A stretch of 64,000 nt of DNA, taken from IMG/VR virus record IMGVR_UViG_3300035704_000001, positions 62,001 to 126,000 of that record; one strand, 5' to 3'. The translations under genes and the position numbers were made by a program. Under the pieces are notes generated by a model. It was not told where the DNA came from. It saw only the letters and a list, made by a program, of their open reading frames with translations, and did not search any database. Shown here piece by piece: positions 1-64,000 of this stretch (position 1 is the first letter of the stretch; every line of letters begins with the position of its first letter). Source of the stretch: a virus.

Positions 1-2
1 TC

Positions 3-866
3 GTACTCGACGCGTACCGCGCGGACACCCCCGGAGACTGCCAGTTCGCGCTGTTCGCCGCCGCCGGGGACAGCGGATGGCTCTGGGACGCGCTGCTGAC
101 CGACTCCCTGCCCGAGTTCCCCCGGCTGACCATCGTGTACGGCGCGGAGAAGCTGACCAGCCTGGCGCCGATGGCGGCGCTGCTAGACGGCGCGGCCGCC
201 GGCGGGTCCCGGGTCGTGTTCGTGTCCGCGGCCGCTGACTTCGACCAGGACAAGGAAAAGCACCTGGCGCCGCACCTGGCCGTCATCAAGGGGCACAAGT
301 CGCGTCTCGGCCAGCTGATCCGGTGCTGTGCCCCGTCCAAGTCCGAGGACCAGGTGGCGCTGATCGCGTCCTGGTGGCCGGGGCTGACCCGCAACCAGGC
401 CTGGACGGTGCTCCGCCGGTGCGGCCGCCTGACCCTGGCCGCGGAGGCGTGCGACAAGGCGGTGCGGGCCGGGCTGGCGCCGTCCGAGACGGCCATCACC
501 GTGGTGTGCGAGGCCGAACCGGGTGCCGCGTTCGCCGAGGCCCTGGTGAAAGGCGACAAGGCCGGCGCGATGGCCGCGGCTCAGCTAGCCGGGCACGGCG
601 AGACCGGCTACGGACTGGCCGTGCTGATCACTAAGCTGGGCCAGCTGGGTGCTATCTGCGCTGCGCAGAAGGCCGGAGCGGGCCCGCGCGATCTCGCGGC
701 CCGGACCGGGATGGGCCGCTGGGTCGTGAGCCAGCTGGCCCCGTACGCCATCTCCTACGACGCCGGGCGGGTGGCCCGGTGCCGGGAGCTGCTGGCCATG
801 GCCGAGTCCCGGCACCGCACCGGGGCGCAGGCCGGGGTGGCCCAGGCTGTCGTAGCCTGCTGGTAA
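3..866 (+). CDS. DNA polymerase III delta-like clamp-loader subunit (5' partial)
   Basis: The frame is open from the left window edge, so the N-terminus is missing; 287 residues are visible. The C-terminal half has the delta (HolA) pattern: a helical region LAARTGMGRWVVSQLAPYA followed by a helix with RCRELLAMAESRHRTG and a hydrophobic end. This matches the collar domain of delta, where a short helix-turn segment precedes a repeat of hydrophobic helices. The first part resembles the AAA+-like delta core, with LTIVYGAEKL and RVVFVS strands, and no Walker A is visible, as is usual for delta. Delta opens the sliding clamp; the same window also encodes a gamma/tau-like ATPase and a DnaN-like clamp. 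A diverged AAA+ protein of another role is the alternative. Confidence 0.6.
   Translation, partial: VLDAYRADTPGDCQFALFAAAGDSGWLWDALLTDSLPEFPRLTIVYGAEKLTSLAPMAALLDGAAAGGSRVVFVSAAADFDQDKEKHLAPHLAVIKGHKSRLGQLIRCCAPSKSEDQVALIASWWPGLTRNQAWTVLRRCGRLTLAAEACDKAVRAGLAPSETAITVVCEAEPGAAFAEALVKGDKAGAMAAAQLAGHGETGYGLAVLITKLGQLGAICAAQKAGAGPRDLAARTGMGRWVVSQLAPYAISYDAGRVARCRELLAMAESRHRTGAQAGVAQAVVACW
595..607 (+). other. No feature assigned (interior of delta-like CDS)
   Basis: This interval lies inside the delta-like coding region and holds no separate element. The equivalent motif before the polymerase gene is at 1595-1607. Confidence 0.05.
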
Positions 867-868
867 TC

Positions 869-881
869 CGTAGTAACGGGC
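869..881 (+). promoter_or_regulatory. Class A start-associated promoter motif
   Basis: CGTAGTAACGGGC ends exactly at the ATG at 882, with no Shine-Dalgarno. It is identical to the copies at 10306 and 16416. Confidence 0.65.
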
Positions 882-1235
882 ATGTACCGCGTCTATTGCC
901 GGCAGTGGCTGTCGTTCCTCACGTCCTCGGGGGTGGGGGAGGAAGGCCGTCTGGAGTGCCAGGTCCGGTTCCGTGACAAGTACCAGGGCCGGGTGCTCGA
1001 CGAAGACTGGCGGATCGTCGCGCCGGACAACGGCTACGGGCGTAGTTTTCTCATGCTGAAGCTGCCGAATTGCTGCGGCGAGTTCACCGGCGAGGGAGAT
1101 GCCCAGGCGCGAGCAGGGGAGAACGGGCACGAAGACCACCCGCACCAGGTAGTAGTGGCTGGTAGCGCGGAGGAGCGGGAACTGCTGGCATATGGGCGCA
1201 GACGACTCCGGGGAGCTGAAGATGGCACTCGCTGA
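882..1235 (+). CDS. Hypothetical protein
   Basis: 117 residues, start ATG placed directly after a class A motif, so probably leaderless. The first 65 residues look protein-like, with aromatic and charged alternation. The last 50 are rich in Gly, Glu and Arg and less convincing. The 3' end overlaps the next gene by 14 bases. I do not recognise the family. Confidence 0.5.
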   Translation: MYRVYCRQWLSFLTSSGVGEEGRLECQVRFRDKYQGRVLDEDWRIVAPDNGYGRSFLMLKLPNCCGEFTGEGDAQARAGENGHEDHPHQVVVAGSAEERELLAYGRRRLRGAEDGTR

Positions 1236-1383
1236 GGTGGACAGGCTGACCAAGGAGAACGAATCGCTGCGGATCATCGCGCAGGTCACGATGTCCGAGC
1301 TGACCCCGGCCCAGATGGGCCGCGTGCGGGCACGGCTGGAGCCGCTGGACGCGGGAGCGGGTGCTGATGCCGCCTCCCAGTGA
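1222..1383 (+). CDS. Small coiled-coil hypothetical protein
   Basis: 53 residues. The ATG at 1222 is chosen because GGGGAG lies 6 bases upstream; an in-frame ATG at 1192 lacks a ribosome site. The first half is a charged amphipathic helix (LAEVDRLTKENESL) typical of a short coiled coil. Function unknown. Confidence 0.55.
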   Translation: MALAEVDRLTKENESLRIIAQVTMSELTPAQMGRVRARLEPLDAGAGADAASQ

Positions 1384-1603
1384 GCTGATCGTGGCCGTGG
1401 AGGTAGTTCCGGACGAGATTACACCGGAAAACGTGCTCGACGAGTTCATCGCGACCATGGACGAATGGGGACATCCGCCCTGGACGGACCCGGCTAGCGT
1501 GCCGATCGGAGAGCAGGTCATGCTGCCTGAGCCGGGGGTCCTGGCTGCCTGGGCCGGCTGGGGCAGCCGGCTGGCCCGGGCTGTCGGCTCCGGACGTATC
1601 TAA
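1367..1603 (+). CDS. Hypothetical acidic protein
   Basis: 78 residues, overlapping the previous gene by 17 bases. GGGAG is 9 bases before the ATG; a GTG two codons earlier is possible. The protein is acidic and tryptophan-rich, with no recognised domain. It ends five bases before the polymerase start, so its stop codon sits inside the polymerase promoter motif. Confidence 0.5.
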   Translation: MPPPSELIVAVEVVPDEITPENVLDEFIATMDEWGHPPWTDPASVPIGEQVMLPEPGVLAAWAGWGSRLARAVGSGRI

Positions 1604-1607
1604 GGGC
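1595..1607 (+). promoter_or_regulatory. Class A start-associated promoter motif
   Basis: CGTATCTAAGGGC ends exactly at the polymerase ATG (1608). It differs from the class A consensus at three positions but keeps the spacing. Confidence 0.55.
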
Positions 1608-4073
1608 ATGCCTGCTACTGCACCGAGCTACGAGCGGATCGACGACCTCGCCGAGTTCAGGACGCTGTGCGACCGGCTGGGGTCGGAGAAAAAGCCCATC
1701 GGCTATGACGTCGAGACCGGCTACCTCGGCCCGGACCTGTGGCACGGGGCGCTGCGGGCCGAGATCAACTACCTGGTCTCCGCGCAGCTGACCAACTCCC
1801 CTGACTGGGCCCGGATGGTGCCGCTGGCTTTCGATCACGGCGCCAATCTCGACAACAGGGCAGTAGCCGCGCTGCTGTGGGTGCTGTTTCACCTCACCGA
1901 CGACGAGGGGCTGCCGCTGGTGGTGGCGCACAACGCCTTCGCCGAGCTGCGGTGGACCGCCCGGTTCTTCCTCCGCAACCTGTGGGATCACCCGCTGTTC
2001 GGCCGCCAGGTGATCGCGGCGCGCGGCTACTTCCCGATCCGGTCGGACACCCTGCTGGAGTCGTTCGTCGAGGCCCGGCATCCCAAGCACGGCCTCAAGG
2101 ACATCACGCTGTGGGACTTCGGCCACCAGATGGCCGAGATCGAGTCCCTGTTCCCCAGCCTGACCAAGAAGCAGAAGGACTGCCTGCGGTTCTCCACGCT
2201 CGACCCGGGCCGGCCCGATGTCGTGGACTACGCCTGCGAGGACGCGCTGTGGTGCCTCCAGGCGCACCTGCTGCGCTGGGCCGAGCTGCGCAAGGACCCC
2301 ATCTTCAAGATGGAGATGCAGATCCTGCCCATCGTCTGCGACATGGCCGACGAGGGCTTCGAGATGGACTGGGACTACATCCGCCGCGGGGCCCGGGAGG
2401 CGCGCGAGTTCGAGCAGCTGTTCCTGGCCGAGATCCGCGAGGACTTCGCTGAGCTGCTGGGCCGGGAGCTGCCGGTCACGTTCAACTTCAACTCCTCCCA
2501 GCAGCTCTCCAAGCTGTTCTACGAGGACCTGAAGCTGCCGGTGGTGCACTGGACCAAGGGCACCGACAACAGCCCGCCCAAGCCGTCGGTGGACGCCAAG
2601 AACGCGCTGCCCAAGCTGTCCAAACTGTGCCCGGCGGTGGCCCGGTACTGGAAGTACTCCAAGCTGGTCACGCTGCGCACCAAGTACCTGGAGCTGTACG
2701 ACGTCAAGTACCTGTGGGCGGATGACTACCGGGCCCACTGCACCCTGCTCCAGTACGGCACGATTGCCGGCCGGTTCAGCTGCGAGGACTTCAACTACCA
2801 GCAGATGTCGGCGCCGTTCAAGGCCGAGCTGCGCGACGGCACGACCTTCGAGTTCCGGCTGCGCGACGCCATCAAGGCCCCGCTGCCCGGCGCCCGGCCG
2901 TGGTGGGAGCTGGTGCTGGAAGAGGCCGGCGCCCCGGTGGCGGAGCTGTGCCCGCCCGAGGAGGGCCGCGAGCTGGGCTGGTACATCCTGGGCGGCGACT
3001 ACAGCCAGATCGAGCTGCGGGTCATGGCCAGCCAGGCGAACTGCACCCGGCTGATTGCCGACTACCGGGCCGGGGCCGACGTGCACCGCCGCACTGCGGC
3101 GCTGATGCTCGGCATCACCGAGGACGCGGTGTCCGACGAGGAGCGGGCCAAGGGCAAGACCCGCAACTTCGCCAACATCTACGGCCAGGGCTTCAAGGCG
3201 CTGGCCGACCAGCTCGGCATCTCCGAGGACGAGGCCCGGCTGAAGGACCAGCAGTACCGGACGCTGTACCCCGAGCTGAAGCCGTACCGCGAGCGGGAGA
3301 TCGCCCAGGCCCGGCGGCAGGGCTACCTCCGGACGCACTTCGGCCGGAAGGTCACCATCCACGAGTACAAGGACCCGGATGAGAAAATCCGGGCCAAGGG
3401 CGACATGACCGCCGGGAATGCGTGCATCCAGGGCCCGGCGACGGGAGATTACGTCAAGCTTGCGATGATCCGGGCCGTCCGGTTCCTGCACCGGGCCGGG
3501 CTCGGGAGCAAGGTCAAGCTGATCATGAACGTGCACGACGAGCTGCAGTTCGCGGTGCGCAAGGACGTCACGCCGGCCGAGGTCATCGCGGTGCTGACGC
3601 CGGCGGTCATCTTCGACGTCAAGGGCTGGCTGCCCATGGAGATGGAGTGGAAGATGGGCCGTACCTGGGGCTCGGTGAAGAAGCTGGAGCTGGGCGCGGA
3701 CGGCAGCGTGCACCTCAAGGGCAAGGTGCCCGCGCACCTGAAGCTGCCGGATGCCCCGCCCGAGCCCGTCCTGGTGCCCGTGGCCGCCGCCGCGGAGCCC
3801 GCCTCGTCCGGGCCGGCCCGGACCGTGATCATCACCGCCGACGACGTGCCCGGCACCGCCGACGCGGAGCGGCTGAAGGCGCTGCTGGCCTCGCTGCCCG
3901 GGCCGAACACGGTCCTGCTCCGGGTGCCTGGCGGAGACGTGCAGGTCAGGGGGACGTCCGGGCTGACGCCGGAGCACGAGGCCCGGATCGCCACCATCCT
4001 GCCGGGCGCGCTGGTCTGCTATGACCTGGACTCAGTGGACCGCGAGATGCTGGTCAGGGACCTTCGGCTGTAA
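1608..4073 (+). CDS. Family A DNA polymerase with 3'-5' exonuclease and extra C-terminal domain
   Basis: 821 residues. The N-terminal 3'-5' exonuclease carries the DxE motif (GYDVETG, D34/E36). The polymerase domain shows all family A signatures: GRFSCEDFNYQQMS, motif A GGDYSQIELRVMA near residue 464, motif B KTRNFANIYGQG near 516, and motif C NVHDELQF near 643. Family A phage replicases usually end soon after motif C. Here about 100 further residues follow an Ala/Pro linker, and the last 70 (ERLKALLASLPGPNTVLLRV...) resemble in pattern the small C-terminal domain of DnaE. The start is leaderless behind a class A motif. It is the likely replicase of this phage; the identity of the tail domain is inference. 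Confidence 0.92.
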   Translation: MPATAPSYERIDDLAEFRTLCDRLGSEKKPIGYDVETGYLGPDLWHGALRAEINYLVSAQLTNSPDWARMVPLAFDHGANLDNRAVAALLWVLFHLTDDEGLPLVVAHNAFAELRWTARFFLRNLWDHPLFGRQVIAARGYFPIRSDTLLESFVEARHPKHGLKDITLWDFGHQMAEIESLFPSLTKKQKDCLRFSTLDPGRPDVVDYACEDALWCLQAHLLRWAELRKDPIFKMEMQILPIVCDMADEGFEMDWDYIRRGAREAREFEQLFLAEIREDFAELLGRELPVTFNFNSSQQLSKLFYEDLKLPVVHWTKGTDNSPPKPSVDAKNALPKLSKLCPAVARYWKYSKLVTLRTKYLELYDVKYLWADDYRAHCTLLQYGTIAGRFSCEDFNYQQMSAPFKAELRDGTTFEFRLRDAIKAPLPGARPWWELVLEEAGAPVAELCPPEEGRELGWYILGGDYSQIELRVMASQANCTRLIADYRAGADVHRRTAALMLGITEDAVSDEERAKGKTRNFANIYGQGFKALADQLGISEDEARLKDQQYRTLYPELKPYREREIAQARRQGYLRTHFGRKVTIHEYKDPDEKIRAKGDMTAGNACIQGPATGDYVKLAMIRAVRFLHRAGLGSKVKLIMNVHDELQFAVRKDVTPAEVIAVLTPAVIFDVKGWLPMEMEWKMGRTWGSVKKLELGADGSVHLKGKVPAHLKLPDAPPEPVLVPVAAAAEPASSGPARTVIITADDVPGTADAERLKALLASLPGPNTVLLRVPGGDVQVRGTSGLTPEHEARIATILPGALVCYDLDSVDREMLVRDLRL

Positions 4074-4081
4074 TAAGGGGC
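4069..4081 (+). promoter_or_regulatory. Class A start-associated promoter motif
   Basis: TGTAATAAGGGGC ends exactly at the ATG at 4082. The polymerase stop codon lies inside it. Confidence 0.55.
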
Positions 4082-4435
4082 ATGACAGCAATCAAGGCGG
4101 GCTGGGCCCGCAAGGATTACGGACGGGATCGCTACGACGTCGAGGTGGACCTGGCAGACCTGCCGGACATCCTCGCCGAGCATGGCGTGGACCCCGTGAA
4201 GACCGATGCCATCCCCTACAGCCGCCGGCTGACCATCCTCCGGCTGGTCGCGGAGACCCATTCCACCGACGTCTACGCGCGGCGCGAGATCGTGGATGCC
4301 GGGTGGGATCAGACGGGCGCCCCGCCTGCGGCCGTGGCCGACGTCCTGCGCCGGCTCAAGACCGTCAAGGCGCAGCTGGACAAGATCCTGGCCGACTACA
4401 AGCCGGCGGAGGCCCCGGAGCCGGCGGGCACGTGA
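4082..4435 (+). CDS. Hypothetical protein
   Basis: 117 residues, leaderless start behind a class A motif. It looks mostly helical, with a run of alternating acidic and hydrophobic residues in the first half. No family recognised. It overlaps the next gene by GTGA, so the two are probably translationally coupled and lie in one operon behind the polymerase. Confidence 0.6.
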   Translation: MTAIKAGWARKDYGRDRYDVEVDLADLPDILAEHGVDPVKTDAIPYSRRLTILRLVAETHSTDVYARREIVDAGWDQTGAPPAAVADVLRRLKTVKAQLDKILADYKPAEAPEPAGT

Positions 4436-4956
4436 GCCAGCCCCTGCCCGGCATCCTGGGTCAGGTCGAGGCGCTGACCGCGCAGTGGGGCGATGCGATG
4501 GCCCGGCTGCGGTTCGGCACCGAGGAAGTGCCGCTGGAGGTGCCGGGTGCCGATGCCGAGGGTCACGAGGTGCACGAGGCGCTGCTGGCCGTCCGGGCCC
4601 GGCTCGACATGGCCGAGCAGCTGCTGAAGGGCGCCCGGATCGAGCGGCGCCGGTTCCGGGCCCGGGCCAAGATCCGCGCCCAGGAGCGGGACGACGAGTA
4701 CGACAGGCGGCTGGCCAAGCTGGGCGAGGGGGCGGTGCGCCGGGAGTACGAGGGCGCGCAGGAGCGGATGGCCAAGGCCCGGCTCGACGTGGTGGAGCTG
4801 ACCCGCACGGCCCGCACGGCCGAGGCGGTGCGGGATCTGGTCGATGACGCTTATGAGGGCCTGCGCGACCAGTTCTTCGGCCTGCTGAACATCCGGCAGG
4901 AGCTGCTGGACCGGCTGCGTGAGCTGCAGTGGGAATCTTCCATGGAGCGCGGGTGA
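4432..4956 (+). CDS. Coiled-coil hypothetical protein
   Basis: 174 residues. The GTG start at 4432 overlaps the preceding stop. Residues 45-150 are a long, highly charged helix (ERRRFRARAKIRAQERDDEYDR and similar), likely a coiled coil. Its place among replication genes suggests a DNA-transaction accessory role, but nothing in the sequence proves it. Confidence 0.6.
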   Translation: MSQPLPGILGQVEALTAQWGDAMARLRFGTEEVPLEVPGADAEGHEVHEALLAVRARLDMAEQLLKGARIERRRFRARAKIRAQERDDEYDRRLAKLGEGAVRREYEGAQERMAKARLDVVELTRTARTAEAVRDLVDDAYEGLRDQFFGLLNIRQELLDRLRELQWESSMERG

Positions 4957-5291
4957 GCGGGCTGGTCTGCGCCTTCGGCCCGTGCCGTAAGGCGGTTACC
5001 GGCGAGGTCCGGATCGAGGTGCACCGGGCCGGGGACGCCGACGTGGCGTTCGGGCCCGGCATCCGCGGTTTCCCGCTGGCCGCCGCCGCCGGCCCGCTGG
5101 TCGATGTCTTCCACACCCGGTGCTGGTGGGCTCAGGTCAAGCGGAACCGCCTGGCCGCGGCGAAGCTCGCCGATCCTGCCGGGTATTCCGGTCCCGCGCC
5201 TGACTGGCGCGAGCCGGTGACCTGCGATGTGGAGGATCTGCTCGGTGGAGTCTCACGAGATTATCGAGGAGCTGGAACGGCTCCAGACTGA
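4953..5291 (+). CDS. Putative zinc-binding hypothetical protein
   Basis: 112 residues, GTG start overlapping the preceding gene by 4 bases. An N-terminal C-x4-C (VCAFGPCRK) and a later H-T-R-C could form a zinc site. Function unknown. A further small gene begins inside its 3' end. Confidence 0.5.
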   Translation: MSGLVCAFGPCRKAVTGEVRIEVHRAGDADVAFGPGIRGFPLAAAAGPLVDVFHTRCWWAQVKRNRLAAAKLADPAGYSGPAPDWREPVTCDVEDLLGGVSRDYRGAGTAPD

Positions 5292-5406
5292 GTTCGGGCC
5301 GGGCCGGTGCCAGTTTCCGGACCCGCTGGAGGCCTGGTGGAACGACATCGACCATATCCAGTTCGATTCGGTCACCCAGACTTACCGGTTCGTCCCGGCT
5401 AGCTAG
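5245..5406 (+). CDS. Small acidic hypothetical protein
   Basis: 53 residues, GTG start at 5245 with GGAGG about 10 bases upstream. It begins with an acidic helix (HEIIEELERLQTEFG) and ends in an aromatic region. It overlaps the upstream gene by 47 bases. Composition supports coding; function unknown. Confidence 0.45.
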   Translation: MESHEIIEELERLQTEFGPGRCQFPDPLEAWWNDIDHIQFDSVTQTYRFVPAS

Positions 5407-5426
5407 CGTCAGTGTCGGACCTCGCC

Positions 5427-5438
5427 CGTATAACAGGG
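5427..5438 (+). promoter_or_regulatory. Class A promoter motif with a leader
   Basis: CGTATAACAGGG is followed by about 37 bases of leader and an AGGAGA ribosome site before the ATG at 5476. The motif is kept although no start codon follows it, which supports a promoter role. Confidence 0.6.
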
Positions 5439-5475
5439 TGAAGCGCATTCGCGGACCGAGCAAAGCAGGAGAGAC

Positions 5476-6702
5476 ATGAAGGTAGCACTCGGCGACAAGA
5501 CCAGCGCCAGCACGGGGCCGGACCTGTTCGAGAAGCTGGAGCTGTCCACTGACGAGGTGGCCCGGCTGATCATCCCGGTGGATGACGCGGACAAGGTGTT
5601 CGTCCACACCATGGAGGCGCCTGTCGTCTCCGGTGGCGAGATCAAGATGGAGACCAAGACCCGCAAGGACAAGTCCACCTACGACGTCATCGCCACCACG
5701 TTCGTGGGCCGGCGGCAGTGCCTGGGCGACCCGGACATCATGAAGGCCAACGGCGGCATCGACGAGGCCAACTGCCCGATGTGCGCGGCGGCCAAGGACC
5801 TGGGGGTGCCCGAGCTGATCCCCGAGCCCCGGTTCGCCCTGCCGGTCATCCGGGTCACCTGCACGTCCAAGACCTCCAGCGAGCCGCAGGACCCGCCGGG
5901 CGCGAAGGTCCTCGTGCTCACCCTGACCATCAAGCAGTACTCCGCCCTGCAGTCCAACTTCGACTCGATCCGCGAGCTGTACGACTGGCCCTCGGACCAC
6001 GAGGTCAAGCCCAACAACGCGGACATCATCGTCAAGTGCGCGGACGGGGACTGGAAGCGGTACGAATTCCAGCCGCCGAAGCGCCGGTGCTGGCAGCAGG
6101 GCAAGAACCCGGAGATGTTCGAGCTGATCAGGCGGCTGTGGGGGAACGCGGCCAACCGGCCCACTGACGAGCAGCTGGAAGCGGCCATCGCCCGCCCGGC
6201 CGACCGCCGCTGGGTCGAGATCGACCTGGAGAAGGTCACCAGCGCCTGGGCCGAGGTCCGTTCCATCCAGCGCGGCGGCTCCGGCGAGCGCCGTAACCAG
6301 CAGCCGGCCGAGACCGCCGGGGCCAATGTCAGTGCCGAGGCCGACCTGGCCGGCGCGCTCGACGACCTGGACGACATCGACGGCCTGCTGGGCGAGACTC
6401 CGGAGGAGGGCACTGCCGGCGAGCCGGACATGGCCGGGCTCGACGAGTTCGCCCCCGGCACGACCTCCAACCCTGCTCCCAACGGCAACGGCAGGGGTCC
6501 CGCGGCCGCGGCCGAGCCGGACCTGGCCGGCGCGCTCGACGACGTGCCGGACGACAGCTCCGGGGCTCCGTCGGCGGAGGACGAGGGCGAGCTGTTCGGC
6601 GACCCGGCTCCGGCTGCTGCCCCGGCCAAGCCGGCCGCCGCCAAGGCTGCTGCCCCGGCGGAGGAGACGGCGGACTTCGACTCGATCCTGGGCGGCCTGT
6701 AG
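5476..6702 (+). CDS. Putative single-stranded DNA-binding protein
   Basis: 408 residues with a strong ribosome site. Residues 1-250 form a compact domain with a C-P-M-C pair near residue 99 that may bind zinc, as in T4 gp32-type proteins. The rest is a long acidic, Ala/Pro/Gly-rich tail ending in DFDSILGGL. A flexible acidic tail with a hydrophobic tip is the hallmark of SSBs that recruit replication partners. It lies between the polymerase and RecA. The SSB call rests on tail architecture and context, not on a clear OB-fold match. Confidence 0.55.
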   Translation: MKVALGDKTSASTGPDLFEKLELSTDEVARLIIPVDDADKVFVHTMEAPVVSGGEIKMETKTRKDKSTYDVIATTFVGRRQCLGDPDIMKANGGIDEANCPMCAAAKDLGVPELIPEPRFALPVIRVTCTSKTSSEPQDPPGAKVLVLTLTIKQYSALQSNFDSIRELYDWPSDHEVKPNNADIIVKCADGDWKRYEFQPPKRRCWQQGKNPEMFELIRRLWGNAANRPTDEQLEAAIARPADRRWVEIDLEKVTSAWAEVRSIQRGGSGERRNQQPAETAGANVSAEADLAGALDDLDDIDGLLGETPEEGTAGEPDMAGLDEFAPGTTSNPAPNGNGRGPAAAAEPDLAGALDDVPDDSSGAPSAEDEGELFGDPAPAAAPAKPAAAKAAAPAEETADFDSILGGL

Positions 6703-6704
6703 CC

Positions 6705-7277
6705 GTGCTTACCATCGTGGCGCTCGGTGCGCCGAAGACCCAGGGCAGCGTCAAGGCCGTGGTGTCTCGGAGCACCGGGCGCCCCATGATCAAGAAGGAC
6801 AACGAGAAGTCCCAGAACGAGTGGCGTGCCAACGTCCGGGACCAGGCTCGCGAGGTCATGGGCGACCGGGACCCGATGGAGGGCCCGGTTGTCCTGGCCA
6901 TCACCTTCACCCGGGACAAGCCGGGCTCTGCGCCGAAGCGCAAGCCCAGCTGGCCGTTTCAGAAGCCGGACTGGGACAAGCTGGCCCGGGCCATCTCTGA
7001 CGGACTGAAGGATGGCGGGGCGTACCGGGATGATGCCCAGGTGGTGTGGGCTATCGTCGCCAAGCACTACCCGATCAGCTCCGACGGACGCGAGCCGCTG
7101 CACGCCGGAGGTGACGCGGAGTTCATTCGCTGGCTGGCGACGCCCGGGAGCACCCTGGACGTCCTCAACGTCCCGGGCGTGGTGGTCCGGCTGGCACACC
7201 TGACCGAGTTCGACGGAATCCGCAAGCAGCTGGCTGACGCTGGCTACGAGCCGAAGGACGTGACTGGCGGTGCCTAA
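6705..7277 (+). CDS. RusA-like Holliday junction resolvase
   Basis: 190 residues, GTG start. It has the RusA signatures: a basic N-terminal strand region (PKTQGSVKA), [15 protein letters not shown] and then YRDDAQVV, which supply the conserved aspartates that bind the catalytic metal. RusA cuts four-way junctions and suits a phage with its own RecA directly downstream. It overlaps the recA start by 8 bases. Slightly longer than typical RusA (about 120-140 residues), with a C-terminal extension. Confidence 0.75.
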
Positions 7278-8334
7278 GGCAAGCGGGTCCGGGAAGAAGA
7301 CGGGCACCGGGCTCATCAAGGCGATGGAGCAGATCAACCGGGCCTACGGGGACGGGTCCATCCGCCGCATGGGCGACTCCGAGCGGGTGGCCGTCGAGGT
7401 GATTCCCACCGGTTCGCTCGCGCTGAACCGCGCGCTCGGAGTCGGCGGGTTCCCCCGTGGCCGGATCGTCGAGGGGTACGGGCCGGAGTCCTCCGGTAAG
7501 ACCTCGGTGGCCCTGCACGCCATCGCCAACCTGCAGAAGGCCGGCGGGACAGCCGCGTTCGTCGACGCCGAGCACGCGCTGGACCCGGAATGGGCCGAGA
7601 CGCTGGGCGTTAATGTCGATGACCTGCTGGTCTCCCAGCCGGATACGGGTGAGGAGGCTCTGGAGTCAGTAGACATCCTCACCCGGTCGGGCGAGGTGGG
7701 CCTGATCGTCGTTGACTCGGTGGCCGCACTGGTGCCCCGGGCAGAGATCGAGGGCGACATGGGGGACAGTCACGTCGGCCTCCAGGCCCGGCTGATGTCC
7801 CAGGCCCTGCGCAAGCTGACCGCCATCGCCGCGGAGAGCAACACCACGATCTACTTCATCAACCAGCTGCGCGAGAAGGTCGGCGTCATGTTCGGAAATC
7901 CCGAGACCACCTCGGGAGGCAAGGCGCTGAAGTACTACGCGTCGGTGCGGCTGGACATCCGCCGGATCGAGACCCTGAAAGACGGCACCGATGCCGTCGG
8001 CAACCGGGTCCGGGTCAAGGTGGTCAAGAACAAGATGGCCCGGCCATTCCAGGTGGCCGAGTTCGACTTCCTGTATACCTGCGGGATCTCCCGGGGCGGG
8101 GAGCTGGTCGACCTCGGGGTGGAGATGGGCATCGTCAAGAAATCCGGGGCGTACTACACCTACGACGGGACTAGCTTCGCCCAGGGCAAGCAGAACGCGG
8201 CTGCGTACCTGCAGGCTCACGGCGACATGGGGGACAAGATCGAGGCCGCCATCATGGCCGAGATGAGCCCGGCGGCCAAGGCGGCCGCGGCCGCGGAGGC
8301 CGAGACCGTGCCGTGGACCGAGGCAAAGCCGTAG
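7270..8334 (+). CDS. recA: RecA recombinase
   Basis: 354 residues, close to bacterial RecA length. The Walker [10 protein letters not shown] lies near residue 73, Walker B is [10 protein letters not shown], and the L2-region sequence [26 protein letters not shown] is clear from its order of motifs. Loop and C-terminal regions are complete. It forms the ATP-dependent strand-exchange filament and sits with a RusA-like resolvase and an SSB-like protein. GTG start overlaps the upstream gene. Confidence 0.96.
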
Positions 8335-8342
8335 TAACTGGG
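8330..8342 (+). promoter_or_regulatory. Class A promoter motif with a leader
   Basis: CGTAGTAACTGGG overlaps the recA stop. The next gene starts 36 bases later behind GGGAG, so here the motif is separated from the start codon. Confidence 0.6.
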
Positions 8343-8377
8343 TGAGACCGAGCCCACGATAAGACCGGGAGACCCAG

Positions 8378-9523
8378 ATGGCCGACCTGCTCACCCTGAC
8401 GGAGGCGCGCGAGGCCTTCGCCGCTACCGAGCCGCTGGCTTCGGCCGCGTTCGCGGTCGATCCGGAGATGACCGACGCCCAGCGCCCGTACGTCACGTTC
8501 GACGAGAAGTGGCGCCTGCATGGCGAGGACGTGGCCGCGACCGTGCCGGTAGAGGCCTGGCTGACCGTGCCCGAGATGGACGGCCAGCGGTTCCAGTTCA
8601 CGTACCAGGCCGCCCGCCAGCTGGGCAGCACCGCCCGCCAGCCGCAGGATCTCCAGGTCTCGCACCCTGCCGAGCTGCACGAGAGGATCGTCAACTGGTG
8701 GCTGTCCCGCGGGCTCGGGGTGCGCAAGATCAAGCTGCTGCTGTCCCCGCACCAGGGTGAGGGCCCGGACGGGGAGCGGGTGCCGCTCGTGGTCGCGCAG
8801 ACCCGGGACACGGTGACTCCGTTCAGCAACATGGCCCTGCTGGACGAGGTGCTGAAGGTGCTCACCTTCAAGTACGGCAGGGAGGCTGCCCAGCGGGCCA
8901 TGGTGCACTTCGCCATGAGCCATGACCTGGAGCACACCGACTGCACCGTGGTGGTCCCGCAGGCCGGCAAGGACATCGCCGGGCAGACCTGGGTACCGGG
9001 CACGTCGTTCACCAACTCGTGCATCGGGCTCAAGCAGACCACCGTGACCGGCGTCCTGATGAAGGCCGACGTGGCCGGGGTCGCGCTCGACGGGGCGCAC
9101 AGCGCCGGCGGCTTCAAGCGGAAGAACTCCAATCCCGAGGATGCGTACGAGTGGGCCGCGGAGTCCACGGACGAGGTGCTGGGCGCGCTGGAGATCGCCT
9201 GGGACAACGTGGCCCGGCTGCAGCACATGCCGGTCGGCATCCAGCCGGGCACGTTCGTGGAGTCGCTGTGCAGCGAGTTCAAGGTGCCCAAGTCGTCGAT
9301 GCAGCGGCTCACCGCGGTGCTGGAGGAATGGCCGGCCGAGCTGACCATGGCCTCCCTGGTCGAGATCACGGCGCGCTGCGCCAACATGGAGGACCTGCCG
9401 TGGCGGACGGTCGGCCAGCTGCAGGAGATGGCCGGCCACATCATCCACTCCGAGGGCGGCCGGTGCTCCAAGGACAACCCGTGCTACCGCGCCTACCCGC
9501 AGGGCTTCGAACCTCTCTCTTGA
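8378..9523 (+). CDS. Conserved phage protein, DUF932-like (tentative)
   Basis: 381 residues with GGGAGACCCAG before the ATG. The organisation resembles phage/plasmid DUF932 proteins: a folded N-terminal half, a central strand-rich stretch with TSFTNSCIGLKQT, and a helical C-terminal half. I could not find catalytic motifs. DUF932 proteins are common next to recombination genes, which fits the context. Treat the family name as a guess. Confidence 0.4.
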   Translation: MADLLTLTEAREAFAATEPLASAAFAVDPEMTDAQRPYVTFDEKWRLHGEDVAATVPVEAWLTVPEMDGQRFQFTYQAARQLGSTARQPQDLQVSHPAELHERIVNWWLSRGLGVRKIKLLLSPHQGEGPDGERVPLVVAQTRDTVTPFSNMALLDEVLKVLTFKYGREAAQRAMVHFAMSHDLEHTDCTVVVPQAGKDIAGQTWVPGTSFTNSCIGLKQTTVTGVLMKADVAGVALDGAHSAGGFKRKNSNPEDAYEWAAESTDEVLGALEIAWDNVARLQHMPVGIQPGTFVESLCSEFKVPKSSMQRLTAVLEEWPAELTMASLVEITARCANMEDLPWRTVGQLQEMAGHIIHSEGGRCSKDNPCYRAYPQGFEPLS

Positions 9524-9524
9524 C

Positions 9525-9552
9525 TTGACTCTAGTCAGGTAAAGAGTATCCT
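9525..9552 (+). promoter_or_regulatory. Sigma-70-like promoter with palindromic operator
   Basis: TTGACT at 9525 and TATCCT at 9547 are 16 bases apart. The -35 overlaps the palindrome TGAC-N4-GTCA (9526-9537), which is repeated at 30583 and 44005. It drives the small genes from 9615. Confidence 0.6.
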
Positions 9553-9614
9553 GGTGACAAGGGCGGGCCGTGGCGTTATCGCAGGCGGCCCGCTCATCCA
9601 GAGGGAGATGGCTG

Positions 9615-9917
9615 ATGGCATCACGGTTCGATCTCAGCCTCCAGGTCAAGCAGTTCGTGGCCGAGCTGAACGGGGCCTTCGGCTCCCGCTGGCGGGTGTT
9701 CCGCACCGGTACCGCGGCCTACCTGTTCGTGCTCGTGCAGAACCCGGACATCTACCGGGTGGCGCACCCGCGCGAGCTGCAGCCGCAGGTGCGCAGCGCG
9801 CTGGCGCACGGCTGGGGACATGCAGACAATCGCTGCTCGAATTGCGGTCAGCTGGTGCGTGATCACTGCACGATCCACCTCATCCCGTGCTGCCCGGGCC
9901 GGTGCCCTGATGCCTAG
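9615..9917 (+). CDS. Cysteine-rich small protein
   Basis: 100 residues; the ATG at 9615 has GAGGGAG 7 bases upstream. The C-terminal third has C-x2-C (CSNCG), then His and a CCPGRC cluster, consistent with a zinc knuckle. It is the first gene of a four-gene string behind a sigma-70-like promoter. Function unknown. Confidence 0.6.
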   Translation: MASRFDLSLQVKQFVAELNGAFGSRWRVFRTGTAAYLFVLVQNPDIYRVAHPRELQPQVRSALAHGWGHADNRCSNCGQLVRDHCTIHLIPCCPGRCPDA

Positions 9918-10089
9918 GGCGCTGACCGCCGTCTACACCTGCGAGGGCTGCGCCGAGGAGGTCGAGGGTACCTGGCCGGCCCCGGAGGACCAGGACGACG
10001 ACGTGTCCGAGACTGTCCAGGAATGTCCATGCGGGCATCCCCAGGTCGTGGCCTATCCTGGCTACTCGTTCCGGACGGAGGCAGGATGA
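9910..10089 (+). CDS. Zinc-ribbon micro-protein
   Basis: 59 residues. Two cysteine pairs, YTCEGCAEE and QECPCGHP, flank an acidic spacer and make a compact zinc ribbon. It overlaps both neighbours by 4-8 bases. Function unknown. Confidence 0.6.
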   Translation: MPRALTAVYTCEGCAEEVEGTWPAPEDQDDDVSETVQECPCGHPQVVAYPGYSFRTEAG

Positions 10090-10310
10090 ACGGATTGTTC
10101 TGGGCCTTGCTGGCCGTCTGGTCGTGGCTGACTGTCTTCCTCGTGCTCAACGTGTGGTTCCCCCGTCCGGTGAAGCTGTGGGAGCGGGGCCGGTGGGCCC
10201 TGATCTTCGAGCCCTGTGACTGCTGGGTGGGCGGCTACTACGACCGCGAGGACCGGCGGGTGTACCTGATCGCGGTGCCGACGCTGGCGCTGCGCTACTC
10301 CCGGCCGTAG
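10086..10310 (+). CDS. Small membrane protein
   Basis: 74 residues starting at the ATG that overlaps the preceding stop (ATGA). The first 25 residues are a hydrophobic segment (LFWALLAVWSWLTVFLVLNV), followed by a soluble, Arg/Trp-rich tail. Likely one transmembrane helix with the tail inside. Function unknown. Confidence 0.6.
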   Translation: MNGLFWALLAVWSWLTVFLVLNVWFPRPVKLWERGRWALIFEPCDCWVGGYYDREDRRVYLIAVPTLALRYSRP

Positions 10311-10318
10311 TAACGGGC
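10306..10318 (+). promoter_or_regulatory. Class A start-associated promoter motif
   Basis: CGTAGTAACGGGC ends exactly at the ATG of the SbcC N-half gene (10319). Confidence 0.65.
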
Positions 10319-11272
10319 ATGACGCTCACGCGCATCGACATCGCCGACTTCCAGAGCCTGCAGCGGGCCACCATCCCGGTGGGGAGGCTGACCACCGTCA
10401 CCGGACCGACCGGCGCGGGCAAGTCCTCGGTCCGCCGGGCCGCCCTGCTGGCCGCCCAGAACGCCCGGGGCGTGGACTTCATCCGCCGCGGCGCCGCCCG
10501 GGCCGCCGTGGTGCTGTCCTTCGACAGCCCCGAGGGCCCGTTCACCGTGGCCATCCGCCGCACCGCCGCCGGACGCGGGGACCTGTACCGGGTCACCCGG
10601 GCCGACGGCACGTCAAAGGAGTACACCAAGCTGGGGGGCGGGGTGCCGGATGCGGTGGCGGACCTGCTGCGGCTGGGCCCGCTCAACTTCGTCGGCCAGC
10701 TCGACCCGCCGTACCTGCTGAGCGCTACCGGCACCGACGTGGCCCGGACGCTGGGCGAGCTGACTAACGTCTCGCTGGTGTTCCGCGCGGCCGCCGAGGC
10801 CGGCCGGCGCCGCAAGGGCTTCGACCGGGACGCCAAGTCCGCGGATACCCGGCTGGAGGCGCTGCGGGCAGAGGAGGAGGGCTTCGCCGGCCTGCCGGCC
10901 CAGCTCGACGCGATCCGGCAGGCCGCCGACGGCGTGGGCCACATGACCCGGATGGAGGGGGACCTGCTGCGGCTGGGCGGGCTGATCTGCCGGATGGACG
11001 AGCTGGCCGGCAAGCTGGCCGCTGCCAGGGCCGCTGCCGCCAGGGCCGCTCCGCCGGACCTGGGACGGCTGGAGCGCGGCCTGGCCACGTACCAGCGGCT
11101 GCAGGGGCTGATCGGCCGCCAGGAAGCGGCTGAGGCCGAGCTGGCCCGGTGCCAGGCCCGCGCAGCCGACGCCCTGTGCCGTGAGAAGCAGGCGCACACG
11201 GCGTTCCGTACCGAGCTGGAGGCGGCCGGGACGTGCCCGTTGTGCGAACAGGGCATCCCCGCGGCCGGCTAG
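10319..11272 (+). CDS. SbcC/Rad50-type ATPase, N-terminal half ending at the zinc hook
   Basis: 317 residues. It begins with the SMC/Rad50 N-terminal lobe: a strand with DFQSL, then Walker A GPTGAGKSS near residue 30. Residues 180-300 are a charged coiled coil. The protein stops nine residues after CPLC (near 305-308), the zinc-hook CxxC at the tip of the coiled coil. The missing half (descending coil, signature, Walker B, H-loop) is a separate gene at 17423. Rad50/SbcC is normally one chain of about 900-1000 residues, so this is a split ATPase. Leaderless start behind a class A motif. Its partner nuclease SbcD is at 12279. Confidence 0.85.
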   Translation: MTLTRIDIADFQSLQRATIPVGRLTTVTGPTGAGKSSVRRAALLAAQNARGVDFIRRGAARAAVVLSFDSPEGPFTVAIRRTAAGRGDLYRVTRADGTSKEYTKLGGGVPDAVADLLRLGPLNFVGQLDPPYLLSATGTDVARTLGELTNVSLVFRAAAEAGRRRKGFDRDAKSADTRLEALRAEEEGFAGLPAQLDAIRQAADGVGHMTRMEGDLLRLGGLICRMDELAGKLAAARAAAARAAPPDLGRLERGLATYQRLQGLIGRQEAAEAELARCQARAADALCREKQAHTAFRTELEAAGTCPLCEQGIPAAG

Positions 11273-11273
11273 G

Positions 11274-11287
11274 CGATAGCATGGGGC
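11274..11287 (+). promoter_or_regulatory. Class B-like start-associated motif
   Basis: CGATAGCATGGGGC ends at the endolysin GTG (11288). The CGAT form is that of late genes, as expected for a lysis gene. Confidence 0.4.
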
Positions 11288-12334
11288 GTGGGATACGCAA
11301 CCGGCGAAGACCGGTCTGACTTCCAGGCTGGGGGCCAGCCCTGGGGGGCCAACGACTTCGGCTTTACCAAGTTCACCGAGAGTGACAACTGGAAGGCCAG
11401 GACCGCGAAGGGCAACTGGTCGGCCATGCGGGCCGCGGGCATCCACCGCGGTGCCTATCACTTCTTCCACCCGGCTGTCTCGGCCGTGGCGCAGGCCAAC
11501 TTCTTCATCAGCGCGGTGCGGGCCGCCGGGGGCTGGGAGGACGGCGACATGTTCGCCGGGGACTTCGAGATCGCCCTGGGCGAAGGCGGCGCGGAAGTGG
11601 CCGGGGAGCCCGCGCTGCGCCGGATGCACGCTCCGCTGCTGGCGCTGTCGGCACACCGGATGGGCACCACGGTGGGCTCGGGCGCGCTGCAGTTCCTCAA
11701 CCGGGTGGCCGAGCTGGTCGGCCCGGCCTGCCCGGTGGTGGCGTACACCTACAGCGCGTTCCGGTCGAACGTGGCCAGCTGTGTCAGGTACCCGCTGTGG
11801 ATCGCCTCGTACTCGATGTCCCCGCCGGCCTCGGTCAGCCCGTGGCGCGACTGGACGATGTGGCAGAACTCTGACCACGGAGGCCAGGGCGGCGGGGACA
11901 CCAACCGGTTCAACGGCAACGCGGGGGCGCTGCAGAGCTGGCTGGACTCGCTTGCTCCCGCCCCCGCCAGCTGGACGGAGACCACCTTGAGCGAGCTGCC
12001 CACCCTGACCCAGGGCATGAAGGACCAGCCCGGGGCCAATACGGCCGTCGGCAAGATGCAGGCCCTGGTCGCGCACGTCGGCCGGAAGAACAACCTGGCC
12101 AAGTCGAAGGTGCTCGCCGACGACGGCGTTTTCGGCGCGACCACCAAGGCCGCGGTCACCGAGATCCAGGCGTTCTTCAAGATCACCGGCGGCAACGGCG
12201 AGTGCGGAAAGCGCACCTGGGAAGCCCTGCTGCTGGGTCACGTCTCGTTATGTCGGTGCCTCGTGCGTAGATACAGGTGTGGCAACTTATGGGCTTCTCT
12301 CCGACATTCACCTGACCCGGCGGGCTCCGGTTAA
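11288..12334 (+). CDS. Endolysin: GH25-type muramidase plus peptidoglycan-binding domain
   Basis: 348 residues, GTG start. Residues 1-220 fit a GH25 lysozyme barrel: DFQ near the N-terminus, HRGAYHFF, and the acidic strand FAGDFEIALG carrying the catalytic D-x-E. Residues 240-320 form a PG_binding_1 domain (VLADDGVFGATTKAAVTEIQAFF). It cleaves the glycan strand at lysis. The last 18 residues overlap the SbcD gene by 56 bases and look non-native. A lysis gene among replication genes is unusual, and it carries its own class B-like start motif. Confidence 0.85.
   Translation: MGYATGEDRSDFQAGGQPWGANDFGFTKFTESDNWKARTAKGNWSAMRAAGIHRGAYHFFHPAVSAVAQANFFISAVRAAGGWEDGDMFAGDFEIALGEGGAEVAGEPALRRMHAPLLALSAHRMGTTVGSGALQFLNRVAELVGPACPVVAYTYSAFRSNVASCVRYPLWIASYSMSPPASVSPWRDWTMWQNSDHGGQGGGDTNRFNGNAGALQSWLDSLAPAPASWTETTLSELPTLTQGMKDQPGANTAVGKMQALVAHVGRKNNLAKSKVLADDGVFGATTKAAVTEIQAFFKITGGNGECGKRTWEALLLGHVSLCRCLVRRYRCGNLWASLRHSPDPAGSG
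12266..12278 (+). promoter_or_regulatory. Class A start-associated promoter motif
   Basis: CGTAGATACAGGT ends exactly at the SbcD GTG, inside the 3' end of the endolysin gene. Confidence 0.5.
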
Positions 12335-13277
12335 CTGCACCGAGTCCTACCTGGAGGACCTGTTCGACCTCCTCCGGCAGGCGTTCGCGGTGTTCGCGCG
12401 GCGCAAGGTGGCCGCCGCTCTCGTCGCCGGCGACCTGTTCCACCACAAGGCGCCGACCCGGACCGATCACGAGATCGTCGGCACGCTGGCCGAGATGTTC
12501 CAGTCCCTGGACTACCCGGTGTGGATCGTCCCGGGCAATCACGACATGCAGAACGACCGGATCGAGTCGGTGGGCAAGACCCAGCCGCTGGGGGTGCTCT
12601 ACAAGGACCGCAGCGCGTACTGCCTGGACGGCTGGATGGGCGGGGAGCACCCGGTGTTCGGGGTGCCGTGGCAGCAGCACTGGTCCGAGGAGCGGATCGC
12701 GGAGTGCCTGCGCCCCTGGCGCGAGTACACGCCGTTCGAGGCGACGAGCGAGAGCTACCTGATCGTCACCCACGCGCCGATCTACCCGCCGTCCTGTGAG
12801 CCCCGCTACGAGGGCGCGGAACTGACCCCAGCCGACTGGTGGGCCGAAGCCGCGGGAGGCAGCCCCGGCGCGCACAGCGTGTTCTATGGCCATATCCACG
12901 AGCGCCACGGAACCTGGGAGCGCGGCGGGGTCACCTTCTGCAACAACGGGGCCCTGTCGCGCGGCTCGATCGGCGAGGACAACCTGACCCGGGCCATCGG
13001 GGCGACGCTGTGGACCCCGGGCGAGGGCTTCGAGTTCGTGCCGCTGGACGCCAAGCCGGCCGCGGAGGTGTTCCGGCTGCGCGAGCACGGGCAGGCGGTC
13101 ACCTCGCAGATGAGCCTGGACACGTTCATGGCCGGGCTCGGGTCTACCGTGCTGCCGCGGCTGGAGCCGGAGTCGGTGCTGGCCCGGTTCCGCGAGGACG
13201 ATGCCGGCGCGGACGAGATCGCCCTGGCCGAGGAGCTGCTGGACTGGGCCGGCGCCGAGGGGAAGGTAAAGCGATGA
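12279..13277 (+). CDS. SbcD/Mre11-like nuclease (metallophosphoesterase)
   Basis: 332 residues. The five metallophosphoesterase motifs appear in order: SDIHL, GDLFHH, GNHD, THAP and GHIHERHG, giving the two-metal site. The C-terminal 80 residues form a helical tail that in Mre11/SbcD holds the SbcC coiled-coil base. GTG start, leaderless. It is flanked by the two split SbcC genes, so the three likely make one end-processing complex that trims replication or recombination intermediates. Confidence 0.88.
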   Translation: MATYGLLSDIHLTRRAPVNCTESYLEDLFDLLRQAFAVFARRKVAAALVAGDLFHHKAPTRTDHEIVGTLAEMFQSLDYPVWIVPGNHDMQNDRIESVGKTQPLGVLYKDRSAYCLDGWMGGEHPVFGVPWQQHWSEERIAECLRPWREYTPFEATSESYLIVTHAPIYPPSCEPRYEGAELTPADWWAEAAGGSPGAHSVFYGHIHERHGTWERGGVTFCNNGALSRGSIGEDNLTRAIGATLWTPGEGFEFVPLDAKPAAEVFRLREHGQAVTSQMSLDTFMAGLGSTVLPRLEPESVLARFREDDAGADEIALAEELLDWAGAEGKVKR

Positions 13278-13438
13278 GCAGCCAGGATGGCTGGAGGGAC
13301 CGGTTCGCGCCGGACTACGACAAGTGCGCCTCACCGCGCTGCCAGGTGCCCGGGGGGATCATCGAGCCCGCCGACACGGTGCTCTACGACGGCGCCGGGC
13401 TGCAGGTGCACGAGGATTGCGAGGTGCCCGGTGCGTAG
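13274..13438 (+). CDS. Small cysteine-containing protein
   Basis: 54 residues, ATGA overlap with the sbcD-like stop and GGAAGG upstream. A C-x4-C (CASPRCQ) and a later H-x2-C suggest a small zinc fold. Function unknown. Confidence 0.5.
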   Translation: MSSQDGWRDRFAPDYDKCASPRCQVPGGIIEPADTVLYDGAGLQVHEDCEVPGA

Positions 13439-13661
13439 TCTCCGGCTGACCTATACCGTCGAGGCCTCGTACGACGATGAGCCGCCTGAGATCAAGGTGT
13501 TCCGGTTCCCGTCAAAACCCTGGTGGGGCTGCGTCGTCATGCTCTACCTCGGGCGCCTGGCCGCCATTGCCGGCCCGGCGAGACTGAAGGGCGGGACCAT
13601 CGTGACGCGCCTGGCGGATGGCTCGGTCGAGTACCTGGAGCGGAGGAAGCCCGATGCCTGA
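13431..13661 (+). CDS. Hypothetical protein
   Basis: 76 residues, GTG start overlapping the previous gene by 8 bases. Strand-rich N-terminus and a central hydrophobic segment (GCVVMLYLGRLAAIAG). No family recognised. Confidence 0.5.
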   Translation: MRSLRLTYTVEASYDDEPPEIKVFRFPSKPWWGCVVMLYLGRLAAIAGPARLKGGTIVTRLADGSVEYLERRKPDA

Positions 13662-14526
13662 CACCGGCTACAAGCCCATCCGGCTGTCCTGGTCCCGGCT
13701 GCGGGTGCACGACGAGTGCCCGGCCAAGGGCGACCTGATCTCGAAGCGGCAGAAGGGCGCGCTCACCGACACCCGCAACTTCCTGCACGGCAATGTCTGC
13801 GACCTCGCCATGCGGCGGTTCCTGAGCCTGGAGGCGCCCGCGGATGAGCTGGGCTGGATGGCCCGCCAGGTAGACGAACTCTTCGACGAGTGGATAGAGA
13901 TTGCGAAGAGTTCCGGGGACGGGATCATCAAGTGGCGCCACGCTGCCGACCAGGCCGAGGTGCGCGAATTCTGCCGGGAGGCGGTGACCCGGCTCGAAGA
14001 GCTGCTGGTCAGGTTCGTGCTGCCGTTCGACTGGTATCCGGCGTGGCGCTTCAACGTCCCGGTGAAGATCCATTACGGCCACGAGATCCGCGAGATTACG
14101 CTGACTGGCGAGGCCGACCTGCTGGTGTTCGACAAGCACGGCCGGATCTTCATCTGGGACCTCAAGGCGACCAAGGACGACAGCTACTGGCGCAAGACGC
14201 TGGCGCAGCTGGCGTTCTACGCGCTCGCGGTGAAGTGCGAGCGGGAGGAGGCCCTGCCGGAGGAGGAGAAGAAGCTGGGCCGGTGGCCGTACCGGGCCGG
14301 CCTGCTCCAGCCGATGTGCACCGAGCGGTTCCTGACGTTCGACGTCATGGCCGACGGCGGCCAGGCCATCCGCGAGATGACGAGCCGGATCGAGCGCGTG
14401 TCCGCGGACATCTGGGCAGGGCGCCTGGACCCTAAGCCGCAGGAGTGGTGCAACCGGTGCGAGGTGCGCCACGCCTGCCCGCTGTTCGCGCCGGGTTCCG
14501 GCCGCAAGGTGAAGATGGCGGCGTAG
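13654..14526 (+). CDS. Cas4/RecB-like PD-(D/E)XK exonuclease
   Basis: 290 residues; the ATG at 13654 has GGAGCGGAGGAAG upstream. The nuclease core reads GEADLLVF...IFIWDLKATK, the D...DxK of the PD-(D/E)XK superfamily, followed by a conserved Q-L-A-F-Y helix. A C-terminal CNRCEVRHACPLF triad plus an N-terminal Cys (HDECP) fits the four-cysteine iron-sulfur site of Cas4/AddB-type nucleases. It probably resects DNA ends together with the SbcCD-like and RecA proteins. Confidence 0.8.
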   Translation: MPDTGYKPIRLSWSRLRVHDECPAKGDLISKRQKGALTDTRNFLHGNVCDLAMRRFLSLEAPADELGWMARQVDELFDEWIEIAKSSGDGIIKWRHAADQAEVREFCREAVTRLEELLVRFVLPFDWYPAWRFNVPVKIHYGHEIREITLTGEADLLVFDKHGRIFIWDLKATKDDSYWRKTLAQLAFYALAVKCEREEALPEEEKKLGRWPYRAGLLQPMCTERFLTFDVMADGGQAIREMTSRIERVSADIWAGRLDPKPQEWCNRCEVRHACPLFAPGSGRKVKMAA

Positions 14527-14534
14527 TACAGGGC
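14522..14534 (+). promoter_or_regulatory. Class A start-associated promoter motif
   Basis: CGTAGTACAGGGC ends exactly at the ATG at 14535. Confidence 0.6.
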
Positions 14535-14660
14535 ATGAGCGCATCCGCAATCACCGAGTTCCAGGGCGAGTGGCGCCGGCTATCCAACTTCTGCAACAAC
14601 GGCCTGAACTACCTCGGGCGCATCCTGACGATGGTCCGTGACATCGTGCGGGAGGACTAG
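14535..14660 (+). CDS. 41-residue hypothetical protein
   Basis: A very short gene recognised because its ATG sits directly behind a class A motif and its stop overlaps the next start by one base. The sequence looks amphipathic helical (LSNFCNNGLNYLGRILTMVRDIV). Function unknown. Confidence 0.5.
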   Translation: MSASAITEFQGEWRRLSNFCNNGLNYLGRILTMVRDIVRED

Positions 14661-14914
14661 TGGCGGACATCGCAGGCCAGGTAGGCCAGCTCAAGACCCT
14701 GGCGGACAGGGCCACCGAGGCGCGGCACCGCGCCGACGCCGCGGTGGAAGCCGTCTCGGCCCGGCTGGAGGAAACGCAGCAGGAGCTGCGGACCGAATTC
14801 GACGTGGAGAACCTGGCGGAGGCCAGGGCAAAGGAGAAGCGGATGGAGACGGCGCTGGAGGCCGAGGCAGCCCGGGTAAGCGGGCTGCTGCAGCAGGCCG
14901 GAGGACGCGCGTGA
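14660..14914 (+). CDS. Small coiled-coil protein
   Basis: 84 residues, GTG start overlapping the preceding stop. Almost the whole chain is an Ala/Glu-rich heptad-like helix. It is coupled by overlap to the sliding-clamp gene, so a replisome-associated role is possible but unproven. Confidence 0.55.
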   Translation: MADIAGQVGQLKTLADRATEARHRADAAVEAVSARLEETQQELRTEFDVENLAEARAKEKRMETALEAEAARVSGLLQQAGGRA

Positions 14915-16062
14915 GCGGCCTGACGGTGGACTACGGCAAGCACGAGTTCACGGTCAGGAGGGTCATCCTGGCCCAGCTGGCCGCGCAGGCCGCGGTGGCG
15001 GTGCCGAGCCGCGAATCGCTCGCGGTGCACGGCAGCTTCCGGGTCACCGTGGCCCCCGGCCGGCTGGAGCTGGCCGCCACTGACAGCCAGCTGACCGTGC
15101 TGGCCGCCACCAAGTCGGTGGACACGCACGACACCGCGGTGCTGTTCCTGCCGGCCAAGCGGCTCAAGGACATCATTGACGCGGCCCCCGACGGCGACGT
15201 CACCATCTCGGTATCCGGCAACATGGCCCGGGTCAAGGCCGGCGGCCCGTCCTGGGACATGAAGCTGCCCAACCCCAAGGGCTATTCCGTGCTGATCGAC
15301 CCGGCTAAGGTCACCTTCGCCGCGGTGCCGCGCGAGTCGTTCCTGGCGGCCCTGCACACCATCCGGCACGCGGTCTGCAAGGACGTCTCGCGACCGCACT
15401 ACGCGCAGGTCCAGCTGGCCAAGGACGGCGAGCACGTCTGGGCGACGGCGTTCGACGGCCCGCAGATGTGCCGGGCCAGGGTGCCCGGCTTCCCGTTCGA
15501 GACGCTGATGCCGGCTGCCATGCTGCCCGAGCTGATCAAGCTGGCCGGGCGCAGCCAGGCCGACGACATCGAGGTAGGCGAGCTGGAGGGCACCGTGGTG
15601 GTCCGCTCCGGGCATACCGTGCTGGCCTGCACGCCGATGGGCGCGGAGTTCCCCAACGTGGCCCAGCTGATGCTCGGCCCGACCTCCGGCTACGACCTGG
15701 AGCTGGCGGTGGACGGCGCCGAGCTGGCCCAGGCCATCAACCGGGTCTCGGTCAACGCCCACCCCACCACCTCGGCCATGGCGCTGACGGCGGACGGCAG
15801 GCAGCTGACCGTGCAGGCCCAGGACGACGACGACAACAGGGCCGAGGAGATCATCAGCTGCACCTGGGCCGGGGACAGCCGCACCGTCGTGATCAACCAC
15901 AAGCACCTCGCCGCGATGCTGGCCGTGCACCCGCCGGGCACCTGCACGTTCCGGCTCGGGCTCGACGTGGGCCGGCGCCGGTCCATGGTCCGGCTGGAGG
16001 ACGAGGACGGCGCCATGATCGCGGTCATCCCGCAGATGAACCCCAGTGCGGCGGGCCGCTGA
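14911..16062 (+). CDS. DnaN-like sliding clamp (DNA polymerase III beta)
   Basis: 383 residues, GTG start, close to the about 370-residue DnaN length and organised as three similar strand-rich domains. Recognisable pieces: RVTVAPGRLELAATDSQLTV in domain 1, the LPAKRLKDII helix, and a domain 3 with VVINHKHLAAML and a Y/F-containing tail. The ring tethers the polymerase to DNA. With the delta-like and gamma/tau-like genes the phage encodes much of a bacterial-type clamp system. Confidence 0.8.
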   Translation: MSGLTVDYGKHEFTVRRVILAQLAAQAAVAVPSRESLAVHGSFRVTVAPGRLELAATDSQLTVLAATKSVDTHDTAVLFLPAKRLKDIIDAAPDGDVTISVSGNMARVKAGGPSWDMKLPNPKGYSVLIDPAKVTFAAVPRESFLAALHTIRHAVCKDVSRPHYAQVQLAKDGEHVWATAFDGPQMCRARVPGFPFETLMPAAMLPELIKLAGRSQADDIEVGELEGTVVVRSGHTVLACTPMGAEFPNVAQLMLGPTSGYDLELAVDGAELAQAINRVSVNAHPTTSAMALTADGRQLTVQAQDDDDNRAEEIISCTWAGDSRTVVINHKHLAAMLAVHPPGTCTFRLGLDVGRRRSMVRLEDEDGAMIAVIPQMNPSAAGR

Positions 16063-16063
16063 C

Positions 16064-16420
16064 ATGGCTGAGGGCGCCGTCAAGTGGTACGACGACAGCA
16101 AGGGCTTCGGCTTCATCGAGCGCGAGGGCCAGGAGGACATCTGGTTCCACGCCCGGGACCGGTCCGGCAGCGTGGACGAGGCCCAGTTCCTGCCCGGTGC
16201 CCGCGTCGTGTTCACCGAGGAACTGGTCCGGGGCCGGGCCAAGGCGAACATCACCGCCGTCCTGGGCGGGTCCCGGGGCGAGCCCGAGCCGGAGCCGGAG
16301 TCCGAGCCCGCCCAGGAGTACACCGTGGATGAGGTCATCAAGGGGCTGGAGGGCGTTTTCCTGGCCGGCCTGGAGTGGCTGGACATCCTGAAGCAAGTGG
16401 CCAAGAACGGGCAGGCGTAG
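16064..16420 (+). CDS. Cold-shock domain protein with C-terminal extension
   Basis: 118 residues. Residues 1-70 form a CSD OB fold with KWYDDSKGFGFIE (RNP1-like) and DIWFH (RNP2-like). A Glu/Pro linker and a hydrophobic helix (VIKGLEGVFLAGLEWLDILKQV) follow, absent from ordinary 67-residue cold-shock proteins. Likely single-stranded nucleic acid chaperone. Confidence 0.8.
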   Translation: MAEGAVKWYDDSKGFGFIEREGQEDIWFHARDRSGSVDEAQFLPGARVVFTEELVRGRAKANITAVLGGSRGEPEPEPESEPAQEYTVDEVIKGLEGVFLAGLEWLDILKQVAKNGQA

Positions 16421-16428
16421 TAACGGGC
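16416..16428 (+). promoter_or_regulatory. Class A start-associated promoter motif
   Basis: CGTAGTAACGGGC ends exactly at the ATG at 16429. Confidence 0.65.
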
Positions 16429-17019
16429 ATGAGCACAGACACCGCATCCAAGTCCCTGGCCCAGATGCAGGCCGAGGTCGTCGAGTACAACCACGCGATG
16501 GGCTGGCGCGAGAACGACGTCACGTTCGGCGAGGCCATGGCCCTGCTGCACACCGAGGTGGCCGAGGCCTCCGATGCCTGGCGCCGGTGGGGTACCGACG
16601 ACGCCACTCAGGACACCCTGTATACGGCCGGACTGGGTACCCGGATACCGAATCCCAAGCCCGAGGGTGTCGGGTCGGAGTTCGCCGACGTCTTCATCCG
16701 GCTGCTCGACGACTGCGACCTGTACGAGGTCGATCTCCAGGCTGCTGTGGACCGGCATACTGGTCTCTTCGGCGTCAACGAGTCGTTCCTGGAGAACACC
16801 AACCACCTGCACACGATGATCGCCAGGGCGTCTATGGTGTTCGAGCTGGCGTGGGATGAGCCTGACCCGGCGTATGCCCTGGCGAGGGAGTTCGCCGGCA
16901 TCCTGGTGTTCCTCCGCCAGCTGTGCGAGCGCTACGGCATCGACCTGATGGCCGAGTACGAGCGCAAGATGGCCTACAACCGCACCCGGCCTTACAGGCA
17001 CGGCGGGAAGCGGCAGTGA
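16429..17019 (+). CDS. MazG-like nucleotide pyrophosphohydrolase
   Basis: 196 residues, leaderless. The MazG helix pair is visible: ALLHTEVAEASDAWRRW gives E-x2-E, and EFADVFIRLLDDC gives the second E-x2-D metal-binding helix. MazG-type enzymes hydrolyse NTPs or dNTPs, or alarmone-like nucleotides. The neighbouring deoxyribosyltransferase-like gene supports a nucleotide-pool role. Confidence 0.7.
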   Translation: MSTDTASKSLAQMQAEVVEYNHAMGWRENDVTFGEAMALLHTEVAEASDAWRRWGTDDATQDTLYTAGLGTRIPNPKPEGVGSEFADVFIRLLDDCDLYEVDLQAAVDRHTGLFGVNESFLENTNHLHTMIARASMVFELAWDEPDPAYALAREFAGILVFLRQLCERYGIDLMAEYERKMAYNRTRPYRHGGKRQ

Positions 17020-17426
17020 GCCCGGGGAAGATCTACCTGGCTGCTGCCTACCAGCGCATCGACGAGATGCGCGGCGTTCGCGATGTGCTCGGTGCGCTGG
17101 GATACCAGGTCACCTCGCGCTGGATCGACCAGCGGGGCAAGGGGGAGGGCCTGGGGACGGCCGATCTTGCCGACAACCCGGAGCAGGGCATTCAGTATGC
17201 CGAGCTTGACCTGGAGGACCTGCGCGCAGCCGAGACGGTGATCTCGTTCACCGGAGCCAGCGGGCGCGGCGGGCGTCATGTCGAGTTCGGCGCAGCCCTC
17301 GCTCTGGGCAAGCACCTCATCATCGTCGGGCCGCGCGAACACGTGTTCCATACGCTGCCCGCCATCGAGTGGTATCCGGACTGGCCTCGCCTGGTCATGG
17401 CCCTGTCCCCGGCTGTCCGGGCGTGA
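17016..17426 (+). CDS. Nucleoside 2-deoxyribosyltransferase-like protein
   Basis: 136 residues, GTG start overlapping the MazG-like stop. The fold pattern fits the family: N-terminal IYLAAAYQRIDEMRGVRDVL, central AETVISFTG, then GRHVEFGAALALGKHLIIVG with the catalytic-type glutamate. Family members move deoxyribose between bases or hydrolyse deoxynucleotides. A SLOG/TIR-like nucleotide hydrolase is an alternative. Confidence 0.65.
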   Translation: MSPGKIYLAAAYQRIDEMRGVRDVLGALGYQVTSRWIDQRGKGEGLGTADLADNPEQGIQYAELDLEDLRAAETVISFTGASGRGGRHVEFGAALALGKHLIIVGPREHVFHTLPAIEWYPDWPRLVMALSPAVRA

Positions 17427-18079
17427 CCGGCACCGCCGAGCTGGCCCGGGCCGTCGAGCGCCGCCGGTCTGAGCTGGACCGGCGGGCCGGGCAGCTGGAG
17501 CAGCTGCAGCACCAGATCGGCGTGACCGAGACCGAGCTGGCCGGCCTCCGGGCCCAGGCCGGGCTGCATGCCAGGGTGGCCCTGCGCCTGACCGCTACCG
17601 GCGAGCTGGCGCAGGAGACCGCCCGGGCCAAGGTGGAGGACCTGGCCACCCGGGCACTGGCGGTCATCTTCGGCCCGGAGCACGCGTTCGTGCTCAAGCC
17701 GGGGGACCGTGGCGGGCAGGCCACGCTGGACCTGCTGGTGCGCTCGGCCTACCCGGACGGCAAGATCGTCGAGACCGGCATCCTGGAGGCGCGCGGCGGC
17801 GGCATGGCGGCGGTGCTCGGCTACGTGCTGCGGCTGGTGAAGCTGCTGCTGACACCGGAGATCCGCAACATCCTGTTCCTGGACGAGACCTTCGGCCACG
17901 TCTCGGCCAGCGTCGAGCCGCGGGTGGCCGAGTTCCTGCGGCTGGTCTCGGACCGGACTGGCGTGCAGCACGTGCTGATCACTCACTCGACGGTCTACGG
18001 CGACTTCGCCGACCAGGCCGTCCGGCTGGAGCAGGGCGCCGACGGGATCACCGTCGTCCACCGCGGGGAGAGCGAATGA
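17423..18079 (+). CDS. SbcC/Rad50-type ATPase, C-terminal half
   Basis: 218 residues, GTG start overlapping the upstream stop. It opens with a coiled coil (residues 1-75), then the C-terminal ATPase lobe: a signature-like EARGGGMAAVLGYVLRL, Walker B ILFLDETFGHVS near residue 150 with the D-loop, and the H-loop LITHST near 187. It has no Walker A. It therefore complements the Walker A-containing half at 10319; the two chains should assemble one ABC ATPase. The ascending coil lacks a CxxC, so only the N-half carries a visible zinc-hook cysteine pair. Confidence 0.85.
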   Translation: MTGTAELARAVERRRSELDRRAGQLEQLQHQIGVTETELAGLRAQAGLHARVALRLTATGELAQETARAKVEDLATRALAVIFGPEHAFVLKPGDRGGQATLDLLVRSAYPDGKIVETGILEARGGGMAAVLGYVLRLVKLLLTPEIRNILFLDETFGHVSASVEPRVAEFLRLVSDRTGVQHVLITHSTVYGDFADQAVRLEQGADGITVVHRGESE

Positions 18080-18516
18080 GCGGCGAGCTGGAGCCTTACG
18101 AGCAGAGTCCGGCCGAGCTGGCCTCGGCGTTCGAGGAGCTGCCCGAGGAAATACGCCGGGCGTGCCTGAACTACGCCCGGAGGATCGCCCTGGCCGAGGC
18201 TGCCGCCGAGACCGGGGAGGCCCCGCAGTTCATCATCCTCGGCTATGACGGCGGGACCCTGGTCTGGAGCACGGACGTGGAGTACACCCAGATGGCCCGC
18301 CGCATCGACGGGGTTGACCGGGTGCCGCTCGGGCCCGGGCCCAATGCACCCGTCGCCCGGGTGCCCCGGTGGACCATCGCCATCGGCGCGAAACTCCGCT
18401 CGTTCGAGCAGCACATCGGCGAGGACTACGGATCGGCGCTGTCCACGCTGCTCACGGACTTGCGGCGGCGGCAGCAGGCAGGCTCCCCGCCCTCCGCACT
18501 GCCTCCAGGCGAATGA
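18076..18516 (+). CDS. Hypothetical protein
   Basis: 146 residues, ATGA overlap with the SbcC C-half. Helical N-terminus rich in Glu and Ala; no recognised domain. It is probably expressed from the same transcript as the ATPase. Confidence 0.5.
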   Translation: MSGELEPYEQSPAELASAFEELPEEIRRACLNYARRIALAEAAAETGEAPQFIILGYDGGTLVWSTDVEYTQMARRIDGVDRVPLGPGPNAPVARVPRWTIAIGAKLRSFEQHIGEDYGSALSTLLTDLRRRQQAGSPPSALPPGE

Positions 18517-18532
18517 CCCGCCGCGGCCGGCC

Positions 18533-18545
18533 CGATGTAACCCGT
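18533..18545 (+). promoter_or_regulatory. Class B promoter motif with a leader
   Basis: CGATGTAACCCGT precedes ATGAGGAGCTGCG and the ATG at 18559; GAGGAG acts as the ribosome site, so this copy has a short leader. Confidence 0.5.
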
Positions 18546-18558
18546 ATGAGGAGCTGCG

Positions 18559-21500
18559 ATGACCAGGACTGCTGAAGCCGCCGGCCGGTGGCTGGACGAG
18601 AACCTGTACCGGTTCGACGGCCCCGGCCAGTTCCTCGGGGACGAGCCCGGCTCCCAGCTGGCCTCGCTGGGCATGGACCGGGCCGCGCTGTGGGACTACG
18701 GCAAGGTCCGGGTGTGCCTGGCCGCGTCCTGGGACTACGCGCAGGCCTCGGGCAACATCGCCATCCCGGCGGTGCTCAATGCCATCCGGGTGGCCGGGGA
18801 GTACGTGGCCGACCGGTTCTACCTGCCGTCCACCTCGCGCGACTGGTCGATGCTGGTCAAGGGCGGGCTCGGCTGCTTCGGCATCGAGACCCGGCACCCG
18901 CTGCGGGACTTCGACGTGGTGGCCACGAGCATCAGCTACACCGTGCTGTTCCAGAACTTCAGCGCCTACCTGACGGCCTCCGGCATCCCGCTGCGCCGCG
19001 CCGACCGGGAGAAGAACCCGGAGGCCTGGCCCCTGGTGATGGCCGGCGGGCAGGCCTACTGCGCGCCCGAGTTCATGTCCGCCGTCTTCGACTGCATCTG
19101 GCTGGGGGAGGCGGAGGACGAGGAAGGCGAGTCCGGCGGCATCGGCGAGGTGTGCGGGGTCATCGCCGCGTGCAAGGCCGATGGCTGCTGGCAGCGTGAC
19201 CGGCTCGGCTGCTACCGCATGCTGGCCCGCCGGTTCAGCCACCTGTACTTCCCGCAGTTCACGGCGTTCACCTACCGCTACGAGGACCGCGGGCTGGAGC
19301 ATCCCACCAAGATGGTGGCCGGGCACTGGCCGGTGCTCGACGGCATGCGCTACCCGCACCAGCGCCGGTACATCAAGAACCTGGACAAGATGTGCCCGCT
19401 GTGCTCGGCCCCGCTGCTGTATACCGACCCGGGGATGGGCGCCGGGGACTCCGAGATCGCCCGCGGCTGCACCTGCTGGTGCCCGTTCTGCCGGCTGTCC
19501 TGGGTGACCAAGCCGTACCGGCAGCACGACGTGGACTACTCGATCCGCCAGATGCAGCTGTGGCGGCAGGCCATGGGCTCGGTGGACATCTCGCTGGTGG
19601 CCCCGGACCCGCCGGTACACACCCAGATGAAAGAGCTGCTGGCTCGCATCCTGGGCGAGGTCACCGACGAGGTGGACGCGTCGTCCATGCGGATCGACGA
19701 CTACCTGGCCGACCACGACTTCGCGCTGCTGATGACGATCGCCGGCGCCGACTCGCTCACGCTCGGGCTGGAGGGCAACTCCCAGCGGATGCGCGACCTG
19801 GCCGGCAAGGGCACCTCCGACGACGACGTGTGCGAGGTGGTCACCCGGGCCATCCGGGCCGGCATCAGGCGGATCAAGCTCTACATGATCACGAACTGGC
19901 CGGGGGAGACGGCCGCTGACGTCATGCGGATCGTTGAGCTGGGCCGCCGGCTGGCTGCCATCCGCGCGGACTTCGACGCCCAGAAGGTCCGCATCCAGTT
20001 CAGCTGGACCCCGCTGCTCATCGAGGCGCAGACCCCGCTGCAGTGGTTCGAGGTCACCGCGCCGGACTACCGGCTGCAGCAGGCCCTGGACGAGCTGCGC
20101 GACCTCGGCATCTCGATGAAGATCGGCTCGAAGGCCAACCCCGACAAGCTGGCGTTCTTCCAGGCCTGCCAGCGGGCCAGCCGCGACGCCGGGGAGGCGC
20201 TGGCGGATGTCGTCGAGGGGATCGGCGAGCCGTCCTGGGGCGGGTTCCCCAAGGACATGCAGGACCGGCTCGACGTCGCGCTTATGTCGCACGGCTTCCT
20301 CAACGGGCTGGCCGACCTGTTCGGCGAGCGGTTCCGCAGCGACCTGCTGGGCTGGGAGCACATCGACACGGGCGTGTCCACGGACCTGATGTGGCAGGTC
20401 TACGCGGACATGGTGGCGTTCCTCAAGGGCACCGACCCGGAGACCTACGACGATGCCGAGCGCGGCGCGGCCAGCGGCAACGAGTGGGTCGGCCGGTGCG
20501 ATCAGACCTGCCAGGGCGCGGCGTGCGGGGCGTGCGACCACGATGACCTCAAGCTGCGCAAGGACTACATCACCGCCACCGACCGGGACCTGGAGGCCGA
20601 GCCGGTCGACCCGGTCGACCACACCACGGTGTCCCGCCGTCTCCGCCTGCGGCTGTACCGGCCGCAGGAGTACCGGTTCGCCTCGTCCGAGTTCCTGCGC
20701 TTCCACATCCGCGCGGCCGCGTTCCGGGCGTGCGACGCCACCGGGTTCCCGGCCATCGCCAAGCGCACCGTGGGGCTGGCCTCCGACGCCACCGCCTACC
20801 GGGACCGGTCCTCGGGGGTGGAGTACGCCGAGTTCGGCGTCACCCGGCCCGTGACGGCCGGGGAGGAGCTGGAGCGGTTCCTGGACGCTCTCGGGTCCGG
20901 GCTGGCGCCCTGGCTGGAGCTGGAGGCCTGCCAGGTGCTGCCCGCGGCCGCGCGCATGCCGTCCCGGCCGGTCGGGCTGTGGGAGGTCGAGACCGACCTG
21001 ACCGAGGACGAGCTGGCCGCGCTGCTGCGCGGGTGGGACAAGGCCGGGACGGTCCGGTTCCTGCTGAAGTCGGACAGCTTCTACGCCGGCGAGCAAGCCG
21101 TGTGGATCAACGCCAAGGACCACGTGACCGACCTGTGGGCGACCCGCGCCGGGCACCGGGTAGTGGTCCGGATGCTGCTGGGCGGCAAGCTGGGCCCGTA
21201 CCAGGTCATGCAGGCGCTGCTGGGCAAGAACTCGTGGATGCCGCTGGCCAGGCACCCGGCGGTCCGGCTCGGGTTCTTCCGGCCTGGCCAGGAGGCGGGC
21301 CCGCTGCCCTGCACCGGCTGCGGGCTGCCGGTGCCCGAGGGCCTGCTCGGCGAGATCCCCGACTGCGACTGGTGCCCGCGCTGCCGTGACGAGGAGGCGG
21401 GAGAGATTATCGCCGGTCTGGCCCGCGTGGGCGTATTACAGGGCACGGAAGTTAACACCTGGGGAGAAGCCTGTGGACGCCATTCCGATGTTCGAGGACG

Positions 21501-21603
21501 TGGACGAGCTGAGAGCGGCCGCGGAGGCCGGGACCGTCGATGTGCACGTAGCGGCAGCAGCGGCCATCTTCGGCCTGGAATCGGCCCAGGTCGGCCCGGC
21601 TGA
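18559..21603 (+). CDS. Large radical SAM protein with DUF2344-like C-terminal domain
   Basis: 1014 residues as an open frame. The radical SAM cluster motif C-x3-C-x2-C appears as RGCTCWCPFC near residue 303, followed by barrel motifs such as IRRIKLYMITNWPGET. The order, a 280-residue lead-in with a VVATSISY strand, the SAM barrel, and then RLRLRLYRPQEYRFASSEF with RAAAFRACDATG, follows bacterial uncharacterised radical SAM proteins linked to DUF2344. The C-terminal end has CTGCG and CDWCPRC pairs, probably a zinc ribbon. The substrate is unknown. The final 40-60 residues run across the next gene and its promoter motif, so the true end may differ. Confidence 0.75.
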   Translation: MTRTAEAAGRWLDENLYRFDGPGQFLGDEPGSQLASLGMDRAALWDYGKVRVCLAASWDYAQASGNIAIPAVLNAIRVAGEYVADRFYLPSTSRDWSMLVKGGLGCFGIETRHPLRDFDVVATSISYTVLFQNFSAYLTASGIPLRRADREKNPEAWPLVMAGGQAYCAPEFMSAVFDCIWLGEAEDEEGESGGIGEVCGVIAACKADGCWQRDRLGCYRMLARRFSHLYFPQFTAFTYRYEDRGLEHPTKMVAGHWPVLDGMRYPHQRRYIKNLDKMCPLCSAPLLYTDPGMGAGDSEIARGCTCWCPFCRLSWVTKPYRQHDVDYSIRQMQLWRQAMGSVDISLVAPDPPVHTQMKELLARILGEVTDEVDASSMRIDDYLADHDFALLMTIAGADSLTLGLEGNSQRMRDLAGKGTSDDDVCEVVTRAIRAGIRRIKLYMITNWPGETAADVMRIVELGRRLAAIRADFDAQKVRIQFSWTPLLIEAQTPLQWFEVTAPDYRLQQALDELRDLGISMKIGSKANPDKLAFFQACQRASRDAGEALADVVEGIGEPSWGGFPKDMQDRLDVALMSHGFLNGLADLFGERFRSDLLGWEHIDTGVSTDLMWQVYADMVAFLKGTDPETYDDAERGAASGNEWVGRCDQTCQGAACGACDHDDLKLRKDYITATDRDLEAEPVDPVDHTTVSRRLRLRLYRPQEYRFASSEFLRFHIRAAAFRACDATGFPAIAKRTVGLASDATAYRDRSSGVEYAEFGVTRPVTAGEELERFLDALGSGLAPWLELEACQVLPAAARMPSRPVGLWEVETDLTEDELAALLRGWDKAGTVRFLLKSDSFYAGEQAVWINAKDHVTDLWATRAGHRVVVRMLLGGKLGPYQVMQALLGKNSWMPLARHPAVRLGFFRPGQEAGPLPCTGCGLPVPEGLLGEIPDCDWCPRCRDEEAGEIIAGLARVGVLQGTEVNTWGEACGRHSDVRGRGRAESGRGGRDRRCARSGSSGHLRPGIGPGRPG
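21432..21444 (+). promoter_or_regulatory. Class A promoter motif with a leader
   Basis: CGTATTACAGGGC lies inside the radical SAM frame, 28 bases before the GTG at 21473 with its GGGGAG site. Confidence 0.5.
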
Positions 21604-21739
21604 ACGCCGGTGGGGCAAATGGCTGAACATGGCGGCCCTGCTCGGGCTGAGCGAGGCGGGGCTGGCCGACCTGTGCCAGGCTCCGCGGGAGAAGGTCCGC
21701 GAGATGCTGGACCGGTACCGCGTCATGGTCTTGATGTGA
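21473..21739 (+). CDS. Hypothetical protein
   Basis: 88 residues. The GTG at 21473 is chosen for the GGGGAG site about 9 bases upstream and because residues before it look non-native. The central region (LLGLSEAGLADLCQAPREKVREML) resembles a helix-turn-helix. It overlaps the end of the radical SAM frame by 131 bases. Confidence 0.5.
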   Translation: MDAIPMFEDVDELRAAAEAGTVDVHVAAAAAIFGLESAQVGPAERRWGKWLNMAALLGLSEAGLADLCQAPREKVREMLDRYRVMVLM

Positions 21740-21996
21740 GCCGGGCTGTCGAAGACGAGTCCAGGCCCTGCCCTTTCAGCACCGAGGCCGGGGAGTGCCC
21801 CGGCCGGCAGGAATCCGAGATCGAGGACGGGCTTGTGGAGTGGGTCTGCACCCACTGCCAGGGGACGAGCTACGGCCAGCGGGTGCAGCAGGCCGAAGGT
21901 GCCTGCCAGATCGGGGTGCCTGCATCGCAGCAGCAGGCCAGCGCCCCCAGTACGACGACATTCCTTGGAACGACGATCGGACGGAGGCCTCAATGA
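21736..21996 (+). CDS. Putative zinc-binding small protein
   Basis: 86 residues, GTG start overlapping the preceding stop. Cysteines at RPCPF, GECPG and WVCTHCQG could bind zinc. The C-terminal 30 residues are Ser/Thr/Gln-rich and disordered. It overlaps the gamma/tau-like start by ATGA. Confidence 0.5.
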   Translation: MSRAVEDESRPCPFSTEAGECPGRQESEIEDGLVEWVCTHCQGTSYGQRVQQAEGACQIGVPASQQQASAPSTTTFLGTTIGRRPQ

Positions 21997-23171
21997 CCGA
22001 GCCCCTGCAGTGGGCGCTGAAGTACCGGCCCGACACCTTCGGAGCCTTCTCCGGGCAGCGGCCGAGCACGGCCGTGCTGTTCCGGATGGCGCAGCGCGGC
22101 ACCGTGCCGAACGCGGTCCTGCTGCACGGCGAGCGCGGCTGCGGCAAGACCTCCATGGCCCGGGTGCTGGCCAAGGCGCTGAACTGCCACGCTGCCCCGG
22201 GCAAGGCGGGCGAGTGGCCGTGCTGCGCGTGCCCGAGCTGCCTGGCCATCGCTGCGGGCGCCAGCCCGGACGTGACCGAGATCGACGCCGCCTCCCACGG
22301 CAACGTGGACTCGATACGCGAGCTGATCCTGAAATCCAGTTACGGCACCGCCGGGGAGTACCGGGTCTACATCATCGACGAGGCGCACGGCATCTCCGGG
22401 CCCGGCTTCGAGGAGTTCCTGAAGACGCTGGAAGAGCCGTCCTCCGCGCAGACGGTGTTCATCTTCTGCACCACGCGGCTGGACAAGATCCCCCAGACGG
22501 TCAGGGACCGGTGCCACCGGTTCCGGTTCGCCCCGCTGAGCCCGGACCTGATCCGCAAGCGGCTGGAGGAGATCTGCAGGGCGGAGAACTTCGATGCGGA
22601 GCCCGAGCTGCTGAGCGCCATCTCCGAGGCGGCGGACGGCGGGATGCGCGACGCCATCATGCAGCTCGACCAGCTGGCGTCGGTGGGCATCACCACCGCG
22701 GCGATGTGGCGTCAGCTCACCGGGCAGCGCGACTTCGCGCCGGAGCTGCTGGAGGCGGCCGCCTCCGCGGACTACCCGGCGCTGTTCGCGGTGCTCGACA
22801 GCGCGCTGGCCGGCGGTGACCCCGGCTACGTGGCCGGGCATCTCGTCCGCACCCTGACGGACGTGCTGGTGCTGACCGCGCCGGGCGGCAGGACCGGGCA
22901 TGCCGGCCAGGCCCTGGCGGCCCGGCAGGCCCTGGCCGAGCGGCTGGGCGCCACCCGGGCCACCGCGGCGCTGCAGGTGCTCTGGGAGCTGCAGGCCAAG
23001 GTCCGCACCGGTGACCCGAAGGCGGACCTGCTGCTGGCCGTCTCCCAGATCGCCCGCCGGATGAACCTCCAGATCGCGGCCGCGCGGACGATTGCGCCGG
23101 CTGATAGCCGGGCGGCCATCGCCGGGCTGCGCAATGTGCTGGGAGCGCCCGCGAATGGTGGACCTGACTGA
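21993..23171 (+). CDS. DNA polymerase III gamma/tau-like clamp-loader ATPase
   Basis: 392 residues. Motifs in order: LKYRP at the N-terminus, Walker A GERGCGKTS near residue 46, the zinc module CCACPSC near 76, Walker B VYIIDEAH, and sensor/arginine-finger region KIPQTVRDRCHRFRF (usually SRC, here DRC). A helical collar follows. It lacks the long tau tail, so it resembles the gamma form. With the delta-like and clamp genes it should load the phage clamp on primed DNA. Confidence 0.88.
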   Translation: MTEPLQWALKYRPDTFGAFSGQRPSTAVLFRMAQRGTVPNAVLLHGERGCGKTSMARVLAKALNCHAAPGKAGEWPCCACPSCLAIAAGASPDVTEIDAASHGNVDSIRELILKSSYGTAGEYRVYIIDEAHGISGPGFEEFLKTLEEPSSAQTVFIFCTTRLDKIPQTVRDRCHRFRFAPLSPDLIRKRLEEICRAENFDAEPELLSAISEAADGGMRDAIMQLDQLASVGITTAAMWRQLTGQRDFAPELLEAAASADYPALFAVLDSALAGGDPGYVAGHLVRTLTDVLVLTAPGGRTGHAGQALAARQALAERLGATRATAALQVLWELQAKVRTGDPKADLLLAVSQIARRMNLQIAAARTIAPADSRAAIAGLRNVLGAPANGGPD

Positions 23172-23394
23172 CCGGCATCCTGCTACCCGGCAGGCCATGC
23201 TGCGGCTGACCCCGAACCCGAACCTGACCGGGCCTGCCGGGATCGTGGCCCAGACGCTGTGGGAGGCCGGCAAGGACATGGCGTCCGTCCTGAAGGACGG
23301 CCCTGAGCTGACCGACGGCCTGCGCAAGCTGTGGGAGGCCAAGAACTGCCTGGTGTTCCAGGCGCTGCTGGACACTGGCCAGGTCCATGACTGA
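23155..23394 (+). CDS. Small helical protein, possible Acb2/Tad1-type nucleotide sponge
   Basis: 79 residues; ATG at 23155 with GGGAG 9 bases upstream, overlapping the gamma/tau-like gene by 17 bases. After a short extended start it has two predicted helices, LWEAGKDMASVLKDG and ELTDGLRKLWEAKNCLV. Spacing of the P/D turn, the Leu-x2-Leu-x-Glu-Ala run and the terminal aromatic/hydrophobic helix resembles the hairpin domain of Acb2/Tad1-like phage proteins that bind cyclic nucleotide signals. The match is by pattern only and could be wrong. Confidence 0.4.
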   Translation: MVDLTDRHPATRQAMLRLTPNPNLTGPAGIVAQTLWEAGKDMASVLKDGPELTDGLRKLWEAKNCLVFQALLDTGQVHD

Positions 23395-24061
23395 GCCGGC
23401 TATCTCGCTGGTGTTCACCTCGCGCGGCCGCCCGCACGACCTCCAGGAGACGCTGGCCGGACTGAATGCCCTGGCTGATGAGCCGACCCGGGTAGAGGCC
23501 ATCGTCGCGGTGGACCCGGACGACACGGAGACGCTGGCCATCGACCGGCAGCTGCCCCGGTCGATGGCCCAGGCCCGGCTGTGGATCGCGCCGGAGCGGT
23601 ACGGCTACCGGAACCTGCACCTGTACCTCAACCAGCTGGCGAAGCGGGCTCGCGGGGACTGGCTGATGTGGTGGAACGACGACATGCGGATGCAGACCCA
23701 GGGCTGGGACACCGTGATCCGCAGCTACCGGCAGGGCGTGCTGTGGCCGGCCGCCAACCACGTCCAGCACGCCAACATCGTGCCGATCTGGCCGCGAGCC
23801 TGGTCCGACGCGGCCGGCATGGTCTGCCCGACGATGCACATGGACACCTGGCTGCAGTACGCCGGGGAGGCCCTGGGCCGGCATTTCCAGATCCCCGTCG
23901 AGGTGGTCCACCACCGGGCCGACGTCACCGGCGAGCACGACGACGCCACTTACCGCGAGGGCCGGTACCTGATGGGCTCCGAGGGCATGCACCCGGACTT
24001 CCAGCAGGCGCTCGGGCAGCTGCCCGGCTGGATCGAGGCCGTCCGCCGGGTGATGGTGTGA
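23387..24061 (+). CDS. GT-A family glycosyltransferase
   Basis: 224 residues. N-terminal ISLVFTSRGRP and AIVAVDPDD strands, then the metal-binding DxD-like motif in WLMWWNDDMRM, as in GT2-type enzymes. It is shorter than most GT2 proteins and has no membrane segment. It is followed by a methyltransferase and a sugar epimerase, which together could build and attach a modified sugar. Confidence 0.7.
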   Translation: MTEPAISLVFTSRGRPHDLQETLAGLNALADEPTRVEAIVAVDPDDTETLAIDRQLPRSMAQARLWIAPERYGYRNLHLYLNQLAKRARGDWLMWWNDDMRMQTQGWDTVIRSYRQGVLWPAANHVQHANIVPIWPRAWSDAAGMVCPTMHMDTWLQYAGEALGRHFQIPVEVVHHRADVTGEHDDATYREGRYLMGSEGMHPDFQQALGQLPGWIEAVRRVMV

Positions 24062-24642
24062 GGACTCGCCTGCGCGAGGCGCATAGCCCGGAAGAACTAG
24101 CCCGGCTGTACGCCGTCCCGCACCGGCACGACCGTTGGCCGGATCACCGCCTCCGGGTAGCCGAGACCATCACGGCGGGCTGGGAGCTGGGCGTGCCGTC
24201 TGTCCTGGCGGACCTGTCCTGCGGGGATGCGGTGATTCCCCGGACCCTGGCTTTCGCCGCGATGCGCAAGCACGGGGCCAGCCGGGTCATCCTGGGCGAC
24301 ATTGCCCCGGGGTACGAGATGCACGGGCCGATCGAGACCACCTTGAGCCAGATCACGCACGTGGGCCTGTTCATCTGCGCCGAGACTGCCGAGCACCTGG
24401 ATGACCCGGATGCGGTGCTGGTCCGGATCAGGGACAAGGCCGACGCGCTGCTGCTGTCCACCCCGCTGGGGGAGACCGGCGGCCGCAACCCGGAGCACTA
24501 CTGGGGCTGGGACGAGACCGGGGTCCGGGAGATGCTGGAGGGCGCGGGCTGGCGCCCGGAGATCTACCGGGACGTGGCCTACCGGCCGGCCCGGGCCGAG
24601 CCCTGGCTTCCGGCGGACTACCAGATCTGGGGATGCCGGTGA
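24058..24642 (+). CDS. SAM-dependent methyltransferase-like protein
   Basis: 194 residues, GTG start overlapping the glycosyltransferase stop. The Rossmann motif I reads VLADLSCGDAVIP, motif II is VILGDIAP, and a later LFICAETAEHLDDP has the acidic post-motif of class I methyltransferases. C-terminal GWDETGVREMLEGAGW fits small-molecule or sugar methyltransferases. Confidence 0.7.
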   Translation: MRTRLREAHSPEELARLYAVPHRHDRWPDHRLRVAETITAGWELGVPSVLADLSCGDAVIPRTLAFAAMRKHGASRVILGDIAPGYEMHGPIETTLSQITHVGLFICAETAEHLDDPDAVLVRIRDKADALLLSTPLGETGGRNPEHYWGWDETGVREMLEGAGWRPEIYRDVAYRPARAEPWLPADYQIWGCR

Positions 24643-25553
24643 CCGGCCTGGCCCTGGTCACCGGGGCCGCCGGGTTCGTGGGCCGGCACTTCTCCCGGCA
24701 CCTGCGCGACGCCGGCTGGGAAGTCGTCGGGATCGACACCGAGCTGGCTCCGCACACCGCCCTCATCGACGCCCGGGACTTCTTCCGCGGCAAGGGCGGG
24801 CCCCGGGCGGCCGGGTACGACCTGGTGGTCCACTGCGCCGCGGTGGTCGGCGGCCGCCAGGTCATCGAGACGGACCCGCTGGCGCAGGCCGTCAACTTCG
24901 AGATCGACGCGGCCATGTTCCGGTGGGCCCGGATCTGCCGTCCGGGCCGGATCATCTACTTCTCCAGCTCGGCCGCGTACCCGGTGATCCTCCAGGACGG
25001 GTACCCGCCCATGTCGATGGGCGAGGACGAGATCAAGTTCGAGGGGCTGGCCGGCGTGCCGGACCAGCTGTACGGCTGGGCCAAGCTGACCGGCGAGTTC
25101 CTTGCCCGGCAGGCCATCGCGGACGGGCTGCCGGTCACCGTGGTGCGGCCGTTCTCCGGCTACGGCTCCGACCAGGACCCCAGCTACCCGTTCCCCGCGT
25201 TCGTCGATCGCGCGCTCAGGCGGGAGGACCCGTTCCTCATCTGGGGCGACGGCGGCCAGCAGCGGGACTTCATCCACATCGACGACATCGTGGGCGCGGT
25301 GATGGAGCTGTACCGGGGCGAGTGGCCGGGCCCGTACAACCTGGCCTCCGGCCGGGCGGTCTCGGTGCGGACGCTGGCCCGGATGATCTGCGACCAGGCC
25401 GGCTACGAGCCCGGGTTCGAGTGCGCGCCGGCGGCGCCGTCCGGGGTGCGGTACCGGGTGGCCAACGCCTGGAAGCTGCAGCAGGTCTACCGGTGCAAGG
25501 TCACCCTGGAGGAGGGCATCCGCCGGGCCCTGGAGGACCGCGCCCGGGCGTAG
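24633..25553 (+). CDS. NAD-dependent sugar epimerase/dehydratase (SDR family)
   Basis: 306 residues. Extended-SDR signatures are clear: TGAAGFVGRH near the N-terminus for NAD(P) binding, the catalytic serine strand IIYFSSSAAYP, YGWAK (Tyr-x3-Lys), and DFIHIDDIVGAV. Similar enzymes make dTDP- or GDP-sugars. It overlaps the methyltransferase by 10 bases and forms the sugar cassette with the glycosyltransferase. Confidence 0.88.
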   Translation: MPVTGLALVTGAAGFVGRHFSRHLRDAGWEVVGIDTELAPHTALIDARDFFRGKGGPRAAGYDLVVHCAAVVGGRQVIETDPLAQAVNFEIDAAMFRWARICRPGRIIYFSSSAAYPVILQDGYPPMSMGEDEIKFEGLAGVPDQLYGWAKLTGEFLARQAIADGLPVTVVRPFSGYGSDQDPSYPFPAFVDRALRREDPFLIWGDGGQQRDFIHIDDIVGAVMELYRGEWPGPYNLASGRAVSVRTLARMICDQAGYEPGFECAPAAPSGVRYRVANAWKLQQVYRCKVTLEEGIRRALEDRARA

Positions 25554-25561
25554 TAACCAGT
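25549..25561 (+). promoter_or_regulatory. Class A start-associated promoter motif
   Basis: CGTAGTAACCAGT ends exactly at the GTG at 25562. Confidence 0.55.
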
Positions 25562-25906
25562 GTGACTATCGTCCGGATCTCCTGCGGGTGCCTGTTCTAC
25601 GGCGACGGGGCCCCGGACTGGCGGGACAGCCAGCAGCTGCGCTGGTGCCGGCAGCACGAGCTGGCGGACAGGCTCCGCGGGATGCGCGAGCTGGCTGCCC
25701 GCGGCATCAGCGTGGGCGAGTGGGCCCGGCACCCGACGATTACCCCGGCATGGCCGACTGGACCAAGTTCGACAACCTCTTCACCTGCCCTGCCGCTGTT
25801 ACCGACCAGGACCTGCGGACGGCGTACGAGGAGCTGTATACCGCGGCCAAGCGCGAGTGCGAGGGCCTGGACCTGTCCTCGGCCCAGATCATGCGCACGA
25901 GCGTGA
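25562..25906 (+). CDS. Hypothetical protein, C-terminal part doubtful
   Basis: 114 residues if the frame is followed to its stop. Residues 1-62, with CGC and WCRQH that may bind metal, look real. The remainder overlaps the next gene by 157 bases and has shadow-like composition. The GTG directly follows a class A motif. Either the product has an unusual tail or the frame is disrupted. Confidence 0.4.
   Translation: MTIVRISCGCLFYGDGAPDWRDSQQLRWCRQHELADRLRGMRELAARGISVGEWARHPTITPAWPTGPSSTTSSPALPLLPTRTCGRRTRSCIPRPSASARAWTCPRPRSCARA
25737..25749 (+). promoter_or_regulatory. Class B start-associated promoter motif (first late gene)
   Basis: CGATTACCCCGGC ends exactly at the ATG at 25750. From here rightward most virion genes carry the CGAT form. 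Confidence 0.6.
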
Positions 25907-26187
25907 TGCTCGGCTGGTACTTCAAGCACCAGCAGACCTCGCGGGTGGCCTACGGCGACAAGGCCGGCTACCAGCACCCGGGCCAGGAGAAGGACGCGCT
26001 GCTGGCGTGGGAGTCGATCGCCCGGTCCTGGGACGAGGTGCGGCGCAAGGCGCAGCCGGCCATCGCGGGCGGGCTCACTCCCGAGACGGTGCGGGATATC
26101 TTCGTGCACGTGCTCGGCCAGGTCGATGACGCCGGCCTGCGGGCCCGGCTGCAGGACAGCTTCGTCGAGGCCCTGAGCGCGGCCTGA
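25750..26187 (+). CDS. Hypothetical protein at start of late genes
   Basis: 145 residues, leaderless. Helical and soluble, with a charged centre (AKRECEGLDL) and a second helical half. It precedes the terminase region, so a packaging role (for example small terminase) is conceivable, but no helix-turn-helix is obvious. Confidence 0.55.
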   Translation: MADWTKFDNLFTCPAAVTDQDLRTAYEELYTAAKRECEGLDLSSAQIMRTSVMLGWYFKHQQTSRVAYGDKAGYQHPGQEKDALLAWESIARSWDEVRRKAQPAIAGGLTPETVRDIFVHVLGQVDDAGLRARLQDSFVEALSAA

Positions 26188-27287
26188 TGGTCTCCGCGGT
26201 GGACCTGCTTCAGCAGGTCACGGAAGACGACGAGGCACACGCGCACCTGCACCGCGACTGCCCGTGGTTCCGGCACGTCCACGACGGCGGAGGCGGCGAG
26301 CCCGAGGGCCACTGCCGCCCCGGCGGCCGCGTCGAGTCCGGTGCGCTGGTCAAGTTCTCGGCTGACGGCGTGCTGTGGGAGATGACGCCGCGCACCCCGG
26401 AGGCCTCCACCGTGGTGCAGCCGACCGTCCCGCCGGGCGGGCCCGGGCTCTTCCACATGAAGGGCCGCCACCTCCCGCCCTACGTCGAGCACCTGTATAA
26501 GCACCTGGTCGGCCGGTACGGCAAGCACGGCGCCTACCGGGTGGCGGTCGGGGTGGTCAAGAAGTGGGCCGCGGGGGTCAATCCCGGCGGGTGGGATACC
26601 AAGAGCGGTAAGGGCAAGCGGACTCATCCCGACGTCCGGGCAGCCGCGCAGAAGAACGTGGCCGAGTGGGAGCAGGACAAGGCCGACGCGCACGAGCACC
26701 ACGGCGGCGAGCAGAAGGTGAAGGCGGCCGGCCCCGCCATGACCCCGGGCGCGCAGTCGCAGTACGGGCTGTGGCAGCACCCGGCGCAGTCGGTCAGCCC
26801 GAGCCCGCCGCTGCCGCCGCGCGCCGAGCCGCCCACGCCGGCCGAGATCCGGGTGCTGATGGGCCTGGTGCCGGGCGGGGCCGCGGACGCGAGCCTGAGC
26901 CGCACCGTGCGCAAGTTCCTGGAGACTGCCGCGGTGAAGATGGAGAAGGAATCCCCGCTCGACGCGCTGGCTTCGCTCCGCGGCGCTCAGGCGGCCGTGT
27001 ACGCCGCGCACAAGAAGGACGTCACCGAGGCCCCCCCGTTCCCCTGGAGTGCGCCAGCGCCCGCCCTGGTGCCGCCGGCGGCCCAGTCCTCGGCGACGTC
27101 TGACATGCTCCAGACGCGGACCAGGACGCTGGCCTACCGCAAGCTCGACCAGCAGGTGGCCGCGCTGGCCGACCGGCTCCGGCGCAATTACTTCAACCAG
27201 GTGCCGGGCAACGGGGTCTACGGCGGGCCGAATCAGCCGGCCAGGCTGTCCGCGGTCGAGAAGCTGGTCCGATTGTCCCAGGCGTAG
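26187..27287 (+). CDS. Conserved phage hypothetical protein
   Basis: 366 residues, overlapping the previous stop by one base. An N-terminal His/Cys-rich stretch is followed by a helical segment (LPPYVEHLYKHLVGRYG, AVGVVKKWAAG) of a type seen in actinophage head-region proteins, ending in ...RAAAQKNVAEWE. A Pro-rich linker separates a helical C-terminal domain. Probably structural or packaging related; function unknown. Confidence 0.5.
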   Translation: MVSAVDLLQQVTEDDEAHAHLHRDCPWFRHVHDGGGGEPEGHCRPGGRVESGALVKFSADGVLWEMTPRTPEASTVVQPTVPPGGPGLFHMKGRHLPPYVEHLYKHLVGRYGKHGAYRVAVGVVKKWAAGVNPGGWDTKSGKGKRTHPDVRAAAQKNVAEWEQDKADAHEHHGGEQKVKAAGPAMTPGAQSQYGLWQHPAQSVSPSPPLPPRAEPPTPAEIRVLMGLVPGGAADASLSRTVRKFLETAAVKMEKESPLDALASLRGAQAAVYAAHKKDVTEAPPFPWSAPAPALVPPAAQSSATSDMLQTRTRTLAYRKLDQQVAALADRLRRNYFNQVPGNGVYGGPNQPARLSAVEKLVRLSQA

Positions 27288-27305
27288 AGGACGCCTGGAG
27301 GTGCT

Positions 27306-27959
27306 GTGAGCGCGGTCGACAAGCTGCTGGCCCTGACCGGTAACGGGCCCGAGGTCCCGGACCCGGACACCGAGCTGCTGCGCGCCGCGCAGCAGCAGGC
27401 CCGGGAGCTGGAGGCGCTGGTCTGCCTGGCCTGGGACGACGATGACGACAAGGACGGCGGCGGAGGCGGGGATCATTCCGGGCATTCCACCTACAAGGCC
27501 CTGATCAAGAAGAAGATGGACCCGAAGCGGGCCGCGTCGATGTGCGCCCGGTCGGACAAGAACGTCAAGGCCTCCCAGCTGGCCCGCTCCCTCGTGCTCA
27601 TGCTGTCCGGCGAGCCCGGCCGGGACCTGGTGCTCACCCTGACCGCCGGGGAGCACGAGCGCCGCGCGGCCGCGCAGCACGAGGTGACCCAGGCTGAGGA
27701 GGCGGCCGCCCTGGCGGCCCAGCTGCCCGGGATCACCGTCTCTCCTGCCGGGCTGGAAGAGGTCGCTGAGCTGGCCGCCAAGGCGATGGGCGACGGCGGC
27801 ATCATCATGAACCACGGCCCGTTTACCGGCGAGCACGCGCACGGGCACTTCCAGTCGAACGTGCATGCCCATCCGCACAAGCACTTCGGCGATAACCGCC
27901 ATGACGGCGGACCTCAGCACCGGCCGGGCAGTCAGCCCGGCGGCCGGGCCGGCTGGTAG
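27306..27959 (+). CDS. Hypothetical protein with His-rich tail
   Basis: 217 residues; GTG with GGAGG upstream. Residues 45-60 are an Asp/Gly/His-rich run, then YKALIKKKMDPKRAASMC, a helical motif seen in several actinophage head-region proteins. The C-terminus is strikingly His-rich (HAHGHF, HAHPHKHF), which may bind metal. Function unknown. Confidence 0.5.
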   Translation: MSAVDKLLALTGNGPEVPDPDTELLRAAQQQARELEALVCLAWDDDDDKDGGGGGDHSGHSTYKALIKKKMDPKRAASMCARSDKNVKASQLARSLVLMLSGEPGRDLVLTLTAGEHERRAAAQHEVTQAEEAAALAAQLPGITVSPAGLEEVAELAAKAMGDGGIIMNHGPFTGEHAHGHFQSNVHAHPHKHFGDNRHDGGPQHRPGSQPGGRAGW

Positions 27960-27967
27960 GAGACACC

Positions 27968-28135
27968 ATGTTCGCTGTTGTCGGTCTCATCTGCGGCATT
28001 GTCGCCGCGATCCTGAACCTGACCAATCAGCATGTCGGGATCATCACCTGGCTGCTGATCATCGCCGCCATCTGCTTCGGCATCGAGCTGGTCTGGTCCT
28101 GGCACCGCGGCGGTTACTACCACCGCGCCCCGTGA
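27968..28135 (+). CDS. Small two-helix membrane protein
   Basis: 55 residues, ATG preceded by GTAGGAGACACC. Two hydrophobic segments (residues 3-18 and 26-45) with a short polar turn and a basic tail (HRGGYYHRAP). Size and topology would fit a holin or an envelope micro-protein; the lysis gene is far away, so the role is open. Confidence 0.55.
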   Translation: MFAVVGLICGIVAAILNLTNQHVGIITWLLIIAAICFGIELVWSWHRGGYYHRAP

Positions 28136-30087
28136 CCGGGGCAGGCGCCGCGGCCGCGCGGCTCCTGCTGGCAGGTGACTCGGCCGCCTCCTACGGCGAC
28201 CGCCAGTCCGGCTCGATCGCGTTCACCGAGGAGCCGGTGCCGCTGACGGTGTTCGTCCAGGACAAGGGCTACCTGGCCAACCCGCCGCTGTCCCCGGTGC
28301 AGTACGAGGCGGTGCTGCATGCCGAGCGGGTCTATTACCCGTCCGCCTACGAGGTGCTGGCGCAGTCCGCGGACCGCAAGATCCGCGAGTACTGGAAGCA
28401 GACCGTCCGGATGGTCAACTTCCTGGAGCTGGAGTGGGGCAAGGGCGGCGGCAAGGACCACACCTGCCGGATGATCGCCATGCGGGTCTGCTACCTGCTG
28501 CTGTGCCTGCGCAGCCCGCAGGACTACTACGGCATGCCCGCCCAGGACAGCATCCACTGCCTGAACGTGGCCAGTTCCTCCAAGCAGGCCCAGCGCGCGT
28601 TCTTCGCCCCGATGCGGCGCGCGGTGACCCGCCCCGGGAGCTGGTTCCAGCGCCGGTCGGGGGTGGACATCCTGGACTCGGCCGAGCGGCGCAGCGGGCC
28701 GGCCAAGACCACCGCCCTGCTGGACACCATCCGGTTCGAGCACAACATCGAGGCGGTCTCCGGGCACTCCGACGCGGACAGCCAGGAGGGGCTGAACCTC
28801 ATGCTCGGCATCGCGGATGAGGTGGACGCCTTCAAGAGCCGGGCCGAGCTGGCCAAGTCCACCGGCGCCAAGCAGCGCGAGTCATCCAGCTCGGCCGAGT
28901 CCATCCTGGAGATGCTGCGCACATCGGCGTCTACCCGGTTTCCCGAGGTGTATAAAAACGTCCACATCAGCTATCCCAGGTACCTCGGGTCAGTGATCCA
29001 GCAGCAGGTGGCGAGGGGTAAGGCTGATATCGCCGCCAAGGGCGACGCCTCGCACTACTACGTGTCCGGCCCGCTGTGCACCTGGGAGGCCAACCCGCGG
29101 GTGCCCGGCAAGCAGGCCTTCGCCGAGGACTACGAGCGGGACCCGGCCATGGCCGAGGCCAAGTACGAGTGCAAGCCCCGCCGGGCCATCAACCCCTACT
29201 TCAGCAACGAGCAGGCGCTGCGGGACTGCACGTACGAGGCCAGCCAGTATCCCGTCGAGGTGGACTACACCCGCGAGGGCGCCACCTGGAAGCCGGTCTA
29301 TGTCTTCAGCGGCGACTTCTTCCCGGTCAAGGGCGCGCTGTACGCGATGCACGCCGACCTGTCGGTGACCGGTGACCGGGCCGGCGTCACCCTGGCGCAC
29401 GTCAAGCGGTGGCAGGACCACACGGTGACCGCCACCGAGGAGGACGGCATCGAGGTGCAGCTGACCGAGCGGCGGCCGGTGGTCAAGATCGACTTCACCA
29501 TCAGCTACTCGGCCAGCGTGGGCGCGGTGCCGCCGCGGGAGATCCAGATTAGATGGGCCCGGATGCTGGCGCTGGAGCTGCGCCGGCTGGGCTTCCCCAT
29601 CATGCGGTTCACGTTCGACCAGTACCAGAGCAAGGATTCCATGCAGATCCTGGAGTCTCACGGCATCGAGACCGACCGGTTCTCCACCGACGTGAGCGAG
29701 GAAGGCTGGCGGACCCTGCGGGACGTGATGTACGAGGGCCGGCTGGAGATGCCGGCCCGCGAGCTGCTGATCAACGAGCTGCTGGGGCTCTCGCGGCTGC
29801 CGAACGGCAAGATCGATCATCTGGGCGACTCCTCCAAGGACGAGGCCGACAGCCTAGCCGGGGCGGTAGCCGGCGCGCTGGAACTCGGGGGAGCAGAGGA
29901 CCCGTCCGGCAAGCGCGCGTACTTCGGCACGCACAAGTTCTGGGAGCCGGACGGCATAGCCGAGGAGCTGAGCCCGCTCGGGATGCTGCCGGCCCCGGCT
30001 ATGCTCGGCCCCGGCGAGCCGCTGCCCGAGTACCGCGGCGGCATGGAGTACAGCGGCGAGCTGAACTACTGGGGGCCCGAGATATGA
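28132..30087 (+). CDS. Large terminase subunit
   Basis: 651 residues, GTG start overlapping the preceding stop. The packaging ATPase has a Walker A-like LEWGKGGGKDHTC near residue 105, Walker B LMLGIADEVDAF near 225 with catalytic acidic residues, and a downstream coupling region. The C-terminal nuclease domain begins with MHADLSVTGDRAGV, the acidic strand of the RNase H-like fold, and has DEADSLAGA near the end. It cuts and pumps DNA into the prohead. The portal gene is 8 kb away, beyond the tRNA island. Confidence 0.85.
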   Translation: MTGAGAAAARLLLAGDSAASYGDRQSGSIAFTEEPVPLTVFVQDKGYLANPPLSPVQYEAVLHAERVYYPSAYEVLAQSADRKIREYWKQTVRMVNFLELEWGKGGGKDHTCRMIAMRVCYLLLCLRSPQDYYGMPAQDSIHCLNVASSSKQAQRAFFAPMRRAVTRPGSWFQRRSGVDILDSAERRSGPAKTTALLDTIRFEHNIEAVSGHSDADSQEGLNLMLGIADEVDAFKSRAELAKSTGAKQRESSSSAESILEMLRTSASTRFPEVYKNVHISYPRYLGSVIQQQVARGKADIAAKGDASHYYVSGPLCTWEANPRVPGKQAFAEDYERDPAMAEAKYECKPRRAINPYFSNEQALRDCTYEASQYPVEVDYTREGATWKPVYVFSGDFFPVKGALYAMHADLSVTGDRAGVTLAHVKRWQDHTVTATEEDGIEVQLTERRPVVKIDFTISYSASVGAVPPREIQIRWARMLALELRRLGFPIMRFTFDQYQSKDSMQILESHGIETDRFSTDVSEEGWRTLRDVMYEGRLEMPARELLINELLGLSRLPNGKIDHLGDSSKDEADSLAGAVAGALELGGAEDPSGKRAYFGTHKFWEPDGIAEELSPLGMLPAPAMLGPGEPLPEYRGGMEYSGELNYWGPEI

Positions 30088-30341
30088 CGCAGATGCCGTT
30101 CGAGCGGCTGATGGAGTACGCCGCCAGCCTGACCGAAGAGGACCGGGACAAGGGCATGGGGGAGCTGGCCGCGCGGGTGGACGAGAAAGCCGCGCGGCTG
30201 GCTGATGCCGTCACCGCGGTCCGGGTCCTAGGCGGAGAACGGACCTACGTCGGCCTGGAGATCCGGGCTGACGAGGAACCGGTCGTGCGGAGGGCCCTGG
30301 CCCGGGACCGCGGGACGCCCATGAGCGGCTGCTCAGGCTGA
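30084..30341 (+). CDS. Hypothetical protein
   Basis: 85 residues, ATGA overlap with the terminase stop. A charged helix of about 60 residues (LTEEDRDKGMGELAARVDEKAARLA). It is convergent with the reverse-strand gene at 30333. Confidence 0.5.
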   Translation: MTQMPFERLMEYAASLTEEDRDKGMGELAARVDEKAARLADAVTAVRVLGGERTYVGLEIRADEEPVVRRALARDRGTPMSGCSG

Positions 30342-30560
30342 GAGGACCGCCAGTTCCTCGGAAGTGTGCACCTCGTTGTAGTGCGCGGTCAGTACCGCTG
30401 ACGCGGCGCCTTTCCTGCGCTGGTGCACCATCGGGCGGCCGCATACCCTGCAGCGGACGACCGGCAGGTGCCTGGTGTGAACGGCATGGGTTTCGGGGCG
30501 TGTCTTCGTCTGTGCCACGTGGTCATCGAACCACGGGCAGTGACCGCTGACCAGGCCCAA
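30333..30560 (-). CDS. Reverse-strand zinc-finger-like protein
   Basis: 75 residues from a TTG start, or 61 from an in-frame GTG at 30518; the start is uncertain. The core reads CRVCGRPMVHQRRK...HYNEVH, a C-x2-C...H-x4-H pattern like a C2H2 finger. It lies head-to-head with the promoter of the tRNA island, with a TGAC-N4-GTCA palindrome between. That position suits a local regulator, but this is inference. Confidence 0.5.
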   Translation of the reverse strand: MGLVSGHCPWFDDHVAQTKTRPETHAVHTRHLPVVRCRVCGRPMVHQRRKGAASAVLTAHYNEVHTSEELAVLSA

Positions 30561-30581
30561 GAGGAAAGTCCGGAATCCTAC

Positions 30582-30610
30582 TTGACACCGGTCAGGTGCC
30601 CGCGTAGAGT
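30582..30610 (+). promoter_or_regulatory. Strong sigma-70-like promoter of the RNA island, with operator
   Basis: TTGACA (30582) and TAGAGT (30605) are separated by 17 bases. The -35 overlaps the palindrome TGAC-ACCG-GTCA (30583-30594). It points into the tRNA array. Confidence 0.7.
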
Positions 30611-30671
30611 GAGACTCACGACGCCAAACCGGTTGTCCGATAAGACGGACAGCGGCAAGATGGAGGACATG

Positions 30672-30773
30672 ATGTTCAGGTCACTAGAGCAGCGATACGG
30701 GTTCAATCACCCGTGCATCACGCTGCCTGCGTGGACCGAAGACGCCATGGGCGCCGAGGCGGGACCTGGATAG
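30672..30773 (+). CDS. 33-residue leader peptide candidate
   Basis: ATG at 30672 with GGAGG 5 bases upstream, 62 bases after the -10. The ORF contains the inverted repeat ACGGGT-tcaatc-ACCCGT and is followed by a strong hairpin at 30793, an arrangement reminiscent of attenuation. Coding status is uncertain. Confidence 0.3.
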   Translation: MFRSLEQRYGFNHPCITLPAWTEDAMGAEAGPG

Positions 30774-30792
30774 GGAACAAAAGCCCAGACAG

Positions 30793-30822
30793 GAGCCGCC
30801 ACCGGACACCGGGAGGCGGCTC
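30793..30822 (+). terminator. Hairpin before the first tRNA
   Basis: Arms GAGCCGCC/GGCGGCTC enclose a second CCGG/CCGG stem. There is no U tract, so it may be an attenuator, a weak terminator or an RNA-processing stem. Confidence 0.45.
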
Positions 30823-30851
30823 TCAGCTTGTGAGGGACAACTGAATATCGA

Positions 30852-30924
30852 GGGAGCGTGGCACAGCGGCAACTGCAGTGGCCTCCAAAACCACCAACCG
30901 AGGGTTCGAGTCCTTCCGCTCCTG
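30852..30924 (+). tRNA. tRNA-Trp(CCA)
   Basis: Acceptor GGGAGCG/CGCTCCT (one G-T), anticodon loop CTCCAAA, T-arm GAGGG-TTCGAGT-CCTTC. The closing anticodon pair is C31-A39. Confidence 0.8.
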
Positions 30925-30999
30925 CGACCATCGTCAACGCGAGAGCCGCGACGGTGCCTGTCACCTGGCAGTACTTGAGAACTCCACAGCGTGAGCATC

Positions 31000-31021
31000 G
31001 AGCAGGCTAGCCAGCCTGCTC
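31000..31021. repeat. Perfect hairpin in tRNA spacer
   Basis: GAGCAGGCT/AGCCTGCTC: nine paired bases closing a four-base loop. Confidence 0.7.
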
Positions 31022-31031
31022 AGTTAGACGT

Positions 31032-31076
31032 GCTGGGCTGGCCGCAACCGGGACTCCCCGGGGAAGCCAGCCCAGC
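31032..31076. repeat. Compound hairpin upstream of tRNA-Ala
   Basis: GCTGGGCTGGC/GCCAGCCCAGC (11 bp) encloses CCGGG-actc-CCCGG. It ends six bases before the tRNA-Ala 5' end. Confidence 0.7.
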
Positions 31077-31081
31077 GCACT

Positions 31082-31154
31082 GGGGCTATAGCGCAGCTGG
31101 TAGCGCACCTCCATGGCATGGAGGGGGTCAGGAGTTCGAATCTCCTTAGCTCCA
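31082..31154 (+). tRNA. tRNA-Ala(GGC)
   Basis: Acceptor GGGGCTA/TAGCTCC, anticodon arm CCTCC-ATGGCAT-GGAGG, T-arm AGGAG-TTCGAAT-CTCCT. Confidence 0.85.
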
Positions 31155-31256
31155 CTGGTGCTGCTGACATGTGTAGAGGGCCGTGACGGGTACCTCAGCG
31201 GCGGTTATGCCGAAGGCCGGGTGTCTCCGGCGGCAAATAGGCGGCGGCACCAGCCT

Positions 31257-31329
31257 GGGGCTGAAGCACAACTGGTTGTGCATCGGTGTCGCAAGCCGAC
31301 GGGTGCGGGTTCGAGTCCCGCCAGCTCCA
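31257..31329 (+). tRNA. tRNA-Ala(CGC)
   Basis: Acceptor GGGGCTG/CAGCTCC, anticodon arm TCGGT-GTCGCAA-GCCGA, T-arm GCGGG-TTCGAGT-CCCGC. Confidence 0.8.
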
Positions 31330-31332
31330 CTA

Positions 31333-31367
31333 GCCGGGAGATGCGGGTTCGAATCCCGTCAGCTATG
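31333..31367 (+). tRNA. tRNA 3' half (upstream part of a permuted tRNA candidate)
   Basis: GCCGG (anticodon stem 3' strand), GAGAT variable loop, T-arm GCGGG-TTCGAAT-CCCGT and CAGCTAT acceptor strand, with no 5' half before it. The matching 5' half lies downstream at 31427. It may be a remnant instead. Confidence 0.45.
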
Positions 31368-31400
31368 CAGCCGTCGCCTTCAGCAGTGCACCTGGAGGCG

Positions 31401-31420
31401 GCCCGCTCGGCCGAGCGGGC
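31401..31420. repeat. Perfect 20-bp palindrome between tRNA halves
   Basis: GCCCGCTCGG followed by its exact reverse complement, lying between the 3' half at 31333 and the 5' half at 31427. Confidence 0.8.
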
Positions 31421-31426
31421 AGGCAG

Positions 31427-31463
31427 CCAGCTGTAGCTCAACTGGCAGAGCCCCGGCGTTAAA
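31427..31463 (+). tRNA. tRNA 5' half (downstream part of a permuted tRNA candidate)
   Basis: CCAGCTG acceptor strand, TA, D-arm GCTC-AACTGGCA-GAGC, then CCGGC and the loop start GTTAAA. CCGGC pairs perfectly with GCCGG of the upstream half, and five of seven acceptor positions pair. It abuts tRNA-Pro(CGG). Confidence 0.45.
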
Positions 31464-31538
31464 CGGGAAGTGGCGCAGCTTGGCTAGCGCGCCGCGTTCG
31501 GGACGCGGAGGTCGTGGGTTCGAATCCCGCCTTCCCGA
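31464..31538 (+). tRNA. tRNA-Pro(CGG)
   Basis: Acceptor CGGGAAG/CTTCCCG, anticodon arm CCGCG-TTCGGGA-CGCGG, T-loop TTCGAAT. Confidence 0.85.
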
Positions 31539-31582
31539 CTAGGCCGGCAAGCGGGGCCGAGAGGCCAGCGCACGGCCACCAA

Positions 31583-31658
31583 CGGGCTGTGGCGCAGTTT
31601 GGCTCAGCGCACCTGTCTGGGGGACAGGGGGTCATCGGTTCGAATCCGGTCAGCCCGA
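31583..31658 (+). tRNA. tRNA-Pro(GGG)
   Basis: Acceptor CGGGCTG/CAGCCCG, anticodon arm CCTGT-CTGGGGG-ACAGG, T-loop TTCGAAT. Confidence 0.85.
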
Positions 31659-31776
31659 CTAGGCAGGTCCGACGCAGGCGCCGCCTTTAAGCGGTTCGCG
31701 GCGGAAGCGAGGACGCTCGTCTCGTGTGGTACCGGGGTACCGGGTTCCCCGGACGACATGGGTGGCCTGCCTTTCA

Positions 31777-31848
31777 CGGGATGTGGTGTAAGGGTCAGCG
31801 TGCCTGCTTTGGAAGCAGGAGGATGAGGTTCGAGTCCTTGCATCCCGA
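31777..31848 (+). tRNA. tRNA-Pro(TGG)
   Basis: Acceptor CGGGATG/CATCCCG, anticodon arm CCTGC-TTTGGAA-GCAGG. The D-stem is weak. Confidence 0.8.
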
Positions 31849-31914
31849 CTGAGGGGAGGAACCCCCGGCACGGGTAGCGCGGAGGGGTCCGCGTCCGGCC
31901 GCCTCCCCCGACAT

Positions 31915-31988
31915 GGAGCTGTAGCTCAGTTGGTAAGAGCGCCCGTCTGAAAAGCGGGAGGTCGGTGTGTCGAGTACACCTGGCTCCA
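31915..31988 (+). tRNA. tRNA-Phe(GAA)
   Basis: Acceptor GGAGCTG/TGGCTCC, anticodon arm CCCGT-CTGAAAA-GCGGG. The T-arm is atypical, GGTGT-GTCGAGT-ACACC, with G at position 54. Confidence 0.8.
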
Positions 31989-32041
31989 CGATGGACTGAC
32001 GTCTGGCGGCAGCCGAAAGGCCGAGCAACCGGGTGACTGAT

Positions 32042-32055
32042 CTGGAGGCCTCCAG
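32042..32055. repeat. Perfect 14-bp palindrome
   Basis: CTGGAGGCCTCCAG in the spacer between tRNA-Phe and tRNA-Gly. Confidence 0.7.
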
Positions 32056-32066
32056 TACCCAGTAAG

Positions 32067-32088
32067 CCGCGCAGCTGCAGCTGCGCGG
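32067..32088. repeat. Perfect 22-bp palindrome
   Basis: CCGCGCAGCTG followed by its exact reverse complement, 11 bases after the previous palindrome. Confidence 0.75.
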
Positions 32089-32173
32089 TATCAGCCCACC
32101 CCGGGACATCCACTCCGGGGCGCGAGGACGACCGGCGGACCCAGGCGTTACTGGGGGCTTGAGCCGGGACCCT

Positions 32174-32246
32174 GCGGACGAGTCCCAACTGGCCGGGTAC
32201 CAGCCCTCCAAGCTGGTTGTTGCGGGTTCGACTCCCGTCGTCCGCT
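32174..32246 (+). tRNA. tRNA-Gly(TCC) with C33
   Basis: Acceptor GCGGACG/CGTCCGC, anticodon arm CCAGC-CCTCCAA-GCTGG: position 33 is C instead of T. T-arm GCGGG-TTCGACT-CCCGT. Confidence 0.75.
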
Positions 32247-32365
32247 CTTAGGATGTGAAGAGGTACGGGCCCGGATGCTACTCCGGGTTGCGTGCAAGCG
32301 GCTGTCGGGTCGCGGCCGGGCGGGGTGGTGAGGCCGACATCTTGCCACCCCGCGCCGGTTTTCAT

Positions 32366-32437
32366 GCTCCGTTAGCTCAGTGGCAGAGCGGTGGGCTCTT
32401 AACCCGCGCGTCCGGGGTCCGATTCCCTGACGGAGCA
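32366..32437 (+). tRNA. tRNA-Lys(CTT)
   Basis: Acceptor GCTCCGT/ACGGAGC, anticodon arm GTGGG-CTCTTAA-CCCGC. Confidence 0.85.
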
Positions 32438-32443
32438 CAGCAC

Positions 32444-32516
32444 GGGCGGGTAGGCCAGCGGGAGAGTCAGCCGCCCCAAAAGCGGTAGTGCGCGGGTTCG
32501 AATCCCGCCCCGCCCA
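32444..32516 (+). tRNA. tRNA with CAA anticodon and C33 (class I body)
   Basis: Acceptor GGGCGGG/CCCGCCC, anticodon arm GCCGC-CCCAAAA-GCGGT, T-arm GCGGG-TTCGAAT-CCCGC. CAA is a Leu anticodon but the long variable arm of tRNA-Leu is absent, so its charging is uncertain. Confidence 0.6.
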
Positions 32517-32614
32517 CGAACGGATGACACGGCCGTCCTGCGAATCCGTGTCCGGTCCCTCCCTGGGGAGGAACAAGGCCGTTACTCCGGGGAGAGCAAA
32601 GACCCCCGGCGCGA

Positions 32615-32686
32615 TGGGGTATGGGGTAACCGGCAGCCCGGCGGACTCTGAATCCGTCAGTCTTGGTTCGAATCCAGGTACCTCAG
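32615..32686 (+). tRNA. tRNA-Gln(CTG)
   Basis: Acceptor TGGGGTA/TACCTCA, anticodon arm GCGGA-CTCTGAA-TCCGT, T-loop TTCGAAT. Confidence 0.8.
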
Positions 32687-33157
32687 CTAGCTGGCCGCCG
32701 GCCAGCTGGACACGTCGTTCACGGCGGTGTGGATCGTGTCGCTCAGCGGGGTCGGCCAGGGCACCGTGGGCAGGATGTAGCCGCGGAGCCGGATGGCGCC
32801 GTAGGCCTCGATCAGCCAGCGCAGGTAGGGCAGCGCCTGGAACTGCATCAGCTGGATCATGTCCGGGCTGGTGTACGGGCCGCCGCCGTCACTGACAGGC
32901 GGGCTGGTGGCTTCCAGCTCGCTGTCGGACGATCCGGTCTCCCCGGTCGAGACGGGCGGGAAGCCCTCGAAGTGCTTCCCGCCGGCGTTGTCGGTGTAGG
33001 CGACGACCCAGATCACGGTGTCACCGGAGCCGGCCAGGGAGGCCACCTCGACGGGGCTCTGGGCCATGTTGAACATGGCCGCGAAGTTGATCCCGTCACC
33101 GGTGTCCGAATTCATGAAGGTGTCGATCTCGGCGTCAGTCGGAGGGGCGGTAGCCAT
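32687..33157 (-). CDS. Reverse-strand hypothetical protein inside the tRNA island
   Basis: 156 residues, ATG start. N-terminal acidic/Thr-rich region, then strand-like DTVIWVVAYTDNAGG and a C-terminal aromatic, Pro-rich segment. It ends one base from the 3' end of the oppositely oriented tRNA-Gln. No family recognised; composition and codon bias support coding on this strand. Confidence 0.55.
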   Translation of the reverse strand: MATAPPTDAEIDTFMNSDTGDGINFAAMFNMAQSPVEVASLAGSGDTVIWVVAYTDNAGGKHFEGFPPVSTGETGSSDSELEATSPPVSDGGGPYTSPDMIQLMQFQALPYLRWLIEAYGAIRLRGYILPTVPWPTPLSDTIHTAVNDVSSWPAAS

Positions 33158-33206
33158 GGCCCTACCCTGGCCGGCTTCCGCGCCGCGCGCAATTGCGCGA
33201 GGTCAC

Positions 33207-33279
33207 GCCGGGGTAGCTCAAATGGCAGAGCAGGCGTCTCGTAAACGTCAGGTTGAGGGTTCGATCCCGTCCTCCGGCT
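33207..33279 (+). tRNA. tRNA-Thr(CGT)
   Basis: Acceptor GCCGGGG/CTCCGGC, anticodon arm GGCGT-CTCGTAA-ACGTC. The T-stem has one G-G mismatch. Confidence 0.75.
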
Positions 33280-33287
33280 CGATACAC

Positions 33288-33373
33288 GTCCGCGTGGCGG
33301 AATAGGCATACGCGCAGCCTTGAGGTGGCTGTGCTCCTAGCGGAGCGTGAGAGTTCAAGTCTCTCCGCGGACA
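33288..33373 (+). tRNA. tRNA-Leu(GAG)
   Basis: Class II. Acceptor GTCCGCG/CGCGGAC, anticodon arm CAGCC-TTGAGGT-GGCTG, long variable arm GCTCCTAGCGGAGC. Confidence 0.9.
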
Positions 33374-33378
33374 CACGG

Positions 33379-33451
33379 TGGGGGTTAGCTCAATAGGCCG
33401 AGCAGCGGTCCTTGGTACCGCGGGATCGGGGTTCGAGTCCCTGGCCCCCAG
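33379..33451 (+). tRNA. tRNA-Gln(TTG) with C33
   Basis: Acceptor TGGGGGT/GCCCCCA, anticodon arm GCGGT-CCTTGGT-ACCGC with C33. Confidence 0.75.
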
Positions 33452-33553
33452 CAGAATCAATCGCGGGCTGCGTGTCAGGAATCGTCAGGCCGGCGACAGA
33501 TAGCTAGTAGGACCTGCCCTTCGGACCGGCGTCCGCGTGTCTTCGGTAAGGAC

Positions 33554-33601
33554 GCGCCGCCCGGATCGGCACCGGGGAAGGGCTCAAGAGGGGGCGGCGC
33601 G
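33554..33601. repeat. Long-arm inverted repeat in spacer
   Basis: The 33452-33697 spacer holds no gene I can support. It contains a nine-base inverted repeat, approximately GCGCCGCCC/GGGCGGCGC. Confidence 0.5.
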
Positions 33602-33697
33602 TTCCGGCCTTCTGCCTCGTGCGGACGAGACTGGTCTCTCCCCGTGCAGGTTGTCTCTGGTGGTGGTTAGGCCAGCACCGCCGGACAGGGGCGCAAT

Positions 33698-33771
33698 GCG
33701 GACGTGGCTCAGTCGGTTACGGCGCCACGTTGCCAACGTGGAGATCGCGAGTTCGAATCTCGCCGTCCGCA
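33698..33771 (+). tRNA. tRNA-Gly(GCC)
   Basis: Acceptor GCGGACG/CGTCCGC, anticodon arm CCACG-TTGCCAA-CGTGG, T-arm GCGAG-TTCGAAT-CTCGC. Confidence 0.85.
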
Positions 33772-33774
33772 CTC

Positions 33775-33826
33775 AGGGATGAAACAGCAGCGGGCTGTAA
33801 AGCCGGTTCGACTCCGGTGATCCCTG
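33775..33826 (+). tRNA. Minimal tRNA-like element
   Basis: AGGGAT/ATCCCT acceptor-like stem, small hairpin ACAGC-AGCGG-GCTGT, and T-arm GCCGG-TTCGACT-CCGGT, only about 52 bases long. It also contains CTGTAAA, the loop of a Tyr tRNA. Either a decayed tRNA or a tRNA mimic. Confidence 0.4.
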
Positions 33827-33831
33827 TTCGA

Positions 33832-33914
33832 GCGCTCGTGGCGAAACGGCATACGCGCACGGTTCAGGTCCGTGTGCCCGCGAGGGCGTAAGGGTTCAAA
33901 TCCCTTCGAGCGCA
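33832..33914 (+). tRNA. tRNA-Leu(CAG)
   Basis: Class II. Acceptor GCGCTCG/CGAGCGC, anticodon loop TTCAGGT, long variable arm GCCCGCGAGGGC. Confidence 0.9.
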
Positions 33915-33919
33915 CGACA

Positions 33920-33970
33920 TCCTGGCCGCTTCGACGGCCAGGACGCGGGCCCTGGCTCTGGCCAGGGCCC
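33920..33970. repeat. Two adjacent strong hairpins
   Basis: CCTGGCCG/CGGCCAGG, then GGGCCCTGGC-tctg-GCCAGGGCCC (33947-33970), directly before tRNA-Ser(GCT). Confidence 0.7.
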
Positions 33971-33975
33971 AGCAC

Positions 33976-34059
33976 GGAGGGCTGGCTCAGCGGCTACAGC
34001 GGCGCCCTGCTAAGGCGCAGGGGCTCCGGCCCTCACGGGTTCGAGTCCCGTGCCCTCCT
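33976..34059 (+). tRNA. tRNA-Ser(GCT)
   Basis: Class II. Acceptor GGAGGGC/GCCCTCC, anticodon arm GCGCC-CTGCTAA-GGCGC. Confidence 0.85.
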
Positions 34060-34063
34060 CCAC

Positions 34064-34123
34064 GGGCTGTATGACACCGGCCGTGCCTGCCGGCAAAGGC
34101 GGGTTCGCCTCCCGTACGGTCCA
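34064..34123 (+). tRNA. D-arm-less tRNA-like gene (TGC at anticodon position)
   Basis: Acceptor GGGCTGT/ACGGTCC with two G-T pairs, six-base ATGACA in place of the D-arm, anticodon arm CCGGC-CGTGCCT-GCCGG, five-base variable loop, T-arm GCGGG-TTCGCCT-CCCGT. Position 33 is G. About 60 bases long. Confidence 0.45.
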
Positions 34124-34127
34124 CCCT

Positions 34128-34214
34128 GGAGGGTTCGCCTAGTGGCCTATGGCGCACGCCTGGAAAGCGTGTTGGGTGGCGACACCCTCGCGGGTTCGAC
34201 TCCCGCACCCTCCT
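34128..34214 (+). tRNA. tRNA-Ser(GGA)
   Basis: Class II. Acceptor GGAGGGT/ACCCTCC, anticodon arm CACGC-CTGGAAA-GCGTG, T-arm GCGGG-TTCGACT-CCCGC. Confidence 0.85.
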
Positions 34215-34233
34215 CTGGTCTCGTTCGTGACTC

Positions 34234-34246
34234 CGTATTAGGGGTG
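34234..34246 (+). promoter_or_regulatory. Class A-like promoter motif
   Basis: CGTATTAGGGGTG lies 43 bases before the ATG of the secreted peptide, leaving a leader with an AAAGGGAG site. Confidence 0.5.
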
Positions 34247-34289
34247 TGTTACCGTCACGATACGGTCCGTCACGGAAAGGGAGTTCATC

Positions 34290-34415
34290 ATGCGTCGCAG
34301 GTTTATCGCCGGGATCATTCTCCTGGGTGCACTGCTCGGAGGAGCAGCCGCTACCGGAGGGGCTGCTTCCGCAGCCGCTCATTCAGCTCCCGGAACGGTC
34401 TATTACCACGGCTGA
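34290..34415 (+). CDS. 41-residue secreted peptide inside the tRNA island
   Basis: ATG at 34290 with AAAGGGAG upstream. MRRR, then a hydrophobic core (FIAGIILLGALLGGAAA), small residues and an Ala-x-Ala cleavage-like site (ASAAA), leaving about 12 mature residues ending VYYHG. This is a textbook Sec signal peptide on a tiny cargo. It has its own promoter motif and is followed by a giant hairpin. A phage-secreted peptide is rare; role unknown. Confidence 0.6.
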   Translation: MRRRFIAGIILLGALLGGAAATGGAASAAAHSAPGTVYYHG

Positions 34416-34426
34416 GCTGAATTGAC

Positions 34427-34487
34427 CAGGCAGACCCGGGTGTCTTCGAGACGGGGTACCCCGTCAGGCGCACACCGGGTCTGCCTG
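34427..34487 (+). terminator. Giant hairpin after the secreted-peptide gene
   Basis: A 16-bp stem with one bulged G (CAGGCAGACCCGG.../...CCGGGTCTGCCTG) encloses the perfect palindrome GACGGGGTACCCCGTC; TTTCC follows. It may act as a terminator or processing signal. Confidence 0.6.
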
Positions 34488-34494
34488 CTTTCCT

Positions 34495-34577
34495 GGGGGG
34501 TTCGCCTAGTGGCCTATGGCGCCGGTCCCGAAAACCGAAGGGGGAAACCCCCGTGGGTTCGAATCCCACACCCCCCT
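34495..34577 (+). tRNA. tRNA-Ser(CGA) with C33
   Basis: Class II. Acceptor GGGGGGT/ACCCCCC, anticodon loop CCCGAAA (C33), T-arm GTGGG-TTCGAAT-CCCAC. Its D-arm region repeats that of tRNA-Ser(GGA). Confidence 0.75.
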
Positions 34578-34581
34578 CCAA

Positions 34582-34656
34582 GGGCAGGCAGCATCGACAG
34601 GTTCGAGCGCTCGTCTGATAAACGAGAGGGTGGAGGTTCAAATCCTCCCCTGCCCA
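34582..34656 (+). tRNA. tRNA-Ile(GAT)
   Basis: Acceptor GGGCAGG/CCTGCCC with encoded CCA after it, anticodon arm CTCGT-CTGATAA-ACGAG. D-arm irregular. Confidence 0.8.
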
Positions 34657-34660
34657 CCAC

Positions 34661-34735
34661 GGCGGTATAGCTCAGCTGGTCAGAGCGCCCCACTCATAAT
34701 GGGAGAGGCCGCTGGTTCGAGTCCAGCTACCGCCA
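34661..34735 (+). tRNA. tRNA-Met or tRNA-Ile2 (CAT)
   Basis: Acceptor GGCGGTA/TACCGCC, anticodon loop CTCATAA, standard D-arm. Elongator Met and lysidine-type Ile cannot be told apart here. Confidence 0.8.
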
Positions 34736-34739
34736 CTCC

Positions 34740-34811
34740 GGGCTGTTAACTCAGTGGCAGAGTCTTCGACTTTTAATCGAGTGGTCCGGGGTTCGATCCC
34801 CCGACAGCCCA
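34740..34811 (+). tRNA. tRNA-Lys(TTT)
   Basis: Acceptor GGGCTGT/ACAGCCC with encoded CCA, anticodon arm TTCGA-CTTTTAA-TCGAG. Confidence 0.88.
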
Positions 34812-34815
34812 CCAG

Positions 34816-34889
34816 GCGCCCGTAGCTCAGCCGGACAGAGCTGCTGCCTTCTAAGCAGCGGGCCGCGGGTTCGAATCCTGCCGGGCGCG
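34816..34889 (+). tRNA. tRNA-Arg(TCT)
   Basis: Acceptor GCGCCCG/CGGGCGC, anticodon arm GCTGC-CTTCTAA-GCAGC. Confidence 0.88.
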
Positions 34890-34974
34890 CTAGCTGAGTG
34901 GTAATAATGGATGTGCCGGGCCTGGATGTGTGGGTTCCCTCCGGGGCTTCTCGCTTCCCGGGTCCGGTCTGTAT

Positions 34975-35049
34975 CGTCCCGTGGAGCAGCCAGGAGTGTT
35001 CGCCGCTCTCTCAAAGCGGAGGTCGAGGGTTCAAATCCCTTCGGGACGA
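34975..35049 (+). tRNA. tRNA-Glu(CTC)
   Basis: Acceptor CGTCCCG/CGGGACG, anticodon arm CCGCT-CTCTCAA-AGCGG, T-loop TTCAAAT. Confidence 0.85.
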
Positions 35050-35113
35050 CATCACGGGCTAGTTCCCGGCCAATGTGCCGGGGAGCCGAGGCCGGCGGTC
35101 CCACCGGCCATCA

Positions 35114-35187
35114 GGCCCCATGGAGCTAAAAGAGCAGGCCACCGCCCTTTCAAGGCGGGGGTGCGGGTTCGAGTCCCGCTGGGGCTG
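35114..35187 (+). tRNA. tRNA-Glu(TTC)
   Basis: Acceptor GGCCCCA/TGGGGCT, anticodon arm CCGCC-CTTTCAA-GGCGG, T-arm GCGGG-TTCGAGT-CCCGC. The D-arm does not pair well. Confidence 0.75.
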
Positions 35188-35189
35188 CT

Positions 35190-35260
35190 GCGGAGGGGGT
35201 TCGGTCACCCGACTAGGCCTCATAAGCCTGGGGACGCAGGTTCAAATCCTTGCCTCCGCT
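35190..35260 (+). tRNA. tRNA-Met (CAT)
   Basis: Acceptor GCGGAGG/CCTCCGC, D-arm GGG-TTCGGTCA-CCC, anticodon arm TAGGC-CTCATAA-GCCTG. Second CAT tRNA; the T-stem may have a bulge. First pair G-C argues against initiator type. Confidence 0.75.
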
Positions 35261-35265
35261 ACCAA

Positions 35266-35337
35266 TCCGGTATCCGTTAATCGGTAAACGAGCTGACCGT
35301 TAATCAGCCCCTCTTGGTTCGAGTCCAAGTACCGGAG
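35266..35337 (+). tRNA. tRNA-Asn(GTT) with C33
   Basis: Acceptor TCCGGTA/TACCGGA, anticodon arm GCTGA-CCGTTAA-TCAGC with C33, T-arm CTTGG-TTCGAGT-CCAAG. Confidence 0.8.
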
Positions 35338-35351
35338 CGCAGGTAAATCAG

Positions 35352-35426
35352 GAGCCAGTGGAGCAGCTTGGAGTGCTCGTCTCCCCGTCAAGGAGAAGAC
35401 CGCGGGTTCAAATCCCGTCTGGCCCG
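35352..35426 (+). tRNA. tRNA-Asp(GTC) with C33
   Basis: Acceptor GAGCCAG/CTGGCCC (one A-C mismatch), anticodon arm TCTCC-CCGTCAA-GGAGA with C33. Confidence 0.78.
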
Positions 35427-35427
35427 C

Positions 35428-35619
35428 TCAGAACAGCCCGTGGCCGCCGGCCTTGGCCCGGCGCATCCGCTCGCGGCTCTCGTAGCTGCCGAGCTGGTTG
35501 AAGCCCCAGACCCGGCCCATGCGCATCCCGATGGTCAGCGCGATGACGGCAATGATGATCGCGCCGACCGGGCCGAACAGGGCCCAGGCGACGATGAGGA
35601 GGAGAACTCCGAGCAGCAC
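35428..35619 (-). CDS. Reverse-strand small membrane protein
   Basis: 63 residues from a GTG at 35619. Two closely spaced hydrophobic stretches (VLLGVLLLIVAWALF and GAIIIAVIALTIG) precede a basic, soluble tail (SRERMRRAKAGG). A hairpin membrane protein, possibly holin-like. It lies convergent with tRNA-Asp. Confidence 0.55.
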   Translation of the reverse strand: MLLGVLLLIVAWALFGPVGAIIIAVIALTIGMRMGRVWGFNQLGSYESRERMRRAKAGGHGLF

Positions 35620-35655
35620 GTCATTGACGGTACATAACTGATAGCAGTTTGACCA

Positions 35656-35727
35656 GGGCGGGTGGCGCAGCGGGAGCGCGCTTCCCCGACAAGGAAGAGG
35701 CCGCCAGTTCAATCCTGGCCCCGCCCA
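35656..35727 (+). tRNA. tRNA-Val(GAC) with C33
   Basis: Acceptor GGGCGGG/CCCGCCC, anticodon arm CTTCC-CCGACAA-GGAAG with C33, T-arm GCCAG-TTCAATC-CTGGC. Confidence 0.8.
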
Positions 35728-35730
35728 CGC

Positions 35731-35759
35731 TTGACACCAGCAGTAGTCAGTAGGTTACT
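35731..35759 (+). promoter_or_regulatory. Possible sigma-70-like promoter within the array
   Basis: TTGACA at 35731 is 17 bases from GTTACT, a weak -10. TGAC and GTCA half-sites occur 10 bases apart. It would drive tRNA-Arg(ACG) and genes after it. Confidence 0.35.
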
Positions 35760-35773
35760 GTTGGCGAGTTCAA

Positions 35774-35846
35774 GCGCTCCTAGCTCAGCGGATAGAGCGG
35801 CCGACTACGGATCGGCAGGTGCGGGGTTCGAGTCCCTGGGAGCGCG
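35774..35846 (+). tRNA. tRNA-Arg(ACG)
   Basis: Acceptor GCGCTCC/GGAGCGC, anticodon arm GCCGA-CTACGGA-TCGGC. Confidence 0.88.
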
Positions 35847-35910
35847 CGAGACCCCGGTCCTGCAACGGCGCAAGCCGGCCGGCAGATCCGGCGCCGGGGT
35901 CCGTCTTTCA

Positions 35911-35957
35911 GGGCGCATAGCTCAGCAGGAGAGCGGCTGGTACAGTGCCAACAGGTC
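35911..35957 (+). tRNA. Truncated tRNA 5' portion next to the endonuclease gene
   Basis: GGGCGCA acceptor strand, TA, D-arm GCTC-AGCAGGA-GAGC, anticodon arm GCTGG-TACAGTG-CCAAC (one mismatch) and AGGTC, then no T-arm or acceptor 3' strand. The homing-type endonuclease begins directly after. Confidence 0.5.
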
Positions 35958-35971
35958 TGTATGCTGGGATA
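35958..35971 (+). promoter_or_regulatory. Start-associated motif of the endonuclease gene
   Basis: TGTATGCTGGGATA ends at the GTG (35972); TATGCT also occurs at 47698. Confidence 0.4.
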
Positions 35972-36382
35972 GTGAACGGTAATACGAATAGCAACAGCGT
36001 CGGTGCTCGAACCGAGGGCATGATCATGGCGGCGTTGCTTCGTGCAGGTAAGACTGTCCTTACCCCGTTCGGGGTCCAGCGCTATGACCTGGTATTCGAG
36101 GATGAATCAGGATTCCACCGGGTTCAGTGCAAGACAGGCCGTCTAAAGGACGGGGCTATAGTGTTCGAGACCTGCAGCCGCCACAGTAGAACACTTCAGC
36201 GAACCTCATACCACGGGCACGCGGACTTCTTCGGCGTGTACTACCCGGGAGGGGATGCTTGTTACTTGATACCGATCGAATTGGTGGGTCAGACGCAGGG
36301 CAGTATCCGGATCGTGCAGACGAAGAACAGCCAGGCCAAAGGCGTCTTGAACGCCGAGCAATTTGTAATAATGTCCAGTTAG
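35972..36382 (+). CDS. PD-(D/E)XK homing-type endonuclease (I-Ssp6803I-like)
   Basis: 136 residues from the GTG at 35972. It follows the group I intron endonuclease family with a PD-(D/E)XK fold: GARTEGMIMAALLRAGK, RYDLVFEDESGFHRVQCKTGR giving D and Q-x-K of the active site, then HADFFGVYYPGGDACYLIP. I-Ssp6803I itself lives in a tRNA intron. Here the gene follows a truncated tRNA and precedes tRNA-Val(CAC). Base composition is less GC-rich than its neighbours (many AAT, AAC, ATA codons), which suggests recent arrival. Confidence 0.75.
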   Translation: MNGNTNSNSVGARTEGMIMAALLRAGKTVLTPFGVQRYDLVFEDESGFHRVQCKTGRLKDGAIVFETCSRHSRTLQRTSYHGHADFFGVYYPGGDACYLIPIELVGQTQGSIRIVQTKNSQAKGVLNAEQFVIMSS

Positions 36383-36444
36383 CTCAGCGGGAGAGCGCTG
36401 CCCCCACACGGCAGGCGTCGGGAGTTCGACCCTCTCACTGGACA
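36373..36444 (+). tRNA. tRNA-Val(CAC) with C33
   Basis: Acceptor GTCCAGT/ACTGGAC with encoded CCA, anticodon arm CTGCC-CCCACAC-GGCAG with C33. Its 5' end overlaps the endonuclease stop. Confidence 0.8.
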
Positions 36445-36448
36445 CCAT

Positions 36449-36518
36449 GGTGGTTGTAGCTCAAGGTAGAGCCCGGGGTTGTGAGCCCCGGAGGTGCGGG
36501 TCGTACCCGTCAATCACC
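36449..36518 (+). tRNA. tRNA-His(GTG)
   Basis: Acceptor GTGGTTG/CAATCAC with G at -1 opposite C73, anticodon arm CGGGG-TTGTGAG-CCCCG. The T-loop has only five bases (TCGTA). Confidence 0.8.
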
Positions 36519-36522
36519 CCAA

Positions 36523-36603
36523 GGCGGAGTAACCCTAGAGGCAAGGGAGCGGCCTGTAAAGCCGTGGTCTTCGATACGGCAGGTTCGATTCCTGCGTCCG
36601 CCA
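36523..36603 (+). tRNA. tRNA-Tyr(GTA)
   Basis: Class II-like. Acceptor GGCGGAG/GTCCGCC, anticodon arm GCGGC-CTGTAAA-GCCGT, extended variable arm, T-arm GCAGG-TTCGATT-CCTGC. Confidence 0.82.
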
Positions 36604-36643
36604 CTGCACAGCGATCTACCGGAGTTCTTCCGGGGATCTACCA

Positions 36644-36715
36644 GCGCCCGTAGCTCAGGGGATAGAGCTGCGGCCTCCGGAGCCGTGAGCGGGAGTTCGA
36701 ATCTCTCCGGGCGCG
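36644..36715 (+). tRNA. tRNA-Arg(CCG)
   Basis: Acceptor GCGCCCG/CGGGCGC, anticodon arm GCGGC-CTCCGGA-GCCGT. Confidence 0.85.
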
Positions 36716-36726
36716 CGTACGATAAT

Positions 36727-36798
36727 GGCGGTGTGGCCGAGTGGCCCAGGCGTGCGCCTGCAAAGCGCACTACACGAGTTCGATTCTCGTCTCCGCCT
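36727..36798 (+). tRNA. tRNA-Cys(GCA)
   Basis: Acceptor GGCGGTG/CTCCGCC (one T-T mismatch), anticodon arm TGCGC-CTGCAAA-GCGCA. Confidence 0.82.
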
Positions 36799-36807
36799 CC
36801 AACCAAG

Positions 36808-36833
36808 AAGGGACTCCCCGAAGGGAGTCCCTT
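36808..36833 (+). terminator. Hairpin AAGGGACTCCC-CGAA-GGGAGTCCCTT
   Basis: A perfect 11-bp stem with a CGAA tetraloop between tRNA-Cys and tRNA-Arg(CCT). It ends in TT only, so it may be a processing stem. Confidence 0.55.
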
Positions 36834-36835
36834 GA

Positions 36836-36908
36836 TGGCCCGTGGTCCAGCGGACACGGATAGCTGCCTCCTAAGCGGCGGACGCGGGTTCGAATCCCGC
36901 CGGGCCAG
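36836..36908 (+). tRNA. tRNA-Arg(CCT)
   Basis: Acceptor TGGCCCG/CGGGCCA, anticodon arm GCTGC-CTCCTAA-GCGGC, T-arm GCGGG-TTCGAAT-CCCGC. Last tRNA of the island. Confidence 0.86.
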
Positions 36909-36933
36909 CCCAGGTGCTCACGCTGCGGCAGTA

Positions 36934-37485
36934 TCAGTTGCCCGGAACCGTGAAGACCTCATCCGCGGCCGCGCCCGGGTTGACGGTGACGCTGACCGGG
37001 GCCGGGTCGGAGATCGGCGTGGCGCCGTCCGGGCCGAGCAGCGGGGAGCCGTCGGAGGCGGTGGCGTGCACGCTCAGCTGCGCAGTGCCCTCGGCCACCT
37101 CGGTGAGCGGGAACTGCAGGGTGCCCACGCCGTTGGCGTCGGAGGCCGCGGTGGCGTCGCCGACGTTCAGGATGCTGGTGTCGCTGGACGAGGCTACCGC
37201 GGTCGCGCCGTCCGGCGGCGGAACGGCGTCTCCGTGGTCGTCGGTGAATGACAGGACGGCTACCGCGTTGGCGGAGTCGACGGTCAGAGGCATGAGGTCT
37301 CCCTTGATCTTGAGGTGCATGTGCGCCGGTGCCGTGGACCCGGTGAGAGCCGGGACCAGCTGCCTGGCATAATCGGCCAGCCTCTGGGGCGTCAGATCCC
37401 AGTGGCCGGTGTGGACGCGGGCCGCCGCGGCGAGCGCTGCGATCCGCATCTGGTCTCTGCGCTGCCTGTCCAGGCTGTCAGTCAC
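36934..37485 (-). CDS. Reverse-strand protein with bacterial Ig-like domain
   Basis: 183 residues, GTG start. Residues 1-60 are helical and basic (RQRRDQMRIAALAAAARV). Residues 65-183 look like an Ig-like fold (LTVDSANAVAVLSFTDDHGD, GVGTLQFPLTEVAEG, PVSVTVNPGAA), typical of phage surface decorations that bind host envelopes. The GTG follows TAAGCTGTCCCGG, similar to class B motifs, so leaderless expression is possible on this strand too. Confidence 0.6.
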   Translation of the reverse strand: MTDSLDRQRRDQMRIAALAAAARVHTGHWDLTPQRLADYARQLVPALTGSTAPAHMHLKIKGDLMPLTVDSANAVAVLSFTDDHGDAVPPPDGATAVASSSDTSILNVGDATAASDANGVGTLQFPLTEVAEGTAQLSVHATASDGSPLLGPDGATPISDPAPVSVTVNPGAAADEVFTVPGN

Positions 37486-37499
37486 CCGGGACAGCTTAG

Positions 37500-37515
37500 C
37501 CAGCTGGCCAGCTGG
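37500..37515. repeat. Perfect 16-bp palindrome
   Basis: CCAGCTGGCCAGCTGG in the spacer upstream of the reverse-strand Ig-like gene. The 37486-37694 spacer holds no supported gene. Confidence 0.6.
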
Positions 37516-37609
37516 CCGGCAGCTGATTCGCTCACCTGGCCGCGGTTACTGGACGTACTGGTGGGGTTGCGCTACGCTGACCGTGCCAAGGGGATGCCGA
37601 CGCATCTCT

Positions 37610-37669
37610 GGGGCGGCCGGTCCCGGGCTCGTTCATCGACAAGTCATCCGCATGAGGGCCGGCCGCCCC
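37610..37669. repeat. Long hairpin in non-coding spacer
   Basis: GGGGCGGCCGG/CCGGCCGCCCC, 11 bp perfect, loop of 38 bases. It could be a terminator or a small RNA. Confidence 0.5.
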
Positions 37670-37681
37670 GGGCACGGGCTC

Positions 37682-37694
37682 CGATATCACCGGC
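37682..37694 (+). promoter_or_regulatory. Class B start-associated promoter motif
   Basis: CGATATCACCGGC ends exactly at the ATG at 37695. Confidence 0.6.
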
Positions 37695-37952
37695 ATGAAG
37701 CTGAGCGGCCGCTGGGACCAGGAGCTGGCGCAGTTCGGGAACGCCCCCGGGCTCAACCAGGGCGACGTCACCATCGAGCTGGCCATCGCGGTGGAGGGCA
37801 AGAACGCCTACACCGTGGACAGCGACGACGTGACTTTCGGGGCCGAGTCCGGCAACGTCGTCGGGCTGACCCTGCTGCTGGCGGACAAGCGCCACCTGTT
37901 CATCCCCTGGTCCAACGTGACCGGCATCGTGGACGCCATCGAGCATCCGTAG
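37695..37952 (+). CDS. Hypothetical strand-rich protein
   Basis: 85 residues, leaderless. Alternating strands (GDVTIELAIAVEGKNAYTVD, VVGLTLLLADKRHLFIPW) suggest a small beta barrel. Unknown function; first right-arm gene after the island. Confidence 0.55.
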   Translation: MKLSGRWDQELAQFGNAPGLNQGDVTIELAIAVEGKNAYTVDSDDVTFGAESGNVVGLTLLLADKRHLFIPWSNVTGIVDAIEHP

Positions 37953-37960
37953 TACCGGGT
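37948..37960 (+). promoter_or_regulatory. Class A start-associated promoter motif
   Basis: CGTAGTACCGGGT ends exactly at the GTG of the methyltransferase (37961), a class A copy among virion genes. Confidence 0.6.
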
Positions 37961-38482
37961 GTGAGATCAGCCTCCCACCGCTTCAGCAACGAGCTGCGGT
38001 ACCGCAGGGACCTCGACGACGGCCAGGCCCAGCTCACGCCGTCCTACGTGCTCGACGCGGTGCGCGCCGCGCTGGGCGGGACGATCGGGCTGGACCCCTG
38101 CACCGAGCCGGGTAACCCGGCCGGGGCGGAGCGGTTCTACTGCCCGCCGGCTGACGGGGCCTGCGAGCCCTGGGACGCGGACTCGATCTTCGTCAACCCG
38201 CCGTACAGCCGGGCTCGCGAGCCGTGGGTGCGCCGGTGCATGCAGGCCGGGCTGGCCGGCAGCAAGGTGGTGCTGCTCATCCCGGCGGCCACCGACACCC
38301 GCATCTTCCAGGATGCCCTGTCCACCGCGAGCGAGGTGCTGTTCCTGCGCGGCCGGGTCAAGTTCGGCATCCCGCGCGCCAACGGCCGCCAGGCCGCGGC
38401 CAGCCACCCGTCTGCGCTGATCGGCTGGGGCGCTGACCTGGAGCTGGCCCGGCCGCTGGGCTACCTGCTCAAGACGAGGTAG
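37961..38482 (+). CDS. Phage-type N6-adenine DNA methyltransferase
   Basis: 173 residues. The catalytic motif IV reads SIFVNPPYS ((D/N)PPY), preceded by GLDPCTEPG and followed by KVVLLIPAATDT and VLFLRGRVKFG, the order of phage Dam-like enzymes. It probably modifies adenine to avoid host restriction. Leaderless with a class A motif, unlike the virion genes around it, which fits expression before packaging. Confidence 0.82.
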   Translation: MRSASHRFSNELRYRRDLDDGQAQLTPSYVLDAVRAALGGTIGLDPCTEPGNPAGAERFYCPPADGACEPWDADSIFVNPPYSRAREPWVRRCMQAGLAGSKVVLLIPAATDTRIFQDALSTASEVLFLRGRVKFGIPRANGRQAAASHPSALIGWGADLELARPLGYLLKTR

Positions 38483-38489
38483 CGCAGGA

Positions 38490-38502
38490 CGATTCTCCCG
38501 GG
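38490..38502 (+). promoter_or_regulatory. Class B start-associated promoter motif
   Basis: CGATTCTCCCGGG ends exactly at the portal GTG. Confidence 0.6.
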
Positions 38503-40140
38503 GTGACCACACCCGGAGGCGGGCAGGGCGTCCCGTACACCTCCAGCGTCCAGCCGCCGGGCGGCATGGGCGTGACGAGCCAGGGCTTCGGGCAGGAGGG
38601 CTATCTCCTGGCGCAGGACCAGGAGCTGCCCAAGCCGCCGCCGGAGGCGCTGGACTTCGCGGTCGGCGTCCCGTACTTCCTCCCGTTCAGCGTCCCGTAC
38701 CGGGACAGCTGGGAGGTGTTCCGCGATGACCCGATCTCGGTCCGCCAGCTGGTCACCATGCGCCGCCGCGATGGCCAGGCCCGGGCGCTGTACCGGCTGC
38801 TGACCAAGCCGCTGCTGGCCGCGATGGCCAACGCCGACGTGGTGCCGGCCGACGGCGTGGAAGGCGGGCTGGAGGAGGCCAGGTTCTGCAAGGAGCTGTT
38901 GTTCGCGCCCAAGCAGATGGGCGGGATGACCCACTCGTTCAGCCGGTTCCTCAAGCAGATGCTGCTGGCATTGTTCAATGGCTTCTCCGCGTGGGAAATG
39001 GTCTACCACGTCCCGACCAAGGGGCCGAATAAGGGCAAGATCACCCTGCGGAAGATGGACTGGCGCCCGGCCGAGACGCTGACATTCCTGCTGGACGGCC
39101 AGGGGGAATTCAACGGCTTCCGGCAAAGGACCTTCTTTCAGGGGAGGACCATTGATGTCAAGATCCCCCGGGAGACCGCGCTCTATTACGCGCACGAGGA
39201 GGCCGAGCGGCCTTTCTATGGCGTGTCCATGTTCGAGTCGGCCTTCTATCACTACGACAAGAAGGAGAAGCTGTACTACATTGCCCACCTGGCGGCGCAG
39301 CGGGCTGCCTGCGGCCTGCGGGTGGGCACCATGGTGCCGAACGCCCCGGCCGAGGACAAGAACAACTTCGTCAAGGCGCTGAGCCAGCTGGGCCTCGCCC
39401 AGTGGATCGCGCTGCCCACCGCGGACTGGACCGTCGAGACGCTGAACGAGTCGGCGAGCCGCTTCGACTTCCTGGGCCTGATTAACCATCACAATTCGCA
39501 GATGTCCAAGTCGGTGCTCGCGCAGTGGTTCGATGACTCTCAGGGCGGCGGCGGCGGCGACTCCACTCTCGTTGATTTCGGGAAGCAGGATGACGTCACG
39601 TTCTTCCTGATGCTGGAAGGCATCCTGGAGGAAATGGCCGAGATCATCAACACGCATGTCTTCCCGCGATTCGTGGACTGGAATTTCGGCAGCGAGAAGT
39701 ACCCCGAATTCAAGTGGGGGCCGCTCACCGAAGAGGCCAAGGCGGCTATCCAGGACACGTTCGACAAGCTGGCCGCCGCCGGGCAGCAGGCCAACGTCAC
39801 GCCGGAGTTCATGCTGGAGCTGGAGGAGCGGCTGGCGCAGGACTTCGGGTTCGCCATCGACTACGACAAGATCAAGGCCCAGCGGGAGAAGCAGCAGCGG
39901 CTCATGCAGCAGCAGATGGCCGCGCAGACCCAGGCGATGCAGCAGCAGCCGCAGCCCGGCGCCGCGGGAGCCGGCGCAGCCGCCGGGCAGCCGCCGGCGC
40001 CTCCGCCGCCCGCTCCCTTCCCGCCCGCCGGGTTCGGCCCGCCGGGCAGTGACGGCCCGCCCGCCAGGCCCGCCGGGGGTCCCGGGCTGGGCGGCGGCCG
40101 CGGAGCCGGCCCGCCCGGGCTGCAGGGGCGCGGATCGTGA
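38503..40140 (+). CDS. Portal protein (Mu gp29/DUF935-like)
   Basis: 545 residues, leaderless GTG. The central region follows DUF935/Mu gp29-like portals: VPYRDSWEVFRDDPISVRQL, AWEMVYHV, YGVSMFESAFYHY, and a helical stem region before a Gln-rich helix. The last 75 residues are Gln/Pro/Gly-rich and disordered. It forms the dodecameric DNA channel. MuF-like and protease genes follow in the standard order. Confidence 0.85.
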   Translation: MTTPGGGQGVPYTSSVQPPGGMGVTSQGFGQEGYLLAQDQELPKPPPEALDFAVGVPYFLPFSVPYRDSWEVFRDDPISVRQLVTMRRRDGQARALYRLLTKPLLAAMANADVVPADGVEGGLEEARFCKELLFAPKQMGGMTHSFSRFLKQMLLALFNGFSAWEMVYHVPTKGPNKGKITLRKMDWRPAETLTFLLDGQGEFNGFRQRTFFQGRTIDVKIPRETALYYAHEEAERPFYGVSMFESAFYHYDKKEKLYYIAHLAAQRAACGLRVGTMVPNAPAEDKNNFVKALSQLGLAQWIALPTADWTVETLNESASRFDFLGLINHHNSQMSKSVLAQWFDDSQGGGGGDSTLVDFGKQDDVTFFLMLEGILEEMAEIINTHVFPRFVDWNFGSEKYPEFKWGPLTEEAKAAIQDTFDKLAAAGQQANVTPEFMLELEERLAQDFGFAIDYDKIKAQREKQQRLMQQQMAAQTQAMQQQPQPGAAGAGAAAGQPPAPPPPAPFPPAGFGPPGSDGPPARPAGGPGLGGGRGAGPPGLQGRGS

Positions 40141-40892
40141 GCGCCGGGGATGACCTGATGCGGCTGGCCTCGGACCTGGTGGACGAGATCGCGGCCGCGC
40201 GGCTGCTCGCGCTGGCCCAGCAGGCCAGCGGGGGCGGGGGTAACGTGCAGGCAGCGGGTACCGGCTCTGCCCAGCCCGCCCCGGTCCCCCAGCCGATGCC
40301 CCGGCCGCGCCGGGGAGCCGGGGCGGTGCACCCGCAGCTGGGCTGGCACCTGGTCACGATGCCGGGCGACTCGATCTCCGGCCACGCCTACCGGCACCTG
40401 ACGCAGCCCCTCGGCCCGCCCCCGGGCCGATCAGCCGGGGGTGGAAGCGCACAGCAGGCCGGGCAGCCGGGACCTGACCCAGCGGGCACCGTACCCCAGC
40501 GTGCTGGAAAGCCTCGTCCGCGAGGCAAGTTACCGGCCCGGCTGGAAGCTGATCCTGTCCGAGATGGACCGCGGGCAGGGCAGCGGTGGCCTGACCCTGG
40601 ACATCATCACCAAGGGGCACGACAGCTATCACCCCGAGCTGGGCACGAATTACTGCGTGCATCACTACTTCCCGGTCCCGCCGGCGGCCTACAACGAGCG
40701 GTCCTGGACGCACTGGATCTTCGAGTGCCTGGTGAACGTCGAGAAGCACGAGGCTATGGAGTTCTTCCGCCTCGGCGGCAAGCCTGTCTACCCGCCCGCC
40801 CACGGGCCCGGCAACGATCCCTACCTGGTGCTCATCTACGGAGAAGATCTCGACCGGCGCACCCGGTTCACCGGCGAGATCAACCCGGGTGA
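40137..40892 (+). CDS. Hypothetical protein, C-terminal part doubtful
   Basis: The frame begins at a GTG overlapping the portal stop and runs 251 residues. Residues 1-100 (helical, then Pro-rich, then GWHLVTMPGDSISGHAY) look real. From about residue 105 the frame lies over the gene at 40441 and reads as Arg/Pro-rich shadow. The real product may end early through an unseen frame change. Confidence 0.35.
   Translation: MSAGDDLMRLASDLVDEIAAARLLALAQQASGGGGNVQAAGTGSAQPAPVPQPMPRPRRGAGAVHPQLGWHLVTMPGDSISGHAYRHLTQPLGPPPGRSAGGGSAQQAGQPGPDPAGTVPQRAGKPRPRGKLPARLEADPVRDGPRAGQRWPDPGHHHQGARQLSPRAGHELLRASLLPGPAGGLQRAVLDALDLRVPGERREARGYGVLPPRRQACLPARPRARQRSLPGAHLRRRSRPAHPVHRRDQPG
40428..40440 (+). promoter_or_regulatory. 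Class B start-associated promoter motif
   Basis: CGATCAGCCGGGG ends exactly at the GTG at 40441. Confidence 0.45.
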
Positions 40893-41061
40893 CTTAGCAT
40901 GGCCACGTCCGGGCTGGGCAGGCAGCTCGGGGCTGCGATCACCGCTCCGATGGGGGAGCTGGCCGAGTACCTGGCGCTCATCACCAAGGCGAACCCGCGT
41001 GGTTCAGCGGCTGCCCTGCTGGCACGGCCGGACGTGGCTGCCATGCTGCATGAAGCGCTGA
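40441..41061 (+). CDS. Conserved head-region protein
   Basis: 206 residues if read to the stop. Residues 1-155 look well folded (PSVLESLVREASYRPGWKL, TLDIITKGHDSYHPELG, WIFECLVNVEKHEAMEFF). The last 50 overlap the MuF-like gene and look non-native. Probably a head-associated protein; family not recognised. Confidence 0.5.
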   Translation: MEAHSRPGSRDLTQRAPYPSVLESLVREASYRPGWKLILSEMDRGQGSGGLTLDIITKGHDSYHPELGTNYCVHHYFPVPPAAYNERSWTHWIFECLVNVEKHEAMEFFRLGGKPVYPPAHGPGNDPYLVLIYGEDLDRRTRFTGEINPGDLAWPRPGWAGSSGLRSPLRWGSWPSTWRSSPRRTRVVQRLPCWHGRTWLPCCMKR

Positions 41062-41927
41062 GCGAGGGGCACGAAGCCGCAGTGACCTACATCGAGCAGG
41101 GCTGGCTGGCATCCGGGGCGGACCCGGGAGACCCGGTGCACGCCCGGCTCCAGGAAGACGCCGCGCGGCTGTTCGGCACGCCGGGCCCGCTGCGCGACCT
41201 CATCGCCCGGGCTCACGCCTCGGTGCCGCGCCGGGAGTTCGAGCCCGGCCGCGACGAGCCCGGTACCAACCCGGGCAGGGACGCCGCTGAGCGCCGCGCT
41301 GCGGCCGTGGCGGCCGCGCTGACCGGATGGGGCCGCCAGGCCGCCCAGCGGGCCCGTATGGCGCTGGGAGCGGCGGAGGGGATGGGCAGGACCGCCGCGG
41401 CCATCGAGAGCGCTCAGCTGTACTCCGAGGGCGTGCGCAAGCGCTGGGAGCGGAACCCCGCCTCGGCTTCCTGCATCTGGTGCCGCCGGCTCGACGGGGT
41501 GACCATCGACCTGGGCGACTCGTTCGCCCCGTACCTGGGCGGGCCGGTGGCCACGCCGGCCTCCGGAGCCCGCCGGGTGGCCACCGATGCCGGCGCCGCC
41601 AGGTACAAGCTCCCGGTCGGCGCGGCCATCATCCTCACTCACCCGCCCCGGCTGTACCATGGCGGCTTGCAGGGACCGCTGCTGCACCCGGAGTGCGAGT
41701 GCAAACTGCGGATCGTCCGCACCCCGGGCGGCGTACCATCAGGGAGCGGCCAGGGCGGCCTACCGGCCGGCGGCGAATCCCCCGCTCCCAAAGTCGCCGG
41801 CGGCTTCCTGGCCGCGTCAGATGTCCGCGCGATGCCGGAGGACCAGTACCGGGCGGGGCTGGCCCTGCTGCGCGCGGCGGTACGGGGCATGGACACCGCG
41901 ATGCGAGGGCTGGCAGAAGGGCGGTAG
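40899..41927 (+). CDS. MuF-like minor head protein
   Basis: 342 residues. A helical N-terminal half is followed by the MuF-type core with CIWCRRLDGVTIDLGDSF and, 60 residues later, HPECECKLRIV. Paired Cys-x2-Cys and HPxCxC are typical of phage Mu F-like head morphogenesis proteins, found next to the portal. A helical tail completes the protein. Confidence 0.7.
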   Translation: MATSGLGRQLGAAITAPMGELAEYLALITKANPRGSAAALLARPDVAAMLHEALSEGHEAAVTYIEQGWLASGADPGDPVHARLQEDAARLFGTPGPLRDLIARAHASVPRREFEPGRDEPGTNPGRDAAERRAAAVAAALTGWGRQAAQRARMALGAAEGMGRTAAAIESAQLYSEGVRKRWERNPASASCIWCRRLDGVTIDLGDSFAPYLGGPVATPASGARRVATDAGAARYKLPVGAAIILTHPPRLYHGGLQGPLLHPECECKLRIVRTPGGVPSGSGQGGLPAGGESPAPKVAGGFLAASDVRAMPEDQYRAGLALLRAAVRGMDTAMRGLAEGR

Positions 41928-41930
41928 GCC

Positions 41931-42257
41931 GTGGACGCTGACCTGCCGGAGGCTCCGGCAGGGTCGAACACCCTGCGCTATTTCTCGGAGGAGCTGGCGG
42001 CTTACGCGCTGGCTGTCGTCTTGCTGTGGGAGTACTCCCGCAGCCACCCGCGCGAGGAGTTCGTGTTCGGCCCGCACAACCTCGCGGCGGCCAGGGCCGG
42101 CGGGCTGGTGCTGTCCGGGCCCGACCTGACGGGCCCGGCCCGGGTGCTGGCCGAGGTCGAGGGGCTGGCCCTGCACGAGCCCGGGACCGAGGAGGCGGCA
42201 GCAGCCCGATTATCCGGCCGTGGACGGCTGGGTGGTGCGGGAGTGCTTCGTCGATGA
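41931..42257 (+). CDS. Hypothetical protein
   Basis: 108 residues, GTG start 4 bases after the MuF-like stop. Helical with a hydrophobic stretch (ELAAYALAVVLLWEYSRS). It overlaps the next gene by 38 bases. Function unknown. Confidence 0.45.
   Translation: MDADLPEAPAGSNTLRYFSEELAAYALAVVLLWEYSRSHPREEFVFGPHNLAAARAGGLVLSGPDLTGPARVLAEVEGLALHEPGTEEAAAARLSGRGRLGGAGVLRR
42207..42219 (+). promoter_or_regulatory. Class B start-associated promoter motif
   Basis: CGATTATCCGGCC ends exactly at the GTG at 42220. Confidence 0.55.
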
Positions 42258-43998
42258 GGTAGCGGCGTTTGCCGGTACCGGCGCGGCCACGCGCGACGTC
42301 AGCCAGTACCAGCGCACTGACCCGCGGACCGGGCGCCCCGAGGTCGTGCACCAGTACCGGGCCGGCGTCAAGCCCGGGGCCAAGCTGGGCGCCCCCACTG
42401 CCCCGGCCCGCGAGTGGTGGGATGCCCCGGCCAACTGGTGGATTCCCCACCCGGACTGGGAGAAGGGCCAGCAGGAGTGGATCACCGCCGGGGAGAAGGC
42501 CTGGCTCGACAAGGGGCAGGCGGCCAGCGCCCGGAGCAAGGCCCAGCGGGCCGCGAAGGATGCCGGCGGGGCCGCCCAGGACGCCACGGCGCTGGAGCAC
42601 GGCTACGAGCGCCCCGACCCGTCCCGGCACCTGCGCGAGCGGGGCACCTACAAGAACCCGGCCGACCACCCGTTCTTCAAGCGCAACCAGCTGAGTCACG
42701 AGAACATCGTCAAGGCCTACGACGACACCACGCCGGCGGAGAAGGAGCAGGGCGGCCGCTGGTACGAGGACGGCCACCGGCTGGCCTGGGCGCTGGGCGG
42801 CGGTGACGCGGCCAAGGGCGCCGCGGTGCTGTCCGCCTACTCCCCGCGGACCGGCTGGCCGCTGAACATCTTCAACGCCGCCCGGTCGCTGCACTCCGGC
42901 CGCGCGCTCGGGCCCGGCGAGGGCGTCATCATGGGCTCGGCCCAGCGCAGTGCCCAGCGCATCATCGACGGCGAGCACCCCGACGACGTGCTGCAGGCGC
43001 CGAAGACCAACGCGTTCGGCCGGCTGCTGGCGCTGGGCGGCGACCACCCCGAGGACACCATGGGCCAGGTGGTGGTCGACCGGCATGCCCTGTCGGTGGC
43101 GGCCGGGCGCCGGCTGACCAAGGGCGACACCGAGGGCAAGGGCGAGTTCAGCAGCCCGATCGGCAAGGAGCCGTTCTACGGCCACGTCGCGGACATGTAC
43201 CGCGAGGCCGCCCGGATGATCTCCGAGCGGGACGGCGAGGAGATCGCGCCGCACCAGCTGCAGGCCATCACCTGGCTGCGGCAGCAGCGGGTCAACGACG
43301 CGGCGGACGTGGCTGCGGCCGAGGCCGGGGCCAAGAACAAGTCCAAGGGCCTGCTCACCGCGATGCGCAACCACTGGTCGCAGTGGCAGTCTTACGCCCG
43401 GCAGCACGGGCTGCGCACCGAGCTGGGCACCACCGCGCTGCCGCCGGTGCCCATCACCGCGGCCGAGGCCCGGGGCAACTCCCGGCCGGTCACCGCGTCG
43501 GAGTTCCACCAGGTGGCCAGCCAGGGCCGGGACCTGGTGAACCAGATGGAAGACAATCGCTCGGAGATTAGCGGGCTGACCGGCAACTGGGACGCCATCC
43601 GGACCCAGGCGTTCGAGGCCGCGCAGCAGTCCTGGGGCGGGGTGACCATCGACGCGCGCACCGGGGAGATGGTGCCGGAGGGAGCGGACAAGTTCGCCAT
43701 CTCGGCCAAGCCGCCGGGGGTGCGCTCCATCTCGGTGCCCGAGGGCGGTACCGAGGCCGAGTTCGACGCGGCCATGGACCAGGCGCTGCAGAAGTTCGGC
43801 CCGCTGCTGGAGCAGGACAAGTACCACCTGGGCATCTTCCACGACGACGAGAACCACCGGATCGACATCGACCCCGTGATGGTCGTGGACAAGCAGGAGG
43901 ATGCTGAGGCCATCGGCGCCTACACGCACAACATCGGCGGTGCTTACAGCTTCAAGGACGGGAACGGCTACTGGCCGCCGCACATCGCCGACCAGTGA
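42220..43998 (+). CDS. Large head-region protein, DUF7178-like (tentative)
   Basis: 592 residues, leaderless GTG. The central part (WYEDGHRLAWALGGGDAAKGAAVLSAYSPRTGWPLNIFNAARSL, quoted here only as a pattern: aromatic-His, then AYSP-x3-W-x2-N) resembles a conserved phage family in which SP-x-x-x-W-x-x-N marks a helical core. Long, soluble, no membrane segment. Position between MuF-like and protease genes suggests an internal head or ejected protein. Confidence 0.45.
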   Translation: MDGWVVRECFVDEVAAFAGTGAATRDVSQYQRTDPRTGRPEVVHQYRAGVKPGAKLGAPTAPAREWWDAPANWWIPHPDWEKGQQEWITAGEKAWLDKGQAASARSKAQRAAKDAGGAAQDATALEHGYERPDPSRHLRERGTYKNPADHPFFKRNQLSHENIVKAYDDTTPAEKEQGGRWYEDGHRLAWALGGGDAAKGAAVLSAYSPRTGWPLNIFNAARSLHSGRALGPGEGVIMGSAQRSAQRIIDGEHPDDVLQAPKTNAFGRLLALGGDHPEDTMGQVVVDRHALSVAAGRRLTKGDTEGKGEFSSPIGKEPFYGHVADMYREAARMISERDGEEIAPHQLQAITWLRQQRVNDAADVAAAEAGAKNKSKGLLTAMRNHWSQWQSYARQHGLRTELGTTALPPVPITAAEARGNSRPVTASEFHQVASQGRDLVNQMEDNRSEISGLTGNWDAIRTQAFEAAQQSWGGVTIDARTGEMVPEGADKFAISAKPPGVRSISVPEGGTEAEFDAAMDQALQKFGPLLEQDKYHLGIFHDDENHRIDIDPVMVVDKQEDAEAIGAYTHNIGGAYSFKDGNGYWPPHIADQ

Positions 43999-44003
43999 TA
44001 CAC

Positions 44004-44016
44004 TTGACCCGAGTCA
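44004..44016 (+). promoter_or_regulatory. TGAC-N4-GTCA palindrome before 44026 gene
   Basis: TTGAC-CCGA-GTCAGG matches the sites at 9526 and 30583. A -10 is not obvious at the expected distance, so it may be operator only. Confidence 0.4.
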
Positions 44017-44025
44017 GGAGGTCGC

Positions 44026-44394
44026 ATGGACGCGAAGACGCAGGGATTCAAGGGCCCGGGGCAGTGGCGGACGCAGGCGGAGGACGCGCGCCCGGCTACC
44101 GTCTTCGCTGACCTGGCCGACATCGCCCGGCGGCTGCAGGACAAGGGCCTGGGCGATGCGCAGCAGGCCGTGCACCGGGGCGAGGCCGCGCTGCAGGGCG
44201 AGGACCAGGAGACCGGGGCCGCCGAACTCCGGGCAGCGGCCCGGCTGTGCCAGGCCCAGGCGCCCGGCTACGCGGCCGGCCTGCGGGACATCGCCGAGCG
44301 GCTGAGCGCCGGGGCCCCCGCGCAGGCCGGCCCGGTGAAGAGCGCCCCGGACAAGGCGGATACCTCCGAGCACCTGGACGTCCACCCCGACTAG
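44026..44394 (+). CDS. Small helical protein
   Basis: 122 residues with AGGAGG upstream. Two long Ala/Glu/Gln-rich helices and a disordered tail. It precedes the protease/scaffold gene; a head assembly helper is plausible but unproven. Confidence 0.55.
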   Translation: MDAKTQGFKGPGQWRTQAEDARPATVFADLADIARRLQDKGLGDAQQAVHRGEAALQGEDQETGAAELRAAARLCQAQAPGYAAGLRDIAERLSAGAPAQAGPVKSAPDKADTSEHLDVHPD

Positions 44395-44400
44395 CCCTCC

Positions 44401-44428
44401 TGTCCCGGGCATCCGATTGCCCGGGACA
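44401..44428 (+). terminator. Hairpin terminator overlapping the next gene's promoter motif
   Basis: TGTCCCGGGCA-tccgat-TGCCCGGGACA: a perfect 11-bp stem whose last base is the A of the protease ATG. Confidence 0.6.
44414..44427 (+). promoter_or_regulatory. Class B start-associated promoter motif
   Basis: CGATTGCCCGGGAC ends at the protease ATG, within the loop and 3' arm of the hairpin. Confidence 0.5.
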
Positions 44429-45552
44429 TGGGCGACGAGTGCTACATCATCCCGAGCCCGGCCGGCTCGGGGACCTTCACTCCCGTTGACGAGGTGCCAG
44501 CCGCGCTGGCCCGTCAGCGCAAGGTGACAGGCAAGCTGTTCGAGAAGCACATCCTGAACTTCGGGCCGCTGATCCACCCCAAGACCGGCGGCACGATCAA
44601 CATCGACGACGCCTTCGTGCGCTCGATGCAGGATAACTTCGCCAAGGGCGTCTGCGACATCGTGCAGGTGCCGCTCGCCAACGACCAGAACGAGCACGTC
44701 GAGACGGCCTCGGCCAACCTCGGCGAGGTCGTCGGGATCAAGCAGCGGGGCGGCAAGGTCTATGCGCTGATCGACGCGCGCAAGGACGCTGACGCGTTCG
44801 GCAAGACCTACCTCGGCGCGTCCGCCTTCCTGAGCACGAACTACACCGACTCCTCCACCGGCACCAAGGCCGGTCCCACGCTGCTGCACGTAGCCGTGAC
44901 CAACCGGCCCTACGTCACGAACCTGGACGGCTACCGGGAGGTCATCGCGGCGTCCGCCGATAACACCGGCGAAGTCGTCGTACTGACCCCGCCGGAGGAG
45001 CCCGAGGTGCCACCGACCAAGGATGAGCTGCTGGCGCAGCTCAAGAAGGACCACGGCATCGACGTGGAGGCCCTGCAGGCAGCCGCCGCGGCGCCGCCAG
45101 CTCCCGACACCGCCGCGCTGTCCGCCGCGGTGGTCGAGGCCCTGAAGGGCGCCGGCGTGAAGCTGACCGCGGGCGAGGACGGCGCGCTGAAGCTGACCGA
45201 CGTCTCTGCTGCAGTGGTCGAGCTGGCCGCCGACAACAAGGGACTGCGGGACTCGGTGGATGGCCTGAAGCGCAAGGGCGCGGAGACCGAGGTGGACGCC
45301 TACATCGCCGCCGGGCGCCTGCTGCCCAAGACCCGGGAGACCGCGGTGGAGCTGGCGCTGTCCAACCGCAAGGGCCTGGACACCATCCTGGCTCCCGAGG
45401 ACGCGCCCTACGTGAAGCTCGCCACCCAGGAGGGCGTGGGCGGCAACGACGGCGAGCAGCGCCAGGAGCACGACATCGACGCGGAGGTGGCCCGGCTCTC
45501 GGCCGAGCACTCCCAGTTCTTCTCCCCCAACGGGACCAAGGCCCAGCGGTAA
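44428..45552 (+). CDS. Mu I-like prohead protease with scaffold-like C-terminus
   Basis: 374 residues. Residues 20-190 follow the Mu-like I protease layout: HILNFGPLIHP, a VPLANDQNEHV segment with the conserved His, LGEVVGIKQRGGKVYALID, and ASAFLSTNY-type serine strand with a final VAVTNRPYV. Residues 200-374 are helical and Glu/Ala-rich, as in fused scaffolds. It would mature the prohead next to decoration and capsid genes. Confidence 0.72.
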   Translation: MGDECYIIPSPAGSGTFTPVDEVPAALARQRKVTGKLFEKHILNFGPLIHPKTGGTINIDDAFVRSMQDNFAKGVCDIVQVPLANDQNEHVETASANLGEVVGIKQRGGKVYALIDARKDADAFGKTYLGASAFLSTNYTDSSTGTKAGPTLLHVAVTNRPYVTNLDGYREVIAASADNTGEVVVLTPPEEPEVPPTKDELLAQLKKDHGIDVEALQAAAAAPPAPDTAALSAAVVEALKGAGVKLTAGEDGALKLTDVSAAVVELAADNKGLRDSVDGLKRKGAETEVDAYIAAGRLLPKTRETAVELALSNRKGLDTILAPEDAPYVKLATQEGVGGNDGEQRQEHDIDAEVARLSAEHSQFFSPNGTKAQR

Positions 45553-45582
45553 CTAGCCCAGGCAGAGCGAGGAGCAGAGCCA

Positions 45583-46242
45583 ATGCCCGGTAACGACTCG
45601 GTGGAGTTTGACTACCCGCCCGGGTATCAGAAGCCGACGCACGGCTACGGCCAGGAGTTCGGTGATGAGTTCCATGCTCCGGCAGTCGCCGAACTCATGC
45701 TGTCGATGGCCGGGTACACCCAGCGCGGTGTCACCCTGGCCGCCGGGCAGGGCGTGCTCCCCACCGGGACGATCATCGCCCGGCACACCGCCTCGGGCCG
45801 GTACTTCGCGTACAACCCGGGAGCCACCGACGGCCGGGGCACGGCGCTGGGCGTGCTGCGCGACGCGCGGGACACCGGCGGGCCCGGCGCGGCCTCGCTG
45901 TCGGCCTACAACGCGGGCACTAACGGGGTCAACCCGGACGCCATCACCCTGGCCGGCGGGACCGCGGTGTTCCCGGCCAGCTCCGGCGGCAAGGTGGCCG
46001 GCGACGCGCTCGGCAACATGGTCATCCGCGGCATCCTCAACGCCAACGTGGTCTCCGGCGCGGACACCACCTCGCTGATCCCCAACACCAACGGGCTCGG
46101 CTCCGGCGCCGGCCAGGCCGTGGCGCAGCTGGGCGCGCGGGTCGTGCCGTTCGGGGCTCCCGTCGGCACCGCCGCGTTCCCCGGCGGCCCGATGGACGGC
46201 AACCCGGGTGCCATCACCGGCACGAACGCCTTCATCTTCTAG
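45583..46242 (+). CDS. Head decoration protein (lambda gpD-like)
   Basis: 219 residues with GAGGAG upstream. After an N-terminal arm it has the decoration-fold pattern: VTLAAGQGVLPTGTIIAR, RYFAYNPGATDGRGTALGVLRD, and a Gly/Ala-rich end. About twice the length of lambda gpD. It stabilises the expanded capsid. Confidence 0.68.
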   Translation: MPGNDSVEFDYPPGYQKPTHGYGQEFGDEFHAPAVAELMLSMAGYTQRGVTLAAGQGVLPTGTIIARHTASGRYFAYNPGATDGRGTALGVLRDARDTGGPGAASLSAYNAGTNGVNPDAITLAGGTAVFPASSGGKVAGDALGNMVIRGILNANVVSGADTTSLIPNTNGLGSGAGQAVAQLGARVVPFGAPVGTAAFPGGPMDGNPGAITGTNAFIF

Positions 46243-46248
46243 CAGCGG

Positions 46249-46291
46249 GAGCCCCTGCCAGGGCGCGGACGAGACGCGCTGGCAGGGGCTC
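46249..46291 (+). terminator. Strong hairpin terminator
   Basis: GAGCCCCTGCCA/TGGCAGGGGCTC, 12 bp perfect plus inner GCG/CGC pairs, between decoration and capsid genes. Confidence 0.65.
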
Positions 46292-46305
46292 TGCCATGTC
46301 CGGGC

Positions 46306-46318
46306 CGATATGACCCGG
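46306..46318 (+). promoter_or_regulatory. Class B promoter motif with a leader (capsid gene)
   Basis: CGATATGACCCGG lies just after the terminator, with about 125 bases of leader before the capsid GTG. Confidence 0.5.
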
Positions 46319-46443
46319 TAACCGCCACAGGCGGCCAGGCCAGCCAGGTGGCTCCCCGAGAGGGAGCGGCGCAGGCCGGGCTCCGGGCACGGGGTCGCTG
46401 CCACAGCCAGACAACTGAGCGAGATAAGGGCGAGGAGTTTCCC

Positions 46444-47619
46444 GTGCCGGACATCAGCCTCCTGGAGCCGGTGGTGCTCAGGGGCGTCGTAGAGAAGTTC
46501 GTGACGCCCCAGACCCACGTGATGCTGAACAGGCTGGACCAGACCCCGTGGCCGTTCCCGTCGGCGACGTGGGACGTCATCAAGGGCTCCCGCGCGGTGG
46601 CCAAGCCGAACGTGCCGAACTCCGAGGCGCACATCATCGCCCGGCTCGGCCGGAGCCAGGAGTCGGCCAGCTTCATCTACCTGCGGGAGAAGAAGGTCTT
46701 CGAGCCGACCACCCTGCACTGGCTGCGGACGCCGGGCGAGATCGCCCGCATCAACGCCGAGCAGGCCGTCCTCCGCGAGATCAACGACCTCAACCAGCGC
46801 TTCGACAACTTCGCCGAGTGGTCTGCGTGGCAGGCCATGGGCGGCGGCATCACGTACAACTACGCGGACGTGACGGCGCAGGTCAACTACAAGTTCCCGG
46901 CCTCCCACTTCGTGGCGCCGGCCAACCCGTGGCTGGTCAACGCGGGCCTGACCACGCCGGGCGCGACCGGTGCCGCCACCGACCTGGGCGCGGCCAACAC
47001 CAACCTGGGTGCCGGCGGCACCCCGAGCTACGCCAACCCGGCCTCCATCCTGGAGGACGTCCGGTCCTGGAAGCGGATCATCCAGGTGCACGGCCGGGTG
47101 CCGGCCAAGGAAGTCTTCGCCACCTCGGTCACCATGGCCGCGCTGATGGAGGCCTGGACCCAGGCCACCTCCGGCGCCACCGTCAACATCCCGGCCACGA
47201 TGCTCAGCGACCGGATGAAGGACGAGTTCTACAGCTCCGGCATGATGAGCGGCTTCATGGGCCTGGTGTGGAACACGGTCGAGCAGGTGTACGAATCCGA
47301 CGCCGGGAACCTGACCTTCTTCGTGCCGGACGGCGTGCTCTACATGGGCAACTACACGGACCAGAGGCCGATGGAGCTGCTGATCGGCCCGACGGCCGAT
47401 GACGAGGCCCCGCAGGGCTTCACCGGCAAGTACGCGAAGACCTGGAAGGAGAAGGACCCCTCTGCCAGGCAGTACCTGCTGGAGTGGCACCTGCTCCCGA
47501 TCGTGACCCGGCCGGAGCAGATGCTCGTGGCGTCGGGCATCATCGCCTCCAACACCACGCCGACCTCGGGCAACCTTGGTTCCTACTACACCGGGCTCAA
47601 CCCGAACTGGAAGCAGTAA
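46444..47619 (+). CDS. Major capsid protein (gpE-like)
   Basis: 391 residues; GTG at 46444 with GGCGAGGAG upstream. It follows lambda gpE-type capsids: an N-terminal DISLLEPVVLRGVVEKF, a helical spine with EQAVLREINDLNQRFDNF, a domain with VHGRVPAKEVFATSVTMAALM, and a C-terminal VTRPEQMLVASGII. Preceded by protease and decoration genes and flanked by two terminators, consistent with its need for high, isolated expression. Confidence 0.82.
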   Translation: MPDISLLEPVVLRGVVEKFVTPQTHVMLNRLDQTPWPFPSATWDVIKGSRAVAKPNVPNSEAHIIARLGRSQESASFIYLREKKVFEPTTLHWLRTPGEIARINAEQAVLREINDLNQRFDNFAEWSAWQAMGGGITYNYADVTAQVNYKFPASHFVAPANPWLVNAGLTTPGATGAATDLGAANTNLGAGGTPSYANPASILEDVRSWKRIIQVHGRVPAKEVFATSVTMAALMEAWTQATSGATVNIPATMLSDRMKDEFYSSGMMSGFMGLVWNTVEQVYESDAGNLTFFVPDGVLYMGNYTDQRPMELLIGPTADDEAPQGFTGKYAKTWKEKDPSARQYLLEWHLLPIVTRPEQMLVASGIIASNTTPTSGNLGSYYTGLNPNWKQ

Positions 47620-47665
47620 CCTGATACCGGGCGCGCTTCGAGTGCTCGGTCCAGGAAACACCGTT

Positions 47666-47692
47666 GAGGCCCCGTCCCCCGTGCGGGGCCTC
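47666..47692 (+). terminator. Hairpin terminator after the capsid gene
   Basis: GAGGCCCCG-tcccccgtg-CGGGGCCTC, 9 bp perfect. Confidence 0.65.
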
Positions 47693-47695
47693 CGG

Positions 47696-47707
47696 CGTAT
47701 GCTGGGC
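47696..47707 (+). promoter_or_regulatory. Class A-like promoter motif after the terminator
   Basis: CGTATGCTGGGC directly follows the terminator; the same TATGCTGGG occurs at 35960. Confidence 0.45.
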
Positions 47708-47825
47708 ACGTCACTCGGCTGCTGTGTCTTTCCGTGGGCTACGGGAGGCCCGGCTACCAGGCGCCAGGGCCCGGCCCGTGCTTCTTCTCGGGGAGCACGG
47801 TACGGGCCTTTGCGCTGTGCCCGGA

Positions 47826-47838
47826 CGATTGCCCCGCC
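47826..47838 (+). promoter_or_regulatory. Class B start-associated promoter motif
   Basis: CGATTGCCCCGCC ends exactly at the ATG at 47839. Confidence 0.5.
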
Positions 47839-48519
47839 ATGGCAGGACTGTCCGGTACCCAGCAGGTCGTCGACATCGTGGCCGCCTCGCGGCAGCTGGC
47901 TCCCTGGGAGGAGCCAGGCGAGCCCGAAGAGCCCCGTACCCAGGCGTGCGCGTTCGGCCACCCCAACCCGCCGGGCTCGCGGTTCTGCGCCGAGTGCGGG
48001 CTGTCGATGAACGCGCAGCTGGCCCCGGGAGCCGAGACGGCCCGGCCCAGGCCGGCTGCCGAGCTGACGGACGAGGAGCGGACCGAGCGGGAGCAGCAGC
48101 ACGCCGCCGCGATCACCGCGGCGGCGGCGTTCGAGCGGGCGCCTGAGGTGATCCTGCCGGCTGAGGGCGAGGCTGTCCTCATCCACTTCACCGAGGACGG
48201 GCTGACCGCGTTCGGCAAGGTCTGGTACCGGGGGCAGGAGCTGGCCATCGGCCCGGATCACCCGCGCTGGCCCGAGGCGGTCGGCTGGATCATGCTGGAC
48301 AAGGCCGGTCAGTTCGCCCGGTGGGGCAGGCAGTACTTCGACCACGGGCCCTGGCCGTTCCAGCGCAGCTACGTGGACCCGGCCGCGCATTACGAGGACA
48401 TGCGCACGGTCGGCGGGCAGGGGCAGATGTCCGCCGGCCCGTCGGAGGACGAGCTGCGGCGCGCGGACGAGGCCGAGGCGCGACGGGGCCGGGGCGTGCC
48501 TGCCCCGGTGCTGAGGTGA
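47839..48519 (+). CDS. Neck-region protein with zinc ribbon
   Basis: 226 residues from the ATG behind a class B motif; an in-frame GTG at 47734 would add 35 residues. A zinc ribbon (CAFGHPNPPGSRFCAECG) is followed by an Ala/Glu-rich helix and a strand-rich domain (VLIHFTEDGLTAFGKVWYRG). Its place after the capsid gene fits a head-tail connector component. Confidence 0.55.
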   Translation: MAGLSGTQQVVDIVAASRQLAPWEEPGEPEEPRTQACAFGHPNPPGSRFCAECGLSMNAQLAPGAETARPRPAAELTDEERTEREQQHAAAITAAAAFERAPEVILPAEGEAVLIHFTEDGLTAFGKVWYRGQELAIGPDHPRWPEAVGWIMLDKAGQFARWGRQYFDHGPWPFQRSYVDPAAHYEDMRTVGGQGQMSAGPSEDELRRADEAEARRGRGVPAPVLR

Positions 48520-48525
48520 TCCGCG

Positions 48526-48867
48526 ATGACGTTTCCCGACGGGCTCACCACCGTCACCGTGACCGGCCAGCACATCCTGTCGCTCGACGGGCAGCCGCTC
48601 GACGGCGCCGTGATTTTCAGCGCGTCCGGTCCGCTCGGCGATCCGGCCGCTGACGCGGTGCTGTCCGGCGCCGCGGTCGGCACCGTGATCAACGGCGTGA
48701 TGATCCCGGTCGTCATCCCGGCCACCGACGCGCTGAGCCAGCCGTTCACCTACGACATCGCCTTCCGGCTGGACTCGGCCGACGGCATCAGCCCGCCCCC
48801 CTACCCGGGGATCTCCATCCCGTCCACCCTGGGCCCGACGGTGGATATTTCCTCTCTTCTTAGCTGA
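48526..48867 (+). CDS. Strand-rich virion protein candidate
   Basis: 113 residues, six bases after the previous stop. Regular beta pattern (TVTVTGQHILSLDGQPLDG, AVIFSASG) like a small fibronectin or decoration domain. No clear family. Confidence 0.5.
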   Translation: MTFPDGLTTVTVTGQHILSLDGQPLDGAVIFSASGPLGDPAADAVLSGAAVGTVINGVMIPVVIPATDALSQPFTYDIAFRLDSADGISPPPYPGISIPSTLGPTVDISSLLS

Positions 48868-48995
48868 TTCGCACCACGCCGGGGCGGGGGCACGGCCGAT
48901 AGTTAGCTGGCGTGGGGGGCGGCTTGCAAAGTGACCCGGCCCGGTTCGCACCGCGGGCCCTGGCCTGGACAGCGGATGCAGCAGCCCCCCACCTC

Positions 48996-49008
48996 CGATT
49001 AACCCGGC
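48996..49008 (+). promoter_or_regulatory. Class B start-associated promoter motif (consensus)
   Basis: CGATTAACCCGGC ends exactly at the ATG at 49009. The 48868-48995 spacer holds no supported gene. Confidence 0.65.
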
Positions 49009-49542
49009 ATGGCGCTGGCTGATCTCTCCGTGCTCGGGGCGCATAAGAGCGTGCCGTTCGGGCCCGGCTACCCAGTTCAGATCCTGACCTTCTACAGCCC
49101 GGTCGATGACGTCCACCAGGTACTGCTCGACCTGATCGGCAGCGCGGGCAAGTCGCTGGTGATCGCGATGTACGGGTTCGACGATGATGAGCTGGCTGCC
49201 GCCATCCACGCCCGGCTCGACGACGGGTCCTGCTATGTCTCGCTGACCCTGGACTCCAGCCAGGCCGGCGGGGTGCACGAGCGCGAGCTGCTGGCCAAGA
49301 GCGCGTTCCCGTCCAACTCGGTGGCCGTCGGGCGGTCCGAGCGCGGCGCCATCATGCACATGAAGATGATCATCATCGACGGGCTGGACGTGGTGACCGG
49401 TTCCACCAACTGGTCCGGCTCGGGCGAGTCCAGGCAGGACAACCAGCTCACCGTCATCCGCGACGCGCAGGTGGCGGCCGAGGCCCGGGCCCGGGTGGAC
49501 ATGATCCACGAGCACATGCTGACCGCGCAGCGGGGGACCTGA
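49009..49542 (+). CDS. Phospholipase D-like (HKD) nuclease
   Basis: 177 residues, leaderless. A single HKD motif is clear: [11 protein letters not shown], followed by [10 protein letters not shown], and an N-terminal strand [22 protein letters not shown]. This is the layout of Nuc-type endonucleases that act as dimers. Its place among head-tail connector genes is unexpected for a structural role and suggests a cargo gene, or a virion-carried nuclease. Confidence 0.75.
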
Positions 49543-50117
49543 TGCCCTGGCCCGTCCCTACCGTTGAGCAGCTGTCCGAGTTCAGCGGCCGCGCCGCGGT
49601 CAGCTACACCGGCTACGCCGTCTCGGCTGCGCTGCAGGCCGCGGTCATGTTCACCACCCTGACCGAGCGCGGGGCGGATGAGTACAACCTGCTGAGCCCC
49701 GATGACCAGCTGCTGGCCAACCTGGGCGTGCAGGCCATGGCCGACTACATCTACCTGCGGTTCGCCTACCAGCAGGTGATCGCGAGCCCGCTGCAGAGCG
49801 AGAACATCGGCTCGTACAGCTACTCCAAGCCGATCGCCGAGATGGCCCGCAACGCGCAGGCCATCGAAGTCACCGCGGAGAAGACCGGGGTGGACATGTT
49901 CGACCTGGCCGTCCGTATGCTAGCCAGGCGGACCCGGGCCAGCGGCGTGTTCTCCGGGCAGATCACGGGCTTCGAGCACTTCGGCCGCGATGACCAGGCG
50001 AAGATCATGCAGGGCGAGGACGGGCAGCTGATGCTGGTCGGCCCGGCCGACTTCAACAAGATCGACCTGCAGTTCTTCGACATCAATGCAGAGGCATTCC
50101 CCAGCGACCCGGGCTAG
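49542..50117 (+). CDS. Head-tail adaptor protein candidate
   Basis: 191 residues, one-base overlap with the PLD-like stop. A helical N-terminal half with LFTTL-type segments and DDQLLANLGVQAMADYIYLRFAY pattern resembles connector proteins that plug onto the portal. The C-terminal half is mixed. Assignment rests mainly on position. Confidence 0.5.
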   Translation: MPWPVPTVEQLSEFSGRAAVSYTGYAVSAALQAAVMFTTLTERGADEYNLLSPDDQLLANLGVQAMADYIYLRFAYQQVIASPLQSENIGSYSYSKPIAEMARNAQAIEVTAEKTGVDMFDLAVRMLARRTRASGVFSGQITGFEHFGRDDQAKIMQGEDGQLMLVGPADFNKIDLQFFDINAEAFPSDPG

Positions 50118-50118
50118 G

Positions 50119-50131
50119 CGTAGTACAGGGT
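50119..50131 (+). promoter_or_regulatory. Class A start-associated promoter motif
   Basis: CGTAGTACAGGGT ends exactly at the GTG of the SLOG-like gene, the second clear class A copy among virion genes. Confidence 0.6.
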
Positions 50132-50617
50132 GTGCGACGGCTGCTGGTTACCTGCTCGCGGACCTGGAGAGACTGGGCCCGGGCCCGCGCGGTGCTCGGC
50201 TACATCTACGAGCGGGCCCCGGACTTGATCATGGTCTCCGGGCATGCCTGGAAAGGCGACCGGGACCTGGAGCGGATCTGGAAGGACCTGGGCGGCCAGG
50301 TCGAGACGCACGTGCCGGACTGGGAAGGCCCGTGCCGCCCGGAGACCTGCCCGCCGTGGGACTACCACCGCAAGCGCGGCCGCAACGGCCAGGAGTACTG
50401 CCCGGCTGCCGGTGACTACCGCAACCAGCAGATGGCCGAGCTGCCGGGCGTGATCCTGTGCCTGGCGTTCCTCATGCCGTGCGAGGAGCCGAAGTGCGAG
50501 AAGCGCCGGGAGCTGGCCCGGCAGCGGGGCGGCGTGCACTATACCCACGGGACGCGGCAGAGCGCGGACTACGCCGAGCACGAGGCGAAGATCCCTGTCC
50601 GGAGGATCACCGGCTGA
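50132..50617 (+). CDS. SLOG/DUF2493-like nucleotide-binding protein
   Basis: 161 residues, leaderless GTG. The Rossmann-like pattern LLVTCSRTWRDW, then LIMVSGHAWKGDRDLERIW, matches DUF2493/YspA-type SLOG proteins, which bind nucleotides or NAD-related ligands. An inserted Cys/His-rich loop (CRPETCPPWDYH) is unusual. Not a structural protein by sequence; its class A motif agrees. Confidence 0.68.
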   Translation: MRRLLVTCSRTWRDWARARAVLGYIYERAPDLIMVSGHAWKGDRDLERIWKDLGGQVETHVPDWEGPCRPETCPPWDYHRKRGRNGQEYCPAAGDYRNQQMAELPGVILCLAFLMPCEEPKCEKRRELARQRGGVHYTHGTRQSADYAEHEAKIPVRRITG

Positions 50618-50620
50618 GCC

Positions 50621-50633
50621 CGATTAACCAGGC
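50621..50633 (+). promoter_or_regulatory. Class B start-associated promoter motif
   Basis: CGATTAACCAGGC ends exactly at the ATG at 50634. Confidence 0.65.
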
Positions 50634-51125
50634 ATGACCACTCCGTACCAGGGCTTCGCTCCAGGGCAGAGCGGCATGCGGATGTTCTACACCTCCACCT
50701 GCCGGGTGCTGCGCAACGTCCCGGTGATGGAATCCGGCGGCGGCATGCTGCTCGGCTGGCAGCCGGTGACCGTCATCGTGGACCCGATCCTGGACCAGCC
50801 CGGCCTGCTGCAGTGCCGGCTCGACCTGCACCTGGTCCGCCCCGGCAAGGATGCCCCGGCGCCGATGGTGGCCGGCCGCGCGCCGGACCGGGTGGGCGTC
50901 GCGTTCTTCGACCTGAATCCCGGGCCGTCCGGTGCCCCGCTGGTGCTGGCCGGCGACCGGCTGGAGTGCGTGGCCGGGCCGATCTTCGGTACCTTCGACA
51001 TCCGGGTGATCCCCGACGTCGCGCAGGACCTGGCCGGCGGCCACCACATCGAGGTGCAGGTGATCGAGGTCAGCCAGATGCTCCAGCCGGGCAGCCCGAC
51101 GCCGTTCCCGGGGAGCCCGCCGTGA
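50634..51125 (+). CDS. Head-tail connector candidate
   Basis: 163 residues, leaderless. Strand-rich (TVIVDPILDQPGLLQCRLDLHLV, RLECVAGPIFGTFDIRVIP), with length and position typical of the head-closure protein. No decisive motif. Confidence 0.5.
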   Translation: MTTPYQGFAPGQSGMRMFYTSTCRVLRNVPVMESGGGMLLGWQPVTVIVDPILDQPGLLQCRLDLHLVRPGKDAPAPMVAGRAPDRVGVAFFDLNPGPSGAPLVLAGDRLECVAGPIFGTFDIRVIPDVAQDLAGGHHIEVQVIEVSQMLQPGSPTPFPGSPP

Positions 51126-51277
51126 TCCGGGTCCGGCTGAGCGCCCGCGGACATGGCTGGCCGTGGTGGAAGGCCTACGCCCATCGCCCCTGGTACTGGC
51201 ACCGGTTCTGCGTCAGCGCTGACGGCTGGTACTTCGCGTTCTGGCGGCTGCGTGTCCGTGTCGGGAGCCCGCCGTAA
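51122..51277 (+). CDS. Trp-rich basic micro-protein
   Basis: 51 residues, GTGA overlap with the previous stop. Contains GWPWWKAYAHRPWYWHRF. Arg/Trp-rich, no signal peptide. Function unknown. Confidence 0.5.
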   Translation: MIRVRLSARGHGWPWWKAYAHRPWYWHRFCVSADGWYFAFWRLRVRVGSPP

Positions 51278-51699
51278 TGCCGGTTCACTGGGACTTCTAC
51301 GGGGCCGGGGTCGAGGCCGAGCTGGACCGCATCGCCCGCGGGCCGGATCAGCGCACCATCGCGGCCTGGGAGACGGCGCTGCTGGCCGGCTACGCCATGT
51401 CCGAGGCCCGCGCGCACGTGATCACCGGCGCGCTGAAGGCCTCGGGGCACCCGTCCAGTCATCACGGCGAGGGCAGCTGGGAGGGCACCATCTCCTTCGC
51501 CGGCAAGCCCGGCATCTTCGAGCTGGCCCGCGGCGACAAGCCGACCGGCAACCACCCCGAGGGCGGGCACTACTTCTTCGACCCGGGCGGCCCGCTGTTC
51601 GAGCGCCAGGTGCGGCAGGCGTTCTGGGACTGGATCACCGGCGGCAAGGGCGGTTCGGCCCCGTCCGAGGGACTTGGCCCCTATTCCGGAGGCGACTGA
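51277..51699 (+). CDS. HK97 gp10-like neck/tail-completion protein candidate
   Basis: 140 residues. An N-terminal helix, central region with HPSSHHGEGSWEGTISF, and a closing RQVRQAFWDWITGG helix fit HK97 gp10-type proteins that sit between head and tail. Preceded by closure and followed by tail terminator genes. Confidence 0.55.
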   Translation: MPVHWDFYGAGVEAELDRIARGPDQRTIAAWETALLAGYAMSEARAHVITGALKASGHPSSHHGEGSWEGTISFAGKPGIFELARGDKPTGNHPEGGHYFFDPGGPLFERQVRQAFWDWITGGKGGSAPSEGLGPYSGGD

Positions 51700-51923
51700 T
51701 GGCCAGCACCACGATCTACCACACCCAGCGTGGCTTCGGCCTGTGCCATGCCCCGAATTACTCCGAGGTCGGCGCCGGGCTGACCCACCCCGAGCACGGG
51801 CGGCTGGTGTCTTGCTGGGTGTGCGGGCACCTCGGGGTCATCCCCGAACAGGGCCATGAGCTGGAGTTCATGCCGCCGGGCACCGAGCGGGGCCCCGACG
51901 GAGGCTTCGTCCTGCGGACATAG
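51699..51923 (+). CDS. Small Cys/His protein
   Basis: 74 residues, TGATG overlap. GLCHAP, HPEHG and CWVCGH could form a zinc site. A terminator follows the stop directly. Function unknown. Confidence 0.5.
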   Translation: MASTTIYHTQRGFGLCHAPNYSEVGAGLTHPEHGRLVSCWVCGHLGVIPEQGHELEFMPPGTERGPDGGFVLRT

Positions 51924-51924
51924 T

Positions 51925-51963
51925 GAAGCGGGCAGCACCGGGGGGGAGGGTGCTGCCCGCTTC
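51925..51963 (+). terminator. Very strong hairpin terminator
   Basis: GAAGCGGGCAGCACC/GGTGCTGCCCGCTTC: 15 bp perfect stem with a purine-rich nine-base loop. No clear gene lies between it and 52072. Confidence 0.7.
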
Positions 51964-52071
51964 ATGATCCGGACCCATGCGCCAGGCTGGCAAGCCGCGG
52001 GACACGCGCCGGTGTTCGCGTCCTCACGTTACAGGGCCGGCCGCGTGGCGCGGCGGGCGAAACGCCGAGAA

Positions 52072-52084
52072 CGATTAACCAGGC
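52072..52084 (+). promoter_or_regulatory. Class B start-associated promoter motif
   Basis: CGATTAACCAGGC ends exactly at the ATG at 52085. Confidence 0.65.
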
Positions 52085-52624
52085 ATGGACGACGTGGGCA
52101 CCGGCGCGGTTAAGCTCCTGACTGCCTGCGACGACGTGACTGAGCTGCTGGGCCTGTTCTCGCTGGCCGATCCGGTCGCGCCCAACGCCGGCCGCCCCTG
52201 GATCTTCGCCGACACCATCTCGCTGGCCGGGGCGCCCGGCGTGCTGACCCGGGTCGAGGGCACCCAGCAGGCTGCCCTGGTGCTGTCCGACTTCGGCGGC
52301 TGGGAGGCCCCGGCGATGCTGGCCTCGGCCCGGTTCCGGCGGCTGCGGGTGGACGTCTGGGTCGACCCGGTCCGCGACGGCAACAGCAACGTCGCCGAGA
52401 CGTCAGCGCTGACGACCAACCGCGGGCTCGCGGTGTTCGCCGCGGCGCACAGCCACCTGCAGCGCCGGGACAGCGACGTGCAGATCTGGGGCGACCTGGT
52501 GACCTTCGGCTGCCAGCTACTCGCCGACATCACCTTCTCCCCCGTGCCGGACGGCGACTGGCTGCAGCGCGGCACCGCCTATTACGGGGTGTACTGCGCC
52601 GGCTGGACCGACGCTGCCGAATAG
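52085..52624 (+). CDS. Tail terminator protein candidate
   Basis: 179 residues, leaderless. Mixed alpha/beta with RFRRLRVDVWVDPVRDGNSN, a strand and loop often found in tail terminators that count duplicate values on the tail end. Position between gp10-like and tube genes supports the call. Confidence 0.5.
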   Translation: MDDVGTGAVKLLTACDDVTELLGLFSLADPVAPNAGRPWIFADTISLAGAPGVLTRVEGTQQAALVLSDFGGWEAPAMLASARFRRLRVDVWVDPVRDGNSNVAETSALTTNRGLAVFAAAHSHLQRRDSDVQIWGDLVTFGCQLLADITFSPVPDGDWLQRGTAYYGVYCAGWTDAAE

Positions 52625-52643
52625 ATCCCCGGTTCCGCGTAAG

Positions 52644-52661
52644 CCAGGCCCCCCGGCCTGG
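52644..52661 (+). terminator. Short hairpin terminator
   Basis: CCAGGCC-CCCC-GGCCTGG, 20 bases after the tail-terminator stop. Confidence 0.5.
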
Positions 52662-52686
52662 TCTGTCCGGTCGAGGAGGTCCCCCT

Positions 52687-54087
52687 ATGCACTACTGCGT
52701 CGGCTGCGGCAGGTTCCGGGCTCTCGTCGCGGTCATCTTGCTGTGTTCCGAGTGCTACGGCGACTGGCTTCGGCTGACCCCGGTCCGATTGCGCGACAGG
52801 GAAATGATGCCGAGGGAGGCCCATGTCCGAGCGCCCGCTCAAGGTCCTGGTCAAGAGCCCGTTTTCGCAGTTCAGCGGTTACGGGACCGACGGGTTCGGA
52901 ATCCTGCGTGCCCTGCAGGAGTGGGGCTGCGACGTCTACCCGCAGCCTGTCTGGCTGGACGTGCCGGTCCCGCGCGACCTGATGCCCCTGTTCACCCGGG
53001 AGCTGCGGCCGCCGTTCGACCTGCTCATCAACCACTGGGACCCGGCCCACCTGTCCATCACCCGCGAGGCACGGGGGTGCGCGCGGGTGGCGGTGGCCTG
53101 GACCATGTGGGAGTTCGCCTCCGGACCCGGGCCCTACCCGTGCCGCCGGCACCTGCGCGATCCCGGGTCCGGCTGCCCGCCGATGGCCGAGTGCCCGCGG
53201 TGCACCAGGGGCCCGGTCTCCGGCCTGGTGCCGCACTGCAAGGGCCGGTCCAAGCTGCCCGCCTCGCTGAAGTGGTTCGACCTGGTGCTGGGCTACGACG
53301 AGGTGTCCCTGGAGGCGCTGTCCTCGGTGATCCCGAAGAAGACGGCCAGCGGCATCCTCCAGGGCGGCTTCGACTCCCGCGAGTGGAAGTTCAGCGCGCG
53401 GGACTGGAGCAGCGAGCCCGGTGCCCGGTTCGGCTTCATCATGCACGGCGCGCTGAACGCCCGCAAGCAGCCGTGGGTCTCGATCGAGGCGTTCAACCAG
53501 CTCAAGTTCGAGAAGCCCGGGCCCGGGCCGGGCGGTTTCGGGGACGCCACCCTGGCCCTGCACACCAACGCGCCGGGCCTGCTGTTCCCCGAGCTGAACC
53601 AGCCGTTCGAGAGCCAGCGCATCCGGGTGTTCGTCGATGCCTTCGACCACTCCACGCTGGAGGACTTCTACCGGTCCGGGCACGTGCTGCTGGCACCGTC
53701 CAGGGGCGAGGGCAAGAACCTGCCGGCCCTGGAGATGCAAGCCACCGGCGGGGTGGTGGCAGGTACCGACTTCGGCGGTCACCGGCAGTGGATGCGCGCG
53801 GACGCCGCCTACCCGCTGCCGTACACCCTGGCTCCCACGTTCGACCGGCTCCCCTGGGCCGCGCACGACGCCCGGGTCTCGGTGGAGGACATGAAGACCG
53901 CGCTGTGGCACATCTACACCCACCGCGAGGAGGCCCGGCGCAAGGCCGAGCTGGCCAGCCGGCTCATCCCGCAGATGTGCGACTGGTCGGTGGTCATCGA
54001 GAACCTGTTCCGCCGGGTACGGGATACCGTGCCCGGCCCGGGGCCCGAGGTCTACGACCGGGCCATGGCATGCCGGCGCGAGGCTGA
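52687..54087 (+). CDS. Zinc-ribbon reading frame; real only near its start
   Basis: An ATG with GAGGAGG upstream opens a zinc-ribbon-like sequence (YCVGCG...LLCSECYGDWLRL). No stop occurs in frame until 54087, but after about residue 45 the frame lies over the glycosyltransferase gene and reads as shadow. The true product is probably about 45-50 residues, lost by a frame change, or the start is spurious. Confidence 0.3.
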   Translation: MHYCVGCGRFRALVAVILLCSECYGDWLRLTPVRLRDREMMPREAHVRAPAQGPGQEPVFAVQRLRDRRVRNPACPAGVGLRRLPAACLAGRAGPARPDAPVHPGAAAAVRPAHQPLGPGPPVHHPRGTGVRAGGGGLDHVGVRLRTRALPVPPAPARSRVRLPADGRVPAVHQGPGLRPGAALQGPVQAARLAEVVRPGAGLRRGVPGGAVLGDPEEDGQRHPPGRLRLPRVEVQRAGLEQRARCPVRLHHARRAERPQAAVGLDRGVQPAQVREARARAGRFRGRHPGPAHQRAGPAVPRAEPAVREPAHPGVRRCLRPLHAGGLLPVRARAAGTVQGRGQEPAGPGDASHRRGGGRYRLRRSPAVDARGRRLPAAVHPGSHVRPAPLGRARRPGLGGGHEDRAVAHLHPPRGGPAQGRAGQPAHPADVRLVGGHREPVPPGTGYRARPGARGLRPGHGMPARG

Positions 54088-54118
54088 GCAAGCCCGGATG
54101 CCGGGGTTCCCGGGGTGA
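52823..54118 (+). CDS. GT-B family glycosyltransferase
   Basis: 431 residues, ATG with GGGAGG upstream. N-terminal KVLVKSPFSQFSGYGTDG is the loop of GT4-like enzymes that binds acceptor. The C-terminal domain has VLLAPSRGEGKNLPALEMQATG, the E-x7-E-type nucleotide-sugar motif, then GTDFGGHRQW. A Cys-rich insert (CPPMAECPRCTRG) may bind zinc. In a tail-gene cluster it may glycosylate a virion protein. Confidence 0.78.
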   Translation: MSERPLKVLVKSPFSQFSGYGTDGFGILRALQEWGCDVYPQPVWLDVPVPRDLMPLFTRELRPPFDLLINHWDPAHLSITREARGCARVAVAWTMWEFASGPGPYPCRRHLRDPGSGCPPMAECPRCTRGPVSGLVPHCKGRSKLPASLKWFDLVLGYDEVSLEALSSVIPKKTASGILQGGFDSREWKFSARDWSSEPGARFGFIMHGALNARKQPWVSIEAFNQLKFEKPGPGPGGFGDATLALHTNAPGLLFPELNQPFESQRIRVFVDAFDHSTLEDFYRSGHVLLAPSRGEGKNLPALEMQATGGVVAGTDFGGHRQWMRADAAYPLPYTLAPTFDRLPWAAHDARVSVEDMKTALWHIYTHREEARRKAELASRLIPQMCDWSVVIENLFRRVRDTVPGPGPEVYDRAMACRREAEQARMPGFPG

Positions 54119-54169
54119 GCCGGCGGCCATCATCATCGTGATCTGGGGCGAGACCGGGGAGGCCGGGGG

Positions 54170-54454
54170 GTGACGATTGCGGAGTGTGTGGAGCAGACCG
54201 AGGTCGAGGTCCGCTGCCCGGTAGACAAGCCCCTGCCCGGCGGGGACTGCCGCCCCGGCAGGCTGCTGATGAAGCTGCGGCTCGGCGGCGGCATCCCGAG
54301 CTTCGTCCACCCGGACAACCTGATCGAGCTGTCCTGCACCGACTGCAAGGAGGCAGCCCGGCAGGCCGGGCGCCCGGTCAGGCGGGTACTGCACCGCTTC
54401 GACCTGGCCGGAAGTCTTGTGGAGACTCTGGTGGAGACGCTGACGGAGAGTTAG
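54170..54454 (+). CDS. Com-like zinc-finger protein
   Basis: 94 residues, GTG start. The pattern VRCP...DC, RLLMKL and LIELSCTDCKEA matches Mu Com-like fingers, with an inserted loop in the first Cys pair. Com regulates translation of a neighbouring gene in Mu; that role is untested here. Confidence 0.6.
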   Translation: MTIAECVEQTEVEVRCPVDKPLPGGDCRPGRLLMKLRLGGGIPSFVHPDNLIELSCTDCKEAARQAGRPVRRVLHRFDLAGSLVETLVETLTES

Positions 54455-54491
54455 CTGGCGGTTAGGCTCACCTGCGGGAGGTGGGCAACCT

Positions 54492-54962
54492 ATGCCTAGA
54501 GCAGGGAGCGGGCACCTGTACGCGGCGGACCCGGAGCTGGCGGGAATCCTGGCGCAGATGCCCCGGGAGGAGGTCAGGTGCCGCCGCGGGCACCACCGGT
54601 GGGCCCGGGACACGGTGCTGCCCGGCGACGCCTGGCCGGCGGTGGTGCGGGCCTGGCCGACTGGCGATGGCCGGATCAAGGTCGAAGACCCGTGCGTGGA
54701 CTGCGGGCTGGCCTGGCGGGTGACCAGGACCGGCTATGACGGGACGCTGGACGCGTTCGCCCGGTCGCACATCGTCTACCACGAGGACTGGGTGCGCGTC
54801 CCGCAGGGCCTGGACCGGCGCAAGCGGACGATCGGGCGCGAGGGCGACCGCCGCGGGAAGAAGCAGAACACCGCCAGCCTGGCGGCCGCGCTGGCCCGGA
54901 CCGAGCGGTCCGGGGCGCAACCGGTGCAGCCGGTCCGGTTCGCGCATGCGGACGCCGGCTGA
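54492..54962 (+). CDS. Putative zinc-binding protein
   Basis: 156 residues. VRCRRGHHRW and DPCVDCGLAW give Cys/His pairs about 45 residues apart. The C-terminal third is basic (RRKRTIGREGDRRGKKQ) and may bind nucleic acid. Function unknown. Confidence 0.55.
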   Translation: MPRAGSGHLYAADPELAGILAQMPREEVRCRRGHHRWARDTVLPGDAWPAVVRAWPTGDGRIKVEDPCVDCGLAWRVTRTGYDGTLDAFARSHIVYHEDWVRVPQGLDRRKRTIGREGDRRGKKQNTASLAAALARTERSGAQPVQPVRFAHADAG

Positions 54963-55429
54963 TGCCTGCCGTCCACCAGGTCATCCTGTATGACGACAAG
55001 GCCTGGCCGGAGCATGTCAGGGCGCAGGAGGTGGTCCGGGTCACGGTGCACTGGCAGGAGATCGGCGACGGCCCGGCCCGCGGCCGGGAGGATGTCGAGC
55101 TGTACCTGACCGCAGCCGGGCGGGTGGACCTGGTAACGGGGCTGAAGGAGTACTTCGACATCGGCCACCGGCCCGGCGCCGCGACCGCCAAGCCGGCGCG
55201 GGAGACCTGGACCGGCGGCTCCCGGCAGGCGTCACTCGACTACTGGCGAGATGTCCGCGACTTCGCTGACCTGTTCGGGCTGAAGCACAGGAAAGACCCG
55301 GGCAAGCCTGCCTACGAGACCCCGGCCGGCTCGTGGTCCTACCCGGGGTGGCTGCGGGAGGCCTACGCCCGCTGGATGGCCGCGGGCAGCCCGGCTCCGG
55401 GCGGCGACTGGGTTCCGGAGGAGGAGTAG
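54962..55429 (+). CDS. Possible Lsr2-like nucleoid protein
   Basis: 155 residues, TGATG overlap. The first half has strands and a helix spaced like the Lsr2 dimerisation domain (VILYDDKAW, VELYLTAAGRVDLVTGLKEYFDIG). The second half ends in a helical unit (SYPGWLREAYARWM) similar in pattern to the DNA-binding end of Lsr2. Actinophages are known to carry Lsr2-like genes. The match is by pattern only. Confidence 0.35.
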   Translation: MPAVHQVILYDDKAWPEHVRAQEVVRVTVHWQEIGDGPARGREDVELYLTAAGRVDLVTGLKEYFDIGHRPGAATAKPARETWTGGSRQASLDYWRDVRDFADLFGLKHRKDPGKPAYETPAGSWSYPGWLREAYARWMAAGSPAPGGDWVPEEE

Positions 55430-55698
55430 TGGCAGGCGGCTGGAGGCACGTCACCGACGAGCAGGCCCGGTACCGCGGGTCCGGCACCCTGGAGGCCGGC
55501 GGTGACGTCGAGGAGTTCGCCCGGGACATGTTCGGCATGGTCTGGTGGCTGGCGGCACAGCTGGCTGCCCTGGAGGTGAGCCAGGCCGCGGAAGATGAGG
55601 TGCTGCGGGAGCACGCGCTGCCCTGGGTCCGGGTAGCGGGCGAGTACACGCCCGAGGGGTTCGCCCTGGGAGGGCTGGCCGACGGCACGGAGCGCTGA
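55429..55698 (+). CDS. Hypothetical protein
   Basis: 89 residues, GTG overlapping the preceding stop with GGAGGAGG upstream. Central helix MFGMVWWLAAQLAALEVSQAAEDEVL. Function unknown. Confidence 0.5.
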   Translation: MAGGWRHVTDEQARYRGSGTLEAGGDVEEFARDMFGMVWWLAAQLAALEVSQAAEDEVLREHALPWVRVAGEYTPEGFALGGLADGTER

Positions 55699-55959
55699 GT
55701 GCCCGGCATGCGGCCCGTCCCCCACGGCATCCACCGCGAGCGGGTCGGCGACTGCCAGCCGGCTACCTGGTATGTCGTGTGGCTGGGCGCGCCGCATGCC
55801 GATGGCTCAGTAGTGATCGGCCGGTCAAAGCGGCTGGGCGCGCACCAGCTGCACCGGTTCTTCCCCGAGCGGCCGGGCGTGGCCTGCGAGGACATCAAGG
55901 GCTGGGTTACCGGGGCCCTGTGGCTGAAGGAAGTGCATGATGGCGCTCCGCCTGATTGA
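55699..55959 (+). CDS. Hypothetical protein
   Basis: 86 residues, GTG directly after the previous stop. Mixed strand/helix, Trp and His rich. No recognised family. Confidence 0.45.
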   Translation: MPGMRPVPHGIHRERVGDCQPATWYVVWLGAPHADGSVVIGRSKRLGAHQLHRFFPERPGVACEDIKGWVTGALWLKEVHDGAPPD

Positions 55960-56113
55960 CCTGCGCAGGGCAGCGGCGCACGAGTATCCCGAGCTGCGCG
56001 GCGGCCCCGGGCGGCTGACCTGGTGGCAGGTCAACTGCTGGTGGGTTACCGCCGCCGCCATCTTGTACTCCGACATGCTCCTGTGGATCGCGGTGACGAT
56101 CACGCGGGGGTGA
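55940..56113 (+). CDS. Small membrane protein
   Basis: 57 residues, ATG with AAGGAAG nearby. A basic N-terminal half (LRRAAAHEYPELRG) is followed by a C-terminal hydrophobic helix (WWVTAAAILYSDMLLWIAVTI). Overlaps both neighbours. Confidence 0.5.
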   Translation: MALRLIDLRRAAAHEYPELRGGPGRLTWWQVNCWWVTAAAILYSDMLLWIAVTITRG

Positions 56114-56715
56114 GCAAGCCGCTGACGCTGCCCCTGTCCGTGCCCGTGGTGATGGCCCCGCCGGCCCCCGGTGACTTCTGCTGCGTGCCGGTCTCCGGCT
56201 GGACCGGGTTCGGCATCGAGCTGGGCCAGTGGCTGGGCGGCGACAAGTTCCAGGCGTACGACCACGCGGAGATTTTCGTCGGGCAGGCCGACGCCGCGGG
56301 CCCGCACGGCTACACCGTCAGCGCCTACCCGGACAACGGGAAGAAGGGGAAGACCGGCCGGCGGCCGCTGCCGTGCGACCCGGCGCAGCTGCCGGGCTCG
56401 CTGTGGTCCTCGGGCCTGATCGCGCTGACCGGCCCCGAGCGGTCCGCCATCCTGGGCTGGGCGATGGACCACGCTGACGTCCGGTACAGCTTCGCCGACT
56501 ACGGCGCACTGATTATGCACCGCCTGCGGCTGGACACCGCCTGGCTGCAGGAGTACATCGCATCGAGCACGCACCTGATCTGCTCCCAGTTCGTCGATGC
56601 GGCCTACGGCGAGGGCGGCAACGTCCACCTGTTCTCTGATGACAGGTGGCCGGGCTACGTCAAGCCGGGTGACCTCGCGGGCATGCTCCAGGACCTGATG
56701 GCCCAGGCGCGCTGA
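56110..56715 (+). CDS. Permuted papain-fold (YiiX/NlpC-P60-like) hydrolase
   Basis: 201 residues, GTG start. The His strand comes first (YDHAEIFVG), then HLICSQFVDAAYG with the catalytic-type Cys, the order of circularly permuted papain-fold enzymes such as YiiX. An N-terminal GDFCCVPV adds two cysteines. It may cut peptidoglycan peptide bridges during DNA entry. Confidence 0.62.
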   Translation: MSKPLTLPLSVPVVMAPPAPGDFCCVPVSGWTGFGIELGQWLGGDKFQAYDHAEIFVGQADAAGPHGYTVSAYPDNGKKGKTGRRPLPCDPAQLPGSLWSSGLIALTGPERSAILGWAMDHADVRYSFADYGALIMHRLRLDTAWLQEYIASSTHLICSQFVDAAYGEGGNVHLFSDDRWPGYVKPGDLAGMLQDLMAQAR

Positions 56716-56716
56716 G

Positions 56717-56884
56717 GTGGATTCTGCGGGCCTGCACCGCCGTCCGCCGCCGCCGCTCGCCTGGAGGCTCTGGCACGGGCTGAGGCGCACGCTGGCCGCG
56801 TGCTGGCCGGGCTGGGTGAACGCGCTCCGGATCGCCCTGCTGCTGGCTGTGCTGGTGCTGCACATCATCGGCTGGCTGCCCTAG
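56717..56884 (+). CDS. Small membrane protein
   Basis: 55 residues, GTG after the previous stop. Pro-rich, basic N-terminus and a C-terminal hydrophobic helix (IALLLAVLVLHIIGWL). Tail-anchored topology likely. Confidence 0.5.
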   Translation: MDSAGLHRRPPPPLAWRLWHGLRRTLAACWPGWVNALRIALLLAVLVLHIIGWLP

Positions 56885-56936
56885 GCGCGGGCGGCCGATT
56901 CGGCAAGGCAGACACCGCCTATCGAGGAGGCCCCCG

Positions 56937-57740
56937 ATGCCTGCTGCCGGCAAGCTCGGCCGACTGCCCATGGACCCGGAGCGCCCGCGGCTCACCCTGG
57001 AGAAGTACCTCAGCCCCCGCACCCCGCTGGCCAGGGCCGGCCTGCCGGCGGTGCCGCTGAAGAGGGACGTGGACCGGCTCAGCCGGGTCTCCAGCTGGCC
57101 GATGTACGTCAACGACCAGCTCGGCTGCTGCACCATCGCGGCCGCGGGCCACATGTTCGGGGCCTGGAACGTCTACGCCGGCCGGCCCGAGGTGCTGTTC
57201 AGCGATGACGAGATCATCAGGACCTACTCCGCGGTCGGCGGCTACGTGCCCGGCGAGGCGGACACCGACCAGGGCTGCGTCATGGCCGACGTGCTGGCCT
57301 ACCTCAAGAACACCGGCATGACCGACACCGCCGGCAAGGTGCACAAGATCTCCGGGTACGCCGCGTTCGGCAACCCGGCCGACGAGCTGCTGCTGGGCCA
57401 GGTCGTGGACGTCTTCGGCTCGGTCTACACCGGCTTCAACGTGCAGCAGCACATGATGGACGAGTTCGAGGACGGCCAGGTGTGGACCTGGCAGCCGGGG
57501 GACGAGGAGGTCGGCGGGCACTGCGTCCCGCTGCAGCGGCGCGAGGCAGCGGGCTCCCGGCACGGCATCCTGGACTACATCACCTGGGCGGTCGAGCAGC
57601 ACGCCGACTTCGGCTGGCAGGCCGGCGCGGTCGAGGAGGCCTGGGCCGTGGTCACGAACGACTGGCTGGAGACGAACGGCTCGACGGCTGACGGGCTGGA
57701 CCTGACCCAGCTGCTGGCCGACACGCGCTACGTAGGGTAA
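56937..57740 (+). CDS. Papain-like cysteine peptidase domain protein
   Basis: 267 residues with GAGGAGG upstream. NDQLGCCTIAAAGHMF carries the Cys in papain order (Q then C), GGHCVPL the His, and a WLETNGST stretch the later polar residue. Similar proteins occur in actinophage tail regions. Together with the gene at 56110 it may open the host wall or process a virion protein. Confidence 0.6.
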   Translation: MPAAGKLGRLPMDPERPRLTLEKYLSPRTPLARAGLPAVPLKRDVDRLSRVSSWPMYVNDQLGCCTIAAAGHMFGAWNVYAGRPEVLFSDDEIIRTYSAVGGYVPGEADTDQGCVMADVLAYLKNTGMTDTAGKVHKISGYAAFGNPADELLLGQVVDVFGSVYTGFNVQQHMMDEFEDGQVWTWQPGDEEVGGHCVPLQRREAAGSRHGILDYITWAVEQHADFGWQAGAVEEAWAVVTNDWLETNGSTADGLDLTQLLADTRYVG

Positions 57741-57742
57741 CC

Positions 57743-57755
57743 CGATTAGCCCGGT
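57743..57755 (+). promoter_or_regulatory. Class B start-associated promoter motif
   Basis: CGATTAGCCCGGT ends exactly at the ATG at 57756. Confidence 0.62.
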
Positions 57756-58127
57756 ATGGACGCGGGCACCCTGGCGGCGCTCCTCACCATCGCCGTGACG
57801 GTGGCGGGGATCGTTTCCGGCGTGGCCGGGCACCTGCTGGGCCGGCGCTCTGCTTCGGGCCGGGTGTCCACCTCCGAGGCCAGCGTGCTGTGGGACCAGT
57901 CGCAGGACATGCGCCATTCGCAGGAAGACCGGCTAGCCCGCACCGAGGACCAGCGGGACAAGCTCATCGCTGCCTACACCACGCAGGTGCTGCCGATGCT
58001 GGCTGACATCAGCGCCCTGGTCACCGGCCTGACCGCGACTGTCTCCGACGGGTTCGAGGAGATCCGCCATCTCTCTGTGCTCCTGCAGCAAGGGGGTGAC
58101 CGTGCGATATCTTCGCCGGACCCGTGA
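57756..58127 (+). CDS. Membrane protein with coiled coil, holin candidate
   Basis: 123 residues, leaderless. An N-terminal hydrophobic helix (LAALLTIAVTVAGIVSGVAGHLLG) precedes a charged helical region. One-helix holins have this design. Two more small membrane-linked genes follow. Confidence 0.5.
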   Translation: MDAGTLAALLTIAVTVAGIVSGVAGHLLGRRSASGRVSTSEASVLWDQSQDMRHSQEDRLARTEDQRDKLIAAYTTQVLPMLADISALVTGLTATVSDGFEEIRHLSVLLQQGGDRAISSPDP

Positions 58128-58299
58128 GCCGCCTGCGCCGCCTGCGCCTGCGGATGACCTGCAGGACAGGGATGACCAGATCGACGACCTACTGGCTACG
58201 GCTGCGCAGCTGACCCGGGAACTTCGCGAGGCCATCGCCTCCGCCTCGGTCACGCTGCGCAGGCCGAGGCGGATGGAGGGAGATCATGACGCCAGGTGA
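58096..58299 (+). CDS. Hypothetical charged protein
   Basis: 67 residues, GTG with AAGGGGG upstream, overlapping the previous gene by 32 bases. Pro/Asp-rich start and an amphipathic helix. Function unknown. Confidence 0.4.
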   Translation: MTVRYLRRTREPPAPPAPADDLQDRDDQIDDLLATAAQLTRELREAIASASVTLRRPRRMEGDHDAR

Positions 58300-58744
58300 G
58301 AGCGGGGAGCTGGGGCAGGACGAGCGGCCGGACCGGGAGCCCCTGCCGGGTGACGGCGCGCTGTCCGAGCCTGAGCTGGCCCGGCTGGAAGCCATCAGCG
58401 ACACGCTGGACAGGGTATCCACCCGGATCGAGACGGTGGCCGGGCGTGAGCGCACGACCCGGCACATGACCTGGTGGCTGGCGGGCTCGTTCGCGCTCGA
58501 CATCGTGCTGACCATCGTCGTCACCATCTTGACCATCAGTGCCATCGGCCAGTCGTCCTCGCTGCACCAGTCCCAGCTGGCCGCGTGCGCCATCGGCAAC
58601 CAGACGCGGACCGAGCAGCTGCAGCTCTGGGAGTTCCTGTTCAAGCTCACCGGCGGGGCCAAGACCCCGCAGGAGCAGAAGCTGCTCAAGTTCGTCCAGC
58701 ACACGTTCACCCCGGTCAACTGCGCCCAGGTCTACCGCCAGTAG
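58286..58744 (+). CDS. Membrane protein
   Basis: 152 residues with GGAGGGAG upstream. Acidic N-terminal helix, transmembrane segment near residue 70 (FALDIVLTIVVTILTISAIG), and an external helical domain with two cysteines that may pair. Its position with the holin candidate suggests a lysis or entry role. Confidence 0.5.
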   Translation: MTPGESGELGQDERPDREPLPGDGALSEPELARLEAISDTLDRVSTRIETVAGRERTTRHMTWWLAGSFALDIVLTIVVTILTISAIGQSSSLHQSQLAACAIGNQTRTEQLQLWEFLFKLTGGAKTPQEQKLLKFVQHTFTPVNCAQVYRQ

Positions 58745-58753
58745 CGCGCCTGC

Positions 58754-58766
58754 CGATTAACCCGGT
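58754..58766 (+). promoter_or_regulatory. Class B promoter motif with a leader (tail tube gene)
   Basis: CGATTAACCCGGT is followed by TCAGAC and a leader with AGGAGAGG; the start codon is 33 bases downstream. Confidence 0.62.
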
Positions 58767-58798
58767 CAGACGCACAGCCGAGCAGGAGAGGCGCGGAC

Positions 58799-59461
58799 AT
58801 GCCGACGGCCAGCAACACGTTCCCCGGAACGCCGTTCGAGGGCTTCTCGCTCTCGCACGCCGCCATCCTGGACGGCTCCACCGGAGCGGAAAGCGCCACT
58901 GTTTATGGCGTGCGCAACGGCACCATTTCCACGGACCAGGGCAACTTCGAAAACACCGGTGACGATGTTGTCCTTTCCGAGCATTTCTGGATTAACTTCG
59001 CAAACGTCACCATCGAGGAAGGGTACATTCCTTTCTCGACCATTGCGAAGATCACCGGCACGACCGTGACCAGCAGCGGAGCTGCCGGAGCGGACTACTA
59101 CGCCATCCCGCTGTGGACCCTGGCCTCCATGAACCAGGTGACCCAGCCGCTGGCTATCCGGGTGCCTTCCAAGGACGCCGGCGGGCAGATCCGGACGCTC
59201 GACTTCGTGCTTTACCGGGTGCAATTCCAGCCGTTTAACTTCACCGGCCCGTCGTACAAGACCGGCCTTTCCTGCTCCATTGCGGGGCGCGCCCTGTTCT
59301 CCACCGTCAACGAGATCGGGACCTCGCTGCCGGCCGCCTACGGCGGGGCGTCGGGCACCTCCGGTACCGCCATCGGCCGCCTGGTCTCCTGGCCCGGCTC
59401 GGTCACCGGCGCCTTCACCCCCGAGCCCTTCCAGTCGGTGGCCTCGGGCGGCGTGGTCTAA
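58799..59461 (+). CDS. Major tail tube protein
   Basis: 220 residues with AGGAGAGG upstream and a class B promoter with leader. Strand-rich, Ser/Thr/Gly-rich, with AAILDGSTGAESATVYGV and DFVLYRVQFQPFNF, and a flexible Gly/Ala loop near the end, as in siphovirus tubes. Codons are less GC-biased at several third positions, consistent with high expression. It is followed by chaperone and tape measure genes. Confidence 0.7.
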   Translation: MPTASNTFPGTPFEGFSLSHAAILDGSTGAESATVYGVRNGTISTDQGNFENTGDDVVLSEHFWINFANVTIEEGYIPFSTIAKITGTTVTSSGAAGADYYAIPLWTLASMNQVTQPLAIRVPSKDAGGQIRTLDFVLYRVQFQPFNFTGPSYKTGLSCSIAGRALFSTVNEIGTSLPAAYGGASGTSGTAIGRLVSWPGSVTGAFTPEPFQSVASGGVV

Positions 59462-59713
59462 GTGGCCCGCGAGCGGAAGAACTGGCCGGACGACGGCTCC
59501 CACTCTGCGGAGCCGGGCTTCCCGGTGCCCGAGGGCATCAAGGGCTGGTGCTTCCGCTGCCAGGCCTACTGCGGCGGCGAGGACCCGGGCATCAAGTGCA
59601 ACTGCTGCCGGGGCAACCCGCCGCCGGAGCGGGAGGCAGCCACCGGAGCCGACGTCATCGAGCGGCAGCAGCAGGACCCGGACCTGCGCGACGACAGCGG
59701 ATCTAGGCCGTAG
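59462..59713 (+). CDS. Zinc-binding small protein
   Basis: 83 residues, GTG directly after the tube stop. WCFRCQAYCGG and KCNCCRG give two cysteine pairs. Acidic tail. Function unknown. Confidence 0.5.
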   Translation: MARERKNWPDDGSHSAEPGFPVPEGIKGWCFRCQAYCGGEDPGIKCNCCRGNPPPEREAATGADVIERQQQDPDLRDDSGSRP

Positions 59714-59721
59714 GAGGACCA

Positions 59722-60159
59722 GTGGCAGAGCGGAAGTCCGCGCAGGAGCGGGCCGAGGAGCGGGACGCCGAGCAGGCCCGGCTGGAGCGGGAGCGCGCCG
59801 GCACGCAGGCCGGCACGCACATGAAGGCACCGGACGAGCCGGCGCGCGGGCAGCAGGCTAACGCCCGCCAGACCGGGGACCAGGACAAGGCGGAGCCCGG
59901 CCTGCCCAGCCCGGTGCGCGCGGAGGACCGCGACCAGGAGTCCTACGACCGGGAGATGTCCGGCCGTCGGCGCGGCCGCCGCGGTGACCGGGACCCGGAG
60001 CGCGAGGAGTACGAGCGCGAGCGCGAGCGCGACTCGCACCTGCCGCTGGAGGAGCGCCGCCCCGAGTTCCTGACCGAGGAAGAGCGGACCGAGCAGGTGG
60101 AGCACATCCACCGGCTGTACCCGAAGGGGTACTCGCCGACCGCCGGCCTGGGCGAGTAG
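59722..60159 (+). CDS. Highly charged hydrophilic protein
   Basis: 145 residues, GTG with GTAGGAGGACC upstream. Over half the residues are Glu, Arg, Asp or Gln (EEYERERERDSH). Likely disordered or coiled coil. Function unknown. Confidence 0.5.
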   Translation: MAERKSAQERAEERDAEQARLERERAGTQAGTHMKAPDEPARGQQANARQTGDQDKAEPGLPSPVRAEDRDQESYDREMSGRRRGRRGDRDPEREEYERERERDSHLPLEERRPEFLTEEERTEQVEHIHRLYPKGYSPTAGLGE

Positions 60160-60213
60160 TCCGATAGCACCCGGCGAGCGCGACACTGCGCTCCCAGAGT
60201 CCCTGGAGGACCG

Positions 60214-60897
60214 ATGCCGGACGAAGAGAACGAGCTGGACCGGCTGGACCCCCAGTCCCAGGTCGTGAAGCTCACCACCGGGCTGCAGGTGGATATCGTC
60301 CGGATGCGGACGCGCCAGTTCTTCCGGCTGCTGCGGGTGCTGACGCACGGGGCCGGGCCCGCCATGATGCGGGCCGGCCTGGACTTCTCCGCCGGGGCCC
60401 AGCAGTTCACCGCCCAGCTGCTCACGCTGGTGGTCATGTCGATCCCCGACGCCGAGCAGGAGGCCATCTCCTTCCTGCAGTCGATGTGCAAGCCGCACGG
60501 CGCCACCGACAAGCCCGACTCCCAGCTCACCAAGGCCGAGCGCGAGGGCAACGAGGCGCTGTACGAGCGGTTCAACAAGGACCTGTTCAACCCCGAGCTG
60601 GACGACACCCTGGACCTGATCGAGGCCATCGTCACGATCGAGGCGCCGGAACTGCAGGCCCTGGGAAAAAAGATCCAGCGGATGATGGACCTGTTCCGCA
60701 AGACGGGCCAGGACAAGGGCGAGAAGGAGCCGGAGCCGGGACCGGAGGAGCTGGCCTCGCAGGGATCTTCGCCCAGGCCTTCGACCTCCTCAGCAGCGAG
60801 TACGGATGGTCCGACGAGTACATCCTCGCCCTCCCCCTCTGCCGGCTCCGGCAGGTCTCCGAAGCAGTCCGCCAGCGTAAAGACCGAGACCGGGTAG
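60214..60897 (+). CDS. Tail assembly chaperone, short form
   Basis: 227 residues. Residues 1-160 form a helical chaperone domain (VDIVRMRTRQFFRLLRVLTHG, LDDTLDLIEAIVTIEAPEL). The frame contains the canonical slippery site G-GGA-AAA (60663-60669, codons CTG GGA AAA AAG). A -1 slip gives access to the 3' frame that encodes the second domain. In frame 0 the last 45 residues are low-complexity Ser/Pro. Confidence 0.72.
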   Translation: MPDEENELDRLDPQSQVVKLTTGLQVDIVRMRTRQFFRLLRVLTHGAGPAMMRAGLDFSAGAQQFTAQLLTLVVMSIPDAEQEAISFLQSMCKPHGATDKPDSQLTKAEREGNEALYERFNKDLFNPELDDTLDLIEAIVTIEAPELQALGKKIQRMMDLFRKTGQDKGEKEPEPGPEELASQGSSPRPSTSSAASTDGPTSTSSPSPSAGSGRSPKQSASVKTETG

Positions 60898-61304
60898 CCC
60901 GGCTCCGGCTCGCGGAATGGCAGGTCAAGACGGTGTGCTCGTTCATCGGGGCGCAGGCCCCGATCGACACCAAGCAGACCGGCGGGAAGAACCCGCTGGT
61001 CGAGCTGGCGCACGCCATCGACATCATGGGCGAGCAGTCCGACGCCGACCGGGAGCTGGAGGCGATGCGGGGCCCGCGGGTGGCGGACAGCATCGAGGAC
61101 GATCCCCGGTTCGCCAAGGTGGCGGCCGATCCGGAGGCCGGCCAGGAGGCTGCCAACGGGCAGGGCTCGTACGAGGGCTTCATGGCCATGTTCGGCGGCG
61201 GCTCCCCGCTGCCGCCGGGGGCCGGGGGAGAGCCGGATTCCCGCCCGGACCTGCGCGAGGAGGCGCAGGAGGAGTATCCCGAGCTGCGGACGGGAGACAC
61301 CTGA
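60214..61304 (+). CDS. Tail assembly chaperone, long frameshift product
   Basis: Frame 0 to 60669, then frame -1 to the stop at 61304, about 363 residues. After a Gly/Ala linker the -1 frame encodes a well-folded domain (FDLLSSEYGWSDEYILAL, ARLRLAEWQVKTVCSFIG) and an acidic tail. Such G/GT-type pairs chaperone the tape measure protein encoded just downstream in nearly all siphoviruses. Confidence 0.68.
60663..60669 (+). other. Programmed -1 frameshift site GGGAAAA
   Basis: X-XXY-YYZ heptamer in phase with the upstream frame. The -1 frame is open to 61304. Confidence 0.7.
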
Positions 61305-61468
61305 TGCTGTACTGGCTCAGCTGGCGCTCTCCCCTGCTCCCGGTGCGGCTGTGGCACATCCTGCTCGACGGCACCTGGTGCCCGTGCGAGCGCAGCCGCC
61401 GGTACAGGGCCGCCCTGCGGCAGGCCCTGGAGGACCCGGCCGGGCTGGACTGGGGAGTTGACCCCTGA
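61304..61468 (+). CDS. Small hypothetical protein
   Basis: 54 residues, TGATG overlap with the chaperone stop and one-base overlap with the tape measure start. Trp/Leu-rich N-terminus (LYWLSWRSPLLPVRLWHILL) that could lie at a membrane. Function unknown. Confidence 0.5.
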   Translation: MLYWLSWRSPLLPVRLWHILLDGTWCPCERSRRYRAALRQALEDPAGLDWGVDP

Positions 61469-64000
61469 TGGCGTACGAGGGCCCCGAGTACTGGTACGTC
61501 ATCTACAAGGCCGTCGCGGATTTCGGCGACCTGATGCGCGACGCCCGCCAGGCTAAGCAGGAACTGCAGGGCATGGCCGACCAGGCCAGGGCGTTCAACG
61601 CGGAGGAGACCGCGGCCGAGGCCAAGTCCTCCCAGATCCGGCAGCAGCAGACCCAGCAGCTGCAGCAGGAGGCCCAGGCGCTGCGGCTGCTGGGCGACTC
61701 GGCCAAGCAGACCAACCAGCAGCTGCTCTACGGCGGCCGCAACGACATGCAGCAGCACCTGTCCGACATGGACCGGCTGCTCCAGTACACCAACCTGCTC
61801 AACCGCGCGCAGTGGATGAACTTCTCCACCGTGCAGCAGGCGATGGCCTACCGCCAGCAGATGTACCAGCAGAAGCTGCTGGAGAACCGGGCCGAGTTCG
61901 GCGGCTACCTGACTGCTGACCAGTACCTGAGCTACATGGCCAAGCGGGTGCAGGCCGCCAACCTGGACACCGCGGCGGTCGAGGCCCGGGCCCGGGCGGT
62001 GCAGGACGAGACCGGTGCCTACCTGGCCTACCAGAACGCCATCACCGGCTCGCGCCAGTCGATCGGCCAGCTGGGCGAGGGCGTCTCCGCGCTGGGCGCG
62101 CTGAACGACGCCATCAGCGCGCTGCCGGACTCGGTGGACGTCACGCTGAACCTGGACGACACCCGGTTCCTGTCCGAGCTGGCGGCCGACCGCCAGCTGC
62201 TGGCTGCCGTGCCGCGCGGCACTACCTGGTCCGCGCAGGCACTGCCGGACCGCCCGTCGGTGCAGCTGGCCCGCGGCTCCGGGTTCCAGCGCGTCTCCAC
62301 CCCGCAGGACGAGGCCGACCAGGCTGCGGCGCTGCGCGAGGAGATGAACAAGCTGGCGGCGGCCGCGGTGCGGGACTCCGAGGCCGTAGACCGGATGATC
62401 AGCCGGGCCAGCGAGGACATGACCGGCGGGAACCGGTACCTGGCCCCGGAGACCTACCGGCCGGGCGGAGCGCTGGCCCGCAGCCCCGGCAGGCAGCTGG
62501 AGACCGCGGCCAGCTTCAACTCCACCGCCGCCCGGCTCGGGCTGGAGCAGTGGATGCAGCAGCTGCTCGCCGCGGTCCGCCAGCAGTACGAGTTCCGGGC
62601 CGGCCTGGACGACACCGAGGCCCTGATCGAGCTGGACAACCTGATGGCCCGGTTCCGGCAGGGCGAGAACGAGGGGCTGCGGCTGGCTGCCGGGATGGGC
62701 GGGGCGGCCGGAGGAGGAGGCGGAGGCGGGCCGCCCGGCGGGGGCGGTGCCCCGCCTGCCCCGCCGCCCGGGCCCGGCGGGGACGGGGAGGACTGGCGGG
62801 CCGAGGAAGAGGCCGCCCGGGCCCTGGAGGACGAGCTTCGCCGGCTTACCGACGCGAGCGGCGGGCTGAGCGACGCCGAACGCGAGATCGGCCTCTCGAC
62901 GGCCGAGGCCATCCGCCAGCTGACCGCCATGTCCCGCGCGGCCGCCGCGTCCGGGGACGCCGCCGGAGCCTCCCGGCTGGCCTGGGCGGCCAGCACGCTG
63001 CAGGCAGCCCAGCTCCGCGCGATGGGCACCGCCGCGGAGGGCGACGTCGAGTTCTTCGCCCGGCTCGCGGCCGCGTCCGAGGACGCCGGCGACGCCGCCC
63101 GGTTCGCCTACGCCGCGCAGGAGCTGGTGGCCCAGTCGCTGGGCAACATCCGCGATCCCGCGGCCGCGGCCGCCAGGGCGCTCGACGACGCCGGCAGGTC
63201 CACGCTGAACCTCGGCCGCTGGATGCGCATCCTCACCCACGACGTGACGCTGTGGTCCGGGGTGTTCGGCGACAACCACCTGACCGGCCAGGTGCAGCTG
63301 TGGCACATCGCGCTGGACGGGCTCATCGAGCTGTTCGCGGTCTGGGTCCCGGCGCTGGCCACCGCGGCCGCCGGGCTGCTGGCCTGGGGGGCGGCCGGCT
63401 ACAAGGCGGCGCGCGAGGTCGCGCTCCAGATGTTCAACGTGCACGAGGTCAGCACCGCGCTCAACCAGGCCGTGCCGCCGCTGACCCAGAATTTCGAGAA
63501 GCTGCAGAACTCGGTTCGCCCGCAGGTCTACGAGCTGCTGGGCGACGTCCTCAACGGGCTGTCCGGCAACACCGGGACCTTCAACACCCTGATCCAGCAG
63601 ACCGGCCACTACCTGGATGAGCTGGCCGCCCGGATCATCGTCCGGATGCAGTCCGGCGGCCAGGCCCTGCAGAACTTCTTCAAGGTCGGGGAGTCCGACC
63701 TGGCCGGGCTGGGCAAGGCGTTCGACTCCCTCGGCACCATCTTGCTCAAGCTGCTGCAGGCTACCGCGATTACCCATATCGCCGAAGACCTGCTGGCCGT
63801 CGGCGACGCCATCCTGTCGGTGGTCGCGGACATCTTCAAGATCACCCCCACCCCGGTGCTGGTGTTCCTGCTGGCCGCCCACGGCATCATCTTGTGGGGC
63901 GGGCTCGCGGCCACCGCGGTGGGCAAGGTGGTCATCGCGGTCACCCAGCTCACCGGCAAGATGGAGGCGCTGAACGACACCTCCGCCACGGTGGCGCGGT
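61468..64000 (+). CDS. Tape measure protein (3' partial)
   Basis: 844 codons visible, no stop before the window end. Long helical stretches with Gln/Ala-rich repeats (QQQTQQLQQEAQALR), a Gly/Pro-rich break near residue 415, and later hydrophobic helices (VPALATAAAGLLAWGAAGY, VLVFLLAAHGIILWGGLA) typical of the membrane-inserting part. Position after the frameshifted chaperones confirms the role in setting tail length and in DNA entry. Confidence 0.88.
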   Translation, partial: MAYEGPEYWYVIYKAVADFGDLMRDARQAKQELQGMADQARAFNAEETAAEAKSSQIRQQQTQQLQQEAQALRLLGDSAKQTNQQLLYGGRNDMQQHLSDMDRLLQYTNLLNRAQWMNFSTVQQAMAYRQQMYQQKLLENRAEFGGYLTADQYLSYMAKRVQAANLDTAAVEARARAVQDETGAYLAYQNAITGSRQSIGQLGEGVSALGALNDAISALPDSVDVTLNLDDTRFLSELAADRQLLAAVPRGTTWSAQALPDRPSVQLARGSGFQRVSTPQDEADQAAALREEMNKLAAAAVRDSEAVDRMISRASEDMTGGNRYLAPETYRPGGALARSPGRQLETAASFNSTAARLGLEQWMQQLLAAVRQQYEFRAGLDDTEALIELDNLMARFRQGENEGLRLAAGMGGAAGGGGGGGPPGGGGAPPAPPPGPGGDGEDWRAEEEAARALEDELRRLTDASGGLSDAEREIGLSTAEAIRQLTAMSRAAAASGDAAGASRLAWAASTLQAAQLRAMGTAAEGDVEFFARLAAASEDAGDAARFAYAAQELVAQSLGNIRDPAAAAARALDDAGRSTLNLGRWMRILTHDVTLWSGVFGDNHLTGQVQLWHIALDGLIELFAVWVPALATAAAGLLAWGAAGYKAAREVALQMFNVHEVSTALNQAVPPLTQNFEKLQNSVRPQVYELLGDVLNGLSGNTGTFNTLIQQTGHYLDELAARIIVRMQSGGQALQNFFKVGESDLAGLGKAFDSLGTILLKLLQATAITHIAEDLLAVGDAILSVVADIFKITPTPVLVFLLAAHGIILWGGLAATAVGKVVIAVTQLTGKMEALNDTSATVAR

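Follow-up and report, generated by a model that had tools for sequence, protein, structure and literature searches.

The window analysed here is a 64,000-nucleotide stretch of virus DNA (IMG/VR record IMGVR_UViG_3300035704_000001, positions 62,001 to 126,000). It encodes the two halves of an SbcC/Rad50-type protein in separate reading frames, and the protein is cut right behind the zinc hook, as the initial annotation had described. The annotation had also placed an SbcD gene between the halves, which agrees with our results, but it missed a third, small coiled-coil gene. The features of the locus are listed in Table 1. The whole 150,822-base record, which is possibly incomplete, was searched with PF13476, the C-half profile, and phrog_77. 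Only these two halves were found; a full-length SbcC elsewhere, which the initial annotation had regarded as incompatible with a split enzyme, was not detected.

Table 1. Features of the split SbcC locus, in window coordinates.
Feature	Position	Strand	Basis
N-half of SbcC, 317 aa: Rad50 N-lobe, helical arm, C-terminal zinc hook	10319..11272	+	ORF, PHROGs, AlphaFold2 fold
Walker A GPTGAGKS, aa 29-36	10403..10426	+	sequence; family alignment
Q-loop Gln127	10697..10699	+	N-half family alignment
Zinc-hook CPLC, aa 306-309, 8 residues before the C-terminus	11234..11245	+	sequence; hook kept in relatives
SbcD/Mre11-like phosphoesterase, 332 aa	12279..13277	+	Pfam, TIGR00619, catalytic motifs; relatives in the same gene set
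Third piece, 84 aa: helix-break-helix coiled-coil protein, proposed missing coil strand	14660..14914	+	profile searches, colinearity; Firmicutes relatives phrog_18563
C-half of SbcC, 218 aa: arm helix and Rad50 C-lobe	17423..18079	+	PHROGs, profile comparison, AlphaFold2 fold
Signature motif region RGGG (Arg at the place of the Rad50 Ser; GGG = aa 125-127)	17792..17803	+	profile alignment
Walker B Asp154-Glu155 (LDE motif)	17882..17887	+	C-half family alignment
H-loop His188 (ITH motif)	17984..17986	+	C-half family alignment

The N-half contains the N-terminal ABC half-lobe with Walker A and Q-loop. In the N-half family alignment, G29, G34, and K35 of Walker A are invariant or nearly so, and the Q-loop Gln is present in 118 of 119 aligned sequences, the remaining one having a gap. 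The protein matches phrog_16465 (7e-16). AlphaFold2 was run on single chains with family alignments from which the Magritte sequence was left out. The N-half model (pLDDT 88.8, pTM 0.45) consists of the N-lobe, helices 151-188, 192-242, and 248-303, and then the hook; its best structure matches are 9a9j chain A and 1f2u chain A. The C-terminal end reads EAAGTCPLCEQGIPAAG. Walker A, the helical arm, and the terminal CPLC are thus as originally described, except that eight residues follow the hook instead of the nine reported.

The C-half starts at a GTG that overlaps the stop codon of the preceding gene, and its open frame extends up to 17369. It matches phrog_15167 (1.7e-28); Pfam gave no match above the cut-off for either the C-half or the third piece. 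The predicted structure (pLDDT 94.7) is a single 82-residue helix (residues 2 to 83) followed by a Rad50 C-lobe, and its best PDB match is P. furiosus Rad50 1f2u chain B (E 3.7e-8). This half-lobe carries Walker B, the D-loop region, and the H-loop. Walker B Asp and Glu are present in 162 of 163 aligned C-halves and so is the H-loop His, with one gap in each case. A coiled coil, signature region, Walker B, and H-loop with neither Walker A nor a visible CxxC had been described for this product, and the motifs and predicted fold of the C-half agree. Judged from the PHROGs matches and the predicted folds, which match P. furiosus Rad50 chains, the SbcC identity of both halves is far beyond chance.

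The canonical signature LSGG is absent, and most members have RGGG instead, in an alignment of uncertain register. The signature position was set by profile alignment to Rad50, with a one-residue gap just downstream that makes the register uncertain; in this register, the position of the signature Ser is occupied by Arg in 124 of the 163 aligned C-halves (duplicates included) and by Ser in only 7. An S793R substitution in P. furiosus Rad50 prevents the protein from binding ATP and from dimerising in an ATP-dependent manner (PMC7247530). If the register is right, ATP-dependent dimerisation of the phage heads must follow a modified mode.

Other members of the wider protein class were considered as identities. 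An SMC or RecN protein was rejected because the N chain ends in a CPxC hook instead of a hinge domain or a RecN-type middle region, and Rad50 structures rank above SMC for the C-half in both profile and fold searches. A Lamassu LmuB or SMC-like defence protein was also rejected, the window proteins giving only weak partial matches in PADLOC. The Firmicutes N-half L052 matches LmuB at 8e-17 across most of its length, which we read as generic SMC-like sequence similarity.

The product of the gene between the halves is a calcineurin-type phosphoesterase (Pfam, 1.3e-11; TIGR00619 sbcD, 1.7e-8) in which the SbcD motifs DxH, GDxxH/D, GNHD, H, and GHxH are all present. A GH25 lysozyme gene with a peptidoglycan-binding domain (11288-12334) is situated between the N-half and SbcD genes amid replication and repair genes; it is absent from the corresponding place in the related locus L004.

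The third piece of the window has two helix-like stretches flanking the break EFDVENLAEA. Its Firmicutes relatives make up phrog_18563, to which PHROGs assigns no function. An initial three-sequence profile matched most loci, never more than once in each. With an enlarged profile, the third piece and SbcD were present in 58 of the 62 non-redundant loci holding both the N-half and the C-half. The order N-half, third piece, C-half held in all 58 of these loci, which share descent and are not independent events: SbcD follows the C-half in 28, lies between the N-half and the third piece in 27, and is fused to the N-half in 3. In nine of the 58, the end of the third gene and the start of the C-half gene overlap by exactly 4 bases.

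Of 33 whole virus records, 29 contained the N-half and 29 the third piece, the latter usually once per record; the record of Microbacterium phage Magritte has a third piece, far from its N-half. Five host genomes of 3.3-7 Mb each gave one match at E<=1e-6, and in the one genome checked (L156) it was the gene adjoining the C-half. Among 150 further host genomes of the same family, all lacking the C-half, there were only two weak matches, both in frames of more than 1000 aa and from one genome. The third piece is not a generic coiled coil, because its profile matches track the presence of the C-half in host genomes. Colinearity and coupling suggest that it is a stretch of SbcC that has become a separate chain.

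The relatives were collected starting from BLAST matches in Bacillus phage vB_BboS-125 and in Magritte, followed by scans of IMG/VR and GTDB genomes. The GTDB scan used a Firmicutes C-half alignment and is therefore biased towards Firmicutes. A search of viral contigs with the N-half alone gave no matches, and relatives were obtained via the C-half. The C-half relatives amount to 101 distinct sequences (87 clusters below 90% identity). The initial annotation had suggested a search for fused versions; among the loci of these 101 relatives, no fusion of N-half with C-half, third piece with C-half, or N-half with third piece was found. Nowhere are the N-lobe, arms, hook, and C-lobe on a single polypeptide; they are encoded by separate genes in all relatives, with unrelated genes between the pieces. 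In some phages, such as Magritte, the N-half, third piece, and C-half are scattered across the genome. In three loci (L126, L128, and L131), SbcD is fused to the N-half (707-772 aa) while the third piece and C-half remain separate genes; in L131, the 769-aa fusion is followed by the third piece and then by the C-half about 1 kb downstream. The split is not confined to this locus and is no error: it characterises a genuine, widespread SbcCD variant in which SbcC is probably made as three chains.

The hook is a common property of the N-halves. Of 91 distinct N-halves with a length of 280 aa or more, 87 have a CPxC or CDxC motif among their final 45 residues, usually at a distance of 4-18 residues from the C-terminus. 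The motif is lacking in Magritte, L189, and L190 and in a broken frame shared by the overlapping loci L010 and L078. In the hookless N-halves of Magritte (L003, 7998-9050), L189, and L190, the CPxC is lost and the arm is retained, which makes them natural controls for hook function. CxxC occurs in 3 of 103 distinct C-half frames, twice beyond the C-lobe in run-on frames and once in an upstream extension; because all three lie outside the arm, the C-half arm itself is without CxxC. The initial annotation had concluded that a hook on only one of the two chains would change how two heads are tethered. This is not supported. An ordinary Rad50 protomer likewise has one CxxC, and one zinc is shared by two protomers. 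A single CPLC near the end of the N chain, presumably at the apex of the arm, therefore implies the usual hook stoichiometry. What changes relative to ordinary Rad50 is the covalent continuity behind the hook, since the N chain stops there.

In the family alignment, N-arm length ranges from approximately 150 to 358 residues and is mostly stepped, with classes near 157, 208, 259, 307, and 355 residues; the steps are seen in the N-halves of the window, L001, L034, L036, L137, and others. N-arms of the 307 class show internal similarity at lags of 47, 94, and 141, indicating tandem 47-residue repeats. The third piece and the C arm (about 77 and 55 residues, respectively, in most loci) are nearly constant while the N-arm varies, and N-arm length correlates with neither. 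In the window, which belongs to the shortest class, an N-arm of 161 residues faces about 135 residues of third piece plus C arm. A matched two-stranded antiparallel arm is thus an approximate fit for the shortest class and does not fit the longer ones, in which the extra repeats would either fold back on themselves or pair with something else.

We propose that the product of the locus is probably a DNA-end nuclease of the SbcCD (Mre11-Rad50) type, with an SbcC built from three separately translated chains. The N-half, with Walker A, Q-loop, ascending arm, and complete CPxC hook, would pack against the C-half, with the root of the descending arm, signature, Walker B, and H-loop, to form one ABC-ATPase head. 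Two such heads would dimerise around ATP and gate SbcD. The third chain, of about 80 aa, would most likely be a coil strand on the descending side between the hook and the C-half, where it would pair with the N-arm. One zinc would join two N chains at their C-terminal hooks, so that two complexes could be tethered as in ordinary Rad50, and the path behind the hook would not be covalently continued in the tethered complex.

This three-chain arrangement is supported because the motifs of the halves are complementary, with the catalytic residues kept family-wide, the predicted single-chain folds match Rad50 chains, fusions between the pieces are absent, the order N-half, third piece, C-half is constant, and the third piece co-occurs with the C-half. 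Assembly of a head from two chains also has experimental precedent, as the N- and C-segments in 1f2t and 1f2u are individual chains that differ in sequence. That the two halves make up one ATPase, as first suggested in the initial annotation, is very probable. Three observations count against the arrangement: the arm lengths beyond the shortest class, for which there is no simple two-stranded coil; the Arg at the signature Ser, if its register is correct; and the scattered genes of Magritte.

Alternatively, the halves could act apart, with no common ATP site: the N-half would bind ATP and carry the hook, and the C-half would serve as an inhibitor or in some other capacity. The distant genes of Magritte and the frequent Arg at the signature Ser would suit such a division. 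However, neither half is a whole ABC fold, Walker A and Q-loop on one side and Walker B and H-loop on the other are conserved and make sense only together, and each half matches its counterpart chain in two-chain Rad50 structures. We consider independent action highly improbable. Decayed remnants of one SbcC gene, or an artefact of annotation or assembly (frameshift, intron, or contig error), can be dismissed with still greater confidence. Phage genes are often broken, and the N-half frame of L010 is indeed broken near the hook, but this origin is refuted by the 101 distinct relatives, in which the frames are intact, have starts of their own, and keep the catalytic residues, and by the unrelated genes between the pieces.

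The role of the third chain leaves more room for doubt. SbcC could consist of the N-half and C-half only, with the third chain as an accessory factor that, for instance, regulates the enzyme or links it to the clamp or nuclease encoded nearby. In favour of this, N-arm length is independent of the lengths of the third piece and C arm, the third gene overlaps the sliding-clamp gene in the window, and three divergent loci (L067, L068, and L071, all short contigs) have no detectable third piece. The colinearity in 58 of 58 loci, the 4-base overlaps with the C-half start, and the strict co-occurrence with the C-half argue against it. We regard an accessory role as rather unlikely and membership of the third chain in the complex as likely. 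A more speculative version of the three-chain arrangement, to which we give a low probability, is that the third chain serves as an exchangeable strand by which the SbcC arm can open below the hook, the complex being an openable clamp in which the longer 47-residue-repeat N-arms take up partners or fold back. If true, the arm architecture would be unlike that of any studied Rad50.

The phage proteins share with SbcCD/Mre11-Rad50 (E. coli SbcCD, P. furiosus Rad50, and T4 gp46/47) the ABC-ATPase lobes, CPxC hook, helical arms, and SbcD-type nuclease partner. They differ in the division of SbcC into three polypeptides, the third chain itself, the Arg at the signature Ser, and the stepped N-arm lengths, the 307 class having repeats of 47 residues. 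The P. furiosus Rad50 constructs 1F2T, 1F2U, and 1US8 also form one head from N- and C-segments on separate chains, but they are engineered catalytic fragments without a hook, whereas the phage split is natural and the N chain retains its arm and hook.

The long arms and hook of Rad50 are thought to work as a single continuous mechanical element. Many phages appear to run SbcC without that continuity, one chain ending at the hook and another taking over. The split SbcC is thus a natural experiment on the purpose of the hook and of arm continuity, and the need for continuous Rad50 arms becomes directly testable, the phage pieces being small and separately expressible.

Parts of this system have been recorded before. 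Yoshida et al. (2011; PMC3175470) described Mre11/Rad50 fusions of Bacillus phage 0305phi8-36 and Anaerostipes and stated of one P-loop NTPase segment that it was "not observed" in them. These resemble our SbcD-N-half fusions, and L131 is probably phage 0305phi8-36. In contrast to that report, L131 has the missing segment as a separate C-half gene, with the third piece in between, which could account for the "missing" NTPase half. The N-half, C-half, and third piece are catalogued singly in PHROGs as 16465 ("exonuclease"), 15167 ("ATPase"), and 18563 (unknown function), with descriptions that neither link them nor name one SbcC; our results provide a likely function for the uncharacterised family phrog_18563. 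A description of a split or three-part phage SbcC was not found in the open-access papers searched. A jumbo-phage survey describes split polymerases in phages, and its passages on SbcC mention no split (PMC7824862).

Further genes were observed around the C-half. A cold-shock-domain protein (16046-16420) is encoded in the same gene run as the clamp, a MazG-like protein, and the C-half. On the 3' side of the C-half is a large radical SAM protein (Radical_SAM_N2 and Radical_SAM; 18559-21603), conserved in L004 (13605-16463). The window also contains 36 tRNA genes within approximately 6 kb (30852-36910), covering most amino acids.
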